Source of the DNA: Curvibacter sp. PD_MW3
GTDB taxonomy: Bacteria > Pseudomonadota > Gammaproteobacteria > Burkholderiales > Burkholderiaceae_C
Direction of reading: 5' to 3'
Assembly: GCA_002633085.1 (NCBI GenBank)
Contig: NSIV01000001.1
Location: 434,001-498,000, forward strand
Length of the DNA: 64,000 nt
Below the pieces are notes generated by a model. It was given only the letters and a program-made list of their open reading frames with translations, ran no database searches and was not told where the DNA came from. This document shows, piece by piece, positions 1-64,000 of the stretch (its first letter is position 1; each line of letters opens with the position of its first letter). The translations under genes and the position numbers were made by a program.

Positions 1-122
1 CCAACGACATATCGCGGATTGTCGCGGAGGTGGAAAAGCGGACGTTTAACGTCTGGATTCATCGGCTTGCGCGGCTTGCTGCGCAGGTCCGGTGAAATGA
101 TAGGTTGGACCGTGCCACGATA

Positions 123-776
123 TCAGTTCGCTGCAGCGGTGGTTTTGGCGATGGGGGTCATGGCTTTGTGCTCTGCTAGTGCAATTATTCCGTCTCGTGA
201 CATTTGCTCAAGGACGGTTTTCAGCAGCTTGTCCACGAACTCATTATCAAATCCATTCTTCCCTGCTGGAGGGGCAACGAATGTATTTCGGAACTGTCCT
301 GTCCATTGTCTAAGCTGTGTTCTTGGATCTATGAGGTTGGCCTGCATATTGAGCGTCGTTGTTCGTGGTGTATGAGATCCTGACACCACCTGCCCATCAA
401 GTATTTGGAGAGTCAACAACATTGCATCCGGAGTGACGTTTGCCCACTTGATGGACTCTACCGCCTCTTTTTGCCCAAAGCCTTGGCTCTTGAAGGTTGC
501 GTATTCAGAACCAATGTTGTTCAGGGCAAAGACAATTGGGACTCTTTCTCTGAGAAGTTCAGGTAGATCTGTGTAACCGATGTCATAAAACTGCACGCTG
601 GTTTTACTGGTCTTTGAGACAAGACTGCTCTCCATGTATATGACATTGATTTTTTTAACCTTGGTGGCAGGCTTAATGAATGTATTTGAGTACAGCGTTG
701 AGGTGCGTGCACAGCCCAGCAATGACAGCAAAAGGGCAAACATGACACCGACGAGACAAACTCTTCCCTTCAACAC
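123..776 (-). CDS. putative lipoprotein of unknown function
   Basis: Predicted 217-residue exported lipoprotein. I chose the GTG at 776 because an AAGGAG ribosome site (783-788) lies 6 nt upstream; the longer frame to 854 has no such site and would bury the signal peptide. The N-terminus has a hydrophobic stretch ending in a lipobox (L-S-L-L-G-C, Cys about residue 24), so signal peptidase II cleavage and lipid anchoring are expected. I recognise no catalytic motif and no family with confidence. Codon use is AT-richer than nearby core genes (many TTT, ATT, AAA), suggesting recent acquisition. It stands alone; nothing upstream in the first 122 bases is recognisable. Confidence 0.7.
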   Translation of the reverse strand: MLKGRVCLVGVMFALLLSLLGCARTSTLYSNTFIKPATKVKKINVIYMESSLVSKTSKTSVQFYDIGYTDLPELLRERVPIVFALNNIGSEYATFKSQGFGQKEAVESIKWANVTPDAMLLTLQILDGQVVSGSHTPRTTTLNMQANLIDPRTQLRQWTGQFRNTFVAPPAGKNGFDNEFVDKLLKTVLEQMSRDGIIALAEHKAMTPIAKTTAAAN

Positions 777-1084
777 AATAAGCTCCTTTATTGATAATCG
801 ATTAAGAATTGCAAGTAGCCCAACGTAATGTGTCCCGTAGCGCCTGCGGGACACAACGCCACTGCGGCATAAGTCGGCGACTGAAACAGCGCCAAGCTGT
901 TATTTGCAAATAGTTTTCTTGACATTGGCGAGGCAGCTAAGCCCCATAAGAACGAATAAATACCGCTTCATGTTAGCTGGCCAAACCCAGCCTGCCTATC
1001 CCCCAATAGAGGGATGAATGCCCACTTTCAGATACTTCGGCCAAGGTCAAGTCTGATCGATGTTAGGCACTCGCTCCCGCGTAT
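777..1084. other. intergenic region without a supported gene
   Basis: About 310 bp between the lipoprotein gene and the end of the Anbu operon. It holds the ribosome site of the lipoprotein gene, the hairpin at 829-855 and otherwise AT-moderate sequence with no convincing reading frame, RNA gene or terminator. Confidence 0.6.
829..855. repeat. perfect 9-bp stem hairpin upstream of the lipoprotein gene
   Basis: TGTGTCCCG (829-837) and its exact complement CGGGACACA (847-855) flank a 9-nt loop. It lies 53 bp upstream of the GTG start at 776. There is no T-run, so it is not a typical terminator. It could be a repeat unit or a protein-binding palindrome. Confidence 0.55.
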
Positions 1085-1831
1085 CTACTTCTGCCAATAC
1101 CCCGGATCCGGCAGCTCGTTGAACACCTTGCGCAACTGCTGGCCCCAGCGTTCGCGCAGTGAGGTGAAGTACGGGTCCTTGCCGTCGATCTGAGTGCGGC
1201 GCTCCACCTTCAGCGCGTCTTTCTGGTAGCACAACAGGTCCAGCGGCAGGCCGACCGAAAGGTTGGACTTGATGGTGGAATCCATCGAGATCAGGCAGCA
1301 CTTGGCCACTTCGTCCAGCGACAGTTCGTTGCCGATGACGCGGTCCAGAATCGGTTTGCCGTACTTGGACTCGCCGATCTGGAAGTACGGCGTCTCGGGC
1401 GTGGCTTCGATGAAGTTGCCGGCCGAGTAGATGTTGAACAGGCGCGGTTCCTCGCCCTTGATCTGGCCGCCGAAGATCAGGCTGACGTTGAACTCGATCT
1501 TGAACTCTTTCAGCGCTTCGGCGTCGCGCTCGTAGACCTTGCGCACCGCGTCGCCCACCAGCTTGGCGGCGCTGAACATGTTGGGTGCGCTGGCCAGGCT
1601 CTTGGTTTCGCTGCCCTCACCATGGTTTTCCATCTGCACCTTCAGGCCGCTGGCGACCGACTGGCTGATGGCCAGGTTGCCGGCGGTCAGCAGCACCATG
1701 ACGCGCTCGCCCGGCACCTCGTACACATGCATCTTGCGGAAGGTGCTGATCTGGTCCACCCCGGCGTTGGTGCGCGAGTCGGACAGGAAAACCAGCCCGG
1801 CTTCGTTACGGACGGCTACGCAATACGTCAT
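1085..1831 (-). CDS. Anbu proteasome-type peptidase
   Basis: 248-residue member of the Anbu (ancestral beta-subunit, COG3484) family of Ntn hydrolases related to proteasome beta subunits and HslV. The start ATG at 1831 places Thr2 directly after Met (M-T-Y-C-V-A-V), so removal of Met exposes the Thr nucleophile; S-D-S-R-T-N-A-G follows, as in proteasome-type active sites. Family members form open-ring or helical assemblies in the cytoplasm; the substrate is not settled. It is the last gene of a minus-strand operon with ATP-grasp, alpha-E and transglutaminase genes, which is the canonical Anbu neighbourhood. An AGGAGA ribosome site lies about 12 nt upstream. Confidence 0.93.
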   Translation of the reverse strand: MTYCVAVRNEAGLVFLSDSRTNAGVDQISTFRKMHVYEVPGERVMVLLTAGNLAISQSVASGLKVQMENHGEGSETKSLASAPNMFSAAKLVGDAVRKVYERDAEALKEFKIEFNVSLIFGGQIKGEEPRLFNIYSAGNFIEATPETPYFQIGESKYGKPILDRVIGNELSLDEVAKCCLISMDSTIKSNLSVGLPLDLLCYQKDALKVERRTQIDGKDPYFTSLRERWGQQLRKVFNELPDPGYWQK

Positions 1832-1896
1832 GGCTTGTGTTGTCTCCTGCATGGACTTGGCAGTGTAGCGGCACGGCCAGCCCCCTTTTGTTCTGC

Positions 1897-2733
1897 TTAT
1901 TGGTCGGCCACGGCCTCGCTGCCCTGCACTGCCACGCGCACCGACAATGCTTCGCCGCCGCCGCCGACGTGGATGCCGCGCATGGGGCTGGCGTCGGCAA
2001 AGTCGCGCCCCACGGCCAGGCGGCACAGTTCGGGGCCGGCCATGCGCTGGTGCGTCACATCAAAACCGATCCAGGCACCGGCACCACCACGGGCCTGCGG
2101 CAGCCAGGCCTCGGCCCAGGCGTGCGAGGCGGCATGGGTGGCATCGGTCAACAGGTAGCCGCTGACGTAACGCGCCGGAATGCCGCGTGCTCGGCAGCAG
2201 GCCAGGAACACGTGCGCCATGTCCTGGCACACGCCCTGCCCCTGTTGCAGCACCTCGGCCGCGGTGTGAAAAACATCGGTGACGCCCTGCACATAGGCCA
2301 CGCGCTGGTAGATGGCGTCGGCCAGGGCCTGCAGCGGCTCGGGGCCGGCCAGCGCGCCCCAGGGCGTGTCGCCCAGCGCTTCGGCGGCCAAGGCTTCAAT
2401 GGCGGCGTCGGCTTCGGTCAGGCTGGTGGGCAGGGCAAAAGCCAGCGGCGGCACGGCCGAGTCGTGCGGCAGCAGCACACCACGCTCGTCCGACGTTTCC
2501 ACCTGACCCTGGGCTACCACGCGAATGACGTCGTGCTTGTCGGTCAATGAGGTGACGAAAACCGCATTGCCATAGGCATCGGTCTGCGCCCAGCGCCGAC
2601 CCGGCGCGTCGATGCGCCAGTTGAGTACGCGCTGGCCGCCGTCGGCGCGCGGCCACAGCCGCATGTACTGCAGGCTGTAGCTGGCCGGCACAGCATAGCG
2701 GTAGAGGGTTTCGTGGCGGATGTCGAGCAGCAT
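1897..2733 (-). CDS. transglutaminase-like cysteine peptidase of the Anbu operon
   Basis: 278 residues. The N-terminal third matches the bacterial transglutaminase N-domain (starts M-L-L-D-I-R-H-E-T); the C-terminal part has the papain-like triad Cys169 (G-V-C-Q-D-M-A-H), His204 (A-S-H-A-W) and Asp225 (G-F-D-V-T). The longer open frame to 3093 runs through the alpha-E gene and is not used; the ATG at 2733 has an AGGAGA site just upstream. It lies 14 bp after alpha-E. Members are predicted proteases or amide-bond-forming enzymes; the substrate here is unknown, and its constant linkage with ATP-grasp and Anbu points to making and removing a peptide or amide modification. Confidence 0.92.
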   Translation of the reverse strand: MLLDIRHETLYRYAVPASYSLQYMRLWPRADGGQRVLNWRIDAPGRRWAQTDAYGNAVFVTSLTDKHDVIRVVAQGQVETSDERGVLLPHDSAVPPLAFALPTSLTEADAAIEALAAEALGDTPWGALAGPEPLQALADAIYQRVAYVQGVTDVFHTAAEVLQQGQGVCQDMAHVFLACCRARGIPARYVSGYLLTDATHAASHAWAEAWLPQARGGAGAWIGFDVTHQRMAGPELCRLAVGRDFADASPMRGIHVGGGGEALSVRVAVQGSEAVADQ

Positions 2734-2747
2734 GGTGTTCTCCTGAA

Positions 2748-3689
2748 TCAGCCTATCGGTAAGAGGAAGTCCTGCGCAATGCGATTGCCGAGGTCGGCGG
2801 TGCCGTCGAGGAAATCGGTCAGCACCTCGTGCAGGCCGCGCGCGACGATGTCCTCGATGCGGCTGTAGCGCAGGCGCGAGTACATGGCGCCGGCACAGCG
2901 CAGCGTTTCCTGCGAGCGCGCGTTGGCCACCTGGCCGAGGATCTGGTACACCTCTTTCATGCAGGCGTGCAGCGAGCGCGGCATGTCCTCGCGCAGGATC
3001 AACAGCTCGGCCACGCGCTGCGGCGTGATCATGTCGCGGTAGACCTTGCGGTAGATCTCGAAGGCCGACACCGAACGCAACAGCGCGCTCCACTCGTAGT
3101 ACTCGCCGTCGGCACTGCTTTGCGGCGCCAGTTCGTCGAACTTCACGTCCAGCAGGCGGGCGGTGTTGTCAGCCCGTTCCAGGAAGGTACCCAGGCGGGT
3201 GAAGTGGAAGGCCACGTCCTGCAGCATGGTGCCCACCGTGACGCCGCGCGAAAGGTGTGAGCGGAACTTGACCCATTCGAAGAACTTGGTCAGCTCGCTG
3301 CCCTGGATGCTGCCCTGCGGCAACCCGGTGACCGAATCGCGCGCCTCCAGCCAGGTGGTGTTGACGGTTTCCCACACCTCGGAGGTGACGGTGCCGCGCA
3401 CGGCGTGGCAGTTCTCGCGCGCGGCGCGCAGGCAGGACAGGATGGACGAGGGGTTGTCCTGGTCGACGCTCATGAAGCGCAGCACATTGCCGGCGGTGAT
3501 GGCACCGTACTTGGCGCGGTAGGCCTCTTCCAGCCCGTTGATGCCGAGCGCGGCGCCCCAGTAGCCGCCCTGCACATGGGGCGTCTGCAGCGACATGCGG
3601 TAGCTCACCTCCAGCATGCGGGCGATGTTTTCGGCCCGCTCGGTGTAGCGGGACATCCAGTAGAGATGGTCGGCGGTGCGGGACAACAT
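2748..3689 (-). CDS. alpha-E domain protein (DUF403)
   Basis: 313-residue all-helical alpha-E family protein, recognised from its start M-L-S-R-T-A-D-H-L-Y-W-M-S-R-Y-x-E-R-A-E-N and length. No enzyme activity is established for the family. It sits 2 bp after the ATP-grasp stop codon and 14 bp before the transglutaminase, so the genes are almost certainly cotranscribed. Members of this family co-occur with circularly permuted ATP-grasp ligases and are thought to work with them in making an as yet unidentified peptide or amide-linked product. Confidence 0.93.
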   Translation of the reverse strand: MLSRTADHLYWMSRYTERAENIARMLEVSYRMSLQTPHVQGGYWGAALGINGLEEAYRAKYGAITAGNVLRFMSVDQDNPSSILSCLRAARENCHAVRGTVTSEVWETVNTTWLEARDSVTGLPQGSIQGSELTKFFEWVKFRSHLSRGVTVGTMLQDVAFHFTRLGTFLERADNTARLLDVKFDELAPQSSADGEYYEWSALLRSVSAFEIYRKVYRDMITPQRVAELLILREDMPRSLHACMKEVYQILGQVANARSQETLRCAGAMYSRLRYSRIEDIVARGLHEVLTDFLDGTADLGNRIAQDFLLPIG

Positions 3690-3691
3690 GA

Positions 3692-5122
3692 TCAGGCCTC
3701 CCCTTCCAGCACCCAGGTGTCTTTGGTGCCGCCGCCTTGGGATGAATTGACGACGAGTGAGCCGGCCTTGAGCGCCACGCGCGTCAGGCCGCCGGGTGCC
3801 ATGCGCACCTCGCGCCCGGAGAGCACGAAAGGTCGCAGGTCGATGTGGCGCGGGGCGATGCCAGCCTCCACGAAGGTCGGGCAGGCCGACAGCGCCAGCG
3901 TGGGCTTGGCGATGTATTTATCGGGCGCGGCCTTGACGCGGGCGCGGAAGGCTTCGACCTCGGCTTTGGTCGAAGCGGGCCCCACCAGCATGCCGTAACC
4001 GCCGGCGCCGTGGGTCTCCTTCACCACCAGTTGCTCCATATTGGCCAGCACGTAGCTCAGTTCATCTGGCTTGCGGCACTGGTAGGTGGGCACGTTGGCG
4101 ATGATGGGTTCTTCCGACAGGTAGAAGCGGATCATGTCGGGCACGTAGGGGTAGATGGACTTGTCATCCGCCACGCCGGTGCCGATGGCATTGGCCAGCG
4201 TGACGCGGCCGGCACGATAGACCGACAGCAGGCCAGCCACACCGAGCGCCGAGTCGGCGCGGAAGGCCAGCGGGTCGAGAAAGTCGTCGTCGATGCGGCG
4301 GTAGATCACGTCCACCCGGCGCGGGCCCTGGGTGGTGCGCATGAACAGGGTTTCGTCGTGCACAAAGAGGTCTTTGCCTTCGACCAGCTCCACGCCCATC
4401 TGCTGCGCCAGAAAGGCGTGTTCGAAGTAGGCACTGTTGAAGGCACCGGGCGTGAGCACCACCACCGTGGGGTCGTCGATACCGGCCGGTGCCGCCTGGC
4501 GCAGGGTGTCGAGCAGCAGGTCCGGGTAATGGTCGACCGGGCGCACTTGATAACGGCCGAACAGTTCTGGGAACAGTCGCATCATCATGCGCCGGTCTTC
4601 CAGCATGTACGAGACACCCGAGGGCACACGCAGATTGTCTTCCAGCACGTAGTAGGCCGCCTCGCCGCCGGGCAGCGCGGCACGCACGATGTCGATACCG
4701 GCGATGTGAGCGTAGATGTCGTTGCGCACCGCCACGTCCTGCATCTCGGGCCGGTACTGGGCATTGCAGAACACCTGCTCGGCCGGGATCAGACCGGCCT
4801 TAACGATGCGCTGGCCGTGGTAAATGTCGTGGATGAAGGCGTTGAGCGCATTGACGCGCTGGCGCAGACCGCGTTCCAGCTGCTCCCACTCGGCCGCCGG
4901 GATGATGCGCGGAATGATGTCAAACGGGATCAAACGTTCCTTGCCGGCGTCCTGGCCGTAAACGGCGAAGGTGATGCCGGAGCGGTGAAAGGCTGAATCG
5001 GCCTCCGCACGCTTTTGGGCGATGTGCGCCGCCGGCATCAGCGACAACCAGTCCTGATAGGGGGCGTAATGCAGGCGCGTGCTCCCGTTTGGGGCATGCA
5101 TTTCGTCAAAGATGTTCTTCAT
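3692..5122 (-). CDS. circularly permuted ATP-grasp protein
   Basis: 476-residue circularly permuted ATP-grasp type 2 protein (COG2308, DUF407/DUF404), a predicted ATP-dependent carboxylate-amine ligase. Recognisable stretches include S-G-V-S-Y-M-L-E-D-R, V-V-V-L-T-P-G, L-V-E-G-K-D-L and the glycine-rich H-G-A-G-G-Y-G-M-L-V-G near the C-terminus. I start it at the ATG 5122 (M-K-N-I-F-D-E-M); the frame extends to a TTG at 5158 without support. First gene of the Anbu operon. It is expected to activate a carboxylate for bond formation, with alpha-E and transglutaminase acting on the same pathway. Confidence 0.92.
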   Translation of the reverse strand: MKNIFDEMHAPNGSTRLHYAPYQDWLSLMPAAHIAQKRAEADSAFHRSGITFAVYGQDAGKERLIPFDIIPRIIPAAEWEQLERGLRQRVNALNAFIHDIYHGQRIVKAGLIPAEQVFCNAQYRPEMQDVAVRNDIYAHIAGIDIVRAALPGGEAAYYVLEDNLRVPSGVSYMLEDRRMMMRLFPELFGRYQVRPVDHYPDLLLDTLRQAAPAGIDDPTVVVLTPGAFNSAYFEHAFLAQQMGVELVEGKDLFVHDETLFMRTTQGPRRVDVIYRRIDDDFLDPLAFRADSALGVAGLLSVYRAGRVTLANAIGTGVADDKSIYPYVPDMIRFYLSEEPIIANVPTYQCRKPDELSYVLANMEQLVVKETHGAGGYGMLVGPASTKAEVEAFRARVKAAPDKYIAKPTLALSACPTFVEAGIAPRHIDLRPFVLSGREVRMAPGGLTRVALKAGSLVVNSSQGGGTKDTWVLEGEA

Positions 5123-5216
5123 GGTGCATGGGCCTGTCTTGTACAGAGACAAGAGCAAGGGCCATGCCCAGTCCTGGTGGGCTGGCTATGAAATAGATTT
5201 CAATTGAGAAAAATTG

Positions 5217-6167
5217 TCATTGCCCGGACGGATTCCAGCGTCGCGGCTCAAAGCGGAACACCTTGGGGTCGGCCACATCCACCGTGCCCTTGACCCAACC
5301 CAGAAAGGGTGAGCCGTAGGTTTCGACACGGGTGAAGTTCTTCACCACCTCGCGCGCCGCGGCGTCGAGCAACGGCTGGTTGATCTGCTGGTGATGCGAA
5401 TCGCCATGCACCAGCACCACCTGGCCGGCAAAGGCCTGCGTTTCTTCGCGCAGTTGAATGAGGAAGTCACGGTAGCCGGGTTTGAAGTTGCCAGCGCTGG
5501 CAGCCTCGAACTCCGGATTGGCCTGGATGATGACCATCACGCCGGCCAGCTTGCGCTTGCGCGCCAGCTCGAACGCCTGCGCCAGCCAGGCCCGATTGGC
5601 GGCACTGCGTTCGATGAACTCCGGCACCGGGCCGCCGCTGCGGTGCGGACCATGGTAGTTGTTGTCGCTCCCGGTCACATTCAAGCCGACGAACAACGCA
5701 CCACCCGCCTCCCAGCGCACGTTCTCGCGGTAGGCGGCAAAGGCCGGGTCGCTGCTCTGGCGTTCCAGTTTCAGCGGACGTTGACCCAGCGCCGTGTCGC
5801 CGGCAAAAAACAGCTCACGCAATTTGGCCAAGCGCTCCAGCGGGTCGTAGCCACCGTTGTTCTTGCGGTGGCAGTCGGTCCACTCGTTGTCGCCGGGCAC
5901 AAAGACCAGCGGGTGGAGAGAACTCTGGAACACATCGAGCATGTCGAGAAATACCTCGTCGCTGCAGACCGAACCACCACTCTTGAAATCACCATCGTGT
6001 ACCACAAAGGCCAGCGGCTTGCGGTTGATCTCGTTCAGCAGGGCCGGCAACTGTTCACGCTCCCAGCGGCTGTACGGCATGTCGCCAAAAAGGCCGAACG
6101 AGACCGGCTGGGCTGCCAGCGTGCCGGCCAGCGCAGCCAGGGCACAGAAAGACAGAAAACGTTTCAT
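5217..6167 (-). CDS. exported metallophosphoesterase
   Basis: 316 residues with an N-terminal signal peptide (M-K-R-F-L-S-F-C-A-L-A-A-L-A-G-T-L-A-A-Q) and a calcineurin-like fold: F-G-D-M-P, V-H-D-G-D-F-K, P-G-D-N-E-W and V-H-G-D-S-H-H carry the expected metal-binding Asp, Asn and His residues, in a divergent form (GDNEW in place of GNHD). Probably periplasmic. The ATG 6167 is preferred over an upstream alternative start because it begins the signal peptide. It follows the FrnE-like gene by 27 bp on the same strand and likely ends that operon. The substrate cannot be told from sequence. Confidence 0.82.
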   Translation of the reverse strand: MKRFLSFCALAALAGTLAAQPVSFGLFGDMPYSRWEREQLPALLNEINRKPLAFVVHDGDFKSGGSVCSDEVFLDMLDVFQSSLHPLVFVPGDNEWTDCHRKNNGGYDPLERLAKLRELFFAGDTALGQRPLKLERQSSDPAFAAYRENVRWEAGGALFVGLNVTGSDNNYHGPHRSGGPVPEFIERSAANRAWLAQAFELARKRKLAGVMVIIQANPEFEAASAGNFKPGYRDFLIQLREETQAFAGQVVLVHGDSHHQQINQPLLDAAAREVVKNFTRVETYGSPFLGWVKGTVDVADPKVFRFEPRRWNPSGQ

Positions 6168-6194
6168 GTGAACCGCCAATGACGCAAGCCAGGC

Positions 6195-6860
6195 TCAGGC
6201 CTGGCCGCTGGCGTCCGCCGCAATCTTGCGCAGGGCCTCCTCGAACACCGCCACCGGCTGGCCGCCGGAGATCAGGTACTGGCGGTTGATGACGATGGCC
6301 GGTACCGAGCGGATGCCAGCCTGCTGCCACTGCATTTCGTTCTCACGCACAACGTCGGCGTAGTCGTCACCAGCCAGGATGGCGCGCGCCTGCGCCGCGT
6401 CCAGTCCCACGCTGGTACAGGCATGGGCCAGCACCTCGGCATCCGACACGTTCTCGGCCCGGCCATGGTAGGCGTTGAGCAGTTCCTTCTTCAGCGCGTG
6501 CTGTTTGTCAGCGCCCTGCAGCGCGGCCCAGTGCAACAAGCGGTGCGCATCAAAGGTGTTCCAGATGCGGCCGCGCCCTTCGGGTTTGAAGGTGAAGCCG
6601 ACCTCGGCGCCGCGCTGACGAATGGTCTCGCGTATCTGCGCCTGCTGCTCGGGCGTGGAGCCGTATTTCTCGGCCAGGTGCTCGCCGACGTCCTGCCCCT
6701 CAGGCCCCATGTGCGGGTTGAGCTCGAAGGGCTGGAAGTGCAGTTCGGCACTGATGTCACCTTGCACATTGGCCAGCGCCTGTTCCAGCGCACCCAAGCC
6801 GACGGCGCACCAGGGGCAGGCCACGTCGGAGACGAAATCGATTTGGAGAGAGGTAGTCAT
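6195..6860 (-). CDS. FrnE-like DsbA-family oxidoreductase
   Basis: 221 residues, cytoplasmic thioredoxin-fold protein of the FrnE/DsbA subfamily. The redox motif is C-P-W-C (Cys15, Cys18) after a first strand typical of the family (I-D-F-V-S-D-V-A-C-P-W-C), and the cis-proline loop is S-V-P-A-I-V-I near residue 187. No signal peptide. FrnE proteins act as disulfide oxidoreductases or isomerases and are linked to oxidative-stress tolerance. It is downstream of arfB (56 bp) and upstream of the metallophosphoesterase. Confidence 0.9.
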   Translation of the reverse strand: MTTSLQIDFVSDVACPWCAVGLGALEQALANVQGDISAELHFQPFELNPHMGPEGQDVGEHLAEKYGSTPEQQAQIRETIRQRGAEVGFTFKPEGRGRIWNTFDAHRLLHWAALQGADKQHALKKELLNAYHGRAENVSDAEVLAHACTSVGLDAAQARAILAGDDYADVVRENEMQWQQAGIRSVPAIVINRQYLISGGQPVAVFEEALRKIAADASGQA

Positions 6861-6916
6861 TTGGTAATCCTAGAAGATCTTGTTAAACCTCGCAGGCGAA
6901 GGACGAATCGCCTCAT

Positions 6917-7342
6917 TCAGTGCGAATCGGACCCGTTGCGCACCCGCCCGCGCAGGGCCTTGGTCTGGGAACGCTGGCTCTTGCCTTCCAGGCGCCGCTG
7001 GCGCGAGCCGTAGGTCGGCTGGGTGGCGCGGCGCGTCTTGGGGGGGCGGGCCACGCTGTTGACCAGCTCGTGCAAGCGCGAGAAGGCATCCAGCCGGTTC
7101 AGATCCTGGCTGCGGTGCTGCTGCGCCTTGAGCACCAGCACGCCGTCTTGTGTGATGCGGCTGTCGCGCAGCGCCAGCAGGCGCTCCTTCACATCCTCGG
7201 GCAGCGACGAAGCCCGGATGTCGAAGCGCAGGTGCACCGCGCTGGAAACCTTGTTGACATTCTGGCCGCCGGCGCCTTGCGCGCGGATGGCGCTGATCTC
7301 AACCTCGGACTCGTCGATCTGGAGCAGCGCGGGCAGGGTCAT
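6917..7342 (-). CDS. arfB: peptidyl-tRNA hydrolase ArfB (ribosome rescue)
   Basis: 141 residues. Class I release-factor-like domain with the catalytic GGQ (Gly25-Gly26-Gln27 in A-Q-G-A-G-G-Q-N-V-N-K-V) and a basic C-terminal tail (K-S-Q-R-S-Q-T-K-A-L-R-G-R), as in YaeJ/ArfB. It hydrolyses peptidyl-tRNA on ribosomes stalled at the end of broken mRNA; the tail inserts into the empty mRNA channel. It lacks the stop-codon recognition domain of RF1/RF2. It lies 18 bp after trhP in the same operon. This genome also has tmRNA in the same window, so ArfB is the backup route. Confidence 0.95.
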   Translation of the reverse strand: MTLPALLQIDESEVEISAIRAQGAGGQNVNKVSSAVHLRFDIRASSLPEDVKERLLALRDSRITQDGVLVLKAQQHRSQDLNRLDAFSRLHELVNSVARPPKTRRATQPTYGSRQRRLEGKSQRSQTKALRGRVRNGSDSH

Positions 7343-7360
7343 GAGCGCGCGGGTGCCGAA

Positions 7361-8737
7361 TCAACCGACCACCGGCTCCGGCGTCTCGACAACGAGGTTC
7401 ACGTAGCGCGCCACGAAGGCACCCACACTGCTGGCCGGCAGCGGCAGCCAGACGGTGTGACCGGAGCCCGGCGCCACGTCGATGGCTTGCCCTTCCGCGT
7501 TTTCCATGCGGGTGATGTCGTAGTCCACATTGCCACCGGGCTGGATCAGCTCCAGCCGGTCACCCACCGAAAACTTATTCTTCACGTTGACCTGGGCCAG
7601 GCCACGTGGGGCGTCGAAGGCCACCACGTCACCGACGTACTGACTGCGGCCCGACTCGGAATAACCGCGCAGGTAGTTCTGCGTTTCCTGCGGTGTGTGG
7701 CGCTGGTAGAAGCCCGAGGTGTAGCCGCGGTTGGCCAGGCCTTCGAGCTGGCCGATCAGGGCCGGGTCCAGGCCACGGCCGGCCACGGCGTCATCAATCG
7801 CCTGGCGGTAGCTCTGCACCGTGCGCGCCACGTAGTAGGCGCTCTTGGTGCGGCCTTCGATCTTGAGCGAGTCGACGCCGATCTCCACCAGGCGCTGGAT
7901 GTGCTCGATGGCCCGCAAGTCCTTGGAGTTCATGACGTAGGTGCCGTGCTCGTCTTCCTCGATCGGCATGAACTCGCCGGGACGGTTGCTTTCTTCCAGC
8001 AGGTAGGAGATCGAGTCGCGCGCCTCTTTGGGCAAGGTCTGCCCGCCGCCGCCACAACCCTGGGCCGCAGCGCGTTCCGGCGAGAGCACGTCACCACTGG
8101 CGTCGACCTGCGCGGTGTGCGTCTTGTAGTCCCAGCGGCAGGCATTGGTGCAGGTGCCCTGGTTGGCGTCGCGGTGGTTGAAGTAACCCGACAGCAGGCA
8201 GCGGCCCGAGTAGGCGATGCACAGCGCGCCGTGCACGAACACTTCGATCTCGCTGTCAGGGCAGTCCTGGCGAATCTGCTCCACCTGATCAAGCGACAAC
8301 TCGCGCGACAGGATCACGCGCTTGACGCCGGCCTTGTTCCAGAAGCGCACGGCGGCAGCATTCACGGTGTTGGCTTGCACCGAAAGGTGGATCTCCATCT
8401 CGGGCCAGGTTTCGCGCACCATCATGATCAGCCCGGGGTCGGACATGATCATGGCGTCCGGCTTCAAGGCAATGACCGGTGCCATGTTGGACAGGTAGTT
8501 CTTGATCTTGTTGCCGTGTGGAAAGATGTTGGAGACCAGGAAGAACTTGCGTCCGAGTTCGTGCGCGCGATCGATGCCGCGCTTGAGCACGGCCAGGTCG
8601 CCGAAGTCGTTGTTGCGCACACGCAGCGAGTAGCGTGGCTGGCCGGCGTAGATGGCATCCGCCCCAAAGGCGAAAGCCGTCTCCAGCATGGCCAGCGAGC
8701 CGGCCGGGGCCAGGAGTTCAGGCGCCTTGCGCTTCAT
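7361..8737 (-). CDS. trhP: tRNA U34 hydroxylase, U32 family (TrhP/YegQ)
   Basis: 458 residues, peptidase U32 family. It begins M-K-R-K-A-P-E-L-L-A-P-A-G-S and carries the conserved Cys set in G-A-L-C-I-A-Y-S-G-R-C and G-T-C-T-N-A-C-R-W expected to hold an iron-sulfur cluster. YegQ/TrhP makes 5-hydroxyuridine at tRNA position 34, the first step to cmo5U; reports on E. coli tie TrhP activity to prephenate. The ATG at 8737 overlaps the aroQ stop as ATGA, so translational coupling is likely; the open frame continuing to 9088 is aroQ shadow. It has a glycine-rich insert (G-C-G-G-G-G-Q) after the Cys cluster. Confidence 0.92.
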   Translation of the reverse strand: MKRKAPELLAPAGSLAMLETAFAFGADAIYAGQPRYSLRVRNNDFGDLAVLKRGIDRAHELGRKFFLVSNIFPHGNKIKNYLSNMAPVIALKPDAMIMSDPGLIMMVRETWPEMEIHLSVQANTVNAAAVRFWNKAGVKRVILSRELSLDQVEQIRQDCPDSEIEVFVHGALCIAYSGRCLLSGYFNHRDANQGTCTNACRWDYKTHTAQVDASGDVLSPERAAAQGCGGGGQTLPKEARDSISYLLEESNRPGEFMPIEEDEHGTYVMNSKDLRAIEHIQRLVEIGVDSLKIEGRTKSAYYVARTVQSYRQAIDDAVAGRGLDPALIGQLEGLANRGYTSGFYQRHTPQETQNYLRGYSESGRSQYVGDVVAFDAPRGLAQVNVKNKFSVGDRLELIQPGGNVDYDITRMENAEGQAIDVAPGSGHTVWLPLPASSVGAFVARYVNLVVETPEPVVG

Positions 8738-9189
8738 TTCGTTTCTGCCAATTGGGCCAGACCGGCAATGGCCAGCGCGTACCCGTTGACGCCGAACCCG
8801 GCCATCACCGCCTTGGCTGCCGGCGAAATGTAGGAGTGGTGGCGGAATTCCTCGCGCGCATGCACGTTGCTGATGTGCAGCTCGATCAGCGTCACGCCGG
8901 TGCCCTTGATGGCATCGTGCAGCGCAATGCTGGTGTGGGTGTAGGCACCGGCATTGAGGATGACACCGGCCAGTTGGCCCGCGGCCTGCAGGCGGCCGGC
9001 TTCGTGGAGCCAGTCCACCAGCTCGCCCTCTTGGTTGCTCTGGCGGAAGTCCAGCGCCAGGCCGTTGGCGGCACAGGCCCGTTCGCACAGGGCTTGCACG
9101 TCGGCCAGTGTTTGCGAGCCATAGACCGCCGGCTCGCGCGTGCCAAGCAGGTTGAGGTTGGGACCATTGAGGACGAGAACGGTTTTCAT
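8734..9189 (-). CDS. aroQ: 3-dehydroquinate dehydratase, type II
   Basis: 151 residues, converts 3-dehydroquinate to 3-dehydroshikimate in the shikimate pathway. It has the N-terminal N-G-P-N-L-N-L-L-G, catalytic Tyr23 (A-V-Y-G), N-x-G-A-Y-T-H-T-S-I-A and E-L-H-I-S-N-V-H-A-R-E-E-F-R with the catalytic His. Family length (about 145-150) fits the ATG at 9189 rather than the upstream alternative at 9207. First gene of the aroQ-trhP-arfB operon; its stop overlaps trhP by 4 bp. Confidence 0.96.
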   Translation of the reverse strand: MKTVLVLNGPNLNLLGTREPAVYGSQTLADVQALCERACAANGLALDFRQSNQEGELVDWLHEAGRLQAAGQLAGVILNAGAYTHTSIALHDAIKGTGVTLIELHISNVHAREEFRHHSYISPAAKAVMAGFGVNGYALAIAGLAQLAETK

Positions 9190-9284
9190 GGGGAATTCCC
9201 TAGCCAAAGGGGTGCAGATCAGCAGATGGCCAATTGTGCCACTGGGCTACCATCGACCCATCACGAGGGATAAGGAAGACATGC

Positions 9285-10571
9285 ATGACGACGCCCCGAC
9301 TCAATGAACTCGACGCCTCCCAGCTTGCGGTGCGACTGGCGCGGCGCGAGATCAAGGCCGAAGACCTGGCCATCGCCTGCCTGGAGCGCGTAGCCGAGCG
9401 TGAAGACGACGTCCATGCCTTCGCCCACCTTGATGCCGTCAATGCCCTGGCGCAGGCCCGGGCGCTTGACGCCGGGCCGGTGCGCGGCCTGCTGCACGGC
9501 CTGCCCATCGGCGTGAAAGACCTGTTCGACACCACCGACCTGCCCACCGGCTACGGCTCGGCGCTCTACGCCCACCACCGCCCGGTGGCCGATGCCGCCA
9601 CCGTGGCCCTGTGCCGCGAGGCCGGCGCCGTGGTGATGGGCAAGACCGTCACCACCGAATTCGCCTACTTCCAGCCCGGCCCCACCTGCAACCCACACAA
9701 CACGCAGTTCACCCCGGGCGGCTCATCCAGCGGCTCGGCCGCGGCAGTGGCCGACCACATGGTGCCGCTGGCGCTGGGCACGCAGACGGCTGGCTCCATC
9801 ATCCGGCCGGCCGCCTTCTGCGGCGTGGTGGGCTACAAACCCAGCCACGGCCGCGTGGTCGGGGCCGGCGTGAAAAGCCTCTCGCCCACGCTGGATGTGA
9901 TCGGTGGCTTTGGCCGCAGCGTACGCGACGTCGCCCTGCTGGGCGCCGTGCTCACCGGCGACCGGCGCCTGTTCGAATGGGGCGAGCACGGGGCGCCGCG
10001 CATCGGCCTGTTCCAGACGCCGGCCTGGCCACAAGCCGACGTCGACACGCAAAACGTCTGGTCGCTGGCCACGCAGGCACTGGCCACACACACCGATGCC
10101 TGCCAGGACGTGGCCATGCCGCAGAACTTCGGCGACCTGATTCAGCTGCAAAAAGACGTGATGACCTTCGAGATGGCACGTTCGCTCAGCCACGAACGGC
10201 TGCGCCACCGCGAGGCCTTGAGCGCACAGCTGGTGGCGCTGCTCGATGCCGGCATGGCAATCAACGGTGCCACCCACGACGCCAACCTGCAGCGCACCGC
10301 CGACTGGCGCCTGCGCATCGACTCGCTGTTCGAACGACACGACGTGCTGCTGACCCCCAGCGCCATCGGTGAAGCGCCCAAAGGCCTGGAGGCCACCGGC
10401 GACCCGCTGTTTTGCCGCAGCTGGTCGCTGCTGGGCCTGCCCTGCGTGCACCTGCCTTTTGCCACCGGCGCCATGGACCTGCCGGTAGGCCTGCAACTGG
10501 TGGGTCGCTTTGGTGAAGACCACAAGCTGCTGGCCGCAGCGCACTGGGTACACGAACGGCTGACACGCTGA
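9285..10571 (+). CDS. amidase signature family hydrolase
   Basis: 428 residues. Amidase-signature enzyme with the Ser-cisSer-Lys triad visible: Lys in I-G-V-K-D-L-F-D, Ser in G-G-S-S-S-G-S-A-A-A and nucleophile Ser in T-A-G-S-I-I-R-P-A. It hydrolyses a carboxamide; the substrate cannot be deduced. It is not obviously GatA: the length is short, and no gatB or gatC adjoins it. Start ATG 9285 has AAGGAAG upstream; an earlier in-frame start at 9234 lacks a site. It is followed 9 bp later by a nitroreductase. Confidence 0.88.
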   Translation: MTTPRLNELDASQLAVRLARREIKAEDLAIACLERVAEREDDVHAFAHLDAVNALAQARALDAGPVRGLLHGLPIGVKDLFDTTDLPTGYGSALYAHHRPVADAATVALCREAGAVVMGKTVTTEFAYFQPGPTCNPHNTQFTPGGSSSGSAAAVADHMVPLALGTQTAGSIIRPAAFCGVVGYKPSHGRVVGAGVKSLSPTLDVIGGFGRSVRDVALLGAVLTGDRRLFEWGEHGAPRIGLFQTPAWPQADVDTQNVWSLATQALATHTDACQDVAMPQNFGDLIQLQKDVMTFEMARSLSHERLRHREALSAQLVALLDAGMAINGATHDANLQRTADWRLRIDSLFERHDVLLTPSAIGEAPKGLEATGDPLFCRSWSLLGLPCVHLPFATGAMDLPVGLQLVGRFGEDHKLLAAAHWVHERLTR

Positions 10572-10580
10572 AGACCCAAC

Positions 10581-11171
10581 ATGACTGAGCAACAGAACAC
10601 AACGCCGGACACCACCCTGGCTGCCCTGCTGGGCCGCCACTCGATTGGTCCGCGCTGGATGGTGGCCCCTGGCCCGAATGACGCGCAATTGACCCAGGCG
10701 GTGCAAGCCGCCTTGCGGGCACCCAACCATGGACGCATGAAACCCTGGCGTGTGGTCACGGTGAGCGAGGCGCAGCGCCCCGCCCTGGCCGAGCTGTTCG
10801 AACAGTTCGCCCGCGACTCTGGCAAAAGCGCCGAGGACGTGGCCATCGAACGCGAGCGCGCCTACAACGGGCCGGTGCTGGTGGCCTGGGTGGCGCGCAT
10901 CGACAGTGGCGTGGCCAAGGTGCCGCCGCACGAGCAATGGATCTGCGTCGGTGGGGCCTTGAGCAATTTCATGAACGCGCTGCACCTCATGGGGTTTGGC
11001 GCCAAGATCCTGAGCGGCCGCAAATGCCAGCACCCGACGCTGGTGCAGGCCTTCTGTCAGGCTGGCGAGCAACTCGTGGGCTTCGTCTGCATTGGCACGC
11101 CCACGCGCGAACTGGAACCCCGGGAGCCGGACGACCCGCGCCCACTGCTATCGGCCTGGTCCGTGCGCTAA
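10581..11171 (+). CDS. nitroreductase family flavoprotein (YdjA-like)
   Basis: 196 residues, nitroreductase fold binding FMN. Seen: R-H-S-I-G-P near the N-terminus, A-L-R-A-P-N-H-G-R-M-K-P-W-R (flavin-binding region) and G-A-L-S-N-F-M-N-A-L-H-L-M-G-F-G-A. It most resembles the small YdjA-type nitroreductases. It probably uses NAD(P)H to reduce nitro or quinone compounds; the natural substrate is unknown. Its end overlaps the convergent MFS gene by 4 bp. Confidence 0.88.
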   Translation: MTEQQNTTPDTTLAALLGRHSIGPRWMVAPGPNDAQLTQAVQAALRAPNHGRMKPWRVVTVSEAQRPALAELFEQFARDSGKSAEDVAIERERAYNGPVLVAWVARIDSGVAKVPPHEQWICVGGALSNFMNALHLMGFGAKILSGRKCQHPTLVQAFCQAGEQLVGFVCIGTPTRELEPREPDDPRPLLSAWSVR

Positions 11172-12340
11172 ACCGACCGGTGGCGCAGGCGCCAAACCTG
11201 CCAGGCACACAGCGTGGCCAGCACGCCGCTGGCCAGCGCTGCCCAGAACACGCTGACCAGGCCAAAGCGCGCGCTCAAGACGCCACCGGCCAGGCCGGTC
11301 AGCACCCCCGGCAGTCCATAACCCAACACCGCGTACAGGGCCTGGCCACGGCCGCGCAGCGTGCCGGGAAAATGGTGCGACAACAGCGCAATGCAGACCG
11401 AGTGATGCGCGGCAAAGGTCAGCCCATGCAGCGCCTGCGCCAGCAACAACAGGGGCCAGACAGCGGCGCTGGAAGCGGTAACCCCCATGCGCAGTACCGC
11501 CACTGCGGCACACACAACCAGCCAGGCCGTGAGGCTAAAGCGCGGCAGCCAACGGCTTTGTGTGAAGAACCAGGCGATTTCCACGATGACCGAGACCGCC
11601 CACAACAGGCCGATCATGGTCTTGCTGTAGCCCAGGGCGTCAAGGTAGAGCGAGAAGAAGATGTAGATGCCCATGTGTGACAGCACATGGAAAAACGCCG
11701 TGGCAAAAAACCATTGCACGGAACGTTTTTTCAGAATGGGCAGCACCGGCTGCTTTTTCTCGTGTGCCGGCACCGCCTCTTTCAGGTCGGGCAACCACCA
11801 GACACTGGCCACCACCGCCAACAGCGAGAGCACGGTCCAGGCCGGGAAATGCCCCATGCCGAAATGCTCGAACCAGGCACCGGCGGCAAACACCGTGACC
11901 AGAAAACCGAGCGAGCCCCACAGGCGCACGCGGCCATAACGCTTGGCGTCGAATGCACCGCCGCTGCTGACCAGATGGGCCATGGCGGCCTCGCTCATCG
12001 GCATCATGGCGCTGGTGTGCAGGAACATCAGCCCCAGCACCGCAGCCAGCCACCAGAAGCCGCCTTCGATCCACAAGCCGCACGACACCACCAGCGCCAC
12101 CGTGGCGCCGAAGCGTAGCAGCTTGACGCGCTCGCCGGTATGGTCACTCAGCCAGCCCCAGGCATAAGGTGCGACCAGGCGCGTAGCCGACTGCACGGCC
12201 GTCAGCAGGCTGATGGCAACAATGCCCAGGCCCAGGTCCTTGAGCCAGAGCGGCAGGTAGGGATTGAAAAACCCGATGTGGGCAAAGTAGCTGGCCGACA
12301 GGGCCGCAAAAGGCGCGAGATGGCGCCGGCTGTTGGGCAC
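11168..12340 (-). CDS. MFS transporter, HcaT/MFS_1-like
   Basis: 390 residues with about 12 predicted membrane helices in two halves. The N-terminus (S-A-S-Y-F-A-H-I-G-F-F-N-P-Y-L-P-L-W-L) resembles the MFS_1-like group that includes the phenylpropionate carrier HcaT; W-G-W-L-S-D-H-T-G-E-R is the loop 2-3 MFS signature. The start is GTG at 12340, 10 bp after the tautomerase stop, so these two are likely cotranscribed. The substrate cannot be assigned. Confidence 0.85.
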   Translation of the reverse strand: MPNSRRHLAPFAALSASYFAHIGFFNPYLPLWLKDLGLGIVAISLLTAVQSATRLVAPYAWGWLSDHTGERVKLLRFGATVALVVSCGLWIEGGFWWLAAVLGLMFLHTSAMMPMSEAAMAHLVSSGGAFDAKRYGRVRLWGSLGFLVTVFAAGAWFEHFGMGHFPAWTVLSLLAVVASVWWLPDLKEAVPAHEKKQPVLPILKKRSVQWFFATAFFHVLSHMGIYIFFSLYLDALGYSKTMIGLLWAVSVIVEIAWFFTQSRWLPRFSLTAWLVVCAAVAVLRMGVTASSAAVWPLLLLAQALHGLTFAAHHSVCIALLSHHFPGTLRGRGQALYAVLGYGLPGVLTGLAGGVLSARFGLVSVFWAALASGVLATLCAWQVWRLRHRSV

Positions 12341-12350
12341 GAGAGGCCTG

Positions 12351-12539
12351 CTACTTTTTCTCGCTCCAGAGCACGCCGGCGCTGGCCCAGTCGGACTTCT
12401 TGATGTCGAACAGGATCACGTCCACCGCCTCGGGCGAGGTGCCCAGGGTCTTGACGGCAGCCTCGGTGACAGCCTTGACGAACTCCCTCTTCTGCTCGGG
12501 CGTGCGGCCCTCGAACATTTCAACGCGGATGGTAGGCAT
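12351..12539 (-). CDS. 4-oxalocrotonate tautomerase-like protein
   Basis: 62 residues, the usual length of the small tautomerase family. It begins M-P-T-I-R-V-E-M-F-E-G-R, leaving Pro1 as catalytic base after Met removal, with conserved Arg11. Members tautomerise enol and keto acids; several are of unknown substrate. Lies 39 bp after aroC and before the MFS gene. Confidence 0.9.
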   Translation of the reverse strand: MPTIRVEMFEGRTPEQKREFVKAVTEAAVKTLGTSPEAVDVILFDIKKSDWASAGVLWSEKK

Positions 12540-12578
12540 GTGAGATTCCCGAAATCGAAAGTGAACGTGATGTCCGGC

Positions 12579-13673
12579 TCAGACCGAGCCGGGGATGGGG
12601 CCGACCGCCAGCTTGACGTCGCCGCACTGGGCACGCTGGCGCAATGCATGCTCCATCACCACCAGGGCCAGCATGGCCTCGGCAATCGGGGTGGCACGGA
12701 TGCCGACGCAGGGGTCGTGCCGGCCCTTGGTCACCACCTCGGTGCTGTGGCCTTCGACGTCGATCGACTCGCGTGGTGTGAGGATGGAGCTGGTCGGCTT
12801 GATGGCGATCGAGACTTCCAAGTCCTGCCCGGTGCTGATGCCGCCCAACACGCCGCCGGCATTATTGTTGCGAAAGCCTTGCGGGCTGAGCGCGTCGCCA
12901 TGGCTGCTGCCCTTGTGAGCCACGCTGGCAAAACCGGCGCCGATCTCCACACCCTTGACCGCATTGATGCCCATCATGGCGAAGGCGATGTCGGCATCGA
13001 GCTTGTCAAACAGCGGCTCACCCAGGCCGACCGGCATCTTGCTGACCGTGACACGCAGGCGCGCGCCGCAGGAGTCGCCCGCCTTGCGCAGGGCTTCCAT
13101 GTAGGCCTCCAGCGCCGACACATCGGCCACCGGAGCGAAGAAGGGATTGGCGGGCACGTGGTCCCAGGACTCGAAGGGAATGGCGATCTCACCGATCTGC
13201 GTCATGCAGCCACGGAACTCGGTGCCGTACTGGGCGCGCAGCCATTTCTTGGCCACGGCGCCGGCCGCCACCATGGGGGCGGTCAAACGGGCCGAGGAAC
13301 GGCCGCCGCCGCGCGGGTCGCGGATGCCGTACTTGTGCCAGTAGGTGTAGTCAGCATGACCGGGTCGGAAGGTCTGCAGGATGTTGCCGTAGTCCTTGCT
13401 GCGCTGGTCGGTGTTCTTGATGAGCAGGCAGATCGGCGTGCCGGTGGTCTTGCCCTCGTAAACGCCGGAGAGGATTTCCACCGCATCGGGCTCGTTGCGC
13501 TGGGTGACGAATTTGGAGGTGCCGGGGCGGCGGCGATCCAAATCGGGCTGGATGTCGGCCTCGCTCAGTTCCATGCCCGGCGGGCAGCCGTCGATCACGC
13601 AGCCGATGGCCGGTCCGTGGGATTCACCGAAGTTGGTGACCGCGAAGAGGTTTCCGAAGGTATTGCCGCTCAT
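12579..13673 (-). CDS. aroC: chorismate synthase
   Basis: 364 residues. It converts 5-enolpyruvylshikimate-3-phosphate to chorismate using reduced FMN, the last common step for aromatic amino acids, folate and ubiquinone. Signatures: [10 protein letters not shown] near the start, R-G-G-G-R-S-S-A-R (about 128-136) and the C-terminal H-D-P-C-V-G-I-R. Full length. The GGGAGGG upstream of the ATG is close to a ribosome site. The genome thus places aroC, aroQ and the pheA/tyrA/aroA group in three separate loci of this window. Confidence 0.98.
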
Positions 13674-13780
13674 GGGAGGGATTATCCCAGAGAGTATTCA
13701 CCCCCTCTGCGCAGGCTCGCTTCAACTGTTGCTCGCCGCCTCTGGATACGGCTGCAGTCGCCCGGCCAGGGTGCTCGCGC

Positions 13781-14245
13781 TCAGGCGTCTTTGGCCGCCG
13801 GCTGGCCTTCTTCTTCCGGCCAGTCGCGGATGTAGGCCTTGAGCATCTTGTTCTCGAAGTTCTGAGCATCCACCACGGCCTTGGCCACGTCGTAGAAGCT
13901 GATCACACCCATGAGCATCTTCTTGTCCATCACCGGCATGTAGCGGGCGTGACGGTCCAGCATCATGCGGCGCACCTCGTCCATGTCGGTTTCCATGGTG
14001 CAGGTCAGGGGCGCGTCGTCCATGGCGGTGCGCACCAGCGTCGTGCCAATGCTGCCGCCGTTTTTCACAGCCTGCTTGATGACCTCGCGGAAGGTCAGCA
14101 TGCCCACCAGGTCGCCATGGTCCATGACCACCAGCGAGCCGATGTCTTTTTCCGCCATCGCCTCGGTCGCGCGGGCCAGCGGCTCGTCGGGGGTGACGGT
14201 GTACAGGGTGTTGCCCTTGACGCGCAGGATGTCGCTGACTTTCAT
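13781..14245 (-). CDS. CBS-domain pair protein
   Basis: 154 residues, two CBS domains (about 8-62 and 75-130) and nothing else large. It begins M-K-V-S-D-I-L-R-V-K-G; the longer open frame to 14359 is dropped because a GAGGAG site precedes the ATG at 14245. Stand-alone CBS pairs bind adenine nucleotides (AMP, ATP, NADH, SAM) and regulate a partner; the partner is not identifiable. The C-terminus ends in an acidic helix (R-D-W-P-E-E-E). Confidence 0.88.
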   Translation of the reverse strand: MKVSDILRVKGNTLYTVTPDEPLARATEAMAEKDIGSLVVMDHGDLVGMLTFREVIKQAVKNGGSIGTTLVRTAMDDAPLTCTMETDMDEVRRMMLDRHARYMPVMDKKMLMGVISFYDVAKAVVDAQNFENKMLKAYIRDWPEEEGQPAAKDA

Positions 14246-14373
14246 GGTGTGCTCCTCGTGACTCTCAAGGGCATGAAATATAGCCCATGGCATGATTGGA
14301 ACCATAACGAGGCTGCCGGTCAAGCCACCCCGCGACACCGCCAGCACCCACTGAAACATCTGCGGAGTTCTTC

Positions 14374-15675
14374 ATGCCCGGTTATTCCGACCCCGGTTTC
14401 GACACCCTGGCACTGCACGCCGGGGCGGCACCCGACCCCACCACTGGTGCGCGCGCCGTGCCGATCCACCTCACCACCTCCTTCGTCTTCGAATCAAGCG
14501 ACCACGCGGCCGCGTTGTTCAACCTGGAGCGCGCCGGCCACGTCTACAGCCGCATCAGCAACCCGACCAATGCGGTGTTCGAACAGCGCATGGCGGCGCT
14601 GGAAGGCGGTATCGGTGCCATTGCCGTGACCAGCGGCCAGGCGGCATTGCACCTGAGCGTGGCCACGCTGATGGGCGCCGGCTCGCACATCGTGGCCAGC
14701 ACCGCGCTGTATGGCGGCTCGCAGAACCTGCTGCACTACACGCTGCGCCGCTTCGGCATCGAGACCACCTTCGTCAAGCCGGGAGACATTGACGGCTGGC
14801 GCAAGGCAGTACGGCCCAATACCAAGCTGTTCTTCGGCGAGACCGTGGGCAACCCGGGCCTGGACGTGCTGGACATTCCGACGGTGAGCGCCATCGCCCA
14901 CGAAGCCGGTGTGCCGCTGCTGGTGGACTCCACCCTCACCTCGCCCTGGCTGATCAAACCGTTCGAGCACGGCGCCGACTTGGTCTACCACTCGGCTACC
15001 AAGTTCCTGAGCGGCCACGGTACCGTGATCGGCGGTGTGGTGGTGGACGGCGGCAGCTTCGACTGGGACGCCTCGGGAAAGTTTTCCGAACTCAGCCAAG
15101 CCTACGACGGTTTCCACAACATGGTGTTCACCGAGGAGTCGACCATCGGCGCCTTCCTGCTGCGTGCGCGGCGCGAGGGCCTGCGCGACTTTGGTGCCTG
15201 CATGAGCCCGCACACCGCGTGGCTCATTCTGCAGGGCATCGAAACCTTGCCGCTGCGCATGGCGCGCCACATGAGCAACACCGAGCACGTGGTGCAGTTC
15301 CTGGCCAGCCAGCCTTTTGTCTCGCGCGTCGGCCACCCGCTACTGGAAAGCCACCCCAGCCACGCCCTGGCGAAGCAGCTGCTGCCGCGCGGTGCCGGTT
15401 CGGTGTTCAGCTTCGACATCAAAGGCAACCGCGAGCAAGGCAAGGCCTTCATCGAAACGCTCAAAGTCTTCAGCCACTTGGCCAATGTGGGCGACTGCCG
15501 CAGCCTGGTGATCCACCCGGCCAGCACCACCCACTTCCGCATGAGCGACGAGGCGTTGGCCGGTGCCGGCATCAGCCAGGGCACGATCCGCCTGTCGATC
15601 GGCCTGGAAGACCCGGACGATCTGATCGATGACCTCAAGCGCGCATTGAAAGCGGCAGAAAAGGCAGGTGCGTGA
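14374..15675 (+). CDS. metY: O-acetylhomoserine sulfhydrylase-like PLP enzyme
   Basis: 433 residues of the Cys/Met metabolism PLP family. PLP lysine in Y-H-S-A-T-K-F-L-S-G-H-G (about residue 209), with Y-S-R-I-S-N-P-T-N and the D-S-T-L dyad in P-L-L-V-D-S-T-L-T-S-P. Length and motifs favour O-acetylhomoserine aminocarboxypropyltransferase (MetY), which makes homocysteine directly from sulfide; O-succinylhomoserine sulfhydrylase (MetZ) is the close alternative. The stop overlaps the next gene by one base (TGATG). Confidence 0.85.
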   Translation: MPGYSDPGFDTLALHAGAAPDPTTGARAVPIHLTTSFVFESSDHAAALFNLERAGHVYSRISNPTNAVFEQRMAALEGGIGAIAVTSGQAALHLSVATLMGAGSHIVASTALYGGSQNLLHYTLRRFGIETTFVKPGDIDGWRKAVRPNTKLFFGETVGNPGLDVLDIPTVSAIAHEAGVPLLVDSTLTSPWLIKPFEHGADLVYHSATKFLSGHGTVIGGVVVDGGSFDWDASGKFSELSQAYDGFHNMVFTEESTIGAFLLRARREGLRDFGACMSPHTAWLILQGIETLPLRMARHMSNTEHVVQFLASQPFVSRVGHPLLESHPSHALAKQLLPRGAGSVFSFDIKGNREQGKAFIETLKVFSHLANVGDCRSLVIHPASTTHFRMSDEALAGAGISQGTIRLSIGLEDPDDLIDDLKRALKAAEKAGA

Positions 15676-16493
15676 TGGAACTCACCGTCAACGGCGCCAA
15701 GACCTATTGCTACACCGGCGGCAAGGCGTTTGATGCCGCCAAACCCACCGTCGTCTTCATCCACGGCGTCCTCAACGACCACAGCGTCTGGATACTGCAG
15801 AGCCGCTACCTGGCCAACCACGGCTGGAACGTGCTGGCGGTGGATTTGCCCGGCCATTGCCGCAGCGGCGGCGAAGCCCCGGAAACGGTGGAACAGGCGG
15901 CCGGCTTCATCGCCGCCCTGCTCGATGCCGCCGGCGTGTCACGCGCCGCGCTGGTCGGCCATAGCTGGGGCTCGCTGATTGCGCTGGAAGCCGCCTCTCA
16001 ACTCAAGGAGCGCATCAGCCACCTGGTGCTGGTGGGCACAGCCTTCCCGATGAAGGTGTCGCCAGCGCTGCTCGATGCCGCACTCAACGAGCCGATGAAG
16101 GCGCTGACCATGATCAACGTCTTTTCGCGCAGCACGCTGGCGGCACCGCCCTCGGTGCTCGGCCCCGGCACCTGGGTCTACGGTGCCGGCATGGCGCTGG
16201 GCCGGCGTGTGCTGGCCAGCAACCGCCAAGTCAACGTGTTCCACCGCGGCTTCAAGGCCTGCGACAGCTATGCCAATGGCGAGAACGCAGTGCAGGCCAT
16301 CACCTGCCCGGTGCTGTTCCTGCTGGGCGCGCAAGACCAGATGACGATGGCGAAAGCCGCCCAGGGGCTGATAACCAAGGCGCGCGAAGCGGGCAAGTCG
16401 GTGCAGGTGGTGAACCTGCCGGTGGGCCACCACCAGATGAGCGAGACACCGGAAGAGACGCTGTTCGCGATCCGCGACTTCCTGGCCCGCTGA
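15675..16493 (+). CDS. alpha/beta hydrolase
   Basis: 272 residues. Alpha/beta-hydrolase fold: oxyanion-hole H-G-V-L-N-D-H near residue 31, nucleophile elbow G-H-S-W-G-S (Ser about 97), acid Asp in L-G-A-Q-D-Q-M and catalytic His in V-G-H-H-Q-M-S. No signal peptide. The start ATG overlaps the metY stop (TGATG), indicating coupled translation. The coupling suggests a role around acyl-homoserine or thioester chemistry, but the substrate is unknown. Confidence 0.88.
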   Translation: MELTVNGAKTYCYTGGKAFDAAKPTVVFIHGVLNDHSVWILQSRYLANHGWNVLAVDLPGHCRSGGEAPETVEQAAGFIAALLDAAGVSRAALVGHSWGSLIALEAASQLKERISHLVLVGTAFPMKVSPALLDAALNEPMKALTMINVFSRSTLAAPPSVLGPGTWVYGAGMALGRRVLASNRQVNVFHRGFKACDSYANGENAVQAITCPVLFLLGAQDQMTMAKAAQGLITKAREAGKSVQVVNLPVGHHQMSETPEETLFAIRDFLAR

Positions 16494-16496
16494 AGC

Positions 16497-17156
16497 TCAG
16501 GCCGGCACCAAAGGGCGGCGGTGCCGGTCCACCCAGTAGCCCCACAGTACCAGCAGCCACTGCAGTTGCCCGACCCAGGCAATGGTCTGCGTGCTCGGCG
16601 GCGGGGCACCGAACACATTGACGGTGTAAATCACGAACAGGATGAGCACCAGGCCCAACAGCCTCCAGCGGCCAGCCCCGTCACGGGCAACGGTGTTGCG
16701 CACATAGACCCACACGCCGAGAGTAAACATCGGAATTTCCAGCGCCAGTGTCAGCGGCAGGGATGACCACAGGTGCAGGCCAGACACGGCATCACCCCAG
16801 GGCACCAACGGCAGATCCGGCCGATGCACCATGAGGTCCAGCAGCCAGTGACTCAGCACCAGTGCACCCAACACCACGGAACCGCCCCGGTCGCGCTTGC
16901 GCAGCGCGTAGAGCACACCCAGCAACACAGCCCAGCCCAGTACGGCCAGCAGGCTGTGGGAGTACGGGTAATGCTCGAACACCAGCGGCGTCACCACCGT
17001 GGCACCGGGCTCGATACGTACACGCTCAAGCCCCAACAGCAGGAAAGTCGGCCACAACAGGTCGATGAACTGGGCCGCGAGGAACAGCGCGCCGAGTGAC
17101 ACGCGCGGTGCGACCACTTTGGCGCCAAAGCCAAGGGCGAAATGGCCTAGGAACAT
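16497..17156 (-). CDS. multi-pass inner-membrane protein
   Basis: 219 residues with about 6 hydrophobic segments. It starts M-F-L-G-H-F-A-L-G-F-G-A-K and contains H-Y-P-Y-S-H-S-L-L and L-S-H-W-L-L-D-L-M-V-H, a His/Asp pattern like the YdjM-type membrane-bound predicted metal-dependent hydrolases. No experimental function is known to me. Convergent with the hydrolase gene (3 bp apart). Confidence 0.75.
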   Translation of the reverse strand: MFLGHFALGFGAKVVAPRVSLGALFLAAQFIDLLWPTFLLLGLERVRIEPGATVVTPLVFEHYPYSHSLLAVLGWAVLLGVLYALRKRDRGGSVVLGALVLSHWLLDLMVHRPDLPLVPWGDAVSGLHLWSSLPLTLALEIPMFTLGVWVYVRNTVARDGAGRWRLLGLVLILFVIYTVNVFGAPPPSTQTIAWVGQLQWLLVLWGYWVDRHRRPLVPA

Positions 17157-17224
17157 GACAACTCCCTTCAGCGGAAACAGGTGCGCCGTTATCGGCCTCT
17201 ATAGCGGGCTTGGACCACGGCGCA

Positions 17225-17608
17225 TCACCGGCAGGCGACATCCACCATCCGGCTGGCGATGGTATTGGGTGTGGCGAAATTCCAGCTCATCGGGCCGTGT
17301 TCGTAGTGCTCCAGCTTGCCGGCGCCCATGGCTTGCGGATGGTCCGAGGAATACATCCGGCGGATCCGTCTGCCGGCGCAATCGACCTCGATCTGATCTC
17401 TGGACGACAAGTAGGGCCCGGCGGGGCCATGGCGCAACTCGGTGTGGTCGCGCAGGATCCAGATCATCACGTTGCTGCCCGTCTTTTTCGAGATCGGTGT
17501 GTTGATGTAGAAAACCGACTGCTCGTTGTGGGAGATCTTCACCCACTCAGCCATCACCTGGCTGCTTCCCAGCATCAGGAACACGGACATCAAGATGGTT
17601 TTCAGCAT
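17225..17608 (-). CDS. exported protein, surface-adhesin E-like
   Basis: 127 residues with a clear signal peptide (cleavage after V-M-A) and a mature part beginning E-W-V-K-I-S. The pattern W-V-K-I-S ... Y-I-N ... V-M-I-W-I-L-R-D, plus two Cys (C-A-G-R and C-terminal V-A-C-R), resembles the surface-adhesin protein E family found in many betaproteobacteria. Whether it is an adhesin here is unproven. Confidence 0.65.
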   Translation of the reverse strand: MLKTILMSVFLMLGSSQVMAEWVKISHNEQSVFYINTPISKKTGSNVMIWILRDHTELRHGPAGPYLSSRDQIEVDCAGRRIRRMYSSDHPQAMGAGKLEHYEHGPMSWNFATPNTIASRMVDVACR

Positions 17609-17809
17609 GACTTTGAGGTTGGACGACGCATCCCGCTGGGCGGCTACCGGCTTGGCACAAACCCATCCGCCTCCTGGCCGCCACGACAGGCCCTGTTCCC
17701 AGTTTGACTGGCACTATAACCTTGAGCACAGAACCGGCGCTTCAGTGCGGCGGGTTGCACGCACCCGACGCCAGCGCCTACACTGCAGCCATAAAACCAG
17801 GAGACCAGC

Positions 17810-18136
17810 ATGAACACCACCACATCCACCGACCCCAAGGCCTTCAGCAGCTTTGCCGAGTTCTACCCGTTCTACCTGGGCGAGCACAGCAACCGCACCT
17901 GCCGCCGCCTGCACTTTGTCGGCAGCTCACTGGCCCTCGCCTGCCTGGCCATGCTGGTCGTCACCGGCAAGCCGCAGTACTTTGTGTACGGCCTGCTGTG
18001 CGGCTACGGCTTTGCCTGGCTGGGCCACTTCGGCTTCGAGAAGAACAAGCCGGCCAGCTTCAAACGCCCGCTCTACAGCTTCATGGGCGACTGGGTGATG
18101 TACAAAGACATCTGGACCGGCAAGATCAAGCTCTGA
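17810..18136 (+). CDS. DUF962/Mpo1-like membrane protein
   Basis: 108 residues; two to three hydrophobic helices. The family pattern Y-P-F-Y-L-x-E-H-x-N-R-x-x-R-R-L-H-F-V-G and G-H-F-x-F-E-K-N-x-P-A-x-F is clear; the conserved His residues match the metal ligands of yeast Mpo1, a dioxygenase acting on 2-hydroxy fatty acids. Bacterial function is not settled. AGGAG lies just upstream of the ATG. Confidence 0.85.
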   Translation: MNTTTSTDPKAFSSFAEFYPFYLGEHSNRTCRRLHFVGSSLALACLAMLVVTGKPQYFVYGLLCGYGFAWLGHFGFEKNKPASFKRPLYSFMGDWVMYKDIWTGKIKL

Positions 18137-18170
18137 GCGGCACGCCGGGCCATCGCCCGCATCACGAAAA

Positions 18171-18189
18171 CGCTACAAATTTTATAGCG
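18171..18189. repeat. short copy of a palindromic intergenic repeat
   Basis: CGCTACAAATTTTATAGCG is a near-perfect palindrome between two convergent genes. It supplies the stop codon of the YihY-like gene (CTA TAA read on the minus strand). Related heads occur at 24532 and 42292. Confidence 0.55.
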
Positions 18190-19384
18190 CCTCGCGCAAC
18201 ATCGACGAGGACTTCATGCCATTAATGGTCATGAACGCGGTACGCGGCGACGGCATCAACAACAAACGGTCGACCAAGGGGCCCACGGACGTGCTCTCCG
18301 GGTCGGCCAACAACACGTAGCGGCCGTCGCCATCTTCCAGCCGGCCCACCCAGTCCAGCGCTACCAGGGTGCCGAGCACGGACTGCAGTTGCACCGGGTC
18401 GACGCGCAGGGCCTCGGCCAGGGCTTCGGCCGACAGACCATGGCGCCCGGCCTGGCTGCTGGCCAGCAGTTGCGACAGGGTGTCGAGCGCCAGCGTGAAT
18501 TCCCAACCCGGCGTGCCGCCGCGCCGCGACACGCCCATCAGCAAGCTGGGCAGGTAGGCCGTGATGACCGCGCCCAGCAACACGATGACCCAGACCACGT
18601 AGATCCAGACCAGCAGAATGGGCACGGTGGCAAAGGCGCCATAAACGGCCGAATAGGTGGGCACCGCCTTGACATAAAGCGCCAGCACTTTCTTGGCCAC
18701 CTCAATGCCAGCCGCAGCGAAGATGCCACCGGCCCAGGCGTGCCCCCACTTCACCTGCGTATTGGGCACGTAGTAGTAGGTGGCCGCCATACCGCCGGCC
18801 ACCATGAAAAACTCCAGCAGATCGAGCAGGAAACGCACGCCACCCGGCATGGCGCCCACCAGGCCACGCGATGCCGAGAGCAGGTAGGACGTGATGGTCA
18901 GGCTACCCGCCAGCAACAGCGGGCCGAGCGTGATGGCCGTCCAGTAGATCAGCAGGCGTTGCCCCAGCGGGCGCGACTGGCGTACGCGCCAGATGCCGTT
19001 GAGCGTGCGGTCGATGGTGAACACCAGGCTCAGCGCGGTGGCAAACAACACCGCCAGACCAACCGTCCCCAGGCGGCTGGCCTTGCCGGCAAACTGCGTC
19101 AGGTAGCCCAGCACCTGACGCGCAATGTTGTCGGGGACCAGGCTTTCCACCAGCCACTTCTGTAGCACTTCCTGCAGCTTGCCGAACATGGGGAAGGCGG
19201 TGAACACCGCCAGCGCCACGGTGACCAGCGGCACCAGGGCAATGATGGTGGTGAAGGTCAGGCTGCTGGCGGTCAGGCCCAGGCGGTCTTCGCGAAAGCG
19301 CTCGCGCAGGGTCAGCGCGGTGGTACGCCAGGGAAAGTGCGACAGGTTTTGGAGAAAGACTTGCAGTCGGGAGGGCTCGCTCAT
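18182..19384 (-). CDS. YihY/BrkB family inner-membrane protein
   Basis: 400 residues. Six hydrophobic segments typical of YihY (UPF0761), formerly called ribonuclease BN: L-T-A-S-S-L-T-F-T-T-I-I-A-L-V-P-L near the N-terminus, G-x-x-x-A-T-A-L-S-L-V-F-T-I-D, and Y-x-x-V-P-N-T in the middle, then a cytoplasmic winged-helix-like C-terminal tail from about residue 300. Function unknown. The ATG at 19384 is only 20 bp from the divergent DUF2069 start. The stop codon lies in a palindromic repeat. Confidence 0.9.
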   Translation of the reverse strand: MSEPSRLQVFLQNLSHFPWRTTALTLRERFREDRLGLTASSLTFTTIIALVPLVTVALAVFTAFPMFGKLQEVLQKWLVESLVPDNIARQVLGYLTQFAGKASRLGTVGLAVLFATALSLVFTIDRTLNGIWRVRQSRPLGQRLLIYWTAITLGPLLLAGSLTITSYLLSASRGLVGAMPGGVRFLLDLLEFFMVAGGMAATYYYVPNTQVKWGHAWAGGIFAAAGIEVAKKVLALYVKAVPTYSAVYGAFATVPILLVWIYVVWVIVLLGAVITAYLPSLLMGVSRRGGTPGWEFTLALDTLSQLLASSQAGRHGLSAEALAEALRVDPVQLQSVLGTLVALDWVGRLEDGDGRYVLLADPESTSVGPLVDRLLLMPSPRTAFMTINGMKSSSMLREAL

Positions 19385-19404
19385 CCCGCTATGATGCCAC
19401 CTCC

Positions 19405-19812
19405 ATGAATGCAATCGACAACCCTGTGCCCCCCCGCGTCCGCCTGAGTCGCCTGCTGGCCGTCGGCAGCCTGCTCGGCCTGATCGTGCTGGGCCTGGCC
19501 TGGGAATTGTGGCTGGCGCCGCTGCGCCCTGGTGGCTCCTGGCTGGCGCTGAAGGTGCTGCCCTTGTGCATTCCGCTGGTCGGCCTGCTGAAGAACCGCA
19601 TGTACACCTACCGCTGGGTCAGCCTGGTGGTGTGGCTGTACTTCATTGAAGGCGTGGTGCGCGCCACCAGCGAGCCGGCCCCCGGTGCCTGGCTGGCCGC
19701 ACTGGAAGTGCTGTTGTGCCTCACCCTGTTCACGGGCTGCACGCTGCATGTGCGCCTGCGCCTGAAGGCCGCCAAGGCCATCACCCCCCAACCTGAAACC
19801 GCGACACCATGA
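19405..19812 (+). CDS. DUF2069 inner-membrane protein
   Basis: 135 residues, four predicted membrane helices, matching DUF2069 (pattern R-x-Y-T-Y-R-W-V-S-L-V-V-W-L-Y-F-I-E-G-V-V-R). Function unknown. The stop overlaps the following FAD dehydrogenase start (ATGA), suggesting cotranscription. TATGAT at 19390-19395 would place a transcript start within a few bases of the ATG, so the mRNA may be almost leaderless. Confidence 0.85.
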   Translation: MNAIDNPVPPRVRLSRLLAVGSLLGLIVLGLAWELWLAPLRPGGSWLALKVLPLCIPLVGLLKNRMYTYRWVSLVVWLYFIEGVVRATSEPAPGAWLAALEVLLCLTLFTGCTLHVRLRLKAAKAITPQPETATP

Positions 19813-21230
19813 CCGCTTCCACCCCACTGCTTGATCAACTGCGCCAGATCGTCGGCGCTGCGAATGTATTGACCGAAGGCGACCTGACCGCCTGGGAACT
19901 GGATTGGCGCCGCCGCGAGCGCGGCCATGCCCTGGCTGTGGTGCGCCCCGGCACCACGACCGAAGTGGCTGCCGTCGTGAAAGCCTGCGCCGCTGCCGGC
20001 GTGAGCATGGTGCCGCAGGGCGGCAACACCGGCATGGTGGTGGGCTCCACGCCCGATGCCAGCGGCAAGCAGGTGGTGTTGAGCCTGACGCGCCTGAACA
20101 AGGTGCGCGCGCTCGATGCCGGCAACCTGACCATCACGGTGGACGCCGGCTGCGTACTGCAAAGCCTGCAGGAGGAATGCGAAAAGGCCGGTTTCCTGTT
20201 CCCGCTCAGTCTGGCCTCGGAAGGCAGCTGCACCATCGGCGGCAACCTCGGCACCAACGCCGGCGGCACCCAGGTGGTGCGCTACGGCAACACACGCGAA
20301 CTCTGCCTGGGGCTGGAAGTGGTGACGGCGCAAGGCGAAGTCTGGAACGGCCTGACCGGCCTGCGCAAGGACAACACCGGCTACGACCTGCGCCACCTCT
20401 TCATCGGCTCGGAGGGCACGCTGGGCGTGATCACCGGCGCCACCATGAAGCTGTACCCGATGCCAAAAGCGCAGCTGACCGCCTTTGCCGCCGTGCCCTC
20501 ACTGGAAGATGCCGTGAAGCTGCTGGGCCTGGCGCACCAGCACCTGAGTTCGGGCCTGACCGGCTTCGAGGTCATGGGCCAGTTTGCGCTCAGCCTGGTG
20601 GCCAAGCATTTCCCGCAGCAGCGCGTGCCGTTCTGGCAGGAATCGCCCTGGTGCGTGGTGCTGGAGAACTCCGACAACGAATCGGAAGCCCATGCGCGCG
20701 AATGCTTCGAGCGCCTGCTGGAAGCCGCCATGGAGGCCGGCCACGTGACCGATGCCGTGGTGGCCGAGAGCATGGCACAGGCGCATGCGCTGTGGCACAT
20801 CCGCGAGAGCATTCCGCTGGCGCAGGCCGAGGAAGGCCTGAACATCAAGCACGACATCTCGATCAATGTCTCGCGCATCCCCGAGTTCGTGAACGAAACC
20901 AATGCCCTGCTGCTGGAACGTTTCCCCGGCGCGCGCTTGGTGACCTACGGCCATCTGGGCGACGGCAACCTGCACTACAACGTGCAGGCGCCGGAGGGCG
21001 ACGACCAGGCCCGCTTCCTCAATGAGGAAGAGGCACCGATGAACGAACTGGTGTACGAGGTGGTGGACCGCTACAACGGCTCGATTTCGGCCGAGCACGG
21101 CATCGGCAGCCTGAAGGCCGACAAGCTGGCGCACCACAAGTCGCCGGTGGCGCTCGGCCTGATGCGCTCGATCAAGCAGGCGCTGGACCCGCAGAACCTG
21201 ATGAACCCGAACCGGGTCCTCAAGGCCTGA
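19809..21230 (+). CDS. FAD-binding 2-hydroxyacid dehydrogenase (GlcD/D2HGDH type)
   Basis: 473 residues. N-terminal PCMH FAD domain with V-P-Q-G-G-N-T-G-M-V and E-G-S-C-T-I-G-G-N-L-G-T-N-A-G-G; C-terminal FAD-oxidase domain with Y-G-H-L-G-D-G-N-L-H-Y-N and the terminal S-x-E-H-G-I-G motif. This arrangement fits D-2-hydroxyglutarate or D-lactate dehydrogenases. D-2-hydroxyglutarate is plausible because SerA makes it during serine synthesis, but the motifs do not settle it. Cotranscribed with DUF2069. Confidence 0.9.
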   Translation: MTASTPLLDQLRQIVGAANVLTEGDLTAWELDWRRRERGHALAVVRPGTTTEVAAVVKACAAAGVSMVPQGGNTGMVVGSTPDASGKQVVLSLTRLNKVRALDAGNLTITVDAGCVLQSLQEECEKAGFLFPLSLASEGSCTIGGNLGTNAGGTQVVRYGNTRELCLGLEVVTAQGEVWNGLTGLRKDNTGYDLRHLFIGSEGTLGVITGATMKLYPMPKAQLTAFAAVPSLEDAVKLLGLAHQHLSSGLTGFEVMGQFALSLVAKHFPQQRVPFWQESPWCVVLENSDNESEAHARECFERLLEAAMEAGHVTDAVVAESMAQAHALWHIRESIPLAQAEEGLNIKHDISINVSRIPEFVNETNALLLERFPGARLVTYGHLGDGNLHYNVQAPEGDDQARFLNEEEAPMNELVYEVVDRYNGSISAEHGIGSLKADKLAHHKSPVALGLMRSIKQALDPQNLMNPNRVLKA

Positions 21231-21246
21231 GCCCTTGCCCGGCCAT

Positions 21247-21606
21247 TCAGCCCTTCACATAGCGCAGTAGCAGTGCCTTCAGATCCTCTGAAGCGCCCTT
21301 GAACTGCAGACCGATGACGAAACCACTGCGCTGGCCACTGTAGGTGCAGTGGGCAACGACGGCGGCGATCTGAACCTTGTGCATGCTGCCGTCTGACAGC
21401 AGCAGCGTGAAGGACAGGTTGCAAGAGGTGGTTGGCGCCAGGCTCACATCGACAACGAGGCTCATGCCGCCGGTACTGACATCGACGGAGCGGACTTCCA
21501 TGTCCGGTTTGCCGGCCAGCGTCATGCGCACGCGCACTCTCAAAGGTTTGCGCTCAACTTGCCGGCGTTCATCGCCTGACGAGGCGGACGTAAGAATCGA
21601 TGACAT
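21247..21606 (-). CDS. PilZ-domain protein
   Basis: 119 residues. A single PilZ-like domain: R-R-Q-V-E-R-K-P-L-R-V (RxxxR-like) and D-V-S-T-G-G-M-S-L (D-x-S-x-x-G). These are the c-di-GMP-binding signatures. GAGGAA lies 5 nt before the ATG at 21606; the longer open frame to 22008 overlaps thyA and is rejected. It is convergent with the FAD gene and divergent from thyA. An HD-GYP phosphodiesterase at 44.2 kb indicates c-di-GMP is used in this cell. Confidence 0.85.
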   Translation of the reverse strand: MSSILTSASSGDERRQVERKPLRVRVRMTLAGKPDMEVRSVDVSTGGMSLVVDVSLAPTTSCNLSFTLLLSDGSMHKVQIAAVVAHCTYSGQRSGFVIGLQFKGASEDLKALLLRYVKG

Positions 21607-21736
21607 GAATTCCTCACCTGATATGTTGCAGTTCACATCACTGCTTTTTTCTTTGATACCACTATAAGGCAGCGCCATGACAGTCAGCACCGGGGCTGTG
21701 CCAGGTCGGCCCGACTTGTAGGAAAATGCTTTTCTT

Positions 21737-22570
21737 ATGACCACCCGCCCCATCCGCTCCCAGTACGAAGACTTCATGCGCCACGTGTACACCACGGGCG
21801 TGACCAAGACCGACCGCACCGGCACCGGCACGCGCAGCGTGTTCGGCCACCAGATGCGTTTCGACCTCAACGAAGGCTTTCCGCTGGTGACCACCAAGAA
21901 GGTGCACCTGAAGTCCATCATCCAGGAACTGCTGTGGTTCCTCACCGGCTCCAGCAACAACAACTGGCTGAAGGAGCGCGGCGTGAGCATCTGGGACGAA
22001 TGGGCCAAACCCGACGGCGACCTGGGGCCGGTCTACGGCGTGCAGTGGCGCAGCTGGCCGACGCCGGACGGCGGCCACATCGACCAGATTGCCGACGTCA
22101 TCAAGACCCTCAAGAGCAACCCGGACTCGCGCCGCATCATCGTCAGCGCCTGGAACGTGGCCGAACTGAACAAGATGGCGCTGATGCCCTGTCACGCCTT
22201 CTTCCAGTTTTACGTGGCGCCATCGCAGGTGGCCGGCGAACCCGCCAGGCTCTCGTGCCAGCTCTACCAGCGCAGCGCCGACATCTTCCTCGGCGTGCCC
22301 TTCAATATCGCCAGCTACGCCCTGCTTACCCACATGGTGGCGCAGCAGTGCGACCTGGCCGTGGGCGACTTCATCTGGACTGGCGGCGACTGCCACATCT
22401 ACAGCAACCACCACGAGCAGGTTGAACTGCAGCTGAGCCGCACGCCCTTTGCCTACCCCACCTTGAACATCAAGCGTCGGCCGGCCTCGATCTTCGAGTA
22501 CGAGTACGAGGACTTCGAGGTGCTGGATTACCAGTGCCACGCCGCCATCAAGGCGCCGGTGGCCGTGTGA
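21737..22570 (+). CDS. thyA: thymidylate synthase
   Basis: 277 residues. Makes dTMP from dUMP with methylene-tetrahydrofolate. Catalytic Cys152 in [10 protein letters not shown]; also R-T-G-T-G-T and [10 protein letters not shown]. Full length. First gene of a tight cluster: it ends GTGA with the EamA transporter start, and folA follows, so the enzymes that use and regenerate folate are expressed together. Confidence 0.98.
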
Positions 22571-23463
22571 TCAGCAGAAAGCAGTTGCTGGCTCTGGTGG
22601 CCCTCACACTGATGTGGGGCATCAACTGGCCGATGATGAAGCTCTCGCTGCGTGAGCTCTCGCCGATGTACTTCCGCGCCTGCACCATGACGGTCGGCGC
22701 GCTCTTCCTCTACAGCTGGTACCGCGCACGCGGCCTGCGTATGTTGCCGCAGGGCGCCGAATGGCAATCGGTGATCCGCATCGGCCTGCCGAACATGCTG
22801 GGCTGGCATACCGTGTCCATCCTGGGCGTGAAGGAGCTGGCCTCGGGCCGCGCGGCCATCCTGGGCTTCACCATGCCGATCTGGACGGTGCTGATCGGCG
22901 TGCTGTTCCTGGGCGAGCGACTCACACGCCGCGTGGCGTTGGCCGCCGTGGCAGTGGCGATCGCCATTGCCTTGCTGATCTCGCACGAATTCACCGCCCT
23001 GTCCGGCCGGCCATTGGGCATCGTCTGGATGGAGATTGCCGCCGTCTGCTGGGCCATCGGCACGCTGATGATGCGCCGCGCTCACCTCACGTTACCGGTG
23101 GAGACATTGACGGTGTGGATGATGATTCTCACGGCGGGCTGCCTGTGGCTGATCGCCGGATTGAGCGAGCCCTGGCCGAGCTGGCAGTTCAGCGGCGCCA
23201 TGTGGGCCAGCCTGGCCTATGGCGCCTTCATCAACTACGGCTTTGCCCAGACCATGTGGGCCGGTCTGGCACGCAACCTGCCGCCGGCCACCAGCGCCAT
23301 GAGTGTGATGGCCATCCCCCTGGTGGGCACGCTGAGCGCCACTGTCATCGTGGGCGAATGGCCGCACTGGCAGGATTTCGTGGCCATTGCGTTCGTCATG
23401 GCCGCCATTGCCGCCGTCTTGCTGCCCCCGCGTGCGCCACGTCTCCAAGGAAAAACCGCATGA
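22567..23463 (+). CDS. EamA/DMT family transporter
   Basis: 298 residues, ten predicted helices in two EamA repeats (W-G-I-N-W-P-M-M-K at the start; [13 protein letters not shown] in the first). I place the start at the GTG 22567, which overlaps the thyA stop (GTGA). Its own stop overlaps folA (ATGA). The drug/metabolite family exports or imports small metabolites. Being locked between thyA and folA suggests a pterin-, folate- or nucleoside-related cargo, but that is inference. Confidence 0.88.
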
Positions 23464-23954
23464 AAATTCACATCATCTTCGCCCGCGCCGCCAATGGTGT
23501 GATCGGCAAGGACGGCACCATGCCCTGGCACCTGCCGGAGGATCTGGCCCACTTCAAGCGCACCACGCTGGGCTGCCCGGTGATCATGGGGCGCAAGACC
23601 TGGGAATCATTGCCGCCGCGCTTCCGGCCCCTGCCCGGCCGCATCAACGTGGTGGTCACGCGCCAGCGCGATTGGCAAGAAGCCGGCGCCAGCGTGGCGC
23701 ACTCGCTGCCGGAGGCGCTGGCCCTGTGCGGTGATGTGCCGGATGCCTGGATCATCGGCGGTGCCGACATCTACGCCCAGTCGCTGCCGCTGGCCAGCAC
23801 GGCCGTCGTCACCGAGATCGAGACCGACTTCGAAGGGGATGCATTTGCGCCACAATTCGGCCCCGAGTGGAAGGAAGTGGCGCGCGAGCGCCACACGGCC
23901 ACCAACGGTTTGAACTTCAGTTTTGTCACTTACCAGCGCACAGAAGGAAATTGA
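23460..23954 (+). CDS. folA: dihydrofolate reductase
   Basis: 164 residues. Reduces dihydrofolate to tetrahydrofolate with NADPH. Seen: I-F-A-R-A-A-N-G-V-I-G, M-P-W-H-L-P-E-D-L with the catalytic acidic residue, G-R-K-T-W-E-S-L-P and I-I-G-G-A-D-I-Y. The ATG overlaps the stop of the EamA gene. Regenerates the folate consumed by ThyA two genes upstream. Confidence 0.97.
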   Translation: MKIHIIFARAANGVIGKDGTMPWHLPEDLAHFKRTTLGCPVIMGRKTWESLPPRFRPLPGRINVVVTRQRDWQEAGASVAHSLPEALALCGDVPDAWIIGGADIYAQSLPLASTAVVTEIETDFEGDAFAPQFGPEWKEVARERHTATNGLNFSFVTYQRTEGN

Positions 23955-23955
23955 T

Positions 23956-24546
23956 ATGTCCGGACACGGTTTTCACGTCCACGGCCCGCACGACCACGAA
24001 CTGGAGCACGCCCAACAGGGCGGCCACGGCGACCATGGCAACGGCATGACCAACCAGATTGCGATGTTCACCGCCATCATCGCCACCGTGGGCGCCATCT
24101 TCGCCTACATGGGCGGCGCCACCCAGGCCAATGCCGGCCTGTACAAGAACAACGCCGCCATCAAGAAGACGGAAGCCTCCAACCAGTGGAACTACTTCCA
24201 GTCCAAGAGCACCAAGCAGTCGCTGGCCGAGGTCTCGCGCGACCTGACTTCGCGCGACGGCGAGAAGGAAAAATACCAGGCCAAGATCGACCGCTACGAG
24301 AAGGAAAAGAACGAGATCAAGGCTGTGGCCGAAAAGCTCGAAGCCGACGCCACCGAGTGGGACAAGAAGAGCGACGAGCAGATGCACCAGCACCACCGCT
24401 GGGCCCAGGCCACCACCGTGCTGCAGGTCTGCATCGCGCTGGCCGCCATTGCCCTGCTGACGCGCAAGAAGTGGCTGGAGTACGCCATGTTCGGCACCGG
24501 CGGGATCGGCATCCTTGTCGGCGCCTTGGCGGCGCTACATATTTGA
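23956..24546 (+). CDS. DUF4337 membrane protein with His-rich N-terminus
   Basis: 196 residues. It begins 1 bp after folA with AGAAGGAAA upstream. The first 30 residues contain eight His (M-S-G-H-G-F-H-V-H-G-P-H-D-H-E), then one membrane helix (about 36-56), a charged coiled coil (about 85-140) and two C-terminal helices. The layout matches DUF4337. Function unknown; the His-rich tail could bind metal. The stop codon lies inside a palindromic repeat (24532-24550). Confidence 0.85.
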   Translation: MSGHGFHVHGPHDHELEHAQQGGHGDHGNGMTNQIAMFTAIIATVGAIFAYMGGATQANAGLYKNNAAIKKTEASNQWNYFQSKSTKQSLAEVSRDLTSRDGEKEKYQAKIDRYEKEKNEIKAVAEKLEADATEWDKKSDEQMHQHHRWAQATTVLQVCIALAAIALLTRKKWLEYAMFGTGGIGILVGALAALHI

Positions 24547-24598
24547 TAGCTACCCGCGCACACCTGACAAGGGCCAAGGCCTGAAAACATAAAAACCC
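24532..24598. repeat. Comamonadaceae-type palindrome-headed repeat
   Basis: A head GCTACATATTTGATAGC followed by about 45 bp containing AAGGCCTGA and an A-rich tail. The head supplies the stop codon (TGA) of the DUF4337 gene. A similar head and the AAGGCCTGA tail recur at 42292-42250 on the other strand. I recall such mobile-looking intergenic repeats from this family but cannot confirm by search. It marks the left edge of the accessory island. Confidence 0.5.
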
Positions 24599-25033
24599 AT
24601 GAAGCTTTCGACCTGGGGGCAATATTGTTTGGCATAGGAAGGGGCTTCTGTGGCCGTAGGGTTCCGATCAAGCTAGCCATTTTCACGCCTGATCGGCTAG
24701 GCCAATATGGGGATGAGGCAGCGTCGAAGCCGTACGGCGTCATCTACTGTACGAAGGAGTCGTTCAATGATGCAACTGATCTCGAGGCGGCCCGCATGCG
24801 GGTCGGCAATTGGATGGCCGAGTCCGATCCGTATCAATGAACGATTCGGCACAATCAAACCTCCGCATGCTGAGCGGGGCTGTCTATTCGGAATGGCCGC
24901 AAGACGTTAAGCCTTGGACTTGCGTCAATAACTGTACTGAATACGCCCAAGACCGCAAGGTATCGTCCCAACCGTGTACGCGTCAATCAACCGATTTAGT
25001 TAACACTGCTACGGGCATCCCTGAAAATACTAC
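24547..25033. other. intergenic left end of the accessory island
   Basis: About 490 bp without a supported gene. It starts with the rest of the repeat. Two short open frames (24625-24840 with a TTG start, and 24837-25055, overlapping as ATGA) have no recognisable domain, poor start signals, and the second runs into the opposite-strand gene; I do not call them. Confidence 0.5.
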
Positions 25034-25993
25034 TCATGCTTCAACCGCGACTTGAGACGCGGGAAAGAAAGTCACTCTCGCAATGCTCAAATCACCTTGT
25101 GCTTCCACCTGAACAGGTTCGACGCGCGTTCCTTTTGCGTGCAAACAGGTAATCCGAGGCATCCTAAGTGCGACAAGCAATGTAACCAACACATGTGTCT
25201 TCGGCCCCATCGGCACCACCACAATATGATTAGCCTGATCTAGCAGTACAACTTGTTCACACATTAACCGAAAAGCGGCCGACAAGTCCCCAAGTGGAAG
25301 CGTAAAAGTCTTTGTCGCGGCCTCGAGTATCACTGCGTTCTCGGTCAGCACTCTGACTGAGTCAGGATCGTCATCAGTTTTTTGAGCGACACAGCAATAG
25401 ACACTATCCGGCTCGAGTCTGTCATAGACGGCAAGGGTCGCGTATTTGTCATAACCGAGTCCAAAGATAGCAGCTGTACTCCGAAATCCTCCCGAAATCC
25501 CCTCAAAACCAGGAAATGAGACGATCTCCGAAATGGACAGCGGTTGAAACTCACTTAGGTAACGGCCATATGAGTAGACGAAGTCAATTTCAAGTGGAGC
25601 TTGATATTCAGAGAAACGGGCCCAAGTGAGTATCGCGCCGTACCACACCCTAGTCATCACTGAATAATCCACCAGCAATCTAATTGGCTTACCGTTAGCC
25701 AGCCGAGCTAAGGCCTCAAGCTTTTCAAAGATGCAACGCTCATCCTGGCCACCAAGTGGAACCTCCACTGCGACTCCCATCGCATACTGAAAGTACTTAT
25801 CGTTCTCCTCACGACTTAAAAGAGTCGCGCCATCGCGAAATCCGAGCACCACATTCGAATTAGCAGCATCATTTCCAACTAGCTTTGCTACGTGGGTTGA
25901 ACGTGCCTCAAACCCAGAACTGAAGACTGCCAAGTCGTAGTATTTCGGTCCCTTGGGAAGCTCAGAAAGCATCTCAACGCTATGAAAGTGCAT
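25034..25993 (-). CDS. unknown protein, last gene of the island operon
   Basis: 319 residues, no signal peptide, no family I can name. The N-terminus has a strand-loop pattern (Y-D-L-A-V-F-S-S-G-F-E-A-R-S) and a second one in P-I-R-L-L-V-D-Y-S-V-M-T-R, consistent with a Rossmann-like alpha/beta fold. The last 60 residues hold I-V-V-V-P-M-G-P-K-T-H. It begins 1 bp after the AAA ATPase stop, so both are made together; in such pairs the partner is often a sensor or effector. AT-richer than the flanking core genes. Confidence 0.7.
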   Translation of the reverse strand: MHFHSVEMLSELPKGPKYYDLAVFSSGFEARSTHVAKLVGNDAANSNVVLGFRDGATLLSREENDKYFQYAMGVAVEVPLGGQDERCIFEKLEALARLANGKPIRLLVDYSVMTRVWYGAILTWARFSEYQAPLEIDFVYSYGRYLSEFQPLSISEIVSFPGFEGISGGFRSTAAIFGLGYDKYATLAVYDRLEPDSVYCCVAQKTDDDPDSVRVLTENAVILEAATKTFTLPLGDLSAAFRLMCEQVVLLDQANHIVVVPMGPKTHVLVTLLVALRMPRITCLHAKGTRVEPVQVEAQGDLSIARVTFFPASQVAVEA

Positions 25994-25994
25994 G

Positions 25995-27899
25995 CTAGAT
26001 TTCCAAGACCGTTTGCTCGCGAAGCCGCCCTACATTCACCGACACCTGCGCCAAAATAAGCGGCAAACGCTGCGCCTTATTTCTTCTGGGCAGCAATCCG
26101 AATAGGGGAGCGAACAGAAATGCCAAATGGAACACACCTTCACACGGTCCATTTGCTCCATTGTGGTTATTCGTTCTGGCCGGCGTTAGTAATGACAACT
26201 GCACGGCTTGCTTTACAAAATCCTGCAAGTCACTGCCATCGTCTGCACGAATCTCAATCGACGAAATGAAATCGGACCCCAATCTTCTAGAGGCAAATGT
26301 CCTTTGCATGAAGGTTCCAATCGCCGTCATGTATTTATATGTTCGGATCCCATGCGGCGGCTCGCTCTGCACGCGACTTAGCGTATCACGCGCAATAGAC
26401 TCAAGAACCTCGTTCTGAACTCCCGCGTCAAGAGGATAGCGAGTCGGCAATCCGGCGTTCGAACTAGCCACGAGATTCTTTGAAAGCGCGTTCAACAATC
26501 GCATAAGCCGACGCGCATTGCCATCCGCGCAGCGAACTATCATCGCCTCACCGCAATAAACACGGAGCTTTGCGTTCCCTATCTTCTTCGCTAATGCATC
26601 ACGCAAAATTAGCCCGCCATGCATCTTTCTCAGGATTTCATTTCGAAATCGATTCCTGTCATTCGTCAATAGACGCTGCGCACGAACTATCGTAGGCTCG
26701 TTTGCGTACAAGGCCAGCAAGTCCATGAATCTCACCATCTCAGATGGCGATTCAACACTCTTCTCTTCAACAAGTGGGGAAGGACCCAGTAGTTGGTTGA
26801 GGGTCAAGGAATTTTGTTCCTGTGTGTTGAGTCGAATTCGACGTCGGAACACCTCGCGCGCAAACTGAAGAAAGTCCGAGTCATCCTGTACACCACGACT
26901 GTCTATGGGCATTTGATCGACATAGACGTATTCGAAATCATGCCCATTCCGCACAGGATCGCCAACGTTTGTTTCCAACGTGTGATGCGCAAATGGCATA
27001 GTGGCGATCTTAAAAACCAGGTTCCCCGCTGCGGTGCGCAGATGTGTGTTCAGAATTCGGTGATGCGCTGTCGTTAAGTACTCCGCTTCATCGATGCAGA
27101 TCATCCATAGCGCATCTGCCGGAATTCCAATGTGAAGCGAAAGAACTTGTATCGCATATCGAATAGGAAGAAAAAGCTCACTATCAAAATAGTCGTTAAG
27201 ATCTTCAAGACCTTCTTGCTTCGCTCGTCGCCGTGCTATCGAGTCGATTCGAATCATTTCCACGCGAGCTAGTAACATCCTCAATGAGTCGAGCGTTGTC
27301 ACCACATCGCTGCCACGTGACCAAATTTTTGATAGTTCAGCACAGACTTCCAACTCGGCGATCTGCCTATCCAGCTGCTTCTCAAGATAATGATCAATAC
27401 AACTTCTTATGATCGGTATCAGGGCTGCACAGCTATGCAGATTTAGCCGCCATTGAAAGAAAAGTTCCGCACCGAGGTCATCCTGCCAGGGCTTGTTCTT
27501 TAGGCTCCCGACCAAGCCAATGTTTGTCGGAACATAAATTCCGATCACACCTCGACTCAGCGCATCTCTAGCATAATCGTATGCATGCTCAGGTTGCTGT
27601 GCAGCCAGAACGATGTGATCGTGTGCCAACATGCGAACCCACGTCGTTTTTCCAGAACCTCTCGAACCAAGAAGAATATGGTTCTTCCCAGTCAGAAGAT
27701 TGGCAAAATTCTTTGGCGGCACAAAGTACCTTACCGTCTTTTCAACGGACAGCTGCTTAGCGTTGTCAACTTCGAAGGCTTTAGAGACTATCGCAACATC
27801 CTCCGTAGCGAATGCTCTATTCACTGGCCTAGCCTGGAACGAACTGGGTCTTTCCCTTCCCCGATCTTTCCTTCCTGGCTTTGATCTTTCCATGCTCAT
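25995..27899 (-). CDS. AAA+ P-loop ATPase, ORC/CDC6-like
   Basis: 634 residues. Walker A is G-S-R-G-S-G-K-T (78-85) and Walker B is L-W-M-I-C-I-D-E-A-E-Y-L (Asp270-Glu271), in the arrangement of ORC/CDC6-like AAA ATPases often seen in accessory islands. The remaining two thirds are helical with no named domain. The ATG at 27899 overlaps the stop of the upstream metallophosphoesterase (ATGA); the extension to 27932 is part of that gene. Presumed motor or switch of the module; it could hydrolyse ATP on DNA. Expression may depend on transcription through the IS element upstream. Confidence 0.82.
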   Translation of the reverse strand: MSMERSKPGRKDRGRERPSSFQARPVNRAFATEDVAIVSKAFEVDNAKQLSVEKTVRYFVPPKNFANLLTGKNHILLGSRGSGKTTWVRMLAHDHIVLAAQQPEHAYDYARDALSRGVIGIYVPTNIGLVGSLKNKPWQDDLGAELFFQWRLNLHSCAALIPIIRSCIDHYLEKQLDRQIAELEVCAELSKIWSRGSDVVTTLDSLRMLLARVEMIRIDSIARRRAKQEGLEDLNDYFDSELFLPIRYAIQVLSLHIGIPADALWMICIDEAEYLTTAHHRILNTHLRTAAGNLVFKIATMPFAHHTLETNVGDPVRNGHDFEYVYVDQMPIDSRGVQDDSDFLQFAREVFRRRIRLNTQEQNSLTLNQLLGPSPLVEEKSVESPSEMVRFMDLLALYANEPTIVRAQRLLTNDRNRFRNEILRKMHGGLILRDALAKKIGNAKLRVYCGEAMIVRCADGNARRLMRLLNALSKNLVASSNAGLPTRYPLDAGVQNEVLESIARDTLSRVQSEPPHGIRTYKYMTAIGTFMQRTFASRRLGSDFISSIEIRADDGSDLQDFVKQAVQLSLLTPARTNNHNGANGPCEGVFHLAFLFAPLFGLLPRRNKAQRLPLILAQVSVNVGRLREQTVLEI

Positions 27900-28712
27900 T
27901 TGACGACTCCAGCAGCCGGCAGCAGTGCCCACATACGATCAACAGTATTTACATCTCCGTACACGCGAAGTCCCTTTGCCCGACCTATTTCGGAGAACAC
28001 TTCAAATGCGACTTGGGTTTTAACATGCGCAAGGTGCGGATGCTTTGAGTTCACATCCTCCCATGTACAGGTTCCTTGTGCGCTTATGAGTTGATTGACT
28101 AGAGGCTCAACCTGAGCTTTGATTTCGGCGATGGTAGTCAGGGATCCAAACCCTTCCGTTGCATTCAGTCCGGTGTGACTGTTACTCGCACGCCAACTTC
28201 CTGACACCTCAAAATTCCAAGTCTCTACATAACCATAGACGGCATGTGTATTTGGATTTCTGCCTTCTACATTAATAATGTGGAACTGATTTTGTGTAGT
28301 CCCTGTCCACTGAGTCTCTAGTTCTGCGGAAAAACTTCCTGCCCCCAAGATTGTTAATGGATGACCGTTTGTTACCGCATGAGTGTGCTGCAAATGAGGT
28401 ACATGTTTATGTCCATGTATCGCGATATCAACTCGATGCTTGGACAGCAATTCACGCAAATTCTCTGCATTGGTGAGTGCACTGTAGTCCGGAATGTTCG
28501 GCACCAGGTCTGAATACTGAATTGGGTGATGGTGCAATAAACAGATGCGTGAGTGACTGGAATCGAATGGGATGGTTGCCAAGAAAGAATCCAACTCGTT
28601 AAGAGTCTCTTGAGACACCAAGCCATTATGCTTGCCCGTCTCGGGATCCGGTGAATCGAAGGCCGCCGTATTCAATGCGATGACCAATGAATGCAGAGAA
28701 TCCCAAACGATA

Positions 28713-28720
28713 AAGTAAGG
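28713..28720. repeat. target-site duplication, left copy
   Basis: AAGTAAGG directly outside the left IS end; identical to 30044-30051. Confidence 0.93.
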
Positions 28721-28748
28721 GAGGGTGTCCCGAATTTTGTGTAAACGG
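28721..28748. repeat. IS256 left terminal inverted repeat
   Basis: Begins GAGGGTGT and ends TTTTGTGTAAACGG; pairs with 30016-30043 at 22 of 28 positions, differing at position 2, 9-12 and 14. Confidence 0.88.
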
Positions 28749-28756
28749 GGCGAGCG

Positions 28757-29971
28757 TTAATTCTTGGGCATTCTCTCCTCGAACTGGATGGTAAACCGGG
28801 TCAATGCAGCCTTCCAGTCGCGCAGCGGCATCGTCCACTTTTTGCTGATGTTGGCCAGGGCCAGATAGAACAATTTCAGCAGTGCGTCATCACTGGGGAA
28901 GGAGCCCCGGTTCTTGGTGATCTTGCGCAGACTCATGTTCACCGACTCAATGGCGTTGGTCGTGTAGATGATGCGCCGTATCTCCGGCGGGTAGTCGAAG
29001 AACGGCGTGATGCGTGACCAGTTGCTGCGCCAGGATTTGACGATGGTCGGGTAGTCCACACCCCACTTGTCATCGAACTCATTGAGCCGGATGGCCGCTT
29101 CGTCCACGGTGGCGGCGGCATAGATGGTCTTCAGATCAGCGGCAATCTCCTTGCGCAGCTTCCAGCTCACGTAATTCAGGCTGTGGCGCACCATGTGCAC
29201 CAGGCACAGCTGCACGGACGTCTTGGGGTACACCGCCTCGATGGCATCGGGAAAGCCCTTCAGGCCGTCCACGCAGGCAATGAAGATGTCCTGCACGCCC
29301 CGGTTCTTGAGTTCGGTGACCACCTGCAGCCAGAACTTGGCACCCTCGGTCTGCGCGACCCACAGGCCCAGGATTTCCTTTTCGCCCTCCATGCTGATGC
29401 CCAGTGCCAGGTACACCGCCTTGGCACGCACGGCCCCGGCATCACGGGTTTTGACATGGATGCAGTCCAGGTAGACGATGGGGTACAGCGCGTCCAGCGG
29501 CCGGGCCTGCCAGGCTTTGGCCTCGTCCATCACGGCATCCGTCACCGAGGAGATGAGCGTGGGCGAGACCTCGGTGCCGTACATTTCTTCCAGGTGGCTC
29601 TGGATTTCCCGCACGGTCATGCCACGGGCGTACAGCGACAGGATCTTCTCGTCAAAGCCTGCCCAGCGGGTTTGGTGTTTGGGGATGATCTGCGGCTCAA
29701 AGCTGCCGTGGCGGTCGCGCGGGATTTCTATGGGCAGCTCACCAAAGTCACCTTTGAGGGTCTTCTTGCTCTTGCCGTTGCGGGTGTTGCCAGCCGGGTT
29801 GGCCACCGTGTCATTCTTGGCGTGGCCCAGGTGTTCGGCCATCTCGGCTTGCAGGGCGCGTTCCACCAGTTTCTTGGTGAGCAGCTTGAGCAGGCCGTTC
29901 TCACCGATGAGGTCTTCAGGTTTCTTGTAGTCAGCCAGCAGGCTGTCGATCAGTTCGTTCGTGACGGTCAT
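28757..29971 (-). CDS. IS256-family transposase
   Basis: 404 residues, the normal length of mutator-type (IS256) DDE transposases. Catalytic residues: Asp169 in Y-L-D-C-I-H-V-K, Asp235 in C-V-D-G-L-K-G-F-P and Glu342 in T-T-N-A-I-E-S-V-N. N-terminal DNA-binding part includes A-E-M-A-E-H-L-G. The gene is intact from ATG 29971 to its stop 36 bp from the left IS end, so the element is probably active. GC content is higher than the island around it, showing separate origin. Confidence 0.96.
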   Translation of the reverse strand: MTVTNELIDSLLADYKKPEDLIGENGLLKLLTKKLVERALQAEMAEHLGHAKNDTVANPAGNTRNGKSKKTLKGDFGELPIEIPRDRHGSFEPQIIPKHQTRWAGFDEKILSLYARGMTVREIQSHLEEMYGTEVSPTLISSVTDAVMDEAKAWQARPLDALYPIVYLDCIHVKTRDAGAVRAKAVYLALGISMEGEKEILGLWVAQTEGAKFWLQVVTELKNRGVQDIFIACVDGLKGFPDAIEAVYPKTSVQLCLVHMVRHSLNYVSWKLRKEIAADLKTIYAAATVDEAAIRLNEFDDKWGVDYPTIVKSWRSNWSRITPFFDYPPEIRRIIYTTNAIESVNMSLRKITKNRGSFPSDDALLKLFYLALANISKKWTMPLRDWKAALTRFTIQFEERMPKN

Positions 29972-30015
29972 TTAGTTGCAATTCCATGGGAGTGCAGCAG
30001 TTTCCTGCCAATTGA

Positions 30016-30043
30016 CCGTTTACACAAAAGTTTTTACACCCCC
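30016..30043. repeat. IS256 right terminal inverted repeat
   Basis: Read on the minus strand it begins GGGGGTGT and ends TTTTGTGTAAACGG; the transposase start lies 45 bp inside it. Confidence 0.88.
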
Positions 30044-30051
30044 AAGTAAGG
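30044..30051. repeat. target-site duplication, right copy
   Basis: AAGTAAGG directly outside the right IS end; identical to 28713-28720. Eight bases fits the IS256 family. Confidence 0.93.
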
Positions 30052-30506
30052 AGCTTTGTCAAATGCTCCAATCTTCGCATCATCAATTCGTTTACGAAAG
30101 ATGAGGTCAGGTTGCATTAATGGGGCATAGCGAAAATTTTGCCAGAAACTTGTCGGCACCAGCTTCATAACTGGCCAATGCAAATCGTGATTGCCCGGAA
30201 CAAAGAAAATGTTTTCGGTTGCAACGCCCATCGCATCAGCAATTTTCTGAACAACCTCACTAGCCAAATTGAACTCCGTTGGATCTGCGTAGTTGCTTAT
30301 ATCGCCAGTAACGAACAGCTGGTCTACGCCTCCTGCTTGTCGAAATTTTTCAGAGCCAACATGCTCGACAAACACTTTGAGAAAATCTTTCGATTTACTC
30401 AGTTTCTTTTCGTGTGGCAATTCGTGAGGACATAGGTCGAGTGCTCGAGCCTTGCTCCCGACGTGAAGGTCGCTAATCACCGCAATTCGAACAGGTTTGA
30501 CCATAC

Positions 30507-31313
30507 TTATAGATTTGATATCAAGACCTCTCGCGTACGCTCCCTGCAGGATGTATCGGCTGCAATGCTCCTCTGAACTTCAACCGTATACCCTCCCCAC
30601 TTTTCGCTAAATTCTTCAACGTCGTCACAATCTGCGTAAGACAAGACGAAGAATGCACCGGCATCGTTTGCCATCTCCAACAGTTCAAAGAGTCTATTCA
30701 AGTCACCTACACCGAACTCATCCGGGCCGTATTGAAAGTCCAGAGAGTGATTTCGCTTTGCGTAAGGAGGATCGACGTATATAAAGTCCCCCTGTTTTAT
30801 CGCGCCCGAAAGCGCAAGCTCGAAGTCACAATGAATCAACTCCGAATTACTCAAGATTTCGGAAGCTTCCCTCAGAACTTCGAGTGATGGTACGGATCCT
30901 GTGCGTCCCGCCCCATATGGAACGTTGAACCGCCCATTAGCATTTGTTCTATACAGTCCGTTGAAACAAAAACGATTTAGATAAATAAACCGCGCAGCTC
31001 TTTCAACGGGATCAAGGACAAGCTCATCCGTTGCGCGCAGTCGGTAGTAGAACTCCTGATCAACAGGGTACTGCTGGAGCAGCGCCACCACAGCTGAGGG
31101 ATCTTCCCGGACAACCTCATAGCACTCCATCAACTCCGCATTGATGTCGACTAGCAAGGCAGAGCTTGGCTTGATGTGAAAGAAAAGAGAGGCCGAACCA
31201 CAGAACGCTTCGATATAGCGACCGTTACCTCCTGCAGTTTGCGCCGCATGCCAGCAATGAGACAACGTTTCTTTGATTTGTTTTTTACTGCCGGCCCACC
31301 GGAGGAATGTCAT
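30507..31313 (-). CDS. DNA adenine-N6 methyltransferase, Dam/D12 class
   Basis: 268 residues. N-terminal F-L-R-W-A-G-S-K-K-Q, S-adenosylmethionine motif E-A-F-C-G-S-A-S (35-42), catalytic D-P-P-Y (181-184) and the D12-class Y-L-N-R-F-C-F-N-G-L-Y-R between them. It methylates adenine N6 in a short DNA site; the Dam-like order suggests GATC-type targets but this is not provable here. First gene of the island operon, 2 bp before the metallophosphoesterase. No cognate restriction nuclease of a named type is present. Codon use is AT-richer than the flanks. Confidence 0.92.
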   Translation of the reverse strand: MTFLRWAGSKKQIKETLSHCWHAAQTAGGNGRYIEAFCGSASLFFHIKPSSALLVDINAELMECYEVVREDPSAVVALLQQYPVDQEFYYRLRATDELVLDPVERAARFIYLNRFCFNGLYRTNANGRFNVPYGAGRTGSVPSLEVLREASEILSNSELIHCDFELALSGAIKQGDFIYVDPPYAKRNHSLDFQYGPDEFGVGDLNRLFELLEMANDAGAFFVLSYADCDDVEEFSEKWGGYTVEVQRSIAADTSCRERTREVLISNL

Positions 31314-31656
31314 CGCTGCGTCCCTTTCCCTACATTTTTACTTTAACCTGAATTAGGATTGAAATGGTAAGGGAAATCATGGAGCAAGCTGGCACTCCGT
31401 CTCAGCTTGTTTCACACAGTGTCAGCGCGAGCAACTGCCAAAGGGCGAAAACTGCATCACAACTTACATAGACCGGGCGAGAGATCAGCACTGAAGTGTC
31501 AAACCCAAGTGCCGGATCCATGAGGGGGGATTATCCTCCACTGCCACTGAATTTTCCTGATGTGAGCAGACCAACGATCGCATGATGGATGCGAAGCTGG
31601 ATGTGTAGCTGTTTTTGTCATTTATCTTAACGTATTGATTTTAATATTTTTCTTTT
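31314..31656. other. intergenic right end of the accessory island
   Basis: About 340 bp with no supported gene. It carries the upstream region of the methylase (GAAAGGGA near its ATG), a 100-bp stretch that could be relic DNA, and an AT-rich run just before xth that holds the likely xth promoter. Confidence 0.5.
31615..31645 (+). promoter_or_regulatory. candidate promoter of xth, nearly leaderless
   Basis: TTGTCA (31615-31620) and TTTAAT (31640-31645) are each 5 of 6 to sigma-70 consensus with a 19-bp spacer. Transcription would begin about 31652, five bases before the ATG; no Shine-Dalgarno is present (TTTTTCTTTT precedes the start). Confidence 0.4.
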
Positions 31657-32427
31657 ATGAAGCTCGCCACCTGGAACATCAACTCGCTGAACGTGCGCCT
31701 GCCGCAGGTGCTGGACTGGCTGGCCGCCAACCCGGTCGACGTGCTGGCGCTGCAGGAGCTCAAGCTCACCGACGACAAGTTCCCGTTCGATGCCTTCACG
31801 CAGGCCGGCTACCACGCCCAGTGCTTCGGCCAGAAGACCTACAACGGCGTGGCGCTGTTGACGCGTGCGCCTGCCACCAACGTGGTGCGCAACATCCCGG
31901 GCTTTGACGACGACATGGCGCGCGTCATCAGCGCTGACGTGGGCGACCTGCGGGTGGTGGGGGCTTATTTCCCCAATGGGCAGGAGCCGGGCTCGGACAA
32001 GTTCGACTACAAGATGGCCTGGCTCAAGGGCTTGCGCGACTGGCTGCGTGGCGAGCTGGCGGCGCACCCAAAACTGGTGCTGATGGGTGACTACAACATC
32101 ACCTTCGACGACGCCGATGTCTGGGACCCGGTGGGCCTGAAGGACACCATCCACTGCACCGAAGAGGAGCGCTACCAGCTGCGCGCGCTGATCGCGCTGG
32201 GCCTGCATGACGCGTTCCGGCTGTTCGAGCAGCCCGAGAAAAGCTATTCCTGGTGGGACTACCGCGACTTCGCCTTTCGCCGCAACCGCGGCCTGCGCAT
32301 CGACCACATTCTGGTCAGCCAGGCACTGAAGCCGCTGGTGACGGCCTGCACCATCGACAAGGCACCGCGCAAGAACGAACGGCCGAGCGACCATGCGCCG
32401 GTCGTCGTCGAGCTTCAGACCGCCTGA
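31657..32427 (+). CDS. xth: exodeoxyribonuclease III
   Basis: 256 residues, AP endonuclease/3'-5' exonuclease of the ExoIII (XthA) family in base-excision repair. Seen: M-K-L-A-T-W-N-I-N-S-L-N-V-R, L-Q-E-L-K (metal Glu), G-D-Y-N-I (Asp, Asn), the W-W-D-Y-R pattern and C-terminal S-D-H-A-P-V (catalytic His). Full length. Upstream lies the island boundary; no ribosome site is visible. Confidence 0.96.
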   Translation: MKLATWNINSLNVRLPQVLDWLAANPVDVLALQELKLTDDKFPFDAFTQAGYHAQCFGQKTYNGVALLTRAPATNVVRNIPGFDDDMARVISADVGDLRVVGAYFPNGQEPGSDKFDYKMAWLKGLRDWLRGELAAHPKLVLMGDYNITFDDADVWDPVGLKDTIHCTEEERYQLRALIALGLHDAFRLFEQPEKSYSWWDYRDFAFRRNRGLRIDHILVSQALKPLVTACTIDKAPRKNERPSDHAPVVVELQTA

Positions 32428-32449
32428 CGCCCGGAGGCGCAAAAGGCGC

Positions 32450-33847
32450 TCAGGCCGGCTGCGCTGACGCCGGCGCCCGCAGCGGCACCCGCAAGGTAAA
32501 GACCGTGCCAGCACCGGGCTGGCTGCTCACATCGACATGCCCGCCGAGCACTTCGGTCACGATGTTGTGCACGATGTGCAGCCCCAAGCCGGAGCCGCCC
32601 TGGCCGAGCCGGGTGGTGAAGAAGGGATCGAACACCCGCTTCAGGTGGTCGGCGGGAATGCCCACGCCGTTGTCGCGCACTTCAATCTGCACCTCGTCTG
32701 CATTGAGATCATGGGCATGCACCTCGATGCGGCCGCGCTGTCCATCCACAAAGGCATGGGTCATCGCGTTGTTGATCAGGTTGTCCAGAACCTGCCCGAG
32801 CGGGCCGGGATAGCTGTCCAGTTCCAGCCCGCTGGCGATGTCCATCTGCACCTCGCAGCCAGAGCGGCTGATCACCGGGCTGAGGGTGATGACGATTTCC
32901 GAGACGATGTCCTGCAGGTTGAATTGCCGGCGCTGTGAACTGGCCCGGTCCACGGCTACCTGCTTGAAGCTGCGCACCAGGTCGCCGGCACGCATCAGGT
33001 TACGCACCAGCACCTCGGTGGCAAACTGGGCATCGGCCATGCAGTGATCAAGATCCGAGCGGCGCAGCCCCACCTTGATCTGCCCTTCGAACTCCTGCAA
33101 GCGGTGCTCCAGCGTGGTGGCCACGGTCAGGCTGTTGCCAATCGGCGTATTGAGCTCATGGGCCACGCCCGCCACCAGAGCCCCCAGCGCCGCCATTTTT
33201 TCCGACCGAACCAACTCGTCCTGGGCCCGGTGCAAGGTTTCCAGCGCCTGGGCCAGTTCGGCGTTGGCCTGCTCCAGTTTGAGCGTACGCCGTTGTACCC
33301 GTTCTTCCAGTTGCTGGTTGATGTCGCGAATGGCCTGTTCCGCCGCGCGCTGGGCCGTGATGTCTTTCACGGCCAGCATCATGTATTTTTCTCCGTCGGA
33401 TTCGAAGGTGCTGGCGGATACCTTGGTATAGAACTGATGCCCCTGCTTGTGCTTGAAGGTCACATCGAAGTCACGCACCTCACCTTCGCGCTGCAGGATG
33501 CCAATCAGCTGGCTACGTTGTTCAGGGATCGCCCAGATATCCAGTTCGGCGGAGGTATGGCCAATGGCCTCCTCCCGCATAAAACCGGACAAGGCCTCCC
33601 AGTTGTGATTGACTTCAATATAACGGCCATCCGCAATGCGCGTGATGGTCAAGGTGTCAGGCACCAGGTTGAACACCTTGGCAAAAATGGCGTCGCGTTT
33701 GCGCAAGGATTCTTCAGCTTCGGCGCTGAACAGGGCTTCCATCGGCACCTCTGGCGCCGTGGTCAAGGCACCACGGCGCCTGCCCAGGAAAAGCCCCAGT
33801 ACCAGCCCAGCTGCCAGCAAGGCCAGTGCAACGCCTAATGTGCCCAT
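32450..33847 (-). CDS. orphan PAS sensor histidine kinase
   Basis: 465 residues. One N-terminal membrane helix (about 3-22), a PAS domain (about 50-170), a coiled coil, then a dimerisation/phosphoacceptor region with A-G-V-A-H-E-L-N-T-P-I-G and a C-terminal HATPase (D-N-L-I-N-N-A-M, D-N-G-V-G-I-P, G-G-S-G-L-G-L-H-I). The H-box N-T-P form groups it with multi-PAS kinases; the stretch L-V-R-S-F-K-Q-V-A-V-D is shared with the MHYT kinase at 45.8 kb. No response regulator adjoins it except NtrC, which has its own kinase, so its partner is unclear. Signal unknown. Confidence 0.88.
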   Translation of the reverse strand: MGTLGVALALLAAGLVLGLFLGRRRGALTTAPEVPMEALFSAEAEESLRKRDAIFAKVFNLVPDTLTITRIADGRYIEVNHNWEALSGFMREEAIGHTSAELDIWAIPEQRSQLIGILQREGEVRDFDVTFKHKQGHQFYTKVSASTFESDGEKYMMLAVKDITAQRAAEQAIRDINQQLEERVQRRTLKLEQANAELAQALETLHRAQDELVRSEKMAALGALVAGVAHELNTPIGNSLTVATTLEHRLQEFEGQIKVGLRRSDLDHCMADAQFATEVLVRNLMRAGDLVRSFKQVAVDRASSQRRQFNLQDIVSEIVITLSPVISRSGCEVQMDIASGLELDSYPGPLGQVLDNLINNAMTHAFVDGQRGRIEVHAHDLNADEVQIEVRDNGVGIPADHLKRVFDPFFTTRLGQGGSGLGLHIVHNIVTEVLGGHVDVSSQPGAGTVFTLRVPLRAPASAQPA

Positions 33848-33923
33848 TGAATTGTCTCCATCTCTGCCGCGCTTTCTTCATGGCATTATGGATGGACCCT
33901 GTGACAGCCGCCAAGCGGCAGGC

Positions 33924-35408
33924 CTATTCGAGTCCCAGTTCCTGGATCTTGCGTGTGATGGTGTTGCGGCCGATGCCGAGCTTGTGTGCCGCTTCGATGC
34001 GGCGCCCCTTGGTATTGAGCAAGGCCGTCAGAATGAGCTTGCGCTCAAAGCGACGACTCAGTTCATCCCACACATCTTCACGGCCGCTGCTCAGCAAGGC
34101 CAGCGCCTCCGCTTCCAACCCACTCTCCCAACCGTCGCCCAACAACGAAACCGTTGGCGCGGGCACTGAAGGAGTGTCCCCTGTGGCGGGGATCGCCGTT
34201 GGGGCAGGTGCAGCCGGCTGCACCGGTACAGCAGCAGCGGTATGACCGCTCTCGCCCACCATGACCTCGGGGGGCAGGTCCTTGGGTTCGATCACTTGCG
34301 CCGGCGCCATGACGGTGAGCCAGTGGCAGATGTTTTCCAACTGGCGCACATTGCCCGGGAAACCGAAACGGCTCAGCCGCTCCAACGCTGCATCAGAGAT
34401 GCGCTTGGGCTCCACGCCGAGTTGACGCGCGCTTTGCTGCAGGAAGTGGCGCGCCAACATGGCCACATCTTCACGGCGCTCGCGCAGGGCCGGCAGGCGC
34501 AAGCGGATGACGTTGAGCCGATGGAACAAGTCCTCCCGGAACACGCCTTCCTTGACGCGTTGCTCCAGGTCCTGGTGCGTGGCGGCAATGACGCGCACAT
34601 TGGCCTTGACCGCGCTATGGCCGCCAACGCGGTAGAAATGACCGTCTGACAACACCCGCAGCAGGCGCGTCTGCAGATCAAACGGCATGTCGCCGATTTC
34701 ATCGAGGAACAGCGTACCACCCTCGGCCTGTTCGAAGCGGCCGCGGCGCATGGTCTGCGCACCGGTGAAGGCACCGCGCTCATGGCCGAACAGCTCACTT
34801 TCCAGCAAGTCCTTCGGAATGGCGGCGGTGTTGATGGCCACAAACGGACCATCGGCGCGCGGCGAGTGCTTGTGCAGTGCACGCGCCACCAATTCCTTGC
34901 CGGAGCCGGACTCACCAGTGATCAGCACCGTGACGTTGCTCTGGCTCAGACGGCCGATGGCGCGAAACACATCCTGCATGGCCGGGGCCTGGCCCAGCAT
35001 CTCGGGCGCGGCACTGATGCTCTCCTGCGCCACTTCCTCGCGCTGGCTTTCTTCCACCGCGCGGTGAATCAACTCGACCGCCTTGGGCAGGTCAAACGGT
35101 TTGGGCAGGTACTCGAAGGCGCCGCCCTGGAAGGCCGAGACGGCACTGTCGAGGTCGGAGAAGGCGGTCATGATGATGACCGGCAGGCCGGGGTAACGCG
35201 CCTTGACCTTCTCCAGCAGTTCCAGGCCGGAGCCACCAGGCATGCGAATGTCGCTCACCAGGACCTGGGGGCCGTCTTCGTCATCGAGCGCGGCCAGCAC
35301 GTCGCGCGGGTTGGTGAAGCTGCGTGTGGGCAGTTGCTCGCGCAACAGTGCTTTTTCCAGCACGAAGCGGATGGACTGGTCATCATCAACGATCCAAATC
35401 GGCTTCAT
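33924..35408 (-). CDS. ntrC: nitrogen regulator NtrC
   Basis: 494 residues. REC domain with Asp53 (V-S-D-I-R-M-P), sigma-54-interacting AAA+ domain with Walker A G-E-S-G-S-G-K-E (165-172) and G-A-F-T-G-A (212-217), and a Fis-type helix-turn-helix at the end (K-G-R-R-I-E-A-A-H-K-L-G-I-G-R-N-T-I-T). Activates glnA and other nitrogen genes with sigma-54 when phosphorylated by NtrB. A Pro/Ala-rich linker (about 380-430) separates AAA and HTH. Preceded by ntrB with a 37-bp gap. Confidence 0.97.
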   Translation of the reverse strand: MKPIWIVDDDQSIRFVLEKALLREQLPTRSFTNPRDVLAALDDEDGPQVLVSDIRMPGGSGLELLEKVKARYPGLPVIIMTAFSDLDSAVSAFQGGAFEYLPKPFDLPKAVELIHRAVEESQREEVAQESISAAPEMLGQAPAMQDVFRAIGRLSQSNVTVLITGESGSGKELVARALHKHSPRADGPFVAINTAAIPKDLLESELFGHERGAFTGAQTMRRGRFEQAEGGTLFLDEIGDMPFDLQTRLLRVLSDGHFYRVGGHSAVKANVRVIAATHQDLEQRVKEGVFREDLFHRLNVIRLRLPALRERREDVAMLARHFLQQSARQLGVEPKRISDAALERLSRFGFPGNVRQLENICHWLTVMAPAQVIEPKDLPPEVMVGESGHTAAAVPVQPAAPAPTAIPATGDTPSVPAPTVSLLGDGWESGLEAEALALLSSGREDVWDELSRRFERKLILTALLNTKGRRIEAAHKLGIGRNTITRKIQELGLE

Positions 35409-35445
35409 GTCGTGGCTTACCTCAGGTCATGTTGCCGTGAACGAT

Positions 35446-36516
35446 TCAGGGCAACGGGATCAAAATCTTGAAATCAGTCCGGCCCGGCTCGCTGTCACAC
35501 TCGATCAGGCCATGGTGCTGCTGCACAAACGTCTGTGCCAACGTCAGCCCCAGGCCGGAGCCGCCCTCCCGTCCCGATACCAGCGGATAGAAGATGCGGT
35601 CCTTGATCGAGTCTGGCACGCCAGGCCCGTTATCAATCACATGCAATTCCAGTGCCAGTTTGTAGCGTTGTTTGCCAAAAGTAGTTTGACGCGCAACCCG
35701 GGTGCGGAATGTCAGTTGCGCATCACCGGCCGCCACACGCTCTGCCAGGGCATGGCAGGCGTTGTGGGCGATGTTGAGCACCGCCTGGATCAGTTGCTCG
35801 CGGTCGCCCCGGAATTCAGGAATCGAGGTGTCGTAATCGCGCACCACACGCAGACCACGAGGAAACTCGGCCAGGATCAGCGAGCGGACACGCTCGCACA
35901 CCTCATGGATGTTGACGTCGCCCACCACGTGCGGGCGGCGGTGCGGGGCCAGCAGACGGTCCACCAGGGTCTGCAGCCGGTCGGCCTCATGGATGATGAC
36001 ACGCGTGTACTCGGTCAGCTCGCGCGATTCGATTTCCATCTCCAGCAGCTGCGCCGCACCACGGATGCCGCCCAAGGGGTTCTTGATCTCGTGCGCCAGG
36101 TTGCGGATCAGCTCCTTGTTGGCCTGGGCCTGGTCCAGCAGGCGTTCCTCGCGCTCCTGGCGCGCCTGCTGCTCCAGCGGCAGCAGTTCGACCACGATTT
36201 CGTCGGTGTGGTCGGTCTGCGTCACGATCACGTGCACGGGCAGCAGATCGCGGTTGGGGCGCTTGAGCCAGGCGTCGTAACGCAGCGCGGCAAAGTCGTT
36301 GCTCTTGACGCCGGCCAGGGCATTACGCAACACCTGCGGCTCAGTGAAGCTGTCCGCCAGATCGGTGCCGACAATCAGTCGGCGCGAGGTTCCCAGTGCG
36401 TCCTCCAGCGCGGCGTTGGCAAACAGCACCGCACCGTCACTGTGCAGCACCGCCACCAGGGTGGCGAGCAGATCGAAGGTCTGGAAACGGGAGGAGGATG
36501 AGATGGACTTTTTCAA
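35446..36516 (-). CDS. ntrB: nitrogen sensor kinase NtrB
   Basis: 356 residues, cytoplasmic. PAS domain (about 15-110), phosphoacceptor His142 in N-L-A-H-E-I-K-N-P-L-G-G and a HATPase domain (D-N-G-P-G-V, G-G-S-G-L-G-L-T). It phosphorylates or, with PII, dephosphorylates NtrC according to nitrogen status. No ATG lies near the N-terminus; the start is a TTG at 36516 after AGGCGG, which probably keeps expression low. Five bp separate it from the upstream DUF4124 gene. Confidence 0.96.
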   Translation of the reverse strand: MKKSISSSSRFQTFDLLATLVAVLHSDGAVLFANAALEDALGTSRRLIVGTDLADSFTEPQVLRNALAGVKSNDFAALRYDAWLKRPNRDLLPVHVIVTQTDHTDEIVVELLPLEQQARQEREERLLDQAQANKELIRNLAHEIKNPLGGIRGAAQLLEMEIESRELTEYTRVIIHEADRLQTLVDRLLAPHRRPHVVGDVNIHEVCERVRSLILAEFPRGLRVVRDYDTSIPEFRGDREQLIQAVLNIAHNACHALAERVAAGDAQLTFRTRVARQTTFGKQRYKLALELHVIDNGPGVPDSIKDRIFYPLVSGREGGSGLGLTLAQTFVQQHHGLIECDSEPGRTDFKILIPLP

Positions 36517-36521
36517 GCCGC

Positions 36522-37007
36522 CTATTTTGACGCAGTTGGCGTGCTCACGCGGCCCAATTCGCGCCGAATGCCGGCGATATCGCTGTCATTGCGCTCAATA
36601 TTGGCCTTGAGCTCGGCCACGCGGTCCAGGTACTTCTGGTGGTTGCGTGTCTCAGGCCCGAGTTTTTCCGGCTCGCCGTTGTTGTAGTCCTTGAGCAGTT
36701 CCTCACGCCGGAGTTCGGCCTTGCGCAATTCGGACTCCAGGATCAGCCGTGCATCGGAGTCGCGTGAACGCTGCTCAGGGGTGTCAATGCGCGAGCCGGC
36801 CTGGGCGGCAGACGCCACGCGCAGCGGCGCCGGACGCTGGTTCTGCACCACCGTGACGTTGCCGCCGTCGAGCAGCTTGCAGCGGCCTTTTTGCGACTCG
36901 GAAATCGTGTTGGTGTACTCATTGCCGCAACGGTAAATTCGGCCTTGAGCGTGACCATTTGCTACGAAAAGTGTAGCAACCAACGGGATTAATAATGCGT
37001 ATTTCAT
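36522..37007 (-). CDS. exported DUF4124-like protein
   Basis: 161 residues. Signal peptide (cleavage after A-N-G-H-A), then Y-R-C-G-N-E-Y-T-N as in DUF4124 proteins, and a C-terminal charged coiled coil (about 80-155). Two Cys (residues 27 and 43) could pair in the periplasm. It sits between glnA and ntrB, which I recall as a common order in Comamonadaceae, but a role in nitrogen control is not shown. Confidence 0.78.
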   Translation of the reverse strand: MKYALLIPLVATLFVANGHAQGRIYRCGNEYTNTISESQKGRCKLLDGGNVTVVQNQRPAPLRVASAAQAGSRIDTPEQRSRDSDARLILESELRKAELRREELLKDYNNGEPEKLGPETRNHQKYLDRVAELKANIERNDSDIAGIRRELGRVSTPTASK

Positions 37008-37098
37008 GCTTTCTCTCCACGCATCGAAAGATGCAGGGGCGGTCTATCAGTATCCCTCAAAGCCCGGGAAAGTCCAACGCTGTTAACACTCTGAAAAC

Positions 37099-37127
37099 AA
37101 AAAGGACGGCCGCAGCCGTCCTTTTTT
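37099..37127. terminator. bidirectional intrinsic terminator after glnA
   Basis: Perfect 12-bp stem AAAAAGGACGGC / GCCGTCCTTTTT with a CGCA tetraloop. T-runs exist on both strands, so it works for glnA and for anything arriving on the plus strand. It separates glnA from the DUF4124-ntrB-ntrC genes. Confidence 0.93.
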
Positions 37128-37167
37128 GGCGACACACTGTGGATACCCACAGTGCCCGACACCCCGA

Positions 37168-38583
37168 TTACAGGGAGTAGTACATGTCGTACTCGACCGG
37201 ATGCACGGCCATGCGGAAGCGGGTGACTTCCTGCATCTTGAGTTCGATGTAGGCATCGAGCATGCTGTCGGTGAACACGCCGCCCTTGGTCAGGAAGGCG
37301 CGGTCCTTGTCCAGGTGCTCCAGCGCCTGGTCCAGGCTGTGGCAAACGGTCGGCACCAACTTGTCCTCTTCCGGGGGCAGGTGGTACAGGTCCTTGGAGG
37401 CAGCTTCGCCCGGATGGATCTTGTTTTCCACACCGTCCAGACCGGCCATCAGCAAGGCGGCGAAGCCGAGGTAGGGGTTCATCAGCGGATCGGGGAAGCG
37501 GGCTTCCACGCGACGGCCCTTCGGGTTGGCCACGAACGGGATACGGATCGAGGCCGAACGGTTCTTGGCCGAGTAAGCCAGCTTCACCGGGGCTTCGAAG
37601 TGCGGCACCAGGCGCTTGTAGCTGTTGGTACCGGGGTTGGTGATGGCGTTCAGGGCACGGGCGTGCTTGATGATGCCGCCGATGTAGTACAGGGCGAAAT
37701 CGCTCAGGCCGGCGTAGCCGTCACCGGCAAACAGGTTCTTGCCGTCTTTCCAGACCGACTGGTGCACGTGCATGCCGCTGCCGTTGTCGCCGTGGTAGGG
37801 CTTGGGCATGAACGTCGCCGTCTTGCCGTAGGCGTTGGCGACGTTGTGGATCACGTACTTTTGCAGCATGGTCCAGTCAGCGCGCTCGACCAGGGTGCTG
37901 AACTTGGTACCGATTTCGTTCTGGCCCGCGCCCGCCACTTCGTGGTGGAACACTTCGACCGGGATGCCCAGCGATTCGAGAATCAGGGACATTTCGGCGC
38001 GCATGTCTTGCGTGCTGTCGACCGGGGGCACCGGGAAATAGCCGCCCTTGACGGTGGGACGGTGGCCGCGGTTGCCGCCTTCGAGCTTGGAGCCGGTGTT
38101 CCAGGGAGCTTCGTATTCCTCGATCTCGTAGAAGGTGTTGTGGGGCTCAGTGCTCCAGCGCACGCCGTCGAAAATGAAGAACTCGGGTTCCGGACCGAAA
38201 TAGGCGGCGTCGCCGATACCGGAAGCCTTCAGGTAGGCCTCGGCACGCTTGGCGATGGAACGCGGATCGCGGTCATAGGACTTGCCATCGCTGGGCTCGA
38301 CCACATCGCAGGTCAGGATGATGGTGGTTTCTTCAAAGAAGGGGTCGATGTTGGCCGAGTTCGGGTCCGGCATGAGCAACATGTCGGAGGCTTCAATGCC
38401 TTTCCAGCCGGCGATCGAAGAACCGTCGAACGCATGGCCCGACGTGAACTTGTCTTCATCAAAGTGAGAGACGGGCACCGTGGTGTGCTGCTGTTTGCCA
38501 CGGGTGTCGGTGAAGCGGAAGTCAACAAACTTGACTTCGTTTTCCTTCACCATCTTCATCACGTCTGCGACGGTCTTGGCCAT
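37168..38583 (-). CDS. glnA: glutamine synthetase, type I
   Basis: 471 residues, ATP-dependent glutamine formation from glutamate and ammonia. Seen: D-G-S-S-I-A-G-W, metal site [13 protein letters not shown], and the adenylylation loop with Tyr400 in D-L-Y-H-L-P-P-E-E, the target of GlnE under nitrogen excess. ATG 38583 with AGGAG upstream is chosen over the longer frame to 38661, which runs through the promoter. Transcription is expected from the sigma-54 promoter at 38631-38646 with NtrC upstream. Confidence 0.98.
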
Positions 38584-38630
38584 CAGATACTCCTGGTTGA
38601 ATGGTTGGTTGAAAATTTCATGGGCATGAA

Positions 38631-38646
38631 TGCAGTTTCTGTGCCA
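38631..38646 (-). promoter_or_regulatory. sigma-54 promoter of glnA
   Basis: On the minus strand TGGCACAGAAACTGCA fits the -24/-12 consensus TGGCAC-N5-TTGCA with one mismatch and exact GG to GC spacing. Start of transcription would be near 38620, giving a leader of about 37 nt to the ATG. Confidence 0.85.
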
Positions 38647-38747
38647 ATCTGGTTTCTGCATGGCTGCGCCGAACCCCGCATTTTGCCTTCAGTTTGGCCT
38701 CGTTCGACACGACCCCCAGCATCAATTTCTGGATTTCACGTCAAATA

Positions 38748-38764
38748 CGCACCATATAAGTGCA
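38748..38764 (-). promoter_or_regulatory. NtrC-binding site, proximal
   Basis: Minus-strand TGCACTTATATGGTGCG matches the NtrC consensus TGCACC-N4-TGGTGCA at 11 of 13 fixed positions. Centre about 136 bp upstream of the predicted start. Confidence 0.8.
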
Positions 38765-38771
38765 ATCAATA

Positions 38772-38788
38772 AGCACCAAAAATGTGCA
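38772..38788 (-). promoter_or_regulatory. NtrC-binding site, distal
   Basis: Minus-strand TGCACATTTTTGGTGCT matches the NtrC consensus at 11 of 13 fixed positions. Centre 24 bp from the proximal site, as expected for cooperative dimers. Confidence 0.8.
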
Positions 38789-38791
38789 TTG

Positions 38792-39625
38792 CTATTTGCG
38801 CACCAATTCAGGGCCTAATTTGACGCCCTGCTGGTGCAAGCCCGTCAACAACTCCGGGTAGGCCAATGCCACCCGATCGGGCGCCCCTTTGACGCCGAGT
38901 TCGATATGCCGGCCGTGCTGCGGGTGATCCACGCTGGGCAGGCTGAACACCTTGACGCCGTCAAAGCGACGCTCGAGATCTTCCATCAGTGGCGTCAAGG
39001 TGGCCTCCATCGAACCATAGACGATGACCGACTGCTCGACCCAGGCGGCCTGGCGGAACAGGTGGCGGTAATGGGTGTCCAGCACCCACTCGATCATCGG
39101 CCAGGCCATCACCGGGAAACCCGGCACGAAATGCACCGCACCGCCGTCCGCACCCTGGTAGCTGAAGCCCGGGATCTTGTTGTAGGGGTTCGGAATGATG
39201 TCGGCCCCCTGCGGAAACACGCCCATGTTGAGGCGGTGGATGTTGTCGGCCCGGTCCGGCTCGTAAGGCGTGCCCTGCTCCCGCGCCACGTCCTGCATGC
39301 GCTCACGGATCAGGCTTTCGGCTTGCGGGTGCAAGGCCAGCTCGACACCCAGGGCGCGCGCTGCACATTGGCGGGTGTGGTCGTCGGGCGTGGCACCGAT
39401 GCCGCCACAGGAGAACACCACCTCGCCGGAGGTGAAAGCACGTGCCAGCGTGGCGGTGATGCGGTCCGGCGAATCGCCCACGTAGTCGGCATGCGCCAGT
39501 TGCAGGCCGCGCGCGTGCAACAGCTCGATCACCTTGGGCAGGTGTTTGTCGGCCCGCTTGCCGGAGAGGATTTCGTCGCCGATGATGATGAGACTGAATT
39601 CAGGCACGGGGCTGGTCGTCGGCAT
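38792..39625 (-). CDS. molybdopterin-binding/CinA-like protein
   Basis: 277 residues. N-terminal MoaB/MogA-like fold: F-S-L-I-I-I-G-D-E-I-L-S-G-K-R-A-D-K-H and S-C-G-G-I-G-A-T-P-D-D-H-T. It matches the N-terminal half of CinA-type proteins without the C-terminal nicotinamide-nucleotide amidase. Such stand-alone forms are annotated competence/damage-inducible protein A or molybdopterin-binding; a role in repair of damaged nicotinamide nucleotides is possible. The ATG at 39625 overlaps the EI24 gene by 26 bp; a GTG at 39607 is an alternative start. Confidence 0.85.
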   Translation of the reverse strand: MPTTSPVPEFSLIIIGDEILSGKRADKHLPKVIELLHARGLQLAHADYVGDSPDRITATLARAFTSGEVVFSCGGIGATPDDHTRQCAARALGVELALHPQAESLIRERMQDVAREQGTPYEPDRADNIHRLNMGVFPQGADIIPNPYNKIPGFSYQGADGGAVHFVPGFPVMAWPMIEWVLDTHYRHLFRQAAWVEQSVIVYGSMEATLTPLMEDLERRFDGVKVFSLPSVDHPQHGRHIELGVKGAPDRVALAYPELLTGLHQQGVKLGPELVRK

Positions 39626-40505
39626 GGGTGTCGTGAGGCAAGGTGGGGTTGTCGATGGCGGCCGGCACCGGGCTGGCTGGGCTGGGCATCGGCACGGTCG
39701 ATGCTGCAACAGCTTCAGACCGCAGGGCATCCAGCGCGGCCAGGCAGAAATGCGCGAACCACAGCGAGGAAAAGGCAAAAACGAAGGTGTAGATCCAGAT
39801 CGCCAGCGGCACCAGCAGCGGCGCGAACACGATGGCCATGGCGCCCACCGCCCAGATCAGACCGGGCGCGGCCCCCAGGTAGCCGGTCAGGATGCCGATA
39901 GCCAGCATCCACAGACGATGGCGGCGCAACAACTCGGCGCGCTCCTCGCGGCTGGCATGCTCGGCCAGCGTGTCGTAGGCCATCACGCGGTAGGTCAGCC
40001 AGCCCCAGACCAGCGGCGGCAAGACCACCACCAGGGGTGGAATCAGCCACAAGGGCACGGACACCACCAGCGCCAGCGCCGCCAGCAAGGAGGTGCCCAA
40101 GGCAAACAGCAGGCCGCGCCAGAAGGAGCCGCCATGGCGGCGCTCCAGGCGGGGGAAACGCCGCTCCGCCACCAGCGCCACCAGCGACGGCGTCATGAAC
40201 GAGGCCACTGCCAGCAACGACAGGATGATGATGACCGGCAAGGTGAGCATGAGCAGCACCAGCGGCGCCACCACGCTGCGCAGGTTGCCGGCCCCCACGC
40301 TCTCCAGCCAGCGCATCAGGCTTTCCAGCAGCGCCAACTCGCCCAGCCAAGCTTGCACGGCCTGCACCGCCGGTTCCCAGAAGAAATAGACCAGACCACC
40401 GGACAAGGCCACCATCAGCACCAGCGGCAGGAAGGACAGCGCGATGACACGCGGCCGCAGCGAATACACCAGGGCACGCCAGAAAGAGTCCAGAAACAGG
40501 TTCAT
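39600..40505 (-). CDS. EI24-domain inner-membrane protein (CysZ-like)
   Basis: 301 residues with about six hydrophobic segments and a Pro/Ala-rich cytoplasmic tail (last 45 residues). It fits the EI24/CysZ family (W-R-A-L-V-Y-S-L-R-P-R-V near the start). CysZ moves sulfate, but this distant member cannot be assigned that. The ATG 40505 is preferred; another in-frame ATG lies 12 bp upstream. It overlaps the next gene downstream. Confidence 0.8.
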   Translation of the reverse strand: MNLFLDSFWRALVYSLRPRVIALSFLPLVLMVALSGGLVYFFWEPAVQAVQAWLGELALLESLMRWLESVGAGNLRSVVAPLVLLMLTLPVIIILSLLAVASFMTPSLVALVAERRFPRLERRHGGSFWRGLLFALGTSLLAALALVVSVPLWLIPPLVVVLPPLVWGWLTYRVMAYDTLAEHASREERAELLRRHRLWMLAIGILTGYLGAAPGLIWAVGAMAIVFAPLLVPLAIWIYTFVFAFSSLWFAHFCLAALDALRSEAVAASTVPMPSPASPVPAAIDNPTLPHDTHADDQPRA

Positions 40506-40543
40506 GGCGCGAAGCATACCTGCGTTGGCATGACAGTGAAATG

Positions 40544-41497
40544 TCAGGCGCGGCCAACCAGGCGCTTGAGCCCCAGCCACTGCTGGGCCCAGAAACCCTG
40601 CCCGTAATCCCGCCCCTGTTCCACCTGGTCGCGCACGCCGGTCGGGTCGAAGCGCTGCTCGAAATTGGCGGTGCCAAAGAGCATGTCCCACCAAGGCAGC
40701 AGCACGCCAAAGTTATGCCCACCGAGCACTTTGCCTGGCGACTCGTGCCCAATGCCGATGCTGTGGTGCAGCCGGTGAAAACGCGGGCTGATCCACAGCC
40801 GCTCACCCCAACGCCCGAAGGACAGGCGCAGGTTGGCATGCTGGAAGCTTTCGCTGAGCTGGGTGAAGGCGACGATGGCAACGAACTGCCCCGGCGCCAC
40901 ACCGATCAGCTGGGCGACGCCGACCACGATGACGTCGCGCAGCAGGTCGTCGAGCAAGTGGTTGCGGTTGTCGCTCCACATCGTCATCTGGCGCTGCGCG
41001 TGGTGCAGCGCATGCAGGCGCCACCACCACTCGAACTGGTGCTGGCCACGGTGGATCCAGTAGTCGACAAAGTCGAACACCACCAGGTACAGCAGCAGGC
41101 TGACCAACGGCAGGTCGGTCACGCCAGGCCAGAGGTCGTCCAGATGGAACGTGACCAGTCCGGCCACGCGCAGTTCGCCGAACAAGTCGTCCAGCAGCGG
41201 CGTGAGCGAGAAGAACAGCACCAGGCGGAACAGGCCGAGGCGGTGGATCAAGGTGTAGAGCACATCGACGCGCACGGTAGCCCTGTCGGTCACGGACTCG
41301 ACCGGGCGCCAACGCTGCAGTGGCCCGATGACGACCAGCAGCACGATCAGCTGCAGCAGCCCGACCAGCAACCAGCCGGTGGCGTCATAGGCATCCTCCA
41401 GCCGGTTGCCCAAGCCCAGCGAGAAGGCCAGTGGCTGCACCAGTGCTTCAAACAGCCACTCCTGCAAGTCGGCGAATGCGTTGGCCAGGGCTTCCAT
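40544..41497 (-). CDS. fatty acid hydroxylase/sterol desaturase family protein
   Basis: 317 residues, membrane-bound di-iron hydroxylase. Three His boxes: H-R-G-Q-H, H-A-L-H-H and H-R-L-H-H, with a further H-N-F. Four to five hydrophobic segments. Members hydroxylate or desaturate lipids; this one may modify hopanoid-like or fatty acyl lipids, but the substrate is unknown. Encoded 3 bp after the deacetylase gene. Confidence 0.9.
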   Translation of the reverse strand: MEALANAFADLQEWLFEALVQPLAFSLGLGNRLEDAYDATGWLLVGLLQLIVLLVVIGPLQRWRPVESVTDRATVRVDVLYTLIHRLGLFRLVLFFSLTPLLDDLFGELRVAGLVTFHLDDLWPGVTDLPLVSLLLYLVVFDFVDYWIHRGQHQFEWWWRLHALHHAQRQMTMWSDNRNHLLDDLLRDVIVVGVAQLIGVAPGQFVAIVAFTQLSESFQHANLRLSFGRWGERLWISPRFHRLHHSIGIGHESPGKVLGGHNFGVLLPWWDMLFGTANFEQRFDPTGVRDQVEQGRDYGQGFWAQQWLGLKRLVGRA

Positions 41498-41500
41498 GGC

Positions 41501-42331
41501 TCAATTCTCGCGTGGACGCCGGCCGTCCATCCAGCCCCGATAGGCCGGGTGCTCGCGCAGGGTGCGGAAGCAGAAACCGCGGTCTTTCAAGCCCATGAGG
41601 AGCGGCTCCAGCACGCTGGGCGCCCACGGGTCCTTGCGCGACCAGATGCCCAGGTGCGCCATCAGAATGTCACCCGGCCGGATGTCGCGCAAGGCCTTCT
41701 TCAGCAGCGCGGCGTTGCTGTAGGTCTCGCTCGGCAACTCGTCACCGAGGAAGCCGGCCGCGGCCCAGCCCACGTGCGCATAGCCGCAGCCCTTGGCGGC
41801 CGCCAGCAGCGCCGGCGAGGTCTTGCCGCCGGGGGCGCGGAACAGGGGCAGCGCCGGCTTACCGGTGAGTTGTTGCAGCCGGTTGGACGCGGCCTGGATC
41901 TGCGTGCAGTACTGCCGCGCATCCCAGACCATCTCGCGCCCTTCGTCGGCACCGGCCGAGGGCCGCACGCGAAAACGCGGTGCCCCGCCCTCGCTGGCAA
42001 CGTCAGCCCGCCAGTAAACGTGGTCCAGCGTGTGCGAGGCGAATTCATGGCCTTCGGCGGCACGGGCGCGCCACCAGGGCGCCCAGTGCTCGCCCAGGCT
42101 GCCGTCGCCGACGCGGCTGCGCTCCTGGGCGGCGAAGAAGGTCGCCCGCACCTGCTGGCGCTGCAGCACCTCGGCCACCAGTTCGGCCACGCCCATGTGG
42201 CCGGTGTCAAACGTCAGGTAGACCGGTTTCTTGCAGTCTTTTGGGGCCTCAGGCCTTGCCGTATTTGCGTCAGAAGCTATCGAAACGATAGCAACCAAAA
42301 GGCCTGACAGCAGCTTACTGGCGCGGCGCAT
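41501..42331 (-). CDS. exported polysaccharide deacetylase-like protein
   Basis: 276 residues with a signal peptide (S-K-L-L-S-G-L-L-V-A-I-V-S-I-A) and a NodB-type domain: motif 1 Y-L-T-F-D-T-G-H, motif 2 S-H-T-L-D-H, motif 3 R-A-P-G-G, motif 5 L-M-A-H-L-G. In motif 1 the second Asp of the usual T-F-D-D is Thr, so metal binding may be altered. The ATG 42331 overlaps the YncE-like gene by 17 bp. The start of the gene contains a palindromic repeat head (42276-42292). Periplasmic peptidoglycan or polysaccharide deacetylation is the likely role. Confidence 0.85.
   Translation of the reverse strand: MRRASKLLSGLLVAIVSIASDANTARPEAPKDCKKPVYLTFDTGHMGVAELVAEVLQRQQVRATFFAAQERSRVGDGSLGEHWAPWWRARAAEGHEFASHTLDHVYWRADVASEGGAPRFRVRPSAGADEGREMVWDARQYCTQIQAASNRLQQLTGKPALPLFRAPGGKTSPALLAAAKGCGYAHVGWAAAGFLGDELPSETYSNAALLKKALRDIRPGDILMAHLGIWSRKDPWAPSVLEPLLMGLKDRGFCFRTLREHPAYRGWMDGRRPREN
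42250..42294. repeat. repeat-like sequence inside the deacetylase signal-peptide region
   Basis: The palindrome GCTATCG-AAA-CGATAGC (42276-42292) continues on the minus strand into sequence containing GCAAG and AAGGCCTGA, the same order as the repeat at 24532-24598. It is read as codons 14-28 of the deacetylase. Confidence 0.4.
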
Positions 42332-43304
42332 GATCCAGCGTCCAGACGCCGTGCGGCGATTTGCCGACCCTGACCTGCCGCACGACTTCACGCGTGGTGG
42401 TGTCGATCACGCTGAGCTTCTTGGCCCAGCGTGAGGCGACAAAGATGTAGCGGCCGTCAGCCGTCAGGTCCATGCAGTCCGGGCCACTGGGTCCCGGGTA
42501 CTGGTCCACCACGGTCATGCTCTGGAAGTCGATCTTGCTGATGGTGTCAGCCACGCGGTTGCTGACGAAGACATGGCGCCGGTCGCCGACGGCGCGGAAG
42601 GCATGCGCCCCCTTGCCGGTGCGGATGTAATGCGCCAGGCGCGGTGCGGGCCCGGAAACGTCATAGACCTCCACGCCTTCGCCACCGGTCAGGCCGATCA
42701 GCAGGAAGCGGTCATCGGGTGTGCCGAAGACGTCGGCCGGCAAGGGGCCGGTCTTGCGACGCCATTTGAGCGTCTGGCTGGGCAGGTCAATCGCCACCAG
42801 TTCATCGCTGTCCTGCATGGTCGCGTAAGCCGTGCTGCTCTTGCTGTCGATCCAGACGTGGCTGGGCGTCTTGCCGGTGGCAATGCGCTTGGCCAGCGTC
42901 AGGTCGCGGCCGTCCCAGCGGTAGATGTCGACGTGGTTCAGCCGGTTGCCTGCGGTGACGAACCACTTCATGTCGGGTGAGAAACGCAGCTGGTAAGGAT
43001 CGATGATGCCGCGCACGGTGCGCTGCACCTCGGCCGTTTTTGGATCCACAAAGGTCAGCGAGTCGCTCAGCGCGTTGGCGATGATGAGCGACTTCTCGTC
43101 CGGCGTCAGGTACAGGTGGTGCGGCTCCTTGCCGGTGGCAATGCGTTTGACCACCTTCCAGCTGGCCGGGTCGATGACGCTGACGTCGGCATCCAGCGAG
43201 TTGAGCACGAAGATCGGCCGCAACTGCGCCCAAGCCCCAGAGGTAAAAGCACTTGCCGCCAGGAAGGCCAGCAGCACACGAGAGATTGGAATGGGTAGAC
43301 GCAC
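42315..43304 (-). CDS. exported YncE-like beta-propeller protein
   Basis: 329 residues. Signal peptide ending A-W-A-Q, then repeated units with D-P-x-x-W-K-V-V-K-R-I-A-T-G-K-x-P-H-H and V-I-D-T-T-T-R-E-V-V-R-Q-V-x-V-G-K-x-P-H-G, the seven-bladed YVTN/YncE pattern. Periplasmic; members bind DNA or metals, and some accompany quinohemoprotein or cytochrome systems, but nothing nearby supports that. Likely cotranscribed with the deacetylase, which it overlaps. Confidence 0.85.
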   Translation of the reverse strand: MRLPIPISRVLLAFLAASAFTSGAWAQLRPIFVLNSLDADVSVIDPASWKVVKRIATGKEPHHLYLTPDEKSLIIANALSDSLTFVDPKTAEVQRTVRGIIDPYQLRFSPDMKWFVTAGNRLNHVDIYRWDGRDLTLAKRIATGKTPSHVWIDSKSSTAYATMQDSDELVAIDLPSQTLKWRRKTGPLPADVFGTPDDRFLLIGLTGGEGVEVYDVSGPAPRLAHYIRTGKGAHAFRAVGDRRHVFVSNRVADTISKIDFQSMTVVDQYPGPSGPDCMDLTADGRYIFVASRWAKKLSVIDTTTREVVRQVRVGKSPHGVWTLDHAPRQ

Positions 43305-43459
43305 GGCGGGTAACGAGTTCAGACAATCTGCAAGTGTAGCGGCCGGCCTGCCTTGGAGCCGACCGGGGTGGCCAGCGGCGCCTCAGACGCGTCCATTGTT
43401 TGACCCGCCTCAAGGCAGACTGTTGTCACACAGCCTCATCCCCCGGCGGATGCAGCCCG

Positions 43460-44203
43460 TCAGTCGGTGATCAGCCCCAGATCGGCCTCGTGCAGCCAAC
43501 GCCACTGCCCCGGCGCCAGATCAGCTGGCAGTGCAAGGCCGCCAATCTGCGAGCGGTGCAAGCCCTCCACCCGGTTGCCCACCGCCGCCAGCATGCGCTT
43601 GACCTGGTGGTACTTGCCCTCCGTCAGCGTCAAGCGCAGGTGGTGGCTGTCGACTGCTTCGCAGGCAGCGGCGCGCACCGGTTTCGGATCATCGTCCAGC
43701 ACCACGCCAGCCAGCAAGCGCTGCACCTGCTTGTCATCGAGGACGTGCTTGAGCGTGACCTCGTAGACCTTGGGCACGTGGTGGCGCGGTGAACTCATGC
43801 GGTGGATGAACTTGCCGTCGTCGCTCAGCAGCAGCAGACCGGTGGTGTCCTGGTCGAGCCGGCCGATCGCCTGCACCCCCTGCACGGCTCCCTTGTTGGG
43901 CCGCAGGCGCAGCGGCGACGGCAGCAAGGTGTAGATGCTGGGCCAGGTGGAGGGCTTTTGTGAGCACTCGGTGCCCGCCGGCTTGTGCAGCATCAGATAG
44001 CCCTTCTCATGGTAGGCCCAGTCCTCACCCTGCACCCGAAAGCGCAGACCATTTGCTTCGAATTCCATAGCGGCCTGCGTACATTCGACGGGGGCAGAAG
44101 TGGCATTTCCCTCGTAAACCTGCACATGGCCCTGCTGGATCAGGCCGGCACACACGCGCCGCGTGCCGAAGCCCTGGGAGTAAAGGATGTCTTGCAATTG
44201 CAT
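43460..44203 (-). CDS. rsuA: 16S rRNA pseudouridine(516) synthase
   Basis: 247 residues. S4-like RNA-binding N-terminus, then the catalytic G-R-L-D-Q-D-T-T-G-L-L-L-L with the Asp nucleophile and E-G-K-Y-H-Q-V-K-R-M-L. Closest to RsuA, which isomerises U516 of 16S rRNA; RluE/RluB-type enzymes are the alternative. Full length. Lies between the beta-propeller gene and the HD-GYP regulator. Confidence 0.9.
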   Translation of the reverse strand: MQLQDILYSQGFGTRRVCAGLIQQGHVQVYEGNATSAPVECTQAAMEFEANGLRFRVQGEDWAYHEKGYLMLHKPAGTECSQKPSTWPSIYTLLPSPLRLRPNKGAVQGVQAIGRLDQDTTGLLLLSDDGKFIHRMSSPRHHVPKVYEVTLKHVLDDKQVQRLLAGVVLDDDPKPVRAAACEAVDSHHLRLTLTEGKYHQVKRMLAAVGNRVEGLHRSQIGGLALPADLAPGQWRWLHEADLGLITD

Positions 44204-44242
44204 GGCGTCAAGTATCGCAAACCTGCCGCCAGGCGCAGACGC

Positions 44243-45808
44243 TCACGACCGGGTGTCCGGAAACTCCCGGGCGACCGTTCCCATGATGTCGACGTTGTCC
44301 AACACCCAGTCGACGATGGCGGGATCGAAATGCCGGCCGCGCTGCTGGCGCAGGTAATCCAGGATGGCCTCCAGCGGCCACGGCGCCTTGTAGCTGCGCA
44401 GGCTGGCCAGGGCATCGAACACGTCGGCCACGGCACCGATGCGACCGTAGATGTGGATCTGCTCGCCCTGCAGGCCGAGCGGATAGCCGCTGCCATCCCA
44501 TTTTTCGTGGTGCTGCCCGGCCAGCACCGCGGCTGCCTGCAGGATTTCGCGCTTGGACTGGCTCAACAGGTCCTGGCCGATCTCGGCATGCTGGCGCATC
44601 ACCGCCCACTCGTCTTCGTCGAGCTTGCTCGGCTTGTGCAGCACGGCATCGGGGATGCCGATCTTGCCGAAGTCGTGCAAAGGCGCGGCGACCTTCAGGA
44701 TATCGGCCTCGCGGTCGGGCAGCCCCAGGCCGCGGGCGATCAGGTGGCAGTACTCCGCCACCCGCCGTACATGCTGGCCGGTTTCCCTTGAGCGGGTTTC
44801 GATCGCCTCGCCCAGCATGTAGACGATATCGCGCTGCGTGCCCTCGATCTCCTCATGCAGTAGCGTGTTTTCATAGGCGATCGAGACGTTCTGCAAAAAC
44901 AGCTGGATCAAGTGGGAGTCGTCACGCGACAGCGGGTGCAGGCTCTTGAGGTAGATGACGTTTTCCTTGCCCCCGTCGGCCTGGAAGTAGCCCCAGTACT
45001 CGCCCTCGCGCAGCAGCGGCTGGCGCGTGCGCAGTACGGTGGCCACATCCTCCAGCATCTGCGCCGGCAAGCTGGCGCCAGCCGGGGTACCGATCAGTTC
45101 GACAAAGCGGCCGGTGGCCGCAGCCACCACCACCTGGCCGCTGTCGTGGCGCAAGGCCAGGCTGTCGCACTTGATGAACAAGGCATCGCGCTCCAGATAC
45201 AGCAAGGCCACCAGTTGCTCCAGCACGCCTTGCACGAAGCGGCTCAGGTCGCGCGTGCGGAAGATCTCGCCGGTGGCATGGATGACGCGCCGCAGACCGG
45301 CGCGGTTGGCATTCAGCGCCATCAGATCGCGCCAGGAGCGTAGGCTGGTGAGAATGGTGCTGTAGAGCTTCTGCGCTGACAGCTCCGACTTTTCCTTGTA
45401 GTCGTTGATGTCGTACTGGCGAATCACCGCACGTTCGGGCGCCTGGCCCGGCTGCCCGGTGCGCAAAATCAGACGGATCAGGCGGTTGTGGTGCACTTCG
45501 CGGATGGTGCGCACCAGATCCAGCCCGGCGTGCTCGCGCTCCATCACCACATCGACCAACGCCACCGCGGTGTCGGGGTGGGCCCGCAGCAGCAGCTCGC
45601 CCTCGGCAGCCGAGTAAGCGCTGAGAAATTCCAGCCCGCGGCCATCGAACTCGAAACCGCTCAAGGCCAACCGGGTCACCTCATGCACGCCGGCATCGTC
45701 GTCGATGATCATGACCTTCCAACCGGGCCGAGCCGGCTGCCCGACAGGCGCCTCCTCCGACTCCTGCGCAAAGACCATTTCGCCTTCGGGAACTTCCTCG
45801 TCTCTCAT
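44243..45808 (-). CDS. response regulator with DUF3369 and HD-GYP domains
   Basis: 521 residues. REC domain with phosphoacceptor Asp86 (A-L-V-D-V-V-M), a DUF3369 sensor-like middle (about 170-330), and a C-terminal HD-GYP domain: P-L-H-D-F-G-K-I-G-I-P-D, H-H-E-K-W-D-G-S-G-Y-P and R-I-G-A-V-A-D-V-F-D-A-L. The GYP signature indicates c-di-GMP phosphodiesterase activity. Its ATG overlaps the stop of the MHYT kinase (ATGA), so the two are one signalling pair. The PilZ protein at 21.2 kb is a possible c-di-GMP receptor. Confidence 0.95.
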   Translation of the reverse strand: MRDEEVPEGEMVFAQESEEAPVGQPARPGWKVMIIDDDAGVHEVTRLALSGFEFDGRGLEFLSAYSAAEGELLLRAHPDTAVALVDVVMEREHAGLDLVRTIREVHHNRLIRLILRTGQPGQAPERAVIRQYDINDYKEKSELSAQKLYSTILTSLRSWRDLMALNANRAGLRRVIHATGEIFRTRDLSRFVQGVLEQLVALLYLERDALFIKCDSLALRHDSGQVVVAAATGRFVELIGTPAGASLPAQMLEDVATVLRTRQPLLREGEYWGYFQADGGKENVIYLKSLHPLSRDDSHLIQLFLQNVSIAYENTLLHEEIEGTQRDIVYMLGEAIETRSRETGQHVRRVAEYCHLIARGLGLPDREADILKVAAPLHDFGKIGIPDAVLHKPSKLDEDEWAVMRQHAEIGQDLLSQSKREILQAAAVLAGQHHEKWDGSGYPLGLQGEQIHIYGRIGAVADVFDALASLRSYKAPWPLEAILDYLRQQRGRHFDPAIVDWVLDNVDIMGTVAREFPDTRS

Positions 45809-48800
45809 TCGCCCTCCTTGCCCGGCTGCAACGGGAACCGGATATGGAACGTCGTCCCTGCCGCCCCGTCTTTCTTGACCAGATGAATCACACCACCCAG
45901 CGTGCCGGCCACCAGGTTGTAGACGATGTGCAAGCCCAACCCGCTGCCACCGGCACCGCGCCGCGTGGTGAAGAAGGGGTCAAAAATTCGGCCTTCTATG
46001 TCAGCGGCAATGCCTTTGCCGTCATCGGAGAACTCCAGCTGTACTTCGTCACCCACCTGATCGGCGGTGATGCGGATCAGGCCGGGCTGCTCCACCTCGT
46101 AAGCATGGATCAGGGCGTTGAGCAGCAGATTGCTCAGGATCTGGTAGATCGCCCCGGGATGGGTGCGGATGACCAACTGGCGCTGGCTGTCGTTGACGAC
46201 CTGGACTCCGCTGCCCTTGAGCCGCGGCTTGAGACTGAGGATGATCTCGTCGATGTAGTCATGCAGGTTGAGGTGGCGCCACTCGTTGCTGGACTGGTCC
46301 ACCGCCACCTGCTTGAAGCTGCGAATCAGCTCGGCCGCACGCAGCAGGTTGTTGACCAGGATGTCGCACCCGTTGAGGCCGTGCGAGATGAAACGCTCCA
46401 AGGTCGAGCGCTTGAGCGAGCCATCGGCAAACGCACGGCTCAGGAGCTTGAACTCCTCCTGCAAGGTGGTTGCGGAGGTGACGCCGATGCCGATGGGGGT
46501 GTTGATCTCATGCGAAATGCCGGCCACCAGGGCGCCAAGCGATGCCATCTTCTCCGACTGCACCAGTTGCGACTGGGCTTCGCGCAGCGTGTCGATGGTG
46601 CGGCTCAGGTTATCGTTGGCCTCGATCAGAGCCAGCTCGGCACGCTTGCGCTCGGTGATGTCGATGCCGGTTCCAATCATGTACTGGAGTCGGCCGGCCT
46701 CGTCGGTCAGCATGGCGTTGCTCCAGGAAATCAAGCGCCGTTGGCCGTCACGGTTCAGCCATTCCACTTCCAGATTACGCGGCAGGGCCGCCGGCGACAT
46801 CTGGTTCTCGTATTTGGCGCGCACCTCGGCCCTGCGCTCTGGTGGAATCACGGATTCCCAGATCGGCTGGTCGCGCAACTCATCAAACCGGTAGCCCGTG
46901 AGCCGCTCGCACGCCGCGTTGAAACGCACGAAGCAGCCGCGCGTGTCGATCACAAAAATCAGTGTCTCGGCCGTATTCAGAATGGTCTCGATGAAGGCAC
47001 GCTGCTGCTCAAGCTCGTTCGTGCGCTCCAGCACCCGCTGCTCCAAGGTTTCGTTCAGGCTGCGCAAGGCCTGTTCCGCCAGGGTCTGCTCGGTGATGTC
47101 CTGTATGGTGCCAATCACGCGCAACGGATTGCCCTGCGCATCGGCCTGCACTGCCGCCCGCAGCTGTACATACTTGATGCGACCATCGGCAAATCGCAGC
47201 CGAATCTGCAAGGCGTAGCTCCCCAGACTGGCCAAAGCCAGCGCACGGCTCTGCCGGTGGACCTGCAGGTCGTCGGGATGCATGAGCACGAGCAAGGTTT
47301 CACGCGACACCACCGGACAAGACGGATCCAGTTCATGGATACGCAGCGATTCGTCCGACATAACGTACTCATTGCGCGCCAGGTCGAGCTCCCAGCTGCC
47401 GACACGGGCCAGTTGCTGTGCTTCCTTCAACCTCACCTCGCTCAGACGCAGCGCAGCATCCGCCTGCTTGCGCTCCGTGATGTCGCGCTCGATCGCAATG
47501 AACTTGACCAAGCCACCCGCCTCGTCGTGCACCGGTTTGACATCGAGTGCCACCCAGTACTTGCGCCCGGCCTTGTCGTAATTGATGATTTCGGTCTCGA
47601 AACCCTCGCCGCACGCCAGTTGTTCGCGCATCATGCGACGCACGACCGGATCCGTGTCCGGCCCTTGCAACAAGCGGCCCGGATTCTTGCCTACGGCCTC
47701 GTTCAGGCTGAATCCGGAAATCCGCTCAAAGCCTTCGTTGACCCACAGGATCAAGCCTTGGGCATCGGTGATGATCACGGCGTTGTCGGTCCGCGCCGCC
47801 ACCAGTGCCAGTTCGCGCGCCTGGGCATCACGCGCCTGCAGCGCCTCTTGTGCTGCCTTGCGCTCGGAAATGTCGGTGCACACCAGCAGTTGCCGGCTGA
47901 CATCGCCATGCCGGAAGCTGCTCAGCACAGCTTCGCAGGTCAGACGCTGGCCGCCGCGCACGCGCAACACCACCTCCTGGCGGCCAGACCCCGACTCCGA
48001 CGACAGATCGGACATCGCGCCAGACGGCAACAGCGCAGCCCCGGCGTCCTCCAACAGTTCCGTCCAGCTTGGCAAAGCGGAGAGTTCGGCTGCGGTGTAA
48101 CCGCTCAGACTTTCCATGGCCTGATTGGCATAAATCACACGGCCACTCTCAATCAGCAATACGCCCTCACCGGCATTCGACTGGGCCGCCAACAACGCTT
48201 TGTAGAAATTGTTCTCGCCGAGCACTTCGTCGTAGAAAGTCAGCGCCAGCGAAGCGGCCAGCACCAGCACAGCCACCAGACTGACGAACACGCCAATGGT
48301 GTCGCCCCCCCAGCCGGTCGCGGCCACGCTACAGATCGAATCAGGGGCGAATTCGGCAGCGACCATGCCGGTGTAGTGCATGCCGGCAATCGCCAACCCC
48401 ATCAGCATGGCGCTGGCAAGCCTTCGGCTCAAAGACGGACTTGTCCCCCTGCGTTCGCGAGAAAACAGAGACAAGGCGACCCAACTGGCCCCAACAGCAA
48501 TCAGCAGTGACAAGACCAGCAGAGTCCTGTCATAGACGATGGGGGGGGCCATCTTCATGGCAGCCATGCCGCTGTAGTGCATGGCCACAACGCCCAAGCC
48601 CATCAACACCGAGGCCATGAAACGGCTCACGACACTGGCCTGCGGCCGGCCCAGCATCGACAGTGCAATGGCAGAAGCAAGGAGAGCTGGTAACAGCGAC
48701 ACGGCCGTCAGCAGCGGATCGTAGGCCACCGGTACCGGCAGATGCAGCGCCAGCATGCCCACAAAGTGCATGGTCCAGATGCCGATGCCCATGGAACATG

Positions 48801-48939
48801 CGCCACCAGCAATCCAGTACAGCCGCGTCGCCTGGCTGGCCCACGCCAGTCGAAAGGCCACACGCAAGGTGGTGTAGGCGGCAAAGATGGCAATGAAGAC
48901 CGAGAACGCAACCAGGGCCCACTGGTAGGTAAAGGTCAT
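45805..48939 (-). CDS. MHYT-multi-PAS sensor histidine kinase
   Basis: 1,044 residues. Seven-helix MHYT domain (about 5-245) with M-H-F-V-G-M, M-H-Y-S-G-M and M-H-Y-T-G-M, which are predicted to bind copper and sense diatomic gas; then four PAS domains (about 250-370, 380-500, 510-625, 640-780), a coiled coil, the phosphoacceptor G-I-S-H-E-I-N-T-P-I-G and an HATPase (D-D-G-K-G-I, G-G-S-G-L-G-L-H-I). The ATG 48939 is chosen over a TTG at 48951. Translationally coupled to the HD-GYP regulator: a membrane sensor of O2, CO or NO that lowers c-di-GMP is the likely reading. Confidence 0.92.
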   Translation of the reverse strand: MTFTYQWALVAFSVFIAIFAAYTTLRVAFRLAWASQATRLYWIAGGACSMGIGIWTMHFVGMLALHLPVPVAYDPLLTAVSLLPALLASAIALSMLGRPQASVVSRFMASVLMGLGVVAMHYSGMAAMKMAPPIVYDRTLLVLSLLIAVGASWVALSLFSRERRGTSPSLSRRLASAMLMGLAIAGMHYTGMVAAEFAPDSICSVAATGWGGDTIGVFVSLVAVLVLAASLALTFYDEVLGENNFYKALLAAQSNAGEGVLLIESGRVIYANQAMESLSGYTAAELSALPSWTELLEDAGAALLPSGAMSDLSSESGSGRQEVVLRVRGGQRLTCEAVLSSFRHGDVSRQLLVCTDISERKAAQEALQARDAQARELALVAARTDNAVIITDAQGLILWVNEGFERISGFSLNEAVGKNPGRLLQGPDTDPVVRRMMREQLACGEGFETEIINYDKAGRKYWVALDVKPVHDEAGGLVKFIAIERDITERKQADAALRLSEVRLKEAQQLARVGSWELDLARNEYVMSDESLRIHELDPSCPVVSRETLLVLMHPDDLQVHRQSRALALASLGSYALQIRLRFADGRIKYVQLRAAVQADAQGNPLRVIGTIQDITEQTLAEQALRSLNETLEQRVLERTNELEQQRAFIETILNTAETLIFVIDTRGCFVRFNAACERLTGYRFDELRDQPIWESVIPPERRAEVRAKYENQMSPAALPRNLEVEWLNRDGQRRLISWSNAMLTDEAGRLQYMIGTGIDITERKRAELALIEANDNLSRTIDTLREAQSQLVQSEKMASLGALVAGISHEINTPIGIGVTSATTLQEEFKLLSRAFADGSLKRSTLERFISHGLNGCDILVNNLLRAAELIRSFKQVAVDQSSNEWRHLNLHDYIDEIILSLKPRLKGSGVQVVNDSQRQLVIRTHPGAIYQILSNLLLNALIHAYEVEQPGLIRITADQVGDEVQLEFSDDGKGIAADIEGRIFDPFFTTRRGAGGSGLGLHIVYNLVAGTLGGVIHLVKKDGAAGTTFHIRFPLQPGKEGE

Positions 48940-49007
48940 GGGGACATCCAAAATCAGCGCTCTTTATGTCTTGTTCAGGCCACTATACAAGACGTGAAAG
49001 GCAAGCT

Positions 49008-49041
49008 GAAAAGGGAAAACCCGACCGTTACCGGCCGGGTT
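49008..49041 (-). terminator. intrinsic terminator of tmRNA
   Basis: On the minus strand AACCCGGCCG-GTAA-CGGTCGGGTT forms a 10-bp stem (one G-U), followed by TTTTCCCTTTT, 7 bp after the tmRNA 3' end. Confidence 0.85.
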
Positions 49042-49047
49042 TGGAAT

Positions 49048-49420
49048 TGGTGGAGCTGGGGGGATTTGAACCCCCGTCCGCAAGCCTTCTTCGCGCAGTT
49101 CTACATGTGTAGTCGTCTGATTTGTGTCTCACCCGATGCGTCGCGCAGCGACACGCTACGCATCAGACCAGTACCCTATTTTCTCGTCCATCCCCAAGGT
49201 ACCCGGGGGCAGACCAGCCAATATGAATTCCCTTGCAGCCTGGAGGCTTACGCCCCCTTGCCCAGCCTATCGGCCAACTGTTGCAAGGCTCACCGGATTA
49301 AGCGGCGAGTGCGAAACGTTCGTCGTTTGCAGTTAGTTTTTTTCTGCGGTTTTACGAGGTGACAGAACCTCGACATGCCCTGCTGCGTGTCCGAACCCAC
49401 GTCGAAACCAGTGCAGCCCC
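49048..49420 (-). ncRNA. ssrA: tmRNA (transfer-messenger RNA), one-piece
   Basis: 373 nt. The 5' end GGGGCTGCACTGGTTTCGACG and the 3' end ...CAGCTCCACCA pair as the tRNA-like acceptor; CCA is encoded. The resume codon begins the tag A-N-D-E-R-F-A-L-A-A at 49330-49298. It frees stalled ribosomes and marks the nascent protein for ClpXP. Not split, unlike the two-piece forms in some bacteria. Start 49420 lies 13 bp after the gph stop. Confidence 0.97.
49298..49330 (-). other. tmRNA tag reading frame
   Basis: GCA resume codon then ten codons encoding ANDERFALAA and TAA. This is the tag I expect for Comamonadaceae-like betaproteobacteria. Confidence 0.95.
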
Positions 49421-49433
49421 TGAGTTGCCTATT

Positions 49434-50105
49434 TTAGGCCTGCTCCAGCAATTGCAAGAGCTCGGCTGGAGAATTTATCGTGGCATGCGCGCCCCAGCTG
49501 CCTACGTCGGTTTTTTGCCCGAGGTAGCCATAGGTAGCCGCCACCGTGCCCATGCCGGCGGCGCGGCCGGCCACGATGTCACGCTCATCGTCGCCCACAT
49601 AGAGACAACGCTCGGGATCCAGCCGCAAGCGCCGTGCTGCCTCGAACAGCGGCTCCGGATGCGGTTTGGCATGGGGGGTGGTGTCGCCGCTCACGATGGC
49701 GCGGGCGCTGGCAAACAGTGACATAGCCCGTGTCAACGGCTCAGTGAAACGCTGTGACTTGTTGGTGACCACACCCCAGGCCAGCAGACGTTGTTGCAAC
49801 CGCTCGATCAGTTCAGTCACACCGGCAAAAGCGTAGGTACGCTGCGTCATGCAGTTCTCGTAGTTGACGAAGAACTCCTCGCGCATCAGCGAGAATTCGG
49901 GGTGCTCCGGTGTCAGGCCGAAAGCCACCTCCAGCATGCCACGCGCACCAGCACCTGCCATGGGCCGATAGACCTCGGGCGCCAGAGACGGTAAACCGCG
50001 GTCGGTCCGCATCTTGTCCGCAGCCGCCCCCAGATCAGGCGCACTGTCGATCAGGGTACCGTCCAGATCAAACAGAACGGCCTCAATACCGGAGAACACC
50101 GCCAT
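49434..50105 (-). CDS. gph: phosphoglycolate phosphatase (HAD family)
   Basis: 223 residues. HAD hydrolase with D-L-D-G-T (nucleophile Asp about 14), V-V-T-N-K-S (motif II), K-P-H-P-E-P (motif III Lys) and V-G-D-D-E-R-D (motif IV). Removes phosphate from 2-phosphoglycolate formed in DNA repair or oxygenase reactions. The ATG at 50105 overlaps the ubiG stop by one base (TGATG); the ubiG-gph pairing is common in proteobacteria and supports the assignment. Confidence 0.92.
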   Translation of the reverse strand: MAVFSGIEAVLFDLDGTLIDSAPDLGAAADKMRTDRGLPSLAPEVYRPMAGAGARGMLEVAFGLTPEHPEFSLMREEFFVNYENCMTQRTYAFAGVTELIERLQQRLLAWGVVTNKSQRFTEPLTRAMSLFASARAIVSGDTTPHAKPHPEPLFEAARRLRLDPERCLYVGDDERDIVAGRAAGMGTVAATYGYLGQKTDVGSWGAHATINSPAELLQLLEQA

Positions 50106-50824
50106 CACGTCCCCGTTGCTGGTCTGCGTGTCGCCAACAGATAGTTGACACTGGTATCGGAACTCAGCCAGTAACGCCGGGTCAGCGGGTTGTATTCCAT
50201 GCCACGGGTCTGCCCCAACTCCAGCCCCGCCTGCCGGCAGTAACGTGCCAATTCACTGGGACGGATCATCTTGGCGTACTCGTGGGTACCGCGCGGCAAC
50301 AGCTTGAGCAGGTATTCAGCGCCGACGATCGCGAACAGGAATGATTTTGGATTGCGATTGAGCGTGGAAAAAAACACCCAGCCACCGGGTTTGACCAGCG
50401 TGGCGCAAGCCTGCACGACGGATGCAGGGTCCGGCACATGCTCCAGCATCTCCATACAGGTCACCACATCGAAGCTGCCCGGCTGCTCGGCCGCCAGCGC
50501 TTCGGCGCTGACCTCGCGATACTGCACATTCGTTGTCTGCGCTTCGAGCGCGTGCAATTGAGCTACTTTCAGCGCCTTGGTCGACAAGTCAATGCCCGTT
50601 ACGCGGCCCCCCTTGCGCGCCATCGAATCGGATAGGATGCCCCCCCCACAACCGATGTCCAGAACCTGCTTTCCCTGCAACGGTGCCAGGCCGTTGATCC
50701 AGTCCAGCCGCAACGGATTGATCTGGTGCAAGGGACGGAATTCGCTCTCGGGATCCCACCAGCGGTGGGCCAGCTCGGAAAACTTGGCCAGCTCGGCCGG
50801 ATCGGCATTCAATGTGGTCGTCAT
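50105..50824 (-). CDS. ubiG: ubiquinone O-methyltransferase UbiG
   Basis: 239 residues. SAM-dependent methylation of two hydroxyl groups in ubiquinone synthesis. Seen: [22 protein letters not shown] (motif I) and [10 protein letters not shown]. The start is ATG 50824, near the M-T-T-T-L-N-A-D start; the long upstream extension is ompA shadow. Coupled with gph. Confidence 0.96.
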
Positions 50825-50871
50825 GGCAGCAATTATCGGCCAGGCAGAAGCTACAAGCCTTTGCTCAGAAA

Positions 50872-50896
50872 CAAAAAACCCCGCCGAAGCGGGGTT
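50872..50896 (-). terminator. intrinsic terminator of the OmpA-like gene
   Basis: Perfect 8-bp stem AACCCCGC / GCGGGGTT with a 4-nt loop, followed on the minus strand by a T-run (TTTTTTG). It ends the ompA transcript before ubiG. Confidence 0.9.
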
Positions 50897-50915
50897 CTTC
50901 ACAGCAATCGAAGGA

Positions 50916-51536
50916 TTACTTGTTGGGGCGGGTACCGACCACTTCGATTTCCACGCGACGGTTCTTGGCGCGGCCTTCTTTGGTCTTGTTGTCAGCAACA
51001 GGCTGCTTCTCGCCCTTGCCTTCGGTGTAGATACGGTTCTTTTCGATGCCCTTGGACACGAGATAGGCCTTGACAGCCTCGGAACGACGGATCGACAGCT
51101 TCTGGTTGTAAGCGTCAGTACCAACAGCGTCGGTATGGCCGACAGCGATGATCACTTCGAGGTTGATGCCCTTGACCTTCTGGGCCAGGTCATCCAGCTT
51201 GGCCTTGCCTTCGGGCTTGAGCACAGCCTTGTCGAAGTCGAAGAAAGCGTCAGCAGCGTAGGTCACCTTGCTGGCAGCGACGGCGGGAGCAGCAGCAGCC
51301 GGAGCAGCAGCAGCCGGAGCGGCAGCAGCAGCCTTCGGAGCCTCGACGATAGCGCCATCGCAGCCTTTAGCGGCGGTAGCCGGCGTCCAGTTGGCATCGC
51401 GCCAGCACAGTTCGTTGGTGCCGTTCTTCACAGCGATGCCAGAACCGCTGACCCAGTTGTCAACAGATTGAGCACCTGCAGCGGTAGCGAGAGCTGCTGT
51501 TGCAATCAACATGGCCACTTTATTCAATTTTTTCAT
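50916..51536 (-). CDS. OmpA-family outer-membrane protein
   Basis: 206 residues. Signal peptide (cleaved near A-G-A), a short N-terminal region with two Cys that probably pair, an Ala/Pro linker (about 68-88), and a C-terminal OmpA domain ([10 protein letters not shown][11 protein letters not shown], K-N-R-R-V-E-I-E) that binds peptidoglycan. No eight-stranded barrel is present, so it is a peptidoglycan-tethering protein. AGGAG precedes the ATG at 51536; the strong terminator suggests high expression. Confidence 0.93.
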
Positions 51537-51776
51537 GGTTCTCCTTTAAGCGGAAAAAGCTGCAGCAAGGCTGCGATTAATGAAGAAAAGATGGCATGCA
51601 CATAGGACTACCACCCGAACGGTCTCAGCCATTGTGCCACATATGACGGGGGCTGCAATCGCCAAAACAGCGACACAGCCAGTTACAAACAAACAAGCCA
51701 CTCCTCTGTTGCTATGAAGCCACAAGGCCAGCGCCTTAAAATGACAGATTGCCCATGTCCCTGACCCGAGCGCTCC

Positions 51777-54406
<2,630 letters not shown>

Positions 54407-54407
<1 letters not shown>

Positions 54408-55498
54408 TGACCCGCCCCTTCAACTTCTCGGCTGGCCCGGCCACCATCGCCCCCGAGGTGTTGCAGCAAGCCGCCAGCGAGATGCTGGACTGGCATGGCA
54501 GCGGCATGGGCGTCATGGAGATGAGCCACCGCGGCAAGGAGTTCATCAGCATCTACGAACAGGCGCAGGCTGATCTGCGCGAGCTGCTGGCGGTACCAAA
54601 GAACTTCCACATCCTTTTCATGCAGGGCGGCGGCCTGGCGGAAAACGCCATCGTTCCGCTCAACCTGTCGCGCGGCGGCAAGGCGGACTTCGTGCTCACC
54701 GGGAGCTGGAGCCAAAAGTCGCTCAAGGAAGCGCGCAAGTACTGCCAAACAAATGTCGCAGCCACGGACGAAGCCAACGGCTTCACCCAGCTACCTGCGC
54801 CGGCCAACTGGCAACTCGGCGCAGATGCGAGCTACGTGCACATCTGCTCCAACGAGACCATCCATGGCGTCGAGTTTCACGAGCTGCCCGATCTGAAAGC
54901 ACTGGGCTCCAGCGCCCCGCTGGTGGTCGACTTCTCCTCCCAGGTGGCGTCGCGCCCGGTGGACTGGTCGCGCGTCGGCCTGGCCTTTGGCGGCGCGCAG
55001 AAAAACATTGGCCCGGCTGGTCTGACGCTGGTGATCGTGCGCGAGGATCTGCTGGGCCATGCCCTGCCGGTCTGCCCCAGCGCCTTCGACTACAAGACTG
55101 TGGCCGATAACCAGTCCATGTTCAACACACCGCCGACCTATGCCATCTACATGGCCGGCCTGATTTTTCAGTGGCTCAAGAAGCTGGGCGGTGTGCCGGC
55201 CATCGAGGCGCGCAACATCGCCAAAGCGCAACTGCTGTATGAGGCCATCGACACCTCGCAGCTCTACGTCAACCGCGTGGCCAAGAGCTGCCGCTCGCGC
55301 ATGAATGTGCCTTTCTTCCTGCGTGATGAGTCGCGCAACGAAGCCTTTCTGGCCGGCGCCCGCGAGCACGGTCTCTTGCAACTCAAGGGCCACAAATCGG
55401 TCGGTGGCATGCGTGCCAGCCTCTACAACGCCATGCCGATCGAGGGCGTGCAGGCACTCGTGTCCTACATGCAAGAATTCGAACGTACGCAAAGCTGA
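54407..55498 (+). CDS. serC: phosphoserine aminotransferase
   Basis: 363 residues, PLP enzyme of serine and pyridoxine synthesis. PLP Lys199 in [12 protein letters not shown]; the N-terminal F-N-F-S-A-G-P-A and H-R-G-K-E-F are typical. GGAGGAG lies upstream inside gyrA; start overlaps gyrA stop (TGATG). Located between gyrA and pheA as in many betaproteobacteria. Confidence 0.98.
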
Positions 55499-55501
55499 GT
55501 C

Positions 55502-56584
55502 ATGGCCAAGACCCTTTCAGAACTGCGCGTAGAGATCGACGCCCTGGACCAGGAACTTCTGGCCCTGCTCAACCGCCGCGCTGCCTTAGCACATGATGTC
55601 GGCGAGATCAAAAAGGTCGATGGCTCACCGGTATTCCGCCCCGAGCGCGAAGCCCAGGTCATCGCCGGCCTGCAGACCGCCAACCCCGGACCGCTCAAGC
55701 GCGACAGCGTGGCCACCATCTGGCGCGAAATCATGTCCGCCTGCCGCGCCCTGGAAGCGCCGCAACGCGTGGCCTACCTCGGACCGGCCGGCACCTTCAG
55801 CGAACAAGCGGCAGAACAGTTTTTCGGCTCCAGCATCGAACGCATGCCCTGCGGCAGCATCGACGAGGTGTTCCGCGCCACTGCCGCCGGCAGCGCCCAG
55901 TACGGCGTGGTACCGATGGAGAACTCCACCGAGGGCATGGTGTCGCGTTCGCTCGACCTGTTCCTGACCTCGCCGCTGCACGTCATCGGCGAGACCAGCC
56001 TGCTGGTGCGCCACAACCTGCTGCGCCGCTCCGACTCGCTCGAAGGCATCGAGGCGGTCTACGCCCATCCGCAGGCCCTGGCCCAGTGTCAGAACTGGCT
56101 CAACACCCATCTGCCGCATGCCGAGCGCCATGCTGCCGCCAGCAATGCCGAAGGTGCACGCCTGGCCGCCAGCAACCCGGCCTGGGCAGGCATCGCCAGT
56201 GAGCGCGCCGGCTCCGAATTCGGTCTGCATGTGGTGGCGCACGCCATCCAGGACGATGCCTACAACCGCACCCGCTTTGCTGTGGTCTGCCTGCCGCAGA
56301 CCATGCTGGCCCCCGAGGCGTCAGGCAAGGACTGCGTGAGCCTGATCGTCTCGGTTCCCAACCGCCCCGGGGCCGTGCACGACCTGCTGGTGCCACTGAA
56401 GAAACACGGCGTCTCCATGACGCGCTTCGAGTCGCGTCCGGCGCGTTCCGGCCAATGGGAGTACTACTTCTACATCGACATCCAGGGCCACCTCTCGCAA
56501 CCCCATGTCATGGCGGCCCTGCAGGAACTGCAGGGGCTGTGCGCCTTCTACAAGGTACTGGGCACTTACCCGGTGTCTGAATGA
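55502..56584 (+). CDS. pheA: bifunctional chorismate mutase/prephenate dehydratase (P-protein)
   Basis: 360 residues. Chorismate mutase AroQ-type domain (about 1-85: R-V-E-I-D-A-L-D-Q-E-L-L-A-L-L-N-R-R), prephenate dehydratase (about 90-275: Y-L-G-P-A-G-T-F-S-E-Q-A, P-M-E-N-S-T-E-G) and a C-terminal ACT domain (about 280-358) with the phenylalanine-binding E-S-R-P. Converts chorismate to phenylpyruvate; phenylalanine feedback is expected. Confidence 0.97.
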   Translation: MAKTLSELRVEIDALDQELLALLNRRAALAHDVGEIKKVDGSPVFRPEREAQVIAGLQTANPGPLKRDSVATIWREIMSACRALEAPQRVAYLGPAGTFSEQAAEQFFGSSIERMPCGSIDEVFRATAAGSAQYGVVPMENSTEGMVSRSLDLFLTSPLHVIGETSLLVRHNLLRRSDSLEGIEAVYAHPQALAQCQNWLNTHLPHAERHAAASNAEGARLAASNPAWAGIASERAGSEFGLHVVAHAIQDDAYNRTRFAVVCLPQTMLAPEASGKDCVSLIVSVPNRPGAVHDLLVPLKKHGVSMTRFESRPARSGQWEYYFYIDIQGHLSQPHVMAALQELQGLCAFYKVLGTYPVSE

Positions 56585-57456
56585 TGTTCGAGCAACTCGG
56601 TTTAATCGGCTGTGGCCTGATGGGCGGCTCCTTTGCGTTGGCCCTCAAGCGTGCCGGTTTGGTCAAACGCGTCGTCGGCTATAGCAAATCTCCTTCCACC
56701 ACCGAACGCGCGCGGCAACTCGGCGTCATTGACGTCGAGGCACCCTCCGCGCTCCTGGCCGTCTCAGGTGCCGACATCGTGCTGATCGCGGTGCCGGTGG
56801 CTGCGACCGAGGCCACCTTCAAGGCCATTCGTCATCTTGTCTCGCCACAGATGCTGATCATGGACGTCGGCTCGACCAAGCGTGATGTCATTGATGCCGG
56901 CCGACGCGCCCTGCGCGACCACATCGGCTCCTTCGTGCCGGCCCATCCGATCGCCGGCAAGGAAGTCTCCGGCGTTGAGCACGCCGACCCCGATCTCTAT
57001 GCCGGCAAGCAGGTCATCCTGACACCGATCGAACGCACCCAGCCCACCCAGTTGCAGCAAGCTGTCGATGTCTGGACGGCTCTGGGCTGCCGCGTGCAGC
57101 AGATGTCACCCGAAGCGCACGATGCGGCCTTCGCCTCGGTCAGCCACCTGCCGCACCTGCTGGCTTTTTCCCTGATGAATTCGATTGCCAGCCAACCGCA
57201 AGGCAAGGATTTCCTGTCCCTGGCCGGGCCGGGCTTCCGCGACTTCACCCGCATCGCTGCCAGCGACCCCCACGTCTGGCGCGACATCTTGATTTCCAAC
57301 CGGGAAGAGTTGCTGGCGCAGTCCCAGATCTTCCAGCGACATCTGCAAGCCTTAGAACTCATGATCTCCAACGGCAACGGCGAAGCGCTTGAAGGTCTGA
57401 TCGACCAGGCCAGCCGCGCGCGCGCCGGCTGGAACATGAACAAGTTCCAAAAATAA
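56581..57456 (+). CDS. tyrA: prephenate dehydrogenase
   Basis: 291 residues. NAD(P)-binding G-C-G-L-M-G-G-S near the N-terminus, then D-V-G-S-T-K and H-P-I-A-G-K-E. Converts prephenate to 4-hydroxyphenylpyruvate in tyrosine synthesis. No chorismate mutase or ACT domain. Two ATGs in tandem at 56581 and 56584; either overlaps the pheA stop. Competes with PheA for prephenate, and both sit in one operon. Confidence 0.96.
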
Positions 57457-59456
57457 TGTTTGCCACCGAGTTTCTCGATCTGCCGCCGCTGGCCGGCGCC
57501 CAGGGCCGTGTCGTGCTGCCCGGCTCCAAAAGCATTTCCAACCGTGTCCTGTTGCTGGCCGCCCTGTGCCGCGGCCGCACCACCCTGCATGACCTGCTGG
57601 ACTCCGACGACACGCGTGTCATGCTGGCGGCGCTGCGCCAGCTCGGCTGTGACGTGCAACAGGACGGCACCACGGTCACCATCGACGGCCTCGACGCGAA
57701 GCTGCCCGCCACCGTCCTGAAGTTCTTCATGGGCAACGCCGGCACGGCCATGCGGCCATTGACCGCGGCCTTGGCCGTGTTGGGGGGCGACTTCGAGCTC
57801 TCAGGTATCCCGCGCATGCACGAGCGTCCGATCGGCGACTTGGTTGATGCGCTGCGCCAACTCGGCTGCCAGATCGACTACCTCGGCAACGACGGCTATC
57901 CGCCGCTGCGCATCGGTCGCCCGACTTTGAAACTCGACGCGCCCATCAAGGTGCGCGGCGATGTTTCGAGCCAGTTCCTGACGGCGCTGCTGATGGCACT
58001 GCCCCTCGTGGCGAGCAGGGATGTCCACATCGAGGTGGTGGGCGAACTGATCTCCAAACCCTACATCGAGATCACCCTCAACCTGCTGGCACGCTTCGGC
58101 ATTGCCGTGCGACGCGAAGGTTGGCAGCGTTTCACCATTCCCGGCGGCAGTCGTTACCAGACGCCTGGTGTGCTGCACGTCGAGGCCGATGCGTCCTCGG
58201 CCAGCTACTTCATTGCCCTGGGCGCCATCGCCGCCAACCAGGCCACCCCTTTGCGCATCGAAGGCGTTGGAGAAAGCTCGATCCAGGGCGATATCAAGTT
58301 CGTCGACGCCGCACGCCTGATGGGAGCTCGCGTCACCAGCGGCCCGAACTGGCTGGAGATTTCAAAAGGCAGCTGGCCGCTCAAGGCCATCGATCTGGAC
58401 TGCAACCACATTCCCGACGCCGCCATGACCCTGGCCGTGATGGCGCTGTATGCCGACGGCCCCACCACACTGCGCAACATCGCCAGCTGGCGCGTCAAGG
58501 AAACCGACCGCATTGCAGCCATGGCCACCGAGCTGCGCAAGCTCGGCGCCACGGTGGAGGAAGGCCCGGACTTCATCCGCATCCAGCCCCTGCCGCAGGC
58601 CACCGGCTGGAAAGCCGCCAGCATTCACACCTATGACGACCACCGTGTCGCCATGTGCTTCTCGCTGGCCGCCTTCAATCCGGCCCAGCTCCCGGTGCGC
58701 ATCCTCGACCCCAAGTGCGTGGGCAAGACCTTCCCCGACTACTTTGAGGCCCTGTTCTCGGTCACAGCCCCTGTGCCCGGCACTGTGCCGGTGCTCTGTG
58801 TCGACGGCCCCACCGCCTCTGGCAAAGGCACCTTGGCTGCCCGCCTGGCACAGGCCCTGGGCTACCACTACCTGGACTCCGGTGCGCTCTACCGCGTGAC
58901 CGCGCTGGCGGCCCTGCGCGCCGGCCTGACGCTGGAGCCTGCCAATGAAGCGGCCATTGCCGCCCTGGCCGAGCATTTGCCGGTGCGTTTTCTTGGCGAG
59001 CAGGTCTTGTTGGCCGGCAAGGACGTCAGCGACGCCATCCGCAGCGAGCAAGGTGGCATGAACGCATCCAAGGTCTCGACCCTGCCCTCCGTGCGCACCG
59101 CGCTGGTCGCCCTGCAACACAGTTTCCGCCAGATGCCAGGCCTGGTCGCCGATGGCCGCGACATGGGCACGGTGATCTTCCCGGAGGCCCCGCTCAAGGT
59201 ATTTCTCACGGCCAGTGCCGAAAAACGTGCCGAGCGACGCTATAAGCAGTTGATTTCAAAGGGAATTTCGGCTATATTGCTAGATCTTCGTGCCGATTTG
59301 GAGGCGCGCGATGCCCGGGACACCTCCCGCGCGGTCGCGCCACTCAAGCCGGCACCAGACGCCCGGTTGCTGGACAACTCGGATCTCTCGATTGAAAAGT
59401 CGCTTGATCTGGTGCTGGACTGGTGGCAGAGCAAACAGCCTTTCAGCAAAGTCTGA
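57456..59456 (+). CDS. aroA-cmk: fused EPSP synthase and cytidylate kinase
   Basis: 666 residues. N-terminal EPSP synthase (1 to about 437: [18 protein letters not shown], a class I form), then a short linker and cytidylate kinase (about 440-666: [10 protein letters not shown] Walker A, D-G-R-D-M-G-T-V). One polypeptide thus makes the chorismate precursor and CDP/dCDP. The start overlaps tyrA stop (TAATG). Near 59243-59290 codon use turns sharply AT-rich while the protein stays conserved; a promoter for rpsA sits there. Confidence 0.97.
59250..59278 (+). promoter_or_regulatory. internal sigma-70 promoter for rpsA, inside cmk
   Basis: TTGATT (59250-59255) and TATATT (59273-59278) with exactly 17 bp between. 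Transcription would begin about 59285, giving a leader of about 350 nt to rpsA. It lies in an AT-rich patch inside otherwise GC-rich coding sequence. Confidence 0.7.
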
Positions 59457-59567
59457 ACGGCTGACCGGCCCACACGGCTCCTCTCGCGCATGCATTGCGC
59501 ATGGCCGTGCGGTTCAACAACGTAACCCGCGGGTCATCCGCACAAACCGCCGTCGAAAGCTATCCCC

Positions 59568-59611
59568 CAGCAGCAATGGTGCTGCTGTAACGCCATGGTT
59601 CTTTGCCATGG
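59568..59611 (+). promoter_or_regulatory. double hairpin in the rpsA leader
   Basis: CAGCAGCA-ATGG-TGCTGCTG (59568-59587, 8-bp stem) and CCATGG-TTCTTTG-CCATGG (59593-59611) lie 26 bp before the rpsA start. In enterobacteria S1 represses its own translation through leader hairpins; these are candidates for the same control. Confidence 0.5.
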
Positions 59612-59636
59612 ACGCCAAGACGGTCTAGGAAATTAA

Positions 59637-61319
59637 ATGTCTGAATCTTTTGCCGCCCTGTTTGAAGAATCCCTGCAACGCACCGAAATGCGTCCGGGCG
59701 AAGTGATCACCGCTGAAGTCGTGCGCATCGAGCACGGCTTCGTTGTCGTGAACGCCGGCCTCAAGTCCGAAGCCTACGTGCCGATCGAGGAATTCAAGAA
59801 CGACCAGGGCGTGCTCGAAGTCCAAGTGGGCGACTTCGTCTCCGTGGCCATCGGCTCCATCGAAAACGGCTACGGCGACACCATTCTGTCGCGCGACACC
59901 GCCAAGCGTCTGGCTTCCTGGATGAGCCTGGAAAAGGCCCTGGAATCAGGCGAATTCGTCACCGGCACCACCAGCGGCAAGGTCAAGGGTGGTCTGACCG
60001 TGCTGGTCAACGGCATCCGCGCGTTCCTGCCCGGCTCGCTGGTTGACACCCGCCCGACCAAGGATCTGTCTCCGTACGAGAACAAGACCCTGGAATTCAA
60101 GGTCATCAAGCTCGACCGCAAGCGCAACAACGTGGTGCTGAGCCGCCGCGCCGTGGTGGAAGCCTCCATGGGCGAAGAGCGCGCCAAGCTGATGCAGACC
60201 CTGAAAGAAGGCTCTGTGGTGCAGGGCGTGGTCAAGAACATCACCGAATACGGTGCGTTCGTGGACCTGGGCGGTATCGACGGCCTGCTGCACATCACCG
60301 ACATGGCATGGCGCCGCGTCCGTCACCCGAGCGAAGTCGTTCAGGCTGGCCAGGAAATCTCCGCCAAGATCCTGAAGTTCGACACCGAGAAGAACCGCGT
60401 GTCCCTGGGTCTCAAGCAGATGGGCGACGATCCGTGGATGGGCGTGAACCGCCGCTACCCGCAAGGTACCCGCATGTTCGGCAAGATCACCAACATCGCC
60501 GACTACGGCGCGTTCGTGGAACTCGAACCCGGCATCGAAGGTCTGGTGCACGTGTCCGAAATGGACTGGACCAACAAGAACGTGGCTCCCTCCAAGATCG
60601 TGTCGCTGGGTGACGAAGTCGAAGTCATGGTCCTCGAGATCGACGAAGACAAGCGCCGTATCAGCCTGGGCATGAAGCAGTGCAAGGCCAACCCGTGGCA
60701 GGAATTCGCGCAGAACACCAAGCGCGGCGACCGCGTCAAGGGCCCGATCAAGTCGATCACCGACTTCGGCGTGTTCGTCGGCCTGGCTGCCGGCATCGAC
60801 GGTCTGGTGCACCTGTCCGACCTGTCCTGGAACGAGCCGGGCGAAACCGCCGTGCGCAACTACAAGAAGGGCCAGGAAGTCGAAGCCATCGTGCTGGCCG
60901 TGGACGTGGACCGCGAGCGCATCTCCCTGGGCATCAAGCAGCTGGATTCCGACCCGTTCACGACCTTCGTGTCGATCAACGACAAGGGCCAGATCGTGAC
61001 CGGCAAGGTCAAGACCGTGGATGCCAAGGGCGCTGAAATCGACCTCGGCGAAGACATCATCGGCTACCTGCGCGCCAGCGAAATCTCCCGCGACCGCGTG
61101 GAAGATGCCCGCAATGTGCTGAAGGAAGGCGACGAAGTGACCGCTGTGGTGGTGAACGTGGATCGCAAGACCCGCAACATCCAGCTGTCGATCAAGGCCA
61201 AGGACATGGCAGACCAGAACGAAGCCATGCAGTCCCTGAGCCAGCAGTCTGCCCGCGAAAACGCTGGTACGACCAGCCTGGGTGCCCTGCTGCGCGCCAA
61301 GCTGGACAACAACAACTAA
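59637..61319 (+). CDS. rpsA: 30S ribosomal protein S1
   Basis: 560 residues, the usual length, with six S1 RNA-binding domains (for example [14 protein letters not shown] and [14 protein letters not shown]). Brings mRNA to the ribosome. AGGAAA lies 5 nt upstream. Follows cmk as in most proteobacteria. Codon use is strongly optimised, in line with high expression. Confidence 0.98.
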
Positions 61320-61342
61320 GCTGCTGTTGCTGAACTGAACGA

Positions 61343-61376
61343 ACGGCCGGCTGCCTGTAGGCGCCGGTCGTTTTTT
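61343..61376 (+). terminator. intrinsic terminator of rpsA
   Basis: ACGGCCGGC / GCCGGTCGT forms a 9-bp stem (one G-U) followed by six T. ihfB follows 23 bp later and may use read-through or a promoter not identified here. Confidence 0.85.
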
Positions 61377-61398
61377 CTTCGCCTTACCCTGAATTGCC

Positions 61399-61710
61399 AT
61401 GACCCGCTCCGACCTCGTTGAAGAACTGGCCAACCGTTTCAGCCAACTGACCCACCGCGATGCCGAATTCGCGGTCAAGGCCATTCTGGACGCCATGAAC
61501 GACGCCCTGGTGCGAGGTCACCGAATCGAAATCCGCGGCTTCGGCAGTTTCTCCATCAACCGTCGACCGCCCCGCATGGGACGCAACCCGCGCAGCGGCG
61601 AAAGCGTGGCCATCCCGGAAAAGCGCGTTCCCCACTTCAAGCCGGGCAAGGCCTTGCGTGAAGCCGTGGACCAGCGCACCAGCGAAATGCAGGTCCAGAG
61701 CAAAAGCTGA
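61399..61710 (+). CDS. ihfB: integration host factor subunit beta
   Basis: 103 residues, DNA-bending HU/IHF family. The beta-arm [18 protein letters not shown] and the intercalating Pro are present; the start M-T-R-S-D-L-V-E matches IHF-beta. Works with IhfA (encoded elsewhere); IHF also assists sigma-54 promoters such as that of glnA. Confidence 0.95.
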
Positions 61711-61755
61711 CGGACCCAACGCAACGTTAGAATCCCCTCGTCACAGAGGAGATCA

Positions 61756-62061
61756 ATGAAACACCTCATGTGGCTGCTCAAGTGGATACTGAAAGCAGCC
61801 ATTTTTTTTACCCTGTTTGCCTTCGCCCTGAACAACCAGCAGGATGCGACGGTGCATTTCTTCTTTGGCACCACATGGCGAACACCGCTGGTGCTGGTGG
61901 TGTTGGCCGCCTTTGCCGCCGGGCTGGTCGCAGGTGTCCTGGCCATGGTGCCACGCTGGTGGAAGCACCGCAGCGCCGCCAGCCGTGCGCACACCACAGC
62001 CGCGACCGCCGCCACCCCCAGCACACCGCCCCAACCTCCCGTACCCCCACATGGAATTTGA
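61756..62061 (+). CDS. lapA: LapA-like inner-membrane protein
   Basis: 101 residues, two membrane helices (about 8-28 and 42-64), DUF1049; N-N-Q-Q-D-A-T-V-H-F typical of LapA. GAGGAGATCA precedes the ATG. Works with LapB in LPS assembly control. The Ala/Pro-rich tail is longer than in E. coli. Overlaps lapB by 11 bp. Confidence 0.9.
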   Translation: MKHLMWLLKWILKAAIFFTLFAFALNNQQDATVHFFFGTTWRTPLVLVVLAAFAAGLVAGVLAMVPRWWKHRSAASRAHTTAATAATPSTPPQPPVPPHGI

Positions 62062-63208
62062 TCTGAGCTGGATCCTGCTGGGCCTGCCCCTGGCCTTCGG
62101 CCTGGGCTGGCTGGCCTCGCGCTTCGACTTGCGCCAGCTGCGCATTGAAAACCGGCAAACGCCCAAGGCCTATTTCCGCGGCCTGAACTTCCTGCTCAAC
62201 GAGCAGCAGGACCAGGCCATCGATGCCTTCATCGAGGCCGTGCAACACGACCCCGACACCTCGGAACTGCACTTCGCCCTGGGCAACCTGTTCCGCCGCC
62301 GTGGCGAGTACGAGCGCGCCGTGCGCGTGCACGAGCACCTGCTGTCACGTGGCGACCTCTCCGAGGCCGACCGACAGCGTGCCCAACATGCGCTGGCGCT
62401 GGACTTCCTGAAGGCCGGCCTGCTCGACCGGGCGGAAGATGCCCTGCTCAAGCTCGAAGGCACGCCATTTGAAGCGCAGGCGCACTTGGCCCTGCTGGCC
62501 AACTACGAGCGTTCGCGCGACTGGCCGCAAGCGGCCAGCATCGCCAGCAAGCTGGACAACTCGGACAGCGGCAGCTTCAGCAGCCGTCTCGCCCACTACC
62601 TGTGCGAACAGGCCGCTGCCCATCTGGCTGCCGGTGAGGTCATTCAAGCCCGCCACCTGCTGGAGCAGGCCATGACAACGGCACCCGCCGCACCACGTCC
62701 GCGCATCGAGCTGGCCAGCCTGCTCAGCAGCCAGGGGGACCACGCCGCTGCCTGCGCCACCCTGGAAGCAACCCTCCAGGCCGCCCCGGCAGCCACCCCC
62801 TTGGTTGCAGCACCGCTGGCCAACGCGGCCATCGCCAGCGGCCGCGTCTCAACCGTGCTGCCACAACTCAAGACCAGCTACGAACAGACCCCCTCGCTTG
62901 ATGTGCTGGAGGCCATCGTCGCCTTGGAGGCAACCCAGGGAAGCAGCGGTCACACGGCACGTGACTGGTACGTGCGCCACCTCGAGAACGAGCCGTCACT
63001 GGTGGCCGCCGCCAAGTGGATTGCGGGCGAGAAGCTGGAGCATGAACAATTCCATCCGCAGGTGCAGCGTGCGCTGGACCATGCCGTCAAGCCCTTGACG
63101 CGTTACCGCTGCGCCGCGTGCGGCTTCGAGGCCAAACAGCACTTCTGGCAATGCCCGGGCTGCCAGACCTGGGACAGCTATCCGGCGCGACGGGTTGAGG
63201 AGTTATGA
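62051..63208 (+). CDS. lapB: LPS assembly protein LapB
   Basis: 385 residues. N-terminal membrane anchor (about 5-22), TPR repeats through the middle, and a C-terminal rubredoxin-like metal site (C-A-A-C and C-P-G-C). LapB (YciM) steers LpxC to FtsH degradation and so balances LPS and phospholipid. ATG at 62051 overlaps lapA. Upstream of rfaE1, another LPS gene. Confidence 0.95.
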   Translation: MEFDLSWILLGLPLAFGLGWLASRFDLRQLRIENRQTPKAYFRGLNFLLNEQQDQAIDAFIEAVQHDPDTSELHFALGNLFRRRGEYERAVRVHEHLLSRGDLSEADRQRAQHALALDFLKAGLLDRAEDALLKLEGTPFEAQAHLALLANYERSRDWPQAASIASKLDNSDSGSFSSRLAHYLCEQAAAHLAAGEVIQARHLLEQAMTTAPAAPRPRIELASLLSSQGDHAAACATLEATLQAAPAATPLVAAPLANAAIASGRVSTVLPQLKTSYEQTPSLDVLEAIVALEATQGSSGHTARDWYVRHLENEPSLVAAAKWIAGEKLEHEQFHPQVQRALDHAVKPLTRYRCAACGFEAKQHFWQCPGCQTWDSYPARRVEEL

Positions 63209-63332
63209 AACACCCCCAGGCTCCGCTCCCCCGCCATTGGCCCGGCAAAGCCGGTTCCACGGCATCCCGCGGCTGGGACACTTCGCTCCACCCATCTCGT
63301 GCAGTCAGCAACACCGCTTACAAGCAAGAAGA

Positions 63333-64000
63333 ATGAATATCTCGAAAGAACAACTGTCCAAGGCCCGCGTGCTCGTGGTCGGCGACGCCATGATCGACCG
63401 TTACTGGTACGGTGCGGTCGACCGCATCAGCCCGGAAGCGCCGGTGCCAGTGGTGCGCATCACACGCGAGGAAGAGCGCATTGGCGGCGCAGCCAACGTG
63501 GCCAGCAATGTGGTGGCGCTGGGTGCACAGGCCTCGCTGCTGACGGTCGTGGGCGAGGACGATGCCAGCCACAAGCTGGAGCAGCTGGTGGCCAAGACCG
63601 GTATCACGCCCCACTTTGACCGTGACGCCCAGCTGCAGACCACCGTCAAGCTGCGCATCATTGGCCGCCAGCAACAGCTGATCCGGCTGGACTTCGAGAA
63701 CACGCCCAAGGGCGAAGTGCTGGCATCGCAGACGGCCACCTTCCGCAACCTGCTGTCCAGCCATGACGCCGTGCTGTTTTCCGACTACGGCAAGGGCGGC
63801 CTGGATCATGTGCACGACATGATCGAACATGCCAAGGCGGCCGGCAAACCAGTACTGATTGACCCCAAGGGCTCCGACTACTCGCGCTACAGCGGCGCCA
63901 CCGTCATCACGCCCAACCGCGCCGAACTGCAACAGGTGGTGGGTGGCTGGCGTGACGAAGACGAGCTGCGCAGCAAGACCCAGAAACTGCGCCAACAGCT
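63333..64000 (+). CDS. rfaE1: D-glycero-beta-D-manno-heptose-7-phosphate kinase, partial
   Basis: First 222 residues; the gene continues past the window. PfkB-family kinase: V-V-G-D-A-M-I-D-R-Y-W and R-I-G-G-A-A-N-V-A-S-N-V. Makes the bisphosphate intermediate for ADP-heptose in LPS core synthesis. Whether the adenylyltransferase domain is fused (HldE) cannot be seen, so RfaE1 is named for the visible half. Confidence 0.93.
   Translation, partial: MNISKEQLSKARVLVVGDAMIDRYWYGAVDRISPEAPVPVVRITREEERIGGAANVASNVVALGAQASLLTVVGEDDASHKLEQLVAKTGITPHFDRDAQLQTTVKLRIIGRQQQLIRLDFENTPKGEVLASQTATFRNLLSSHDAVLFSDYGKGGLDHVHDMIEHAKAAGKPVLIDPKGSDYSRYSGATVITPNRAELQQVVGGWRDEDELRSKTQKLRQQ

Follow-up and report, generated by a model that had tools for sequence, protein, structure and literature searches.

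A conserved Dam methylase, metallophosphoesterase, ORC/CDC6-like ATPase and CARF6 gene cassette with a putative role in modification-linked immunity

The DNA analysed here, a 64,000-nt stretch of Curvibacter sp. PD_MW3 (contig NSIV01000001.1, positions 434,001-498,000, forward strand; hereafter the window), carries on its minus strand genes for a Dam-type methylase, a metallophosphoesterase (MPE) in two pieces, an ATPase and a 319-aa protein. This raises the question of whether these genes belong together as a unit and, if so, whether they serve a defence in which self DNA is marked by methylation.

Gene content of the Curvibacter locus

The features of the locus are as follows, in the direction of transcription.

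30507..31313, minus strand: Dam-type (D12) adenine-N6 DNA methyltransferase; ORF intact, DPPY motif present
30034..30504, minus strand: MPE, N-terminal piece, carrying the motifs SDLH, GDI and GNHD (Metallophos 8.6e-10)
30044..30051, no strand: second copy of the 8-bp target-site repeat
28721..30043, minus strand: IS256-family insertion sequence, bounds taken from the exact 8-bp direct repeat
28757-29971, minus strand: IS256-family transposase gene (NF033543 1.6e-127)
28713..28720, no strand: first copy of the 8-bp target-site repeat
27896..28687, minus strand: MPE, C-terminal piece, carrying the motifs HHH and HGHKH; its ORF start as listed was set mechanically
25995..27899, minus strand: ORC/CDC6-like AAA+ ATPase with Walker A and B motifs, probable start ATG 27899
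25034..25993, minus strand: CARF6 protein, 319 aa, with a predicted tandem CARF/SAVED-like nucleotide-sensor fold

The longest ORF of the ATPase spans 25995-27932, but its M12 (ATG 27899) is nearly invariant in a 41-row alignment and is therefore the more likely start. With this start the spacings of the four same-strand genes are 2 bp, a 4-bp overlap and 1 bp, as originally described. The AT-richer island was likewise recovered: between 25 and 31 kb, 1-kb bins have a GC content of 0.46-0.50 (0.61 in the island bin holding most of the insertion sequence). The remaining window is mostly at 0.57-0.69 and dips below this only in its first kb (0.49) and at 31-32 kb (0.55). The original prediction merely hinted at an insertion by speaking of an “IS-free version”; the IS256-family element was located here inside the MPE gene, which it splits between the GNHD and HHH motifs, with the exact 8-bp repeat on either side. 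Because the MPE is interrupted, at most methylation would be left in the Curvibacter genome, and this copy of the cassette is probably inactive beyond its methylase. The C-terminal MPE piece gave matches below cut-off to Metallophos (0.0019) and far below cut-off to NF053862 (6.9e-13).

The methylase belongs to the D12 family, matching TIGR00571 (6.6e-58, over cut-off) and MethyltransfD12 PF02086 (1e-39), and its D181-P-P-Y184 motif is invariant in 16 rows. Its best solved relatives are the DpnII methylase (2dpm, 1.9e-41) and E. coli Dam (8.8e-25), and NF008152 matches no other gene of the Curvibacter genome. The ATPase, a member of PF24389 (ORC-CDC6-like) including the Walker motifs, matched that profile over nearly its full length (7.9e-81, positions 2-567 of 571), with G89, K95, D281 and E282 invariant in 41 rows. 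In its AlphaFold2 model (pLDDT 82.4) the best-aligned solved chains were 2qen, 2fna, ORC and Cdc6, with TnsC, BrxC and Clp-type AAA+ proteins close behind.

The 319-aa protein, at first regarded as unknown, proved to be a CARF6 protein, matching the PADLOC profiles PDLC01912 (1e-47) and PDLC01915 (1.1e-35) and giving a confident structural model with a predicted Rossmann-like CARF fold. G263 and K265 are invariant in 41 rows and fit what we take to be the form of the G-x-K ligand-loop motif in CARF proteins. Since CARF6 is a sensor-type family, the earlier choice between effector and sensor tilts towards a sensor, an effector role being less likely. Among the PADLOC models listed, the CARF6 clade comprises PDLC01910 to PDLC01925; these models name the protein alone and not the four-gene set. 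CARF6 models also matched nine proteins of related loci and the ATPase-adjacent protein of locus L041.

Conservation of the cassette and exchange of its effector

A scan of genome contigs seeded with the ATPase gave 43 true loci from several bacterial phyla, mostly at 25-36% identity to the query. The MPE gene lies directly upstream of the ATPase in 43/43 of these, CARF6 directly downstream in 41/43 (the other two being contig ends, so that it follows in 41/41 loci where the contig continues, as expected of a protein predicted to be last and tied to the ATPase), and a D12 (Dam-type) methylase adjoins the cassette in 36/43. Neighbouring genes mostly overlap or lie only a few bases apart. As the MPE-ATPase order recurs in every locus although these were found via the ATPase alone, the association is not due to chance. 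Gene distances across 34 loci correlated with those of the ATPase at r 0.56 for Dam, 0.78 for MPE and 0.76 for CARF6. The four-gene module is thus real, in agreement with the proposal of a unit conserved in other genomes, and PADLOC run on the window proteins gave matches that do not sum to any named system, also as anticipated. Two exceptions speak against the explanation favoured below: a 614-aa protein in the Dam position of L047, and 3 of the 13 wider-family ATPase loci opened (L042-L044), in which CARF6 is absent beside the ATPase.

In sister cassettes the MPE slot is occupied by a PRTase (PF24390) or an HD protein (PF24391), and a kinase-ATPase-CARF6 fusion was also found in which the kinase fills the MPE slot; the kinase-AAA-CARF6 model PDLC01925 covers L040 almost from end to end. 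The run of numbers from PF24389 (the window ATPase) through PF24390 (PRTase-CE) to PF24391 (HD-CE), together with the “-CE” names, suggests, as a guess, that these families were noticed together as conflict-system parts. The window MPE differs in being matched only by general Metallophos models and distant equivalogs.

Complementarity of cassette and host Dam methylases

Of 48 carriers counted in the window clade, the window included, 38 have a D12 methylase next to the cassette and 10 do not. The genomes of the 38 lack an E. coli-type Dam (NF008152 scores up to about 150 bits), whereas all 10 others encode such a host Dam, at 379-447 bits. The NF008152 equivalog cut-off of 441 bits is passed by 1/10 of these host genes, the call resting on the score gap between 379-447 and about 150 bits and below. 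Carriers with a host Dam belong to Vibrio, Aliivibrio, Pseudoalteromonas and Alteromonadaceae, a further four being genomes of the order of the Vibrio host. Dam-less cassettes lie on three distinct branches of the cassette tree, giving three state changes that each match host Dam; a single clade of Dam-less cassettes was rejected (p-AU 3.2e-6, 27-row subset), while a sign test on the three changes, too few for this purpose, gave p 0.25. This complementarity is new here, and such a rule was not encountered in the literature searched.

It thus appears that a host Dam takes the place of the cassette's own, which implies GATC methylation as the mark; we infer that the cassette enzyme is specific for GATC, DpnM being its best solved relative and host Dam being present in 10/10 Dam-less carriers counted. 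Since the cassette's own methylase is missing where the host makes the mark, the cassette probably tells self from foreign DNA by Dam methylation, and the modification-linked logic put forward for this locus gains support within the window clade. Dam is not required throughout the wider family: the genomes L035 and L036, which belong to a single genus, share practically the same distant MPE-ATPase-CARF6 cassette (profile matches at 7e-7 for MPE and 4.5e-27 for ATPase), yet the neighbouring genes scanned included no methylase and NF008152 had no match in either genome. In L062, left out of the 48 carriers, neither cassette nor host Dam was found in a small bin of 1.3 Mb with 382 bp of upstream flank; it shares 93.7% DNA identity with L061.

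The same cassette/host pattern would be expected if a second Dam were useless or disturbed mismatch repair and the other three genes worked independently of methylation, as the L035/L036 cassette, if functional, does without either methylase. We regard this as unlikely, the adjacent methylase having been lost in 0/38 Dam-negative hosts counted and several sister types keeping methylases of other families. Substitution by host Dam would also be explained if Dam, from cassette or host, controlled a toxic MPE-ATPase-CARF6 set through promoter GATC sites, with no mark for DNA discrimination. The window operon is preceded by three GATC sites within 300 bp (1.2 expected), but there is no general clustering upstream of 42 cassettes (47 observed against 41.1 expected), and such regulation appears very improbable.

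The MPE and the genomic context of the cassette

The MPE metal motifs are invariant in 40 MPE rows, and in a search of solved structures the MPE profile fitted 2xmo (7.5e-19), which we take to be a nucleotide phosphodiesterase, better than SbcD/Mre11 (2q8u 4.4e-4). The MPE could be a nuclease; no DNA nuclease was recognised in the cassette, which counts against a modification-linked immune role, and Pfam and PADLOC profiles found no REase domain in the window genes. If the MPE did the cutting while the ATPase scanned along DNA as a motor, the cassette would be a plain restriction system directed at GATC-unmethylated DNA, with CARF6 as scaffold or brake. The invariant metal motifs, the weak relationship to SbcD/Mre11 and a methylase from cassette or host in 48/48 carriers counted are consistent with this. 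Nevertheless, restriction seems somewhat unlikely given the closer fit to nucleotide phosphodiesterases, the retention of CARF6 K265 in 41/41 rows and the PRTase, HD or kinase in sister slots, none of which, to our knowledge, is a DNA nuclease.

Copies of the cassette occur on plasmids of Cupriavidus, Methylobacterium and Sinorhizobium (near repC in the latter), and an integrase, TniB or TniQ gene lies near three Dam-less copies, as might be expected of an addiction or plasmid-stability unit that kills upon methylase loss in the manner of restriction-modification. That maintenance is the main role is quite improbable, as the cassette is also found on contigs of up to 2.9 Mb and defence-family genes lie beside some copies (4/10 neighbours, hand-picked and hence a biased choice, one being at a PRTase-type cassette).

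Comparison with known systems

In DS-8 and DS-9, phage defence is reported to depend on catalytic residues of the metallophosphatase (PMC13092281). Both window MPE pieces match DS9_1 at about 1e-12, but their 48.2 and 47.3 bits fall short of the cut-off of 420, and DS-9 is described as pairing with a HAD phosphatase and DS-8 as holding a NACHT domain (PMC13092281), unlike the window cassette. As in Ssp and BREX, DNA modification is joined to an ORC/CDC6-type ATPase, BrxC being among the nearest folds to the window ATPase; Orc/Cdc6 ATPases have been proposed to ring DNA and localise restriction (PMC10853773). In contrast to both, the window cassette contains a CARF protein, and its genes gave no profile matches to PglZ, BrxX, phosphorothioate genes or REase, nor to the BREX set (PglZ, BrxC, PglX/BrxX). 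Window CARF6 lacks the fused nuclease of the CBASS SAVED effectors Cap4 and Cap5, and PADLOC, Pfam and other profiles found no CD-NTase among the window genes. The PRTases of sister cassettes L052 and L053 match retron PRTase_III-A effector models, whereas the window cassette has an MPE.

Well-studied CARF proteins are reported to respond to Cas10 products (PMC11229360). Csm1-type Cas10 was over cut-off in 0/46 carriers (5/46 weak partial matches) and Cmr2-type in 0/46; the controls for the Csm1 and Cmr2 models gave a signal in 7 and 4 genomes, over cut-off in 3 and 1, respectively. A Cas10 of these types in the same genome, which would mark a type III CRISPR ancillary effector, was therefore not found. 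The Curvibacter genome has four Cas10-palm family matches, of which one narrowly exceeds the cut-off (27.3 vs 27 bits), and these are probably cyclases, since E. coli passes the same cut-off.

Proposed mode of action

On sequence evidence we lean, with slight confidence, towards a modification-linked immune cassette with an ATPase-CARF6 switch and an exchangeable effector. The elements of it that the analysis shows are the conserved gene order, the family-wide invariance of metal and Walker residues, the CARF fold of the modelled last protein, the effector exchange and, within the window clade, the D12/host-Dam complementarity. Judging from gene content and host-Dam replacement, the cassette or housekeeping Dam would maintain adenine methylation at GATC sites of the cell's DNA. 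The ORC/CDC6-type ATPase, which has relatives that ring DNA, may load on unmarked foreign DNA and change state, a step that the coupled CARF6 would gate by binding a nucleotide not made by type III CRISPR Cas10. The effector slot (a calcineurin-like phosphoesterase here; PRTase, HD or fused kinase elsewhere) would then cleave nucleotides or nucleic acid, stopping the invader or the cell. A bolder version, which we hold as tentative and less likely than not, is a new class of immunity in which an ORC/STAND-type ATPase reads methylation state. That state would be converted into a nucleotide signal, or be gated by one, that arises independently of Cas10 and is sensed by CARF6; the nucleotide-acting effectors would be interchangeable, and the host's housekeeping Dam would be borrowed where present.

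The cassette parts are already catalogued in PADLOC and Pfam, and no account that unites them as a single system was found in the literature searched. Since cassette and host Dam exclude one another, there is a direct handle: GATC is the predicted mark, and a standard dam mutant of a lab strain should switch the system. If the proposal is true, housekeeping Dam methylation has an immune use, an ordinary chromosomal methylase being part of an immune system, and the ligand of a CRISPR-independent CARF pathway can be sought. The cassette may also account for some of the Dam-type methylases that stand alone in Dam-negative bacteria, the Curvibacter methylase then being the remnant of an interrupted cassette.

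Genes of the cassette

25034-31313, minus strand: cassette reading, in order, Dam-type adenine methyltransferase, metallophosphoesterase (MPE), ATPase and 319-residue protein

The island around these genes had been described in the original prediction as AT-richer, and this was borne out by GC values of 0.46-0.50 in 1-kb bins between 25 and 31 kb against mostly 0.57-0.69 in the other bins of the window, the one exception within the low-GC stretch being the bin at the insertion sequence (0.61). In profile searches the methylase fell into TIGR00571/D12, and its relatives of solved structure include DpnII methylase (1.9e-41) and E. coli Dam (8.8e-25); the ATPase fell into the ORC-CDC6-like family PF24389 (7.9e-81). 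The 319-residue protein, initially put down as unknown, is CARF6, being matched by six PADLOC CARF6 models (best 1e-47). Assignment of a CARF fold to the CARF6 model was based on the aligned CARF domains and not on the Foldseek ranking, which was headed by unrelated proteins with similar E-values. The Cas10-palm family gave four matches in the Curvibacter genome, one of them borderline over the cut-off, and E. coli was likewise over the cut-off.

The MPE gene is interrupted by an insertion at 28721-30043 that contains an IS256-family transposase gene and has an exact 8-bp repeat on both flanks. The MPE motifs are split by it, SDLH, GDI and GNHD lying before the insertion and HHH and HGHKH after it. 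As neither piece holds the full metal site, the window copy of this putative effector is taken to be dead; the two pieces were searched separately throughout and never joined.

Recurrence of the gene set

Co-occurrence of the genes elsewhere, raised in the original prediction, was found: the order MPE-ATPase-CARF6 recurs on plasmids and at no fewer than 41 further loci, and MPE-ATPase at no fewer than 43. A scan of genome contigs with an ATPase alignment gave at least 45 loci, and two of the 45 listed (L097 and L098) were left out as Walker-only chance matches (E about 1e-4). Among the matches listed, MPE lay directly upstream of the ATPase in all 43 remaining loci and CARF6 directly downstream in 41/43, the two misses being at a contig edge. 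Dam was found by profile in 34 of these 43 listed loci (32 directly upstream, two convergent after CARF6). At two further loci a sequence-divergent D12 methylase adjoins MPE, namely a 479-aa gene immediately upstream in L060 and a divergently read 443-aa gene in L075 (D12 domain 5.9e-11, 43 bits, cut-off 22). The listed loci span Proteobacteria, Actinobacteria, Bacteroidetes, Planctomycetes, Acidobacteria and Gemmatimonadetes. Across 34 complete loci, gene distances correlated with those of the ATPase at r 0.56 for Dam, 0.78 for MPE and 0.76 for CARF6 (Mantel p 0.001 each).

Among the listed loci, the closest match to the window cassette was L096, from a betaproteobacterial bin (ATPase 45%, CARF6 42%, Dam 52%). 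Close kin of the Curvibacter genome mostly lack the cassette, the sole ATPase matches among 100 relatives being that genome itself and one remote cassette of the PRTase type. The order Dam-MPE-ATPase-CARF6 was also present on plasmids of Cupriavidus pinatubonensis (plasmid p2, L046), Methylobacterium and Sinorhizobium meliloti SM11; a second S. meliloti plasmid was matched by the ATPase and MPE queries alike, and the same five plasmid records hold relatives of the Cupriavidus MPE and of its ATPase. A single-protein scan of genome contigs with the window ATPase gave no relative, viral contigs scanned with two family alignments gave no match, and none of the phage records searched with the ATPase matched. 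Because each CARF6 model is narrow, PDLC01912 by itself matched only the window in 398 genomes searched; PF24389 had matches in 83/398 genomes, 14 over the cut-off.

Cassette Dam and host Dam

An adjacent D12 methylase was absent in 7/43 loci among the matches listed. An NF008152 search of 44 genomes was used to detect a host Dam, that is, an E. coli-type housekeeping Dam elsewhere in the genome, carriers being told apart by the gap between 379-447 bits and about 150. Six of the 44 genomes reached 397-447 bits, and in the rest the score was about 150 at most. Those six carry L061 (Alteromonadaceae), L068 (Aliivibrio), L069, L079 and L081 (Pseudoalteromonas) and L083 (Vibrio). The plasmid records L046, L047, L050 and L051 stood outside this test. 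In L062, a 1.3-Mb bin whose cassette has no adjacent D12 gene and an upstream flank of 382 bp, no host Dam was found; this locus, 93.7% identical in DNA to L061, was left out of the Dam count and would, if counted, be a carrier with neither methylase.

In a fresh test on 295 genomes of the Vibrio host's order, four further strong carriers were found besides the two known hosts, and all four were without cassette Dam and with host Dam (379-415 bits). One strong new carrier in another order (341 genomes) had its cassette Dam as the sole NF008152 match. Strong matches only were taken (6/19 in the Vibrio host's order, 2/28 in the second order). Altogether, none of the 38 carriers with an adjacent D12 gene (window included) had an E. 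coli-type Dam, and all 10 carriers lacking one did (Fisher p 1.5e-10 over 48 carriers, kinship ignored). Of the 10 host Dam genes, only one passed the equivalog cut-off (441 bits). In the window's clade of MPE-ATPase-CARF6 cassettes, the cassette's Dam and that of the host are mutually exclusive, and this exclusion is a new finding.

A tblastn search for Dam remnants at 14 loci gave nothing, and even the D12 genes at L060 and L075 escaped it. Genes beside the Dam-less cassettes were therefore Pfam-scanned; a D12 domain was present in 0/24 of the neighbours covered, which are part of the total (L060 gene apart). The upstream flank at L061 was only 495 bp. L075 had appeared to be an exception to the rule, which its adjacent D12 gene ruled out, and its coding follows that gene.

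Mapped on a tree built from ATPase plus CARF6, the methylase state underwent three changes, each paralleled by host Dam (with L075 coded as an exception, four changes, pairs 3 against 0 with one tie). The paired sign test gave 3/3 (p 0.25), too few changes for significance. One of the three changes fell within the window's own branch, where L132 and L133 are neighbours of the window cassette and of L096. An AU test on a 27-row subset, run with a simpler model, rejected placing the Dam-less cassettes in one clade (p-AU 3.2e-6).

Meaning and limits of the Dam rule

The simplest reading is that, in the window's clade, the other three genes would need GATC methylation, which a resident Dam could supply; GATC would be the site of the cassette Dam, judging from its relatives and from the presence of host Dam where it is missing. 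Promoter control through GATC clusters was considered as well. Upstream of the window operon there are three GATC sites against 1.2 expected; over 42 loci the idea was unsupported (47 seen, 41.1 expected).

Beyond the clade tested, practically the same distant MPE-ATPase-CARF6 cassette was found in two genomes of one genus (L035 and L036):

6912-11370: L035/L036 cassette, adjoining thiamine-synthesis genes

There was no methylase in seven Pfam-scanned neighbours of L036 and no NF008152 match in either genome, which suggests that the wider family is partly independent of methylation or that another methylase supplies it. These two loci lowered confidence in a modification-linked defence with GATC methylation as the mark, which we now favour only slightly. 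No methylase was seen at L037, L038, L039 and L041, and L045 gave only a weak match (part of the neighbours scanned in each case), so that the rule applies cleanly only within the window's clade. Among 13 wider-family ATPase loci (12 from PF24389-matching genomes plus genome G054), three (L042, L043 and L044) had the family ATPase without CARF6 beside it.

In PRTase-type sister cassettes (Moraxella, Paraburkholderia, Klebsiella and L033) the methylase is an N6 enzyme from a different family, and in an HD type (L034) it is a C5 methylase. The genus Klebsiella has Dam, and that its cassette type keeps its own methylase is as expected if its mark is other than GATC. The methylases of the sister cassettes would partly support the reading of methylation as a mark.

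Relation to earlier work

The cassette parts already carry PADLOC and Pfam names, and parts of the present picture have likely been predicted before. Neither the four-gene set nor the Dam rule occurs in the available passages of PMC12839542, PMC13092281, PMC7641849, PMC4012209, PMC12669027, PMC7159879, PMC9503650, PMC7824862, PMC11229360 and PMC10853773, and in the available portions of the literature searched the name CARF6 appears in an unrelated context only.

Features of individual loci

The Klebsiella quasipneumoniae plasmid NZ_CP084790.1, a conjugative IncF plasmid, carries at 2771-7873 (L053) a cassette made up, in order, of N6 methylase, PRTase, ORC-like ATPase and CARF6, with repA and a mercury-resistance operon nearby; the ATPase is absent from the listed genes. 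Relatives of the Moraxella CARF6 occur in 144 plasmid records, 128 of them from Klebsiella, the Klebsiella gene order being taken from the L053 record. In L034 (6672-11727), a C5-cytosine methylase comes first in place of the adenine methylase. In L040 (8494-12213) the two core parts, ORC-like ATPase and CARF6, are naturally fused, together with a kinase-like region, in a single 1239-aa protein (PDLC01925, E 0).

L061 and L062 come from bins labelled Alteromonadaceae and Nitrosomonadales despite the likeness of their cassettes, pointing to either misbinning or recent transfer. On the strand opposite the Methylobacterium cassette (L050), adjacent genes (11472-14944) encode a CHAT-domain protein and a further metallophosphoesterase, perhaps another defence unit. 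Another candidate for nucleotide-signalling defence, near the Dam-less cassette of L069, is a gene (5290-6666) whose product combines a cyclase domain with a C-terminal sensor domain of the SMODS type. In L047, a Pseudoalteromonas plasmid record, the Dam position is occupied by a 614-aa protein with no Pfam match (5126-6970), and immediately past CARF6 there is a gene for a type IV restriction enzyme. In L065 (Pedobacter), CARF6 is directly followed by a second, distant MPE-family ORF (290 aa, 4e-14).
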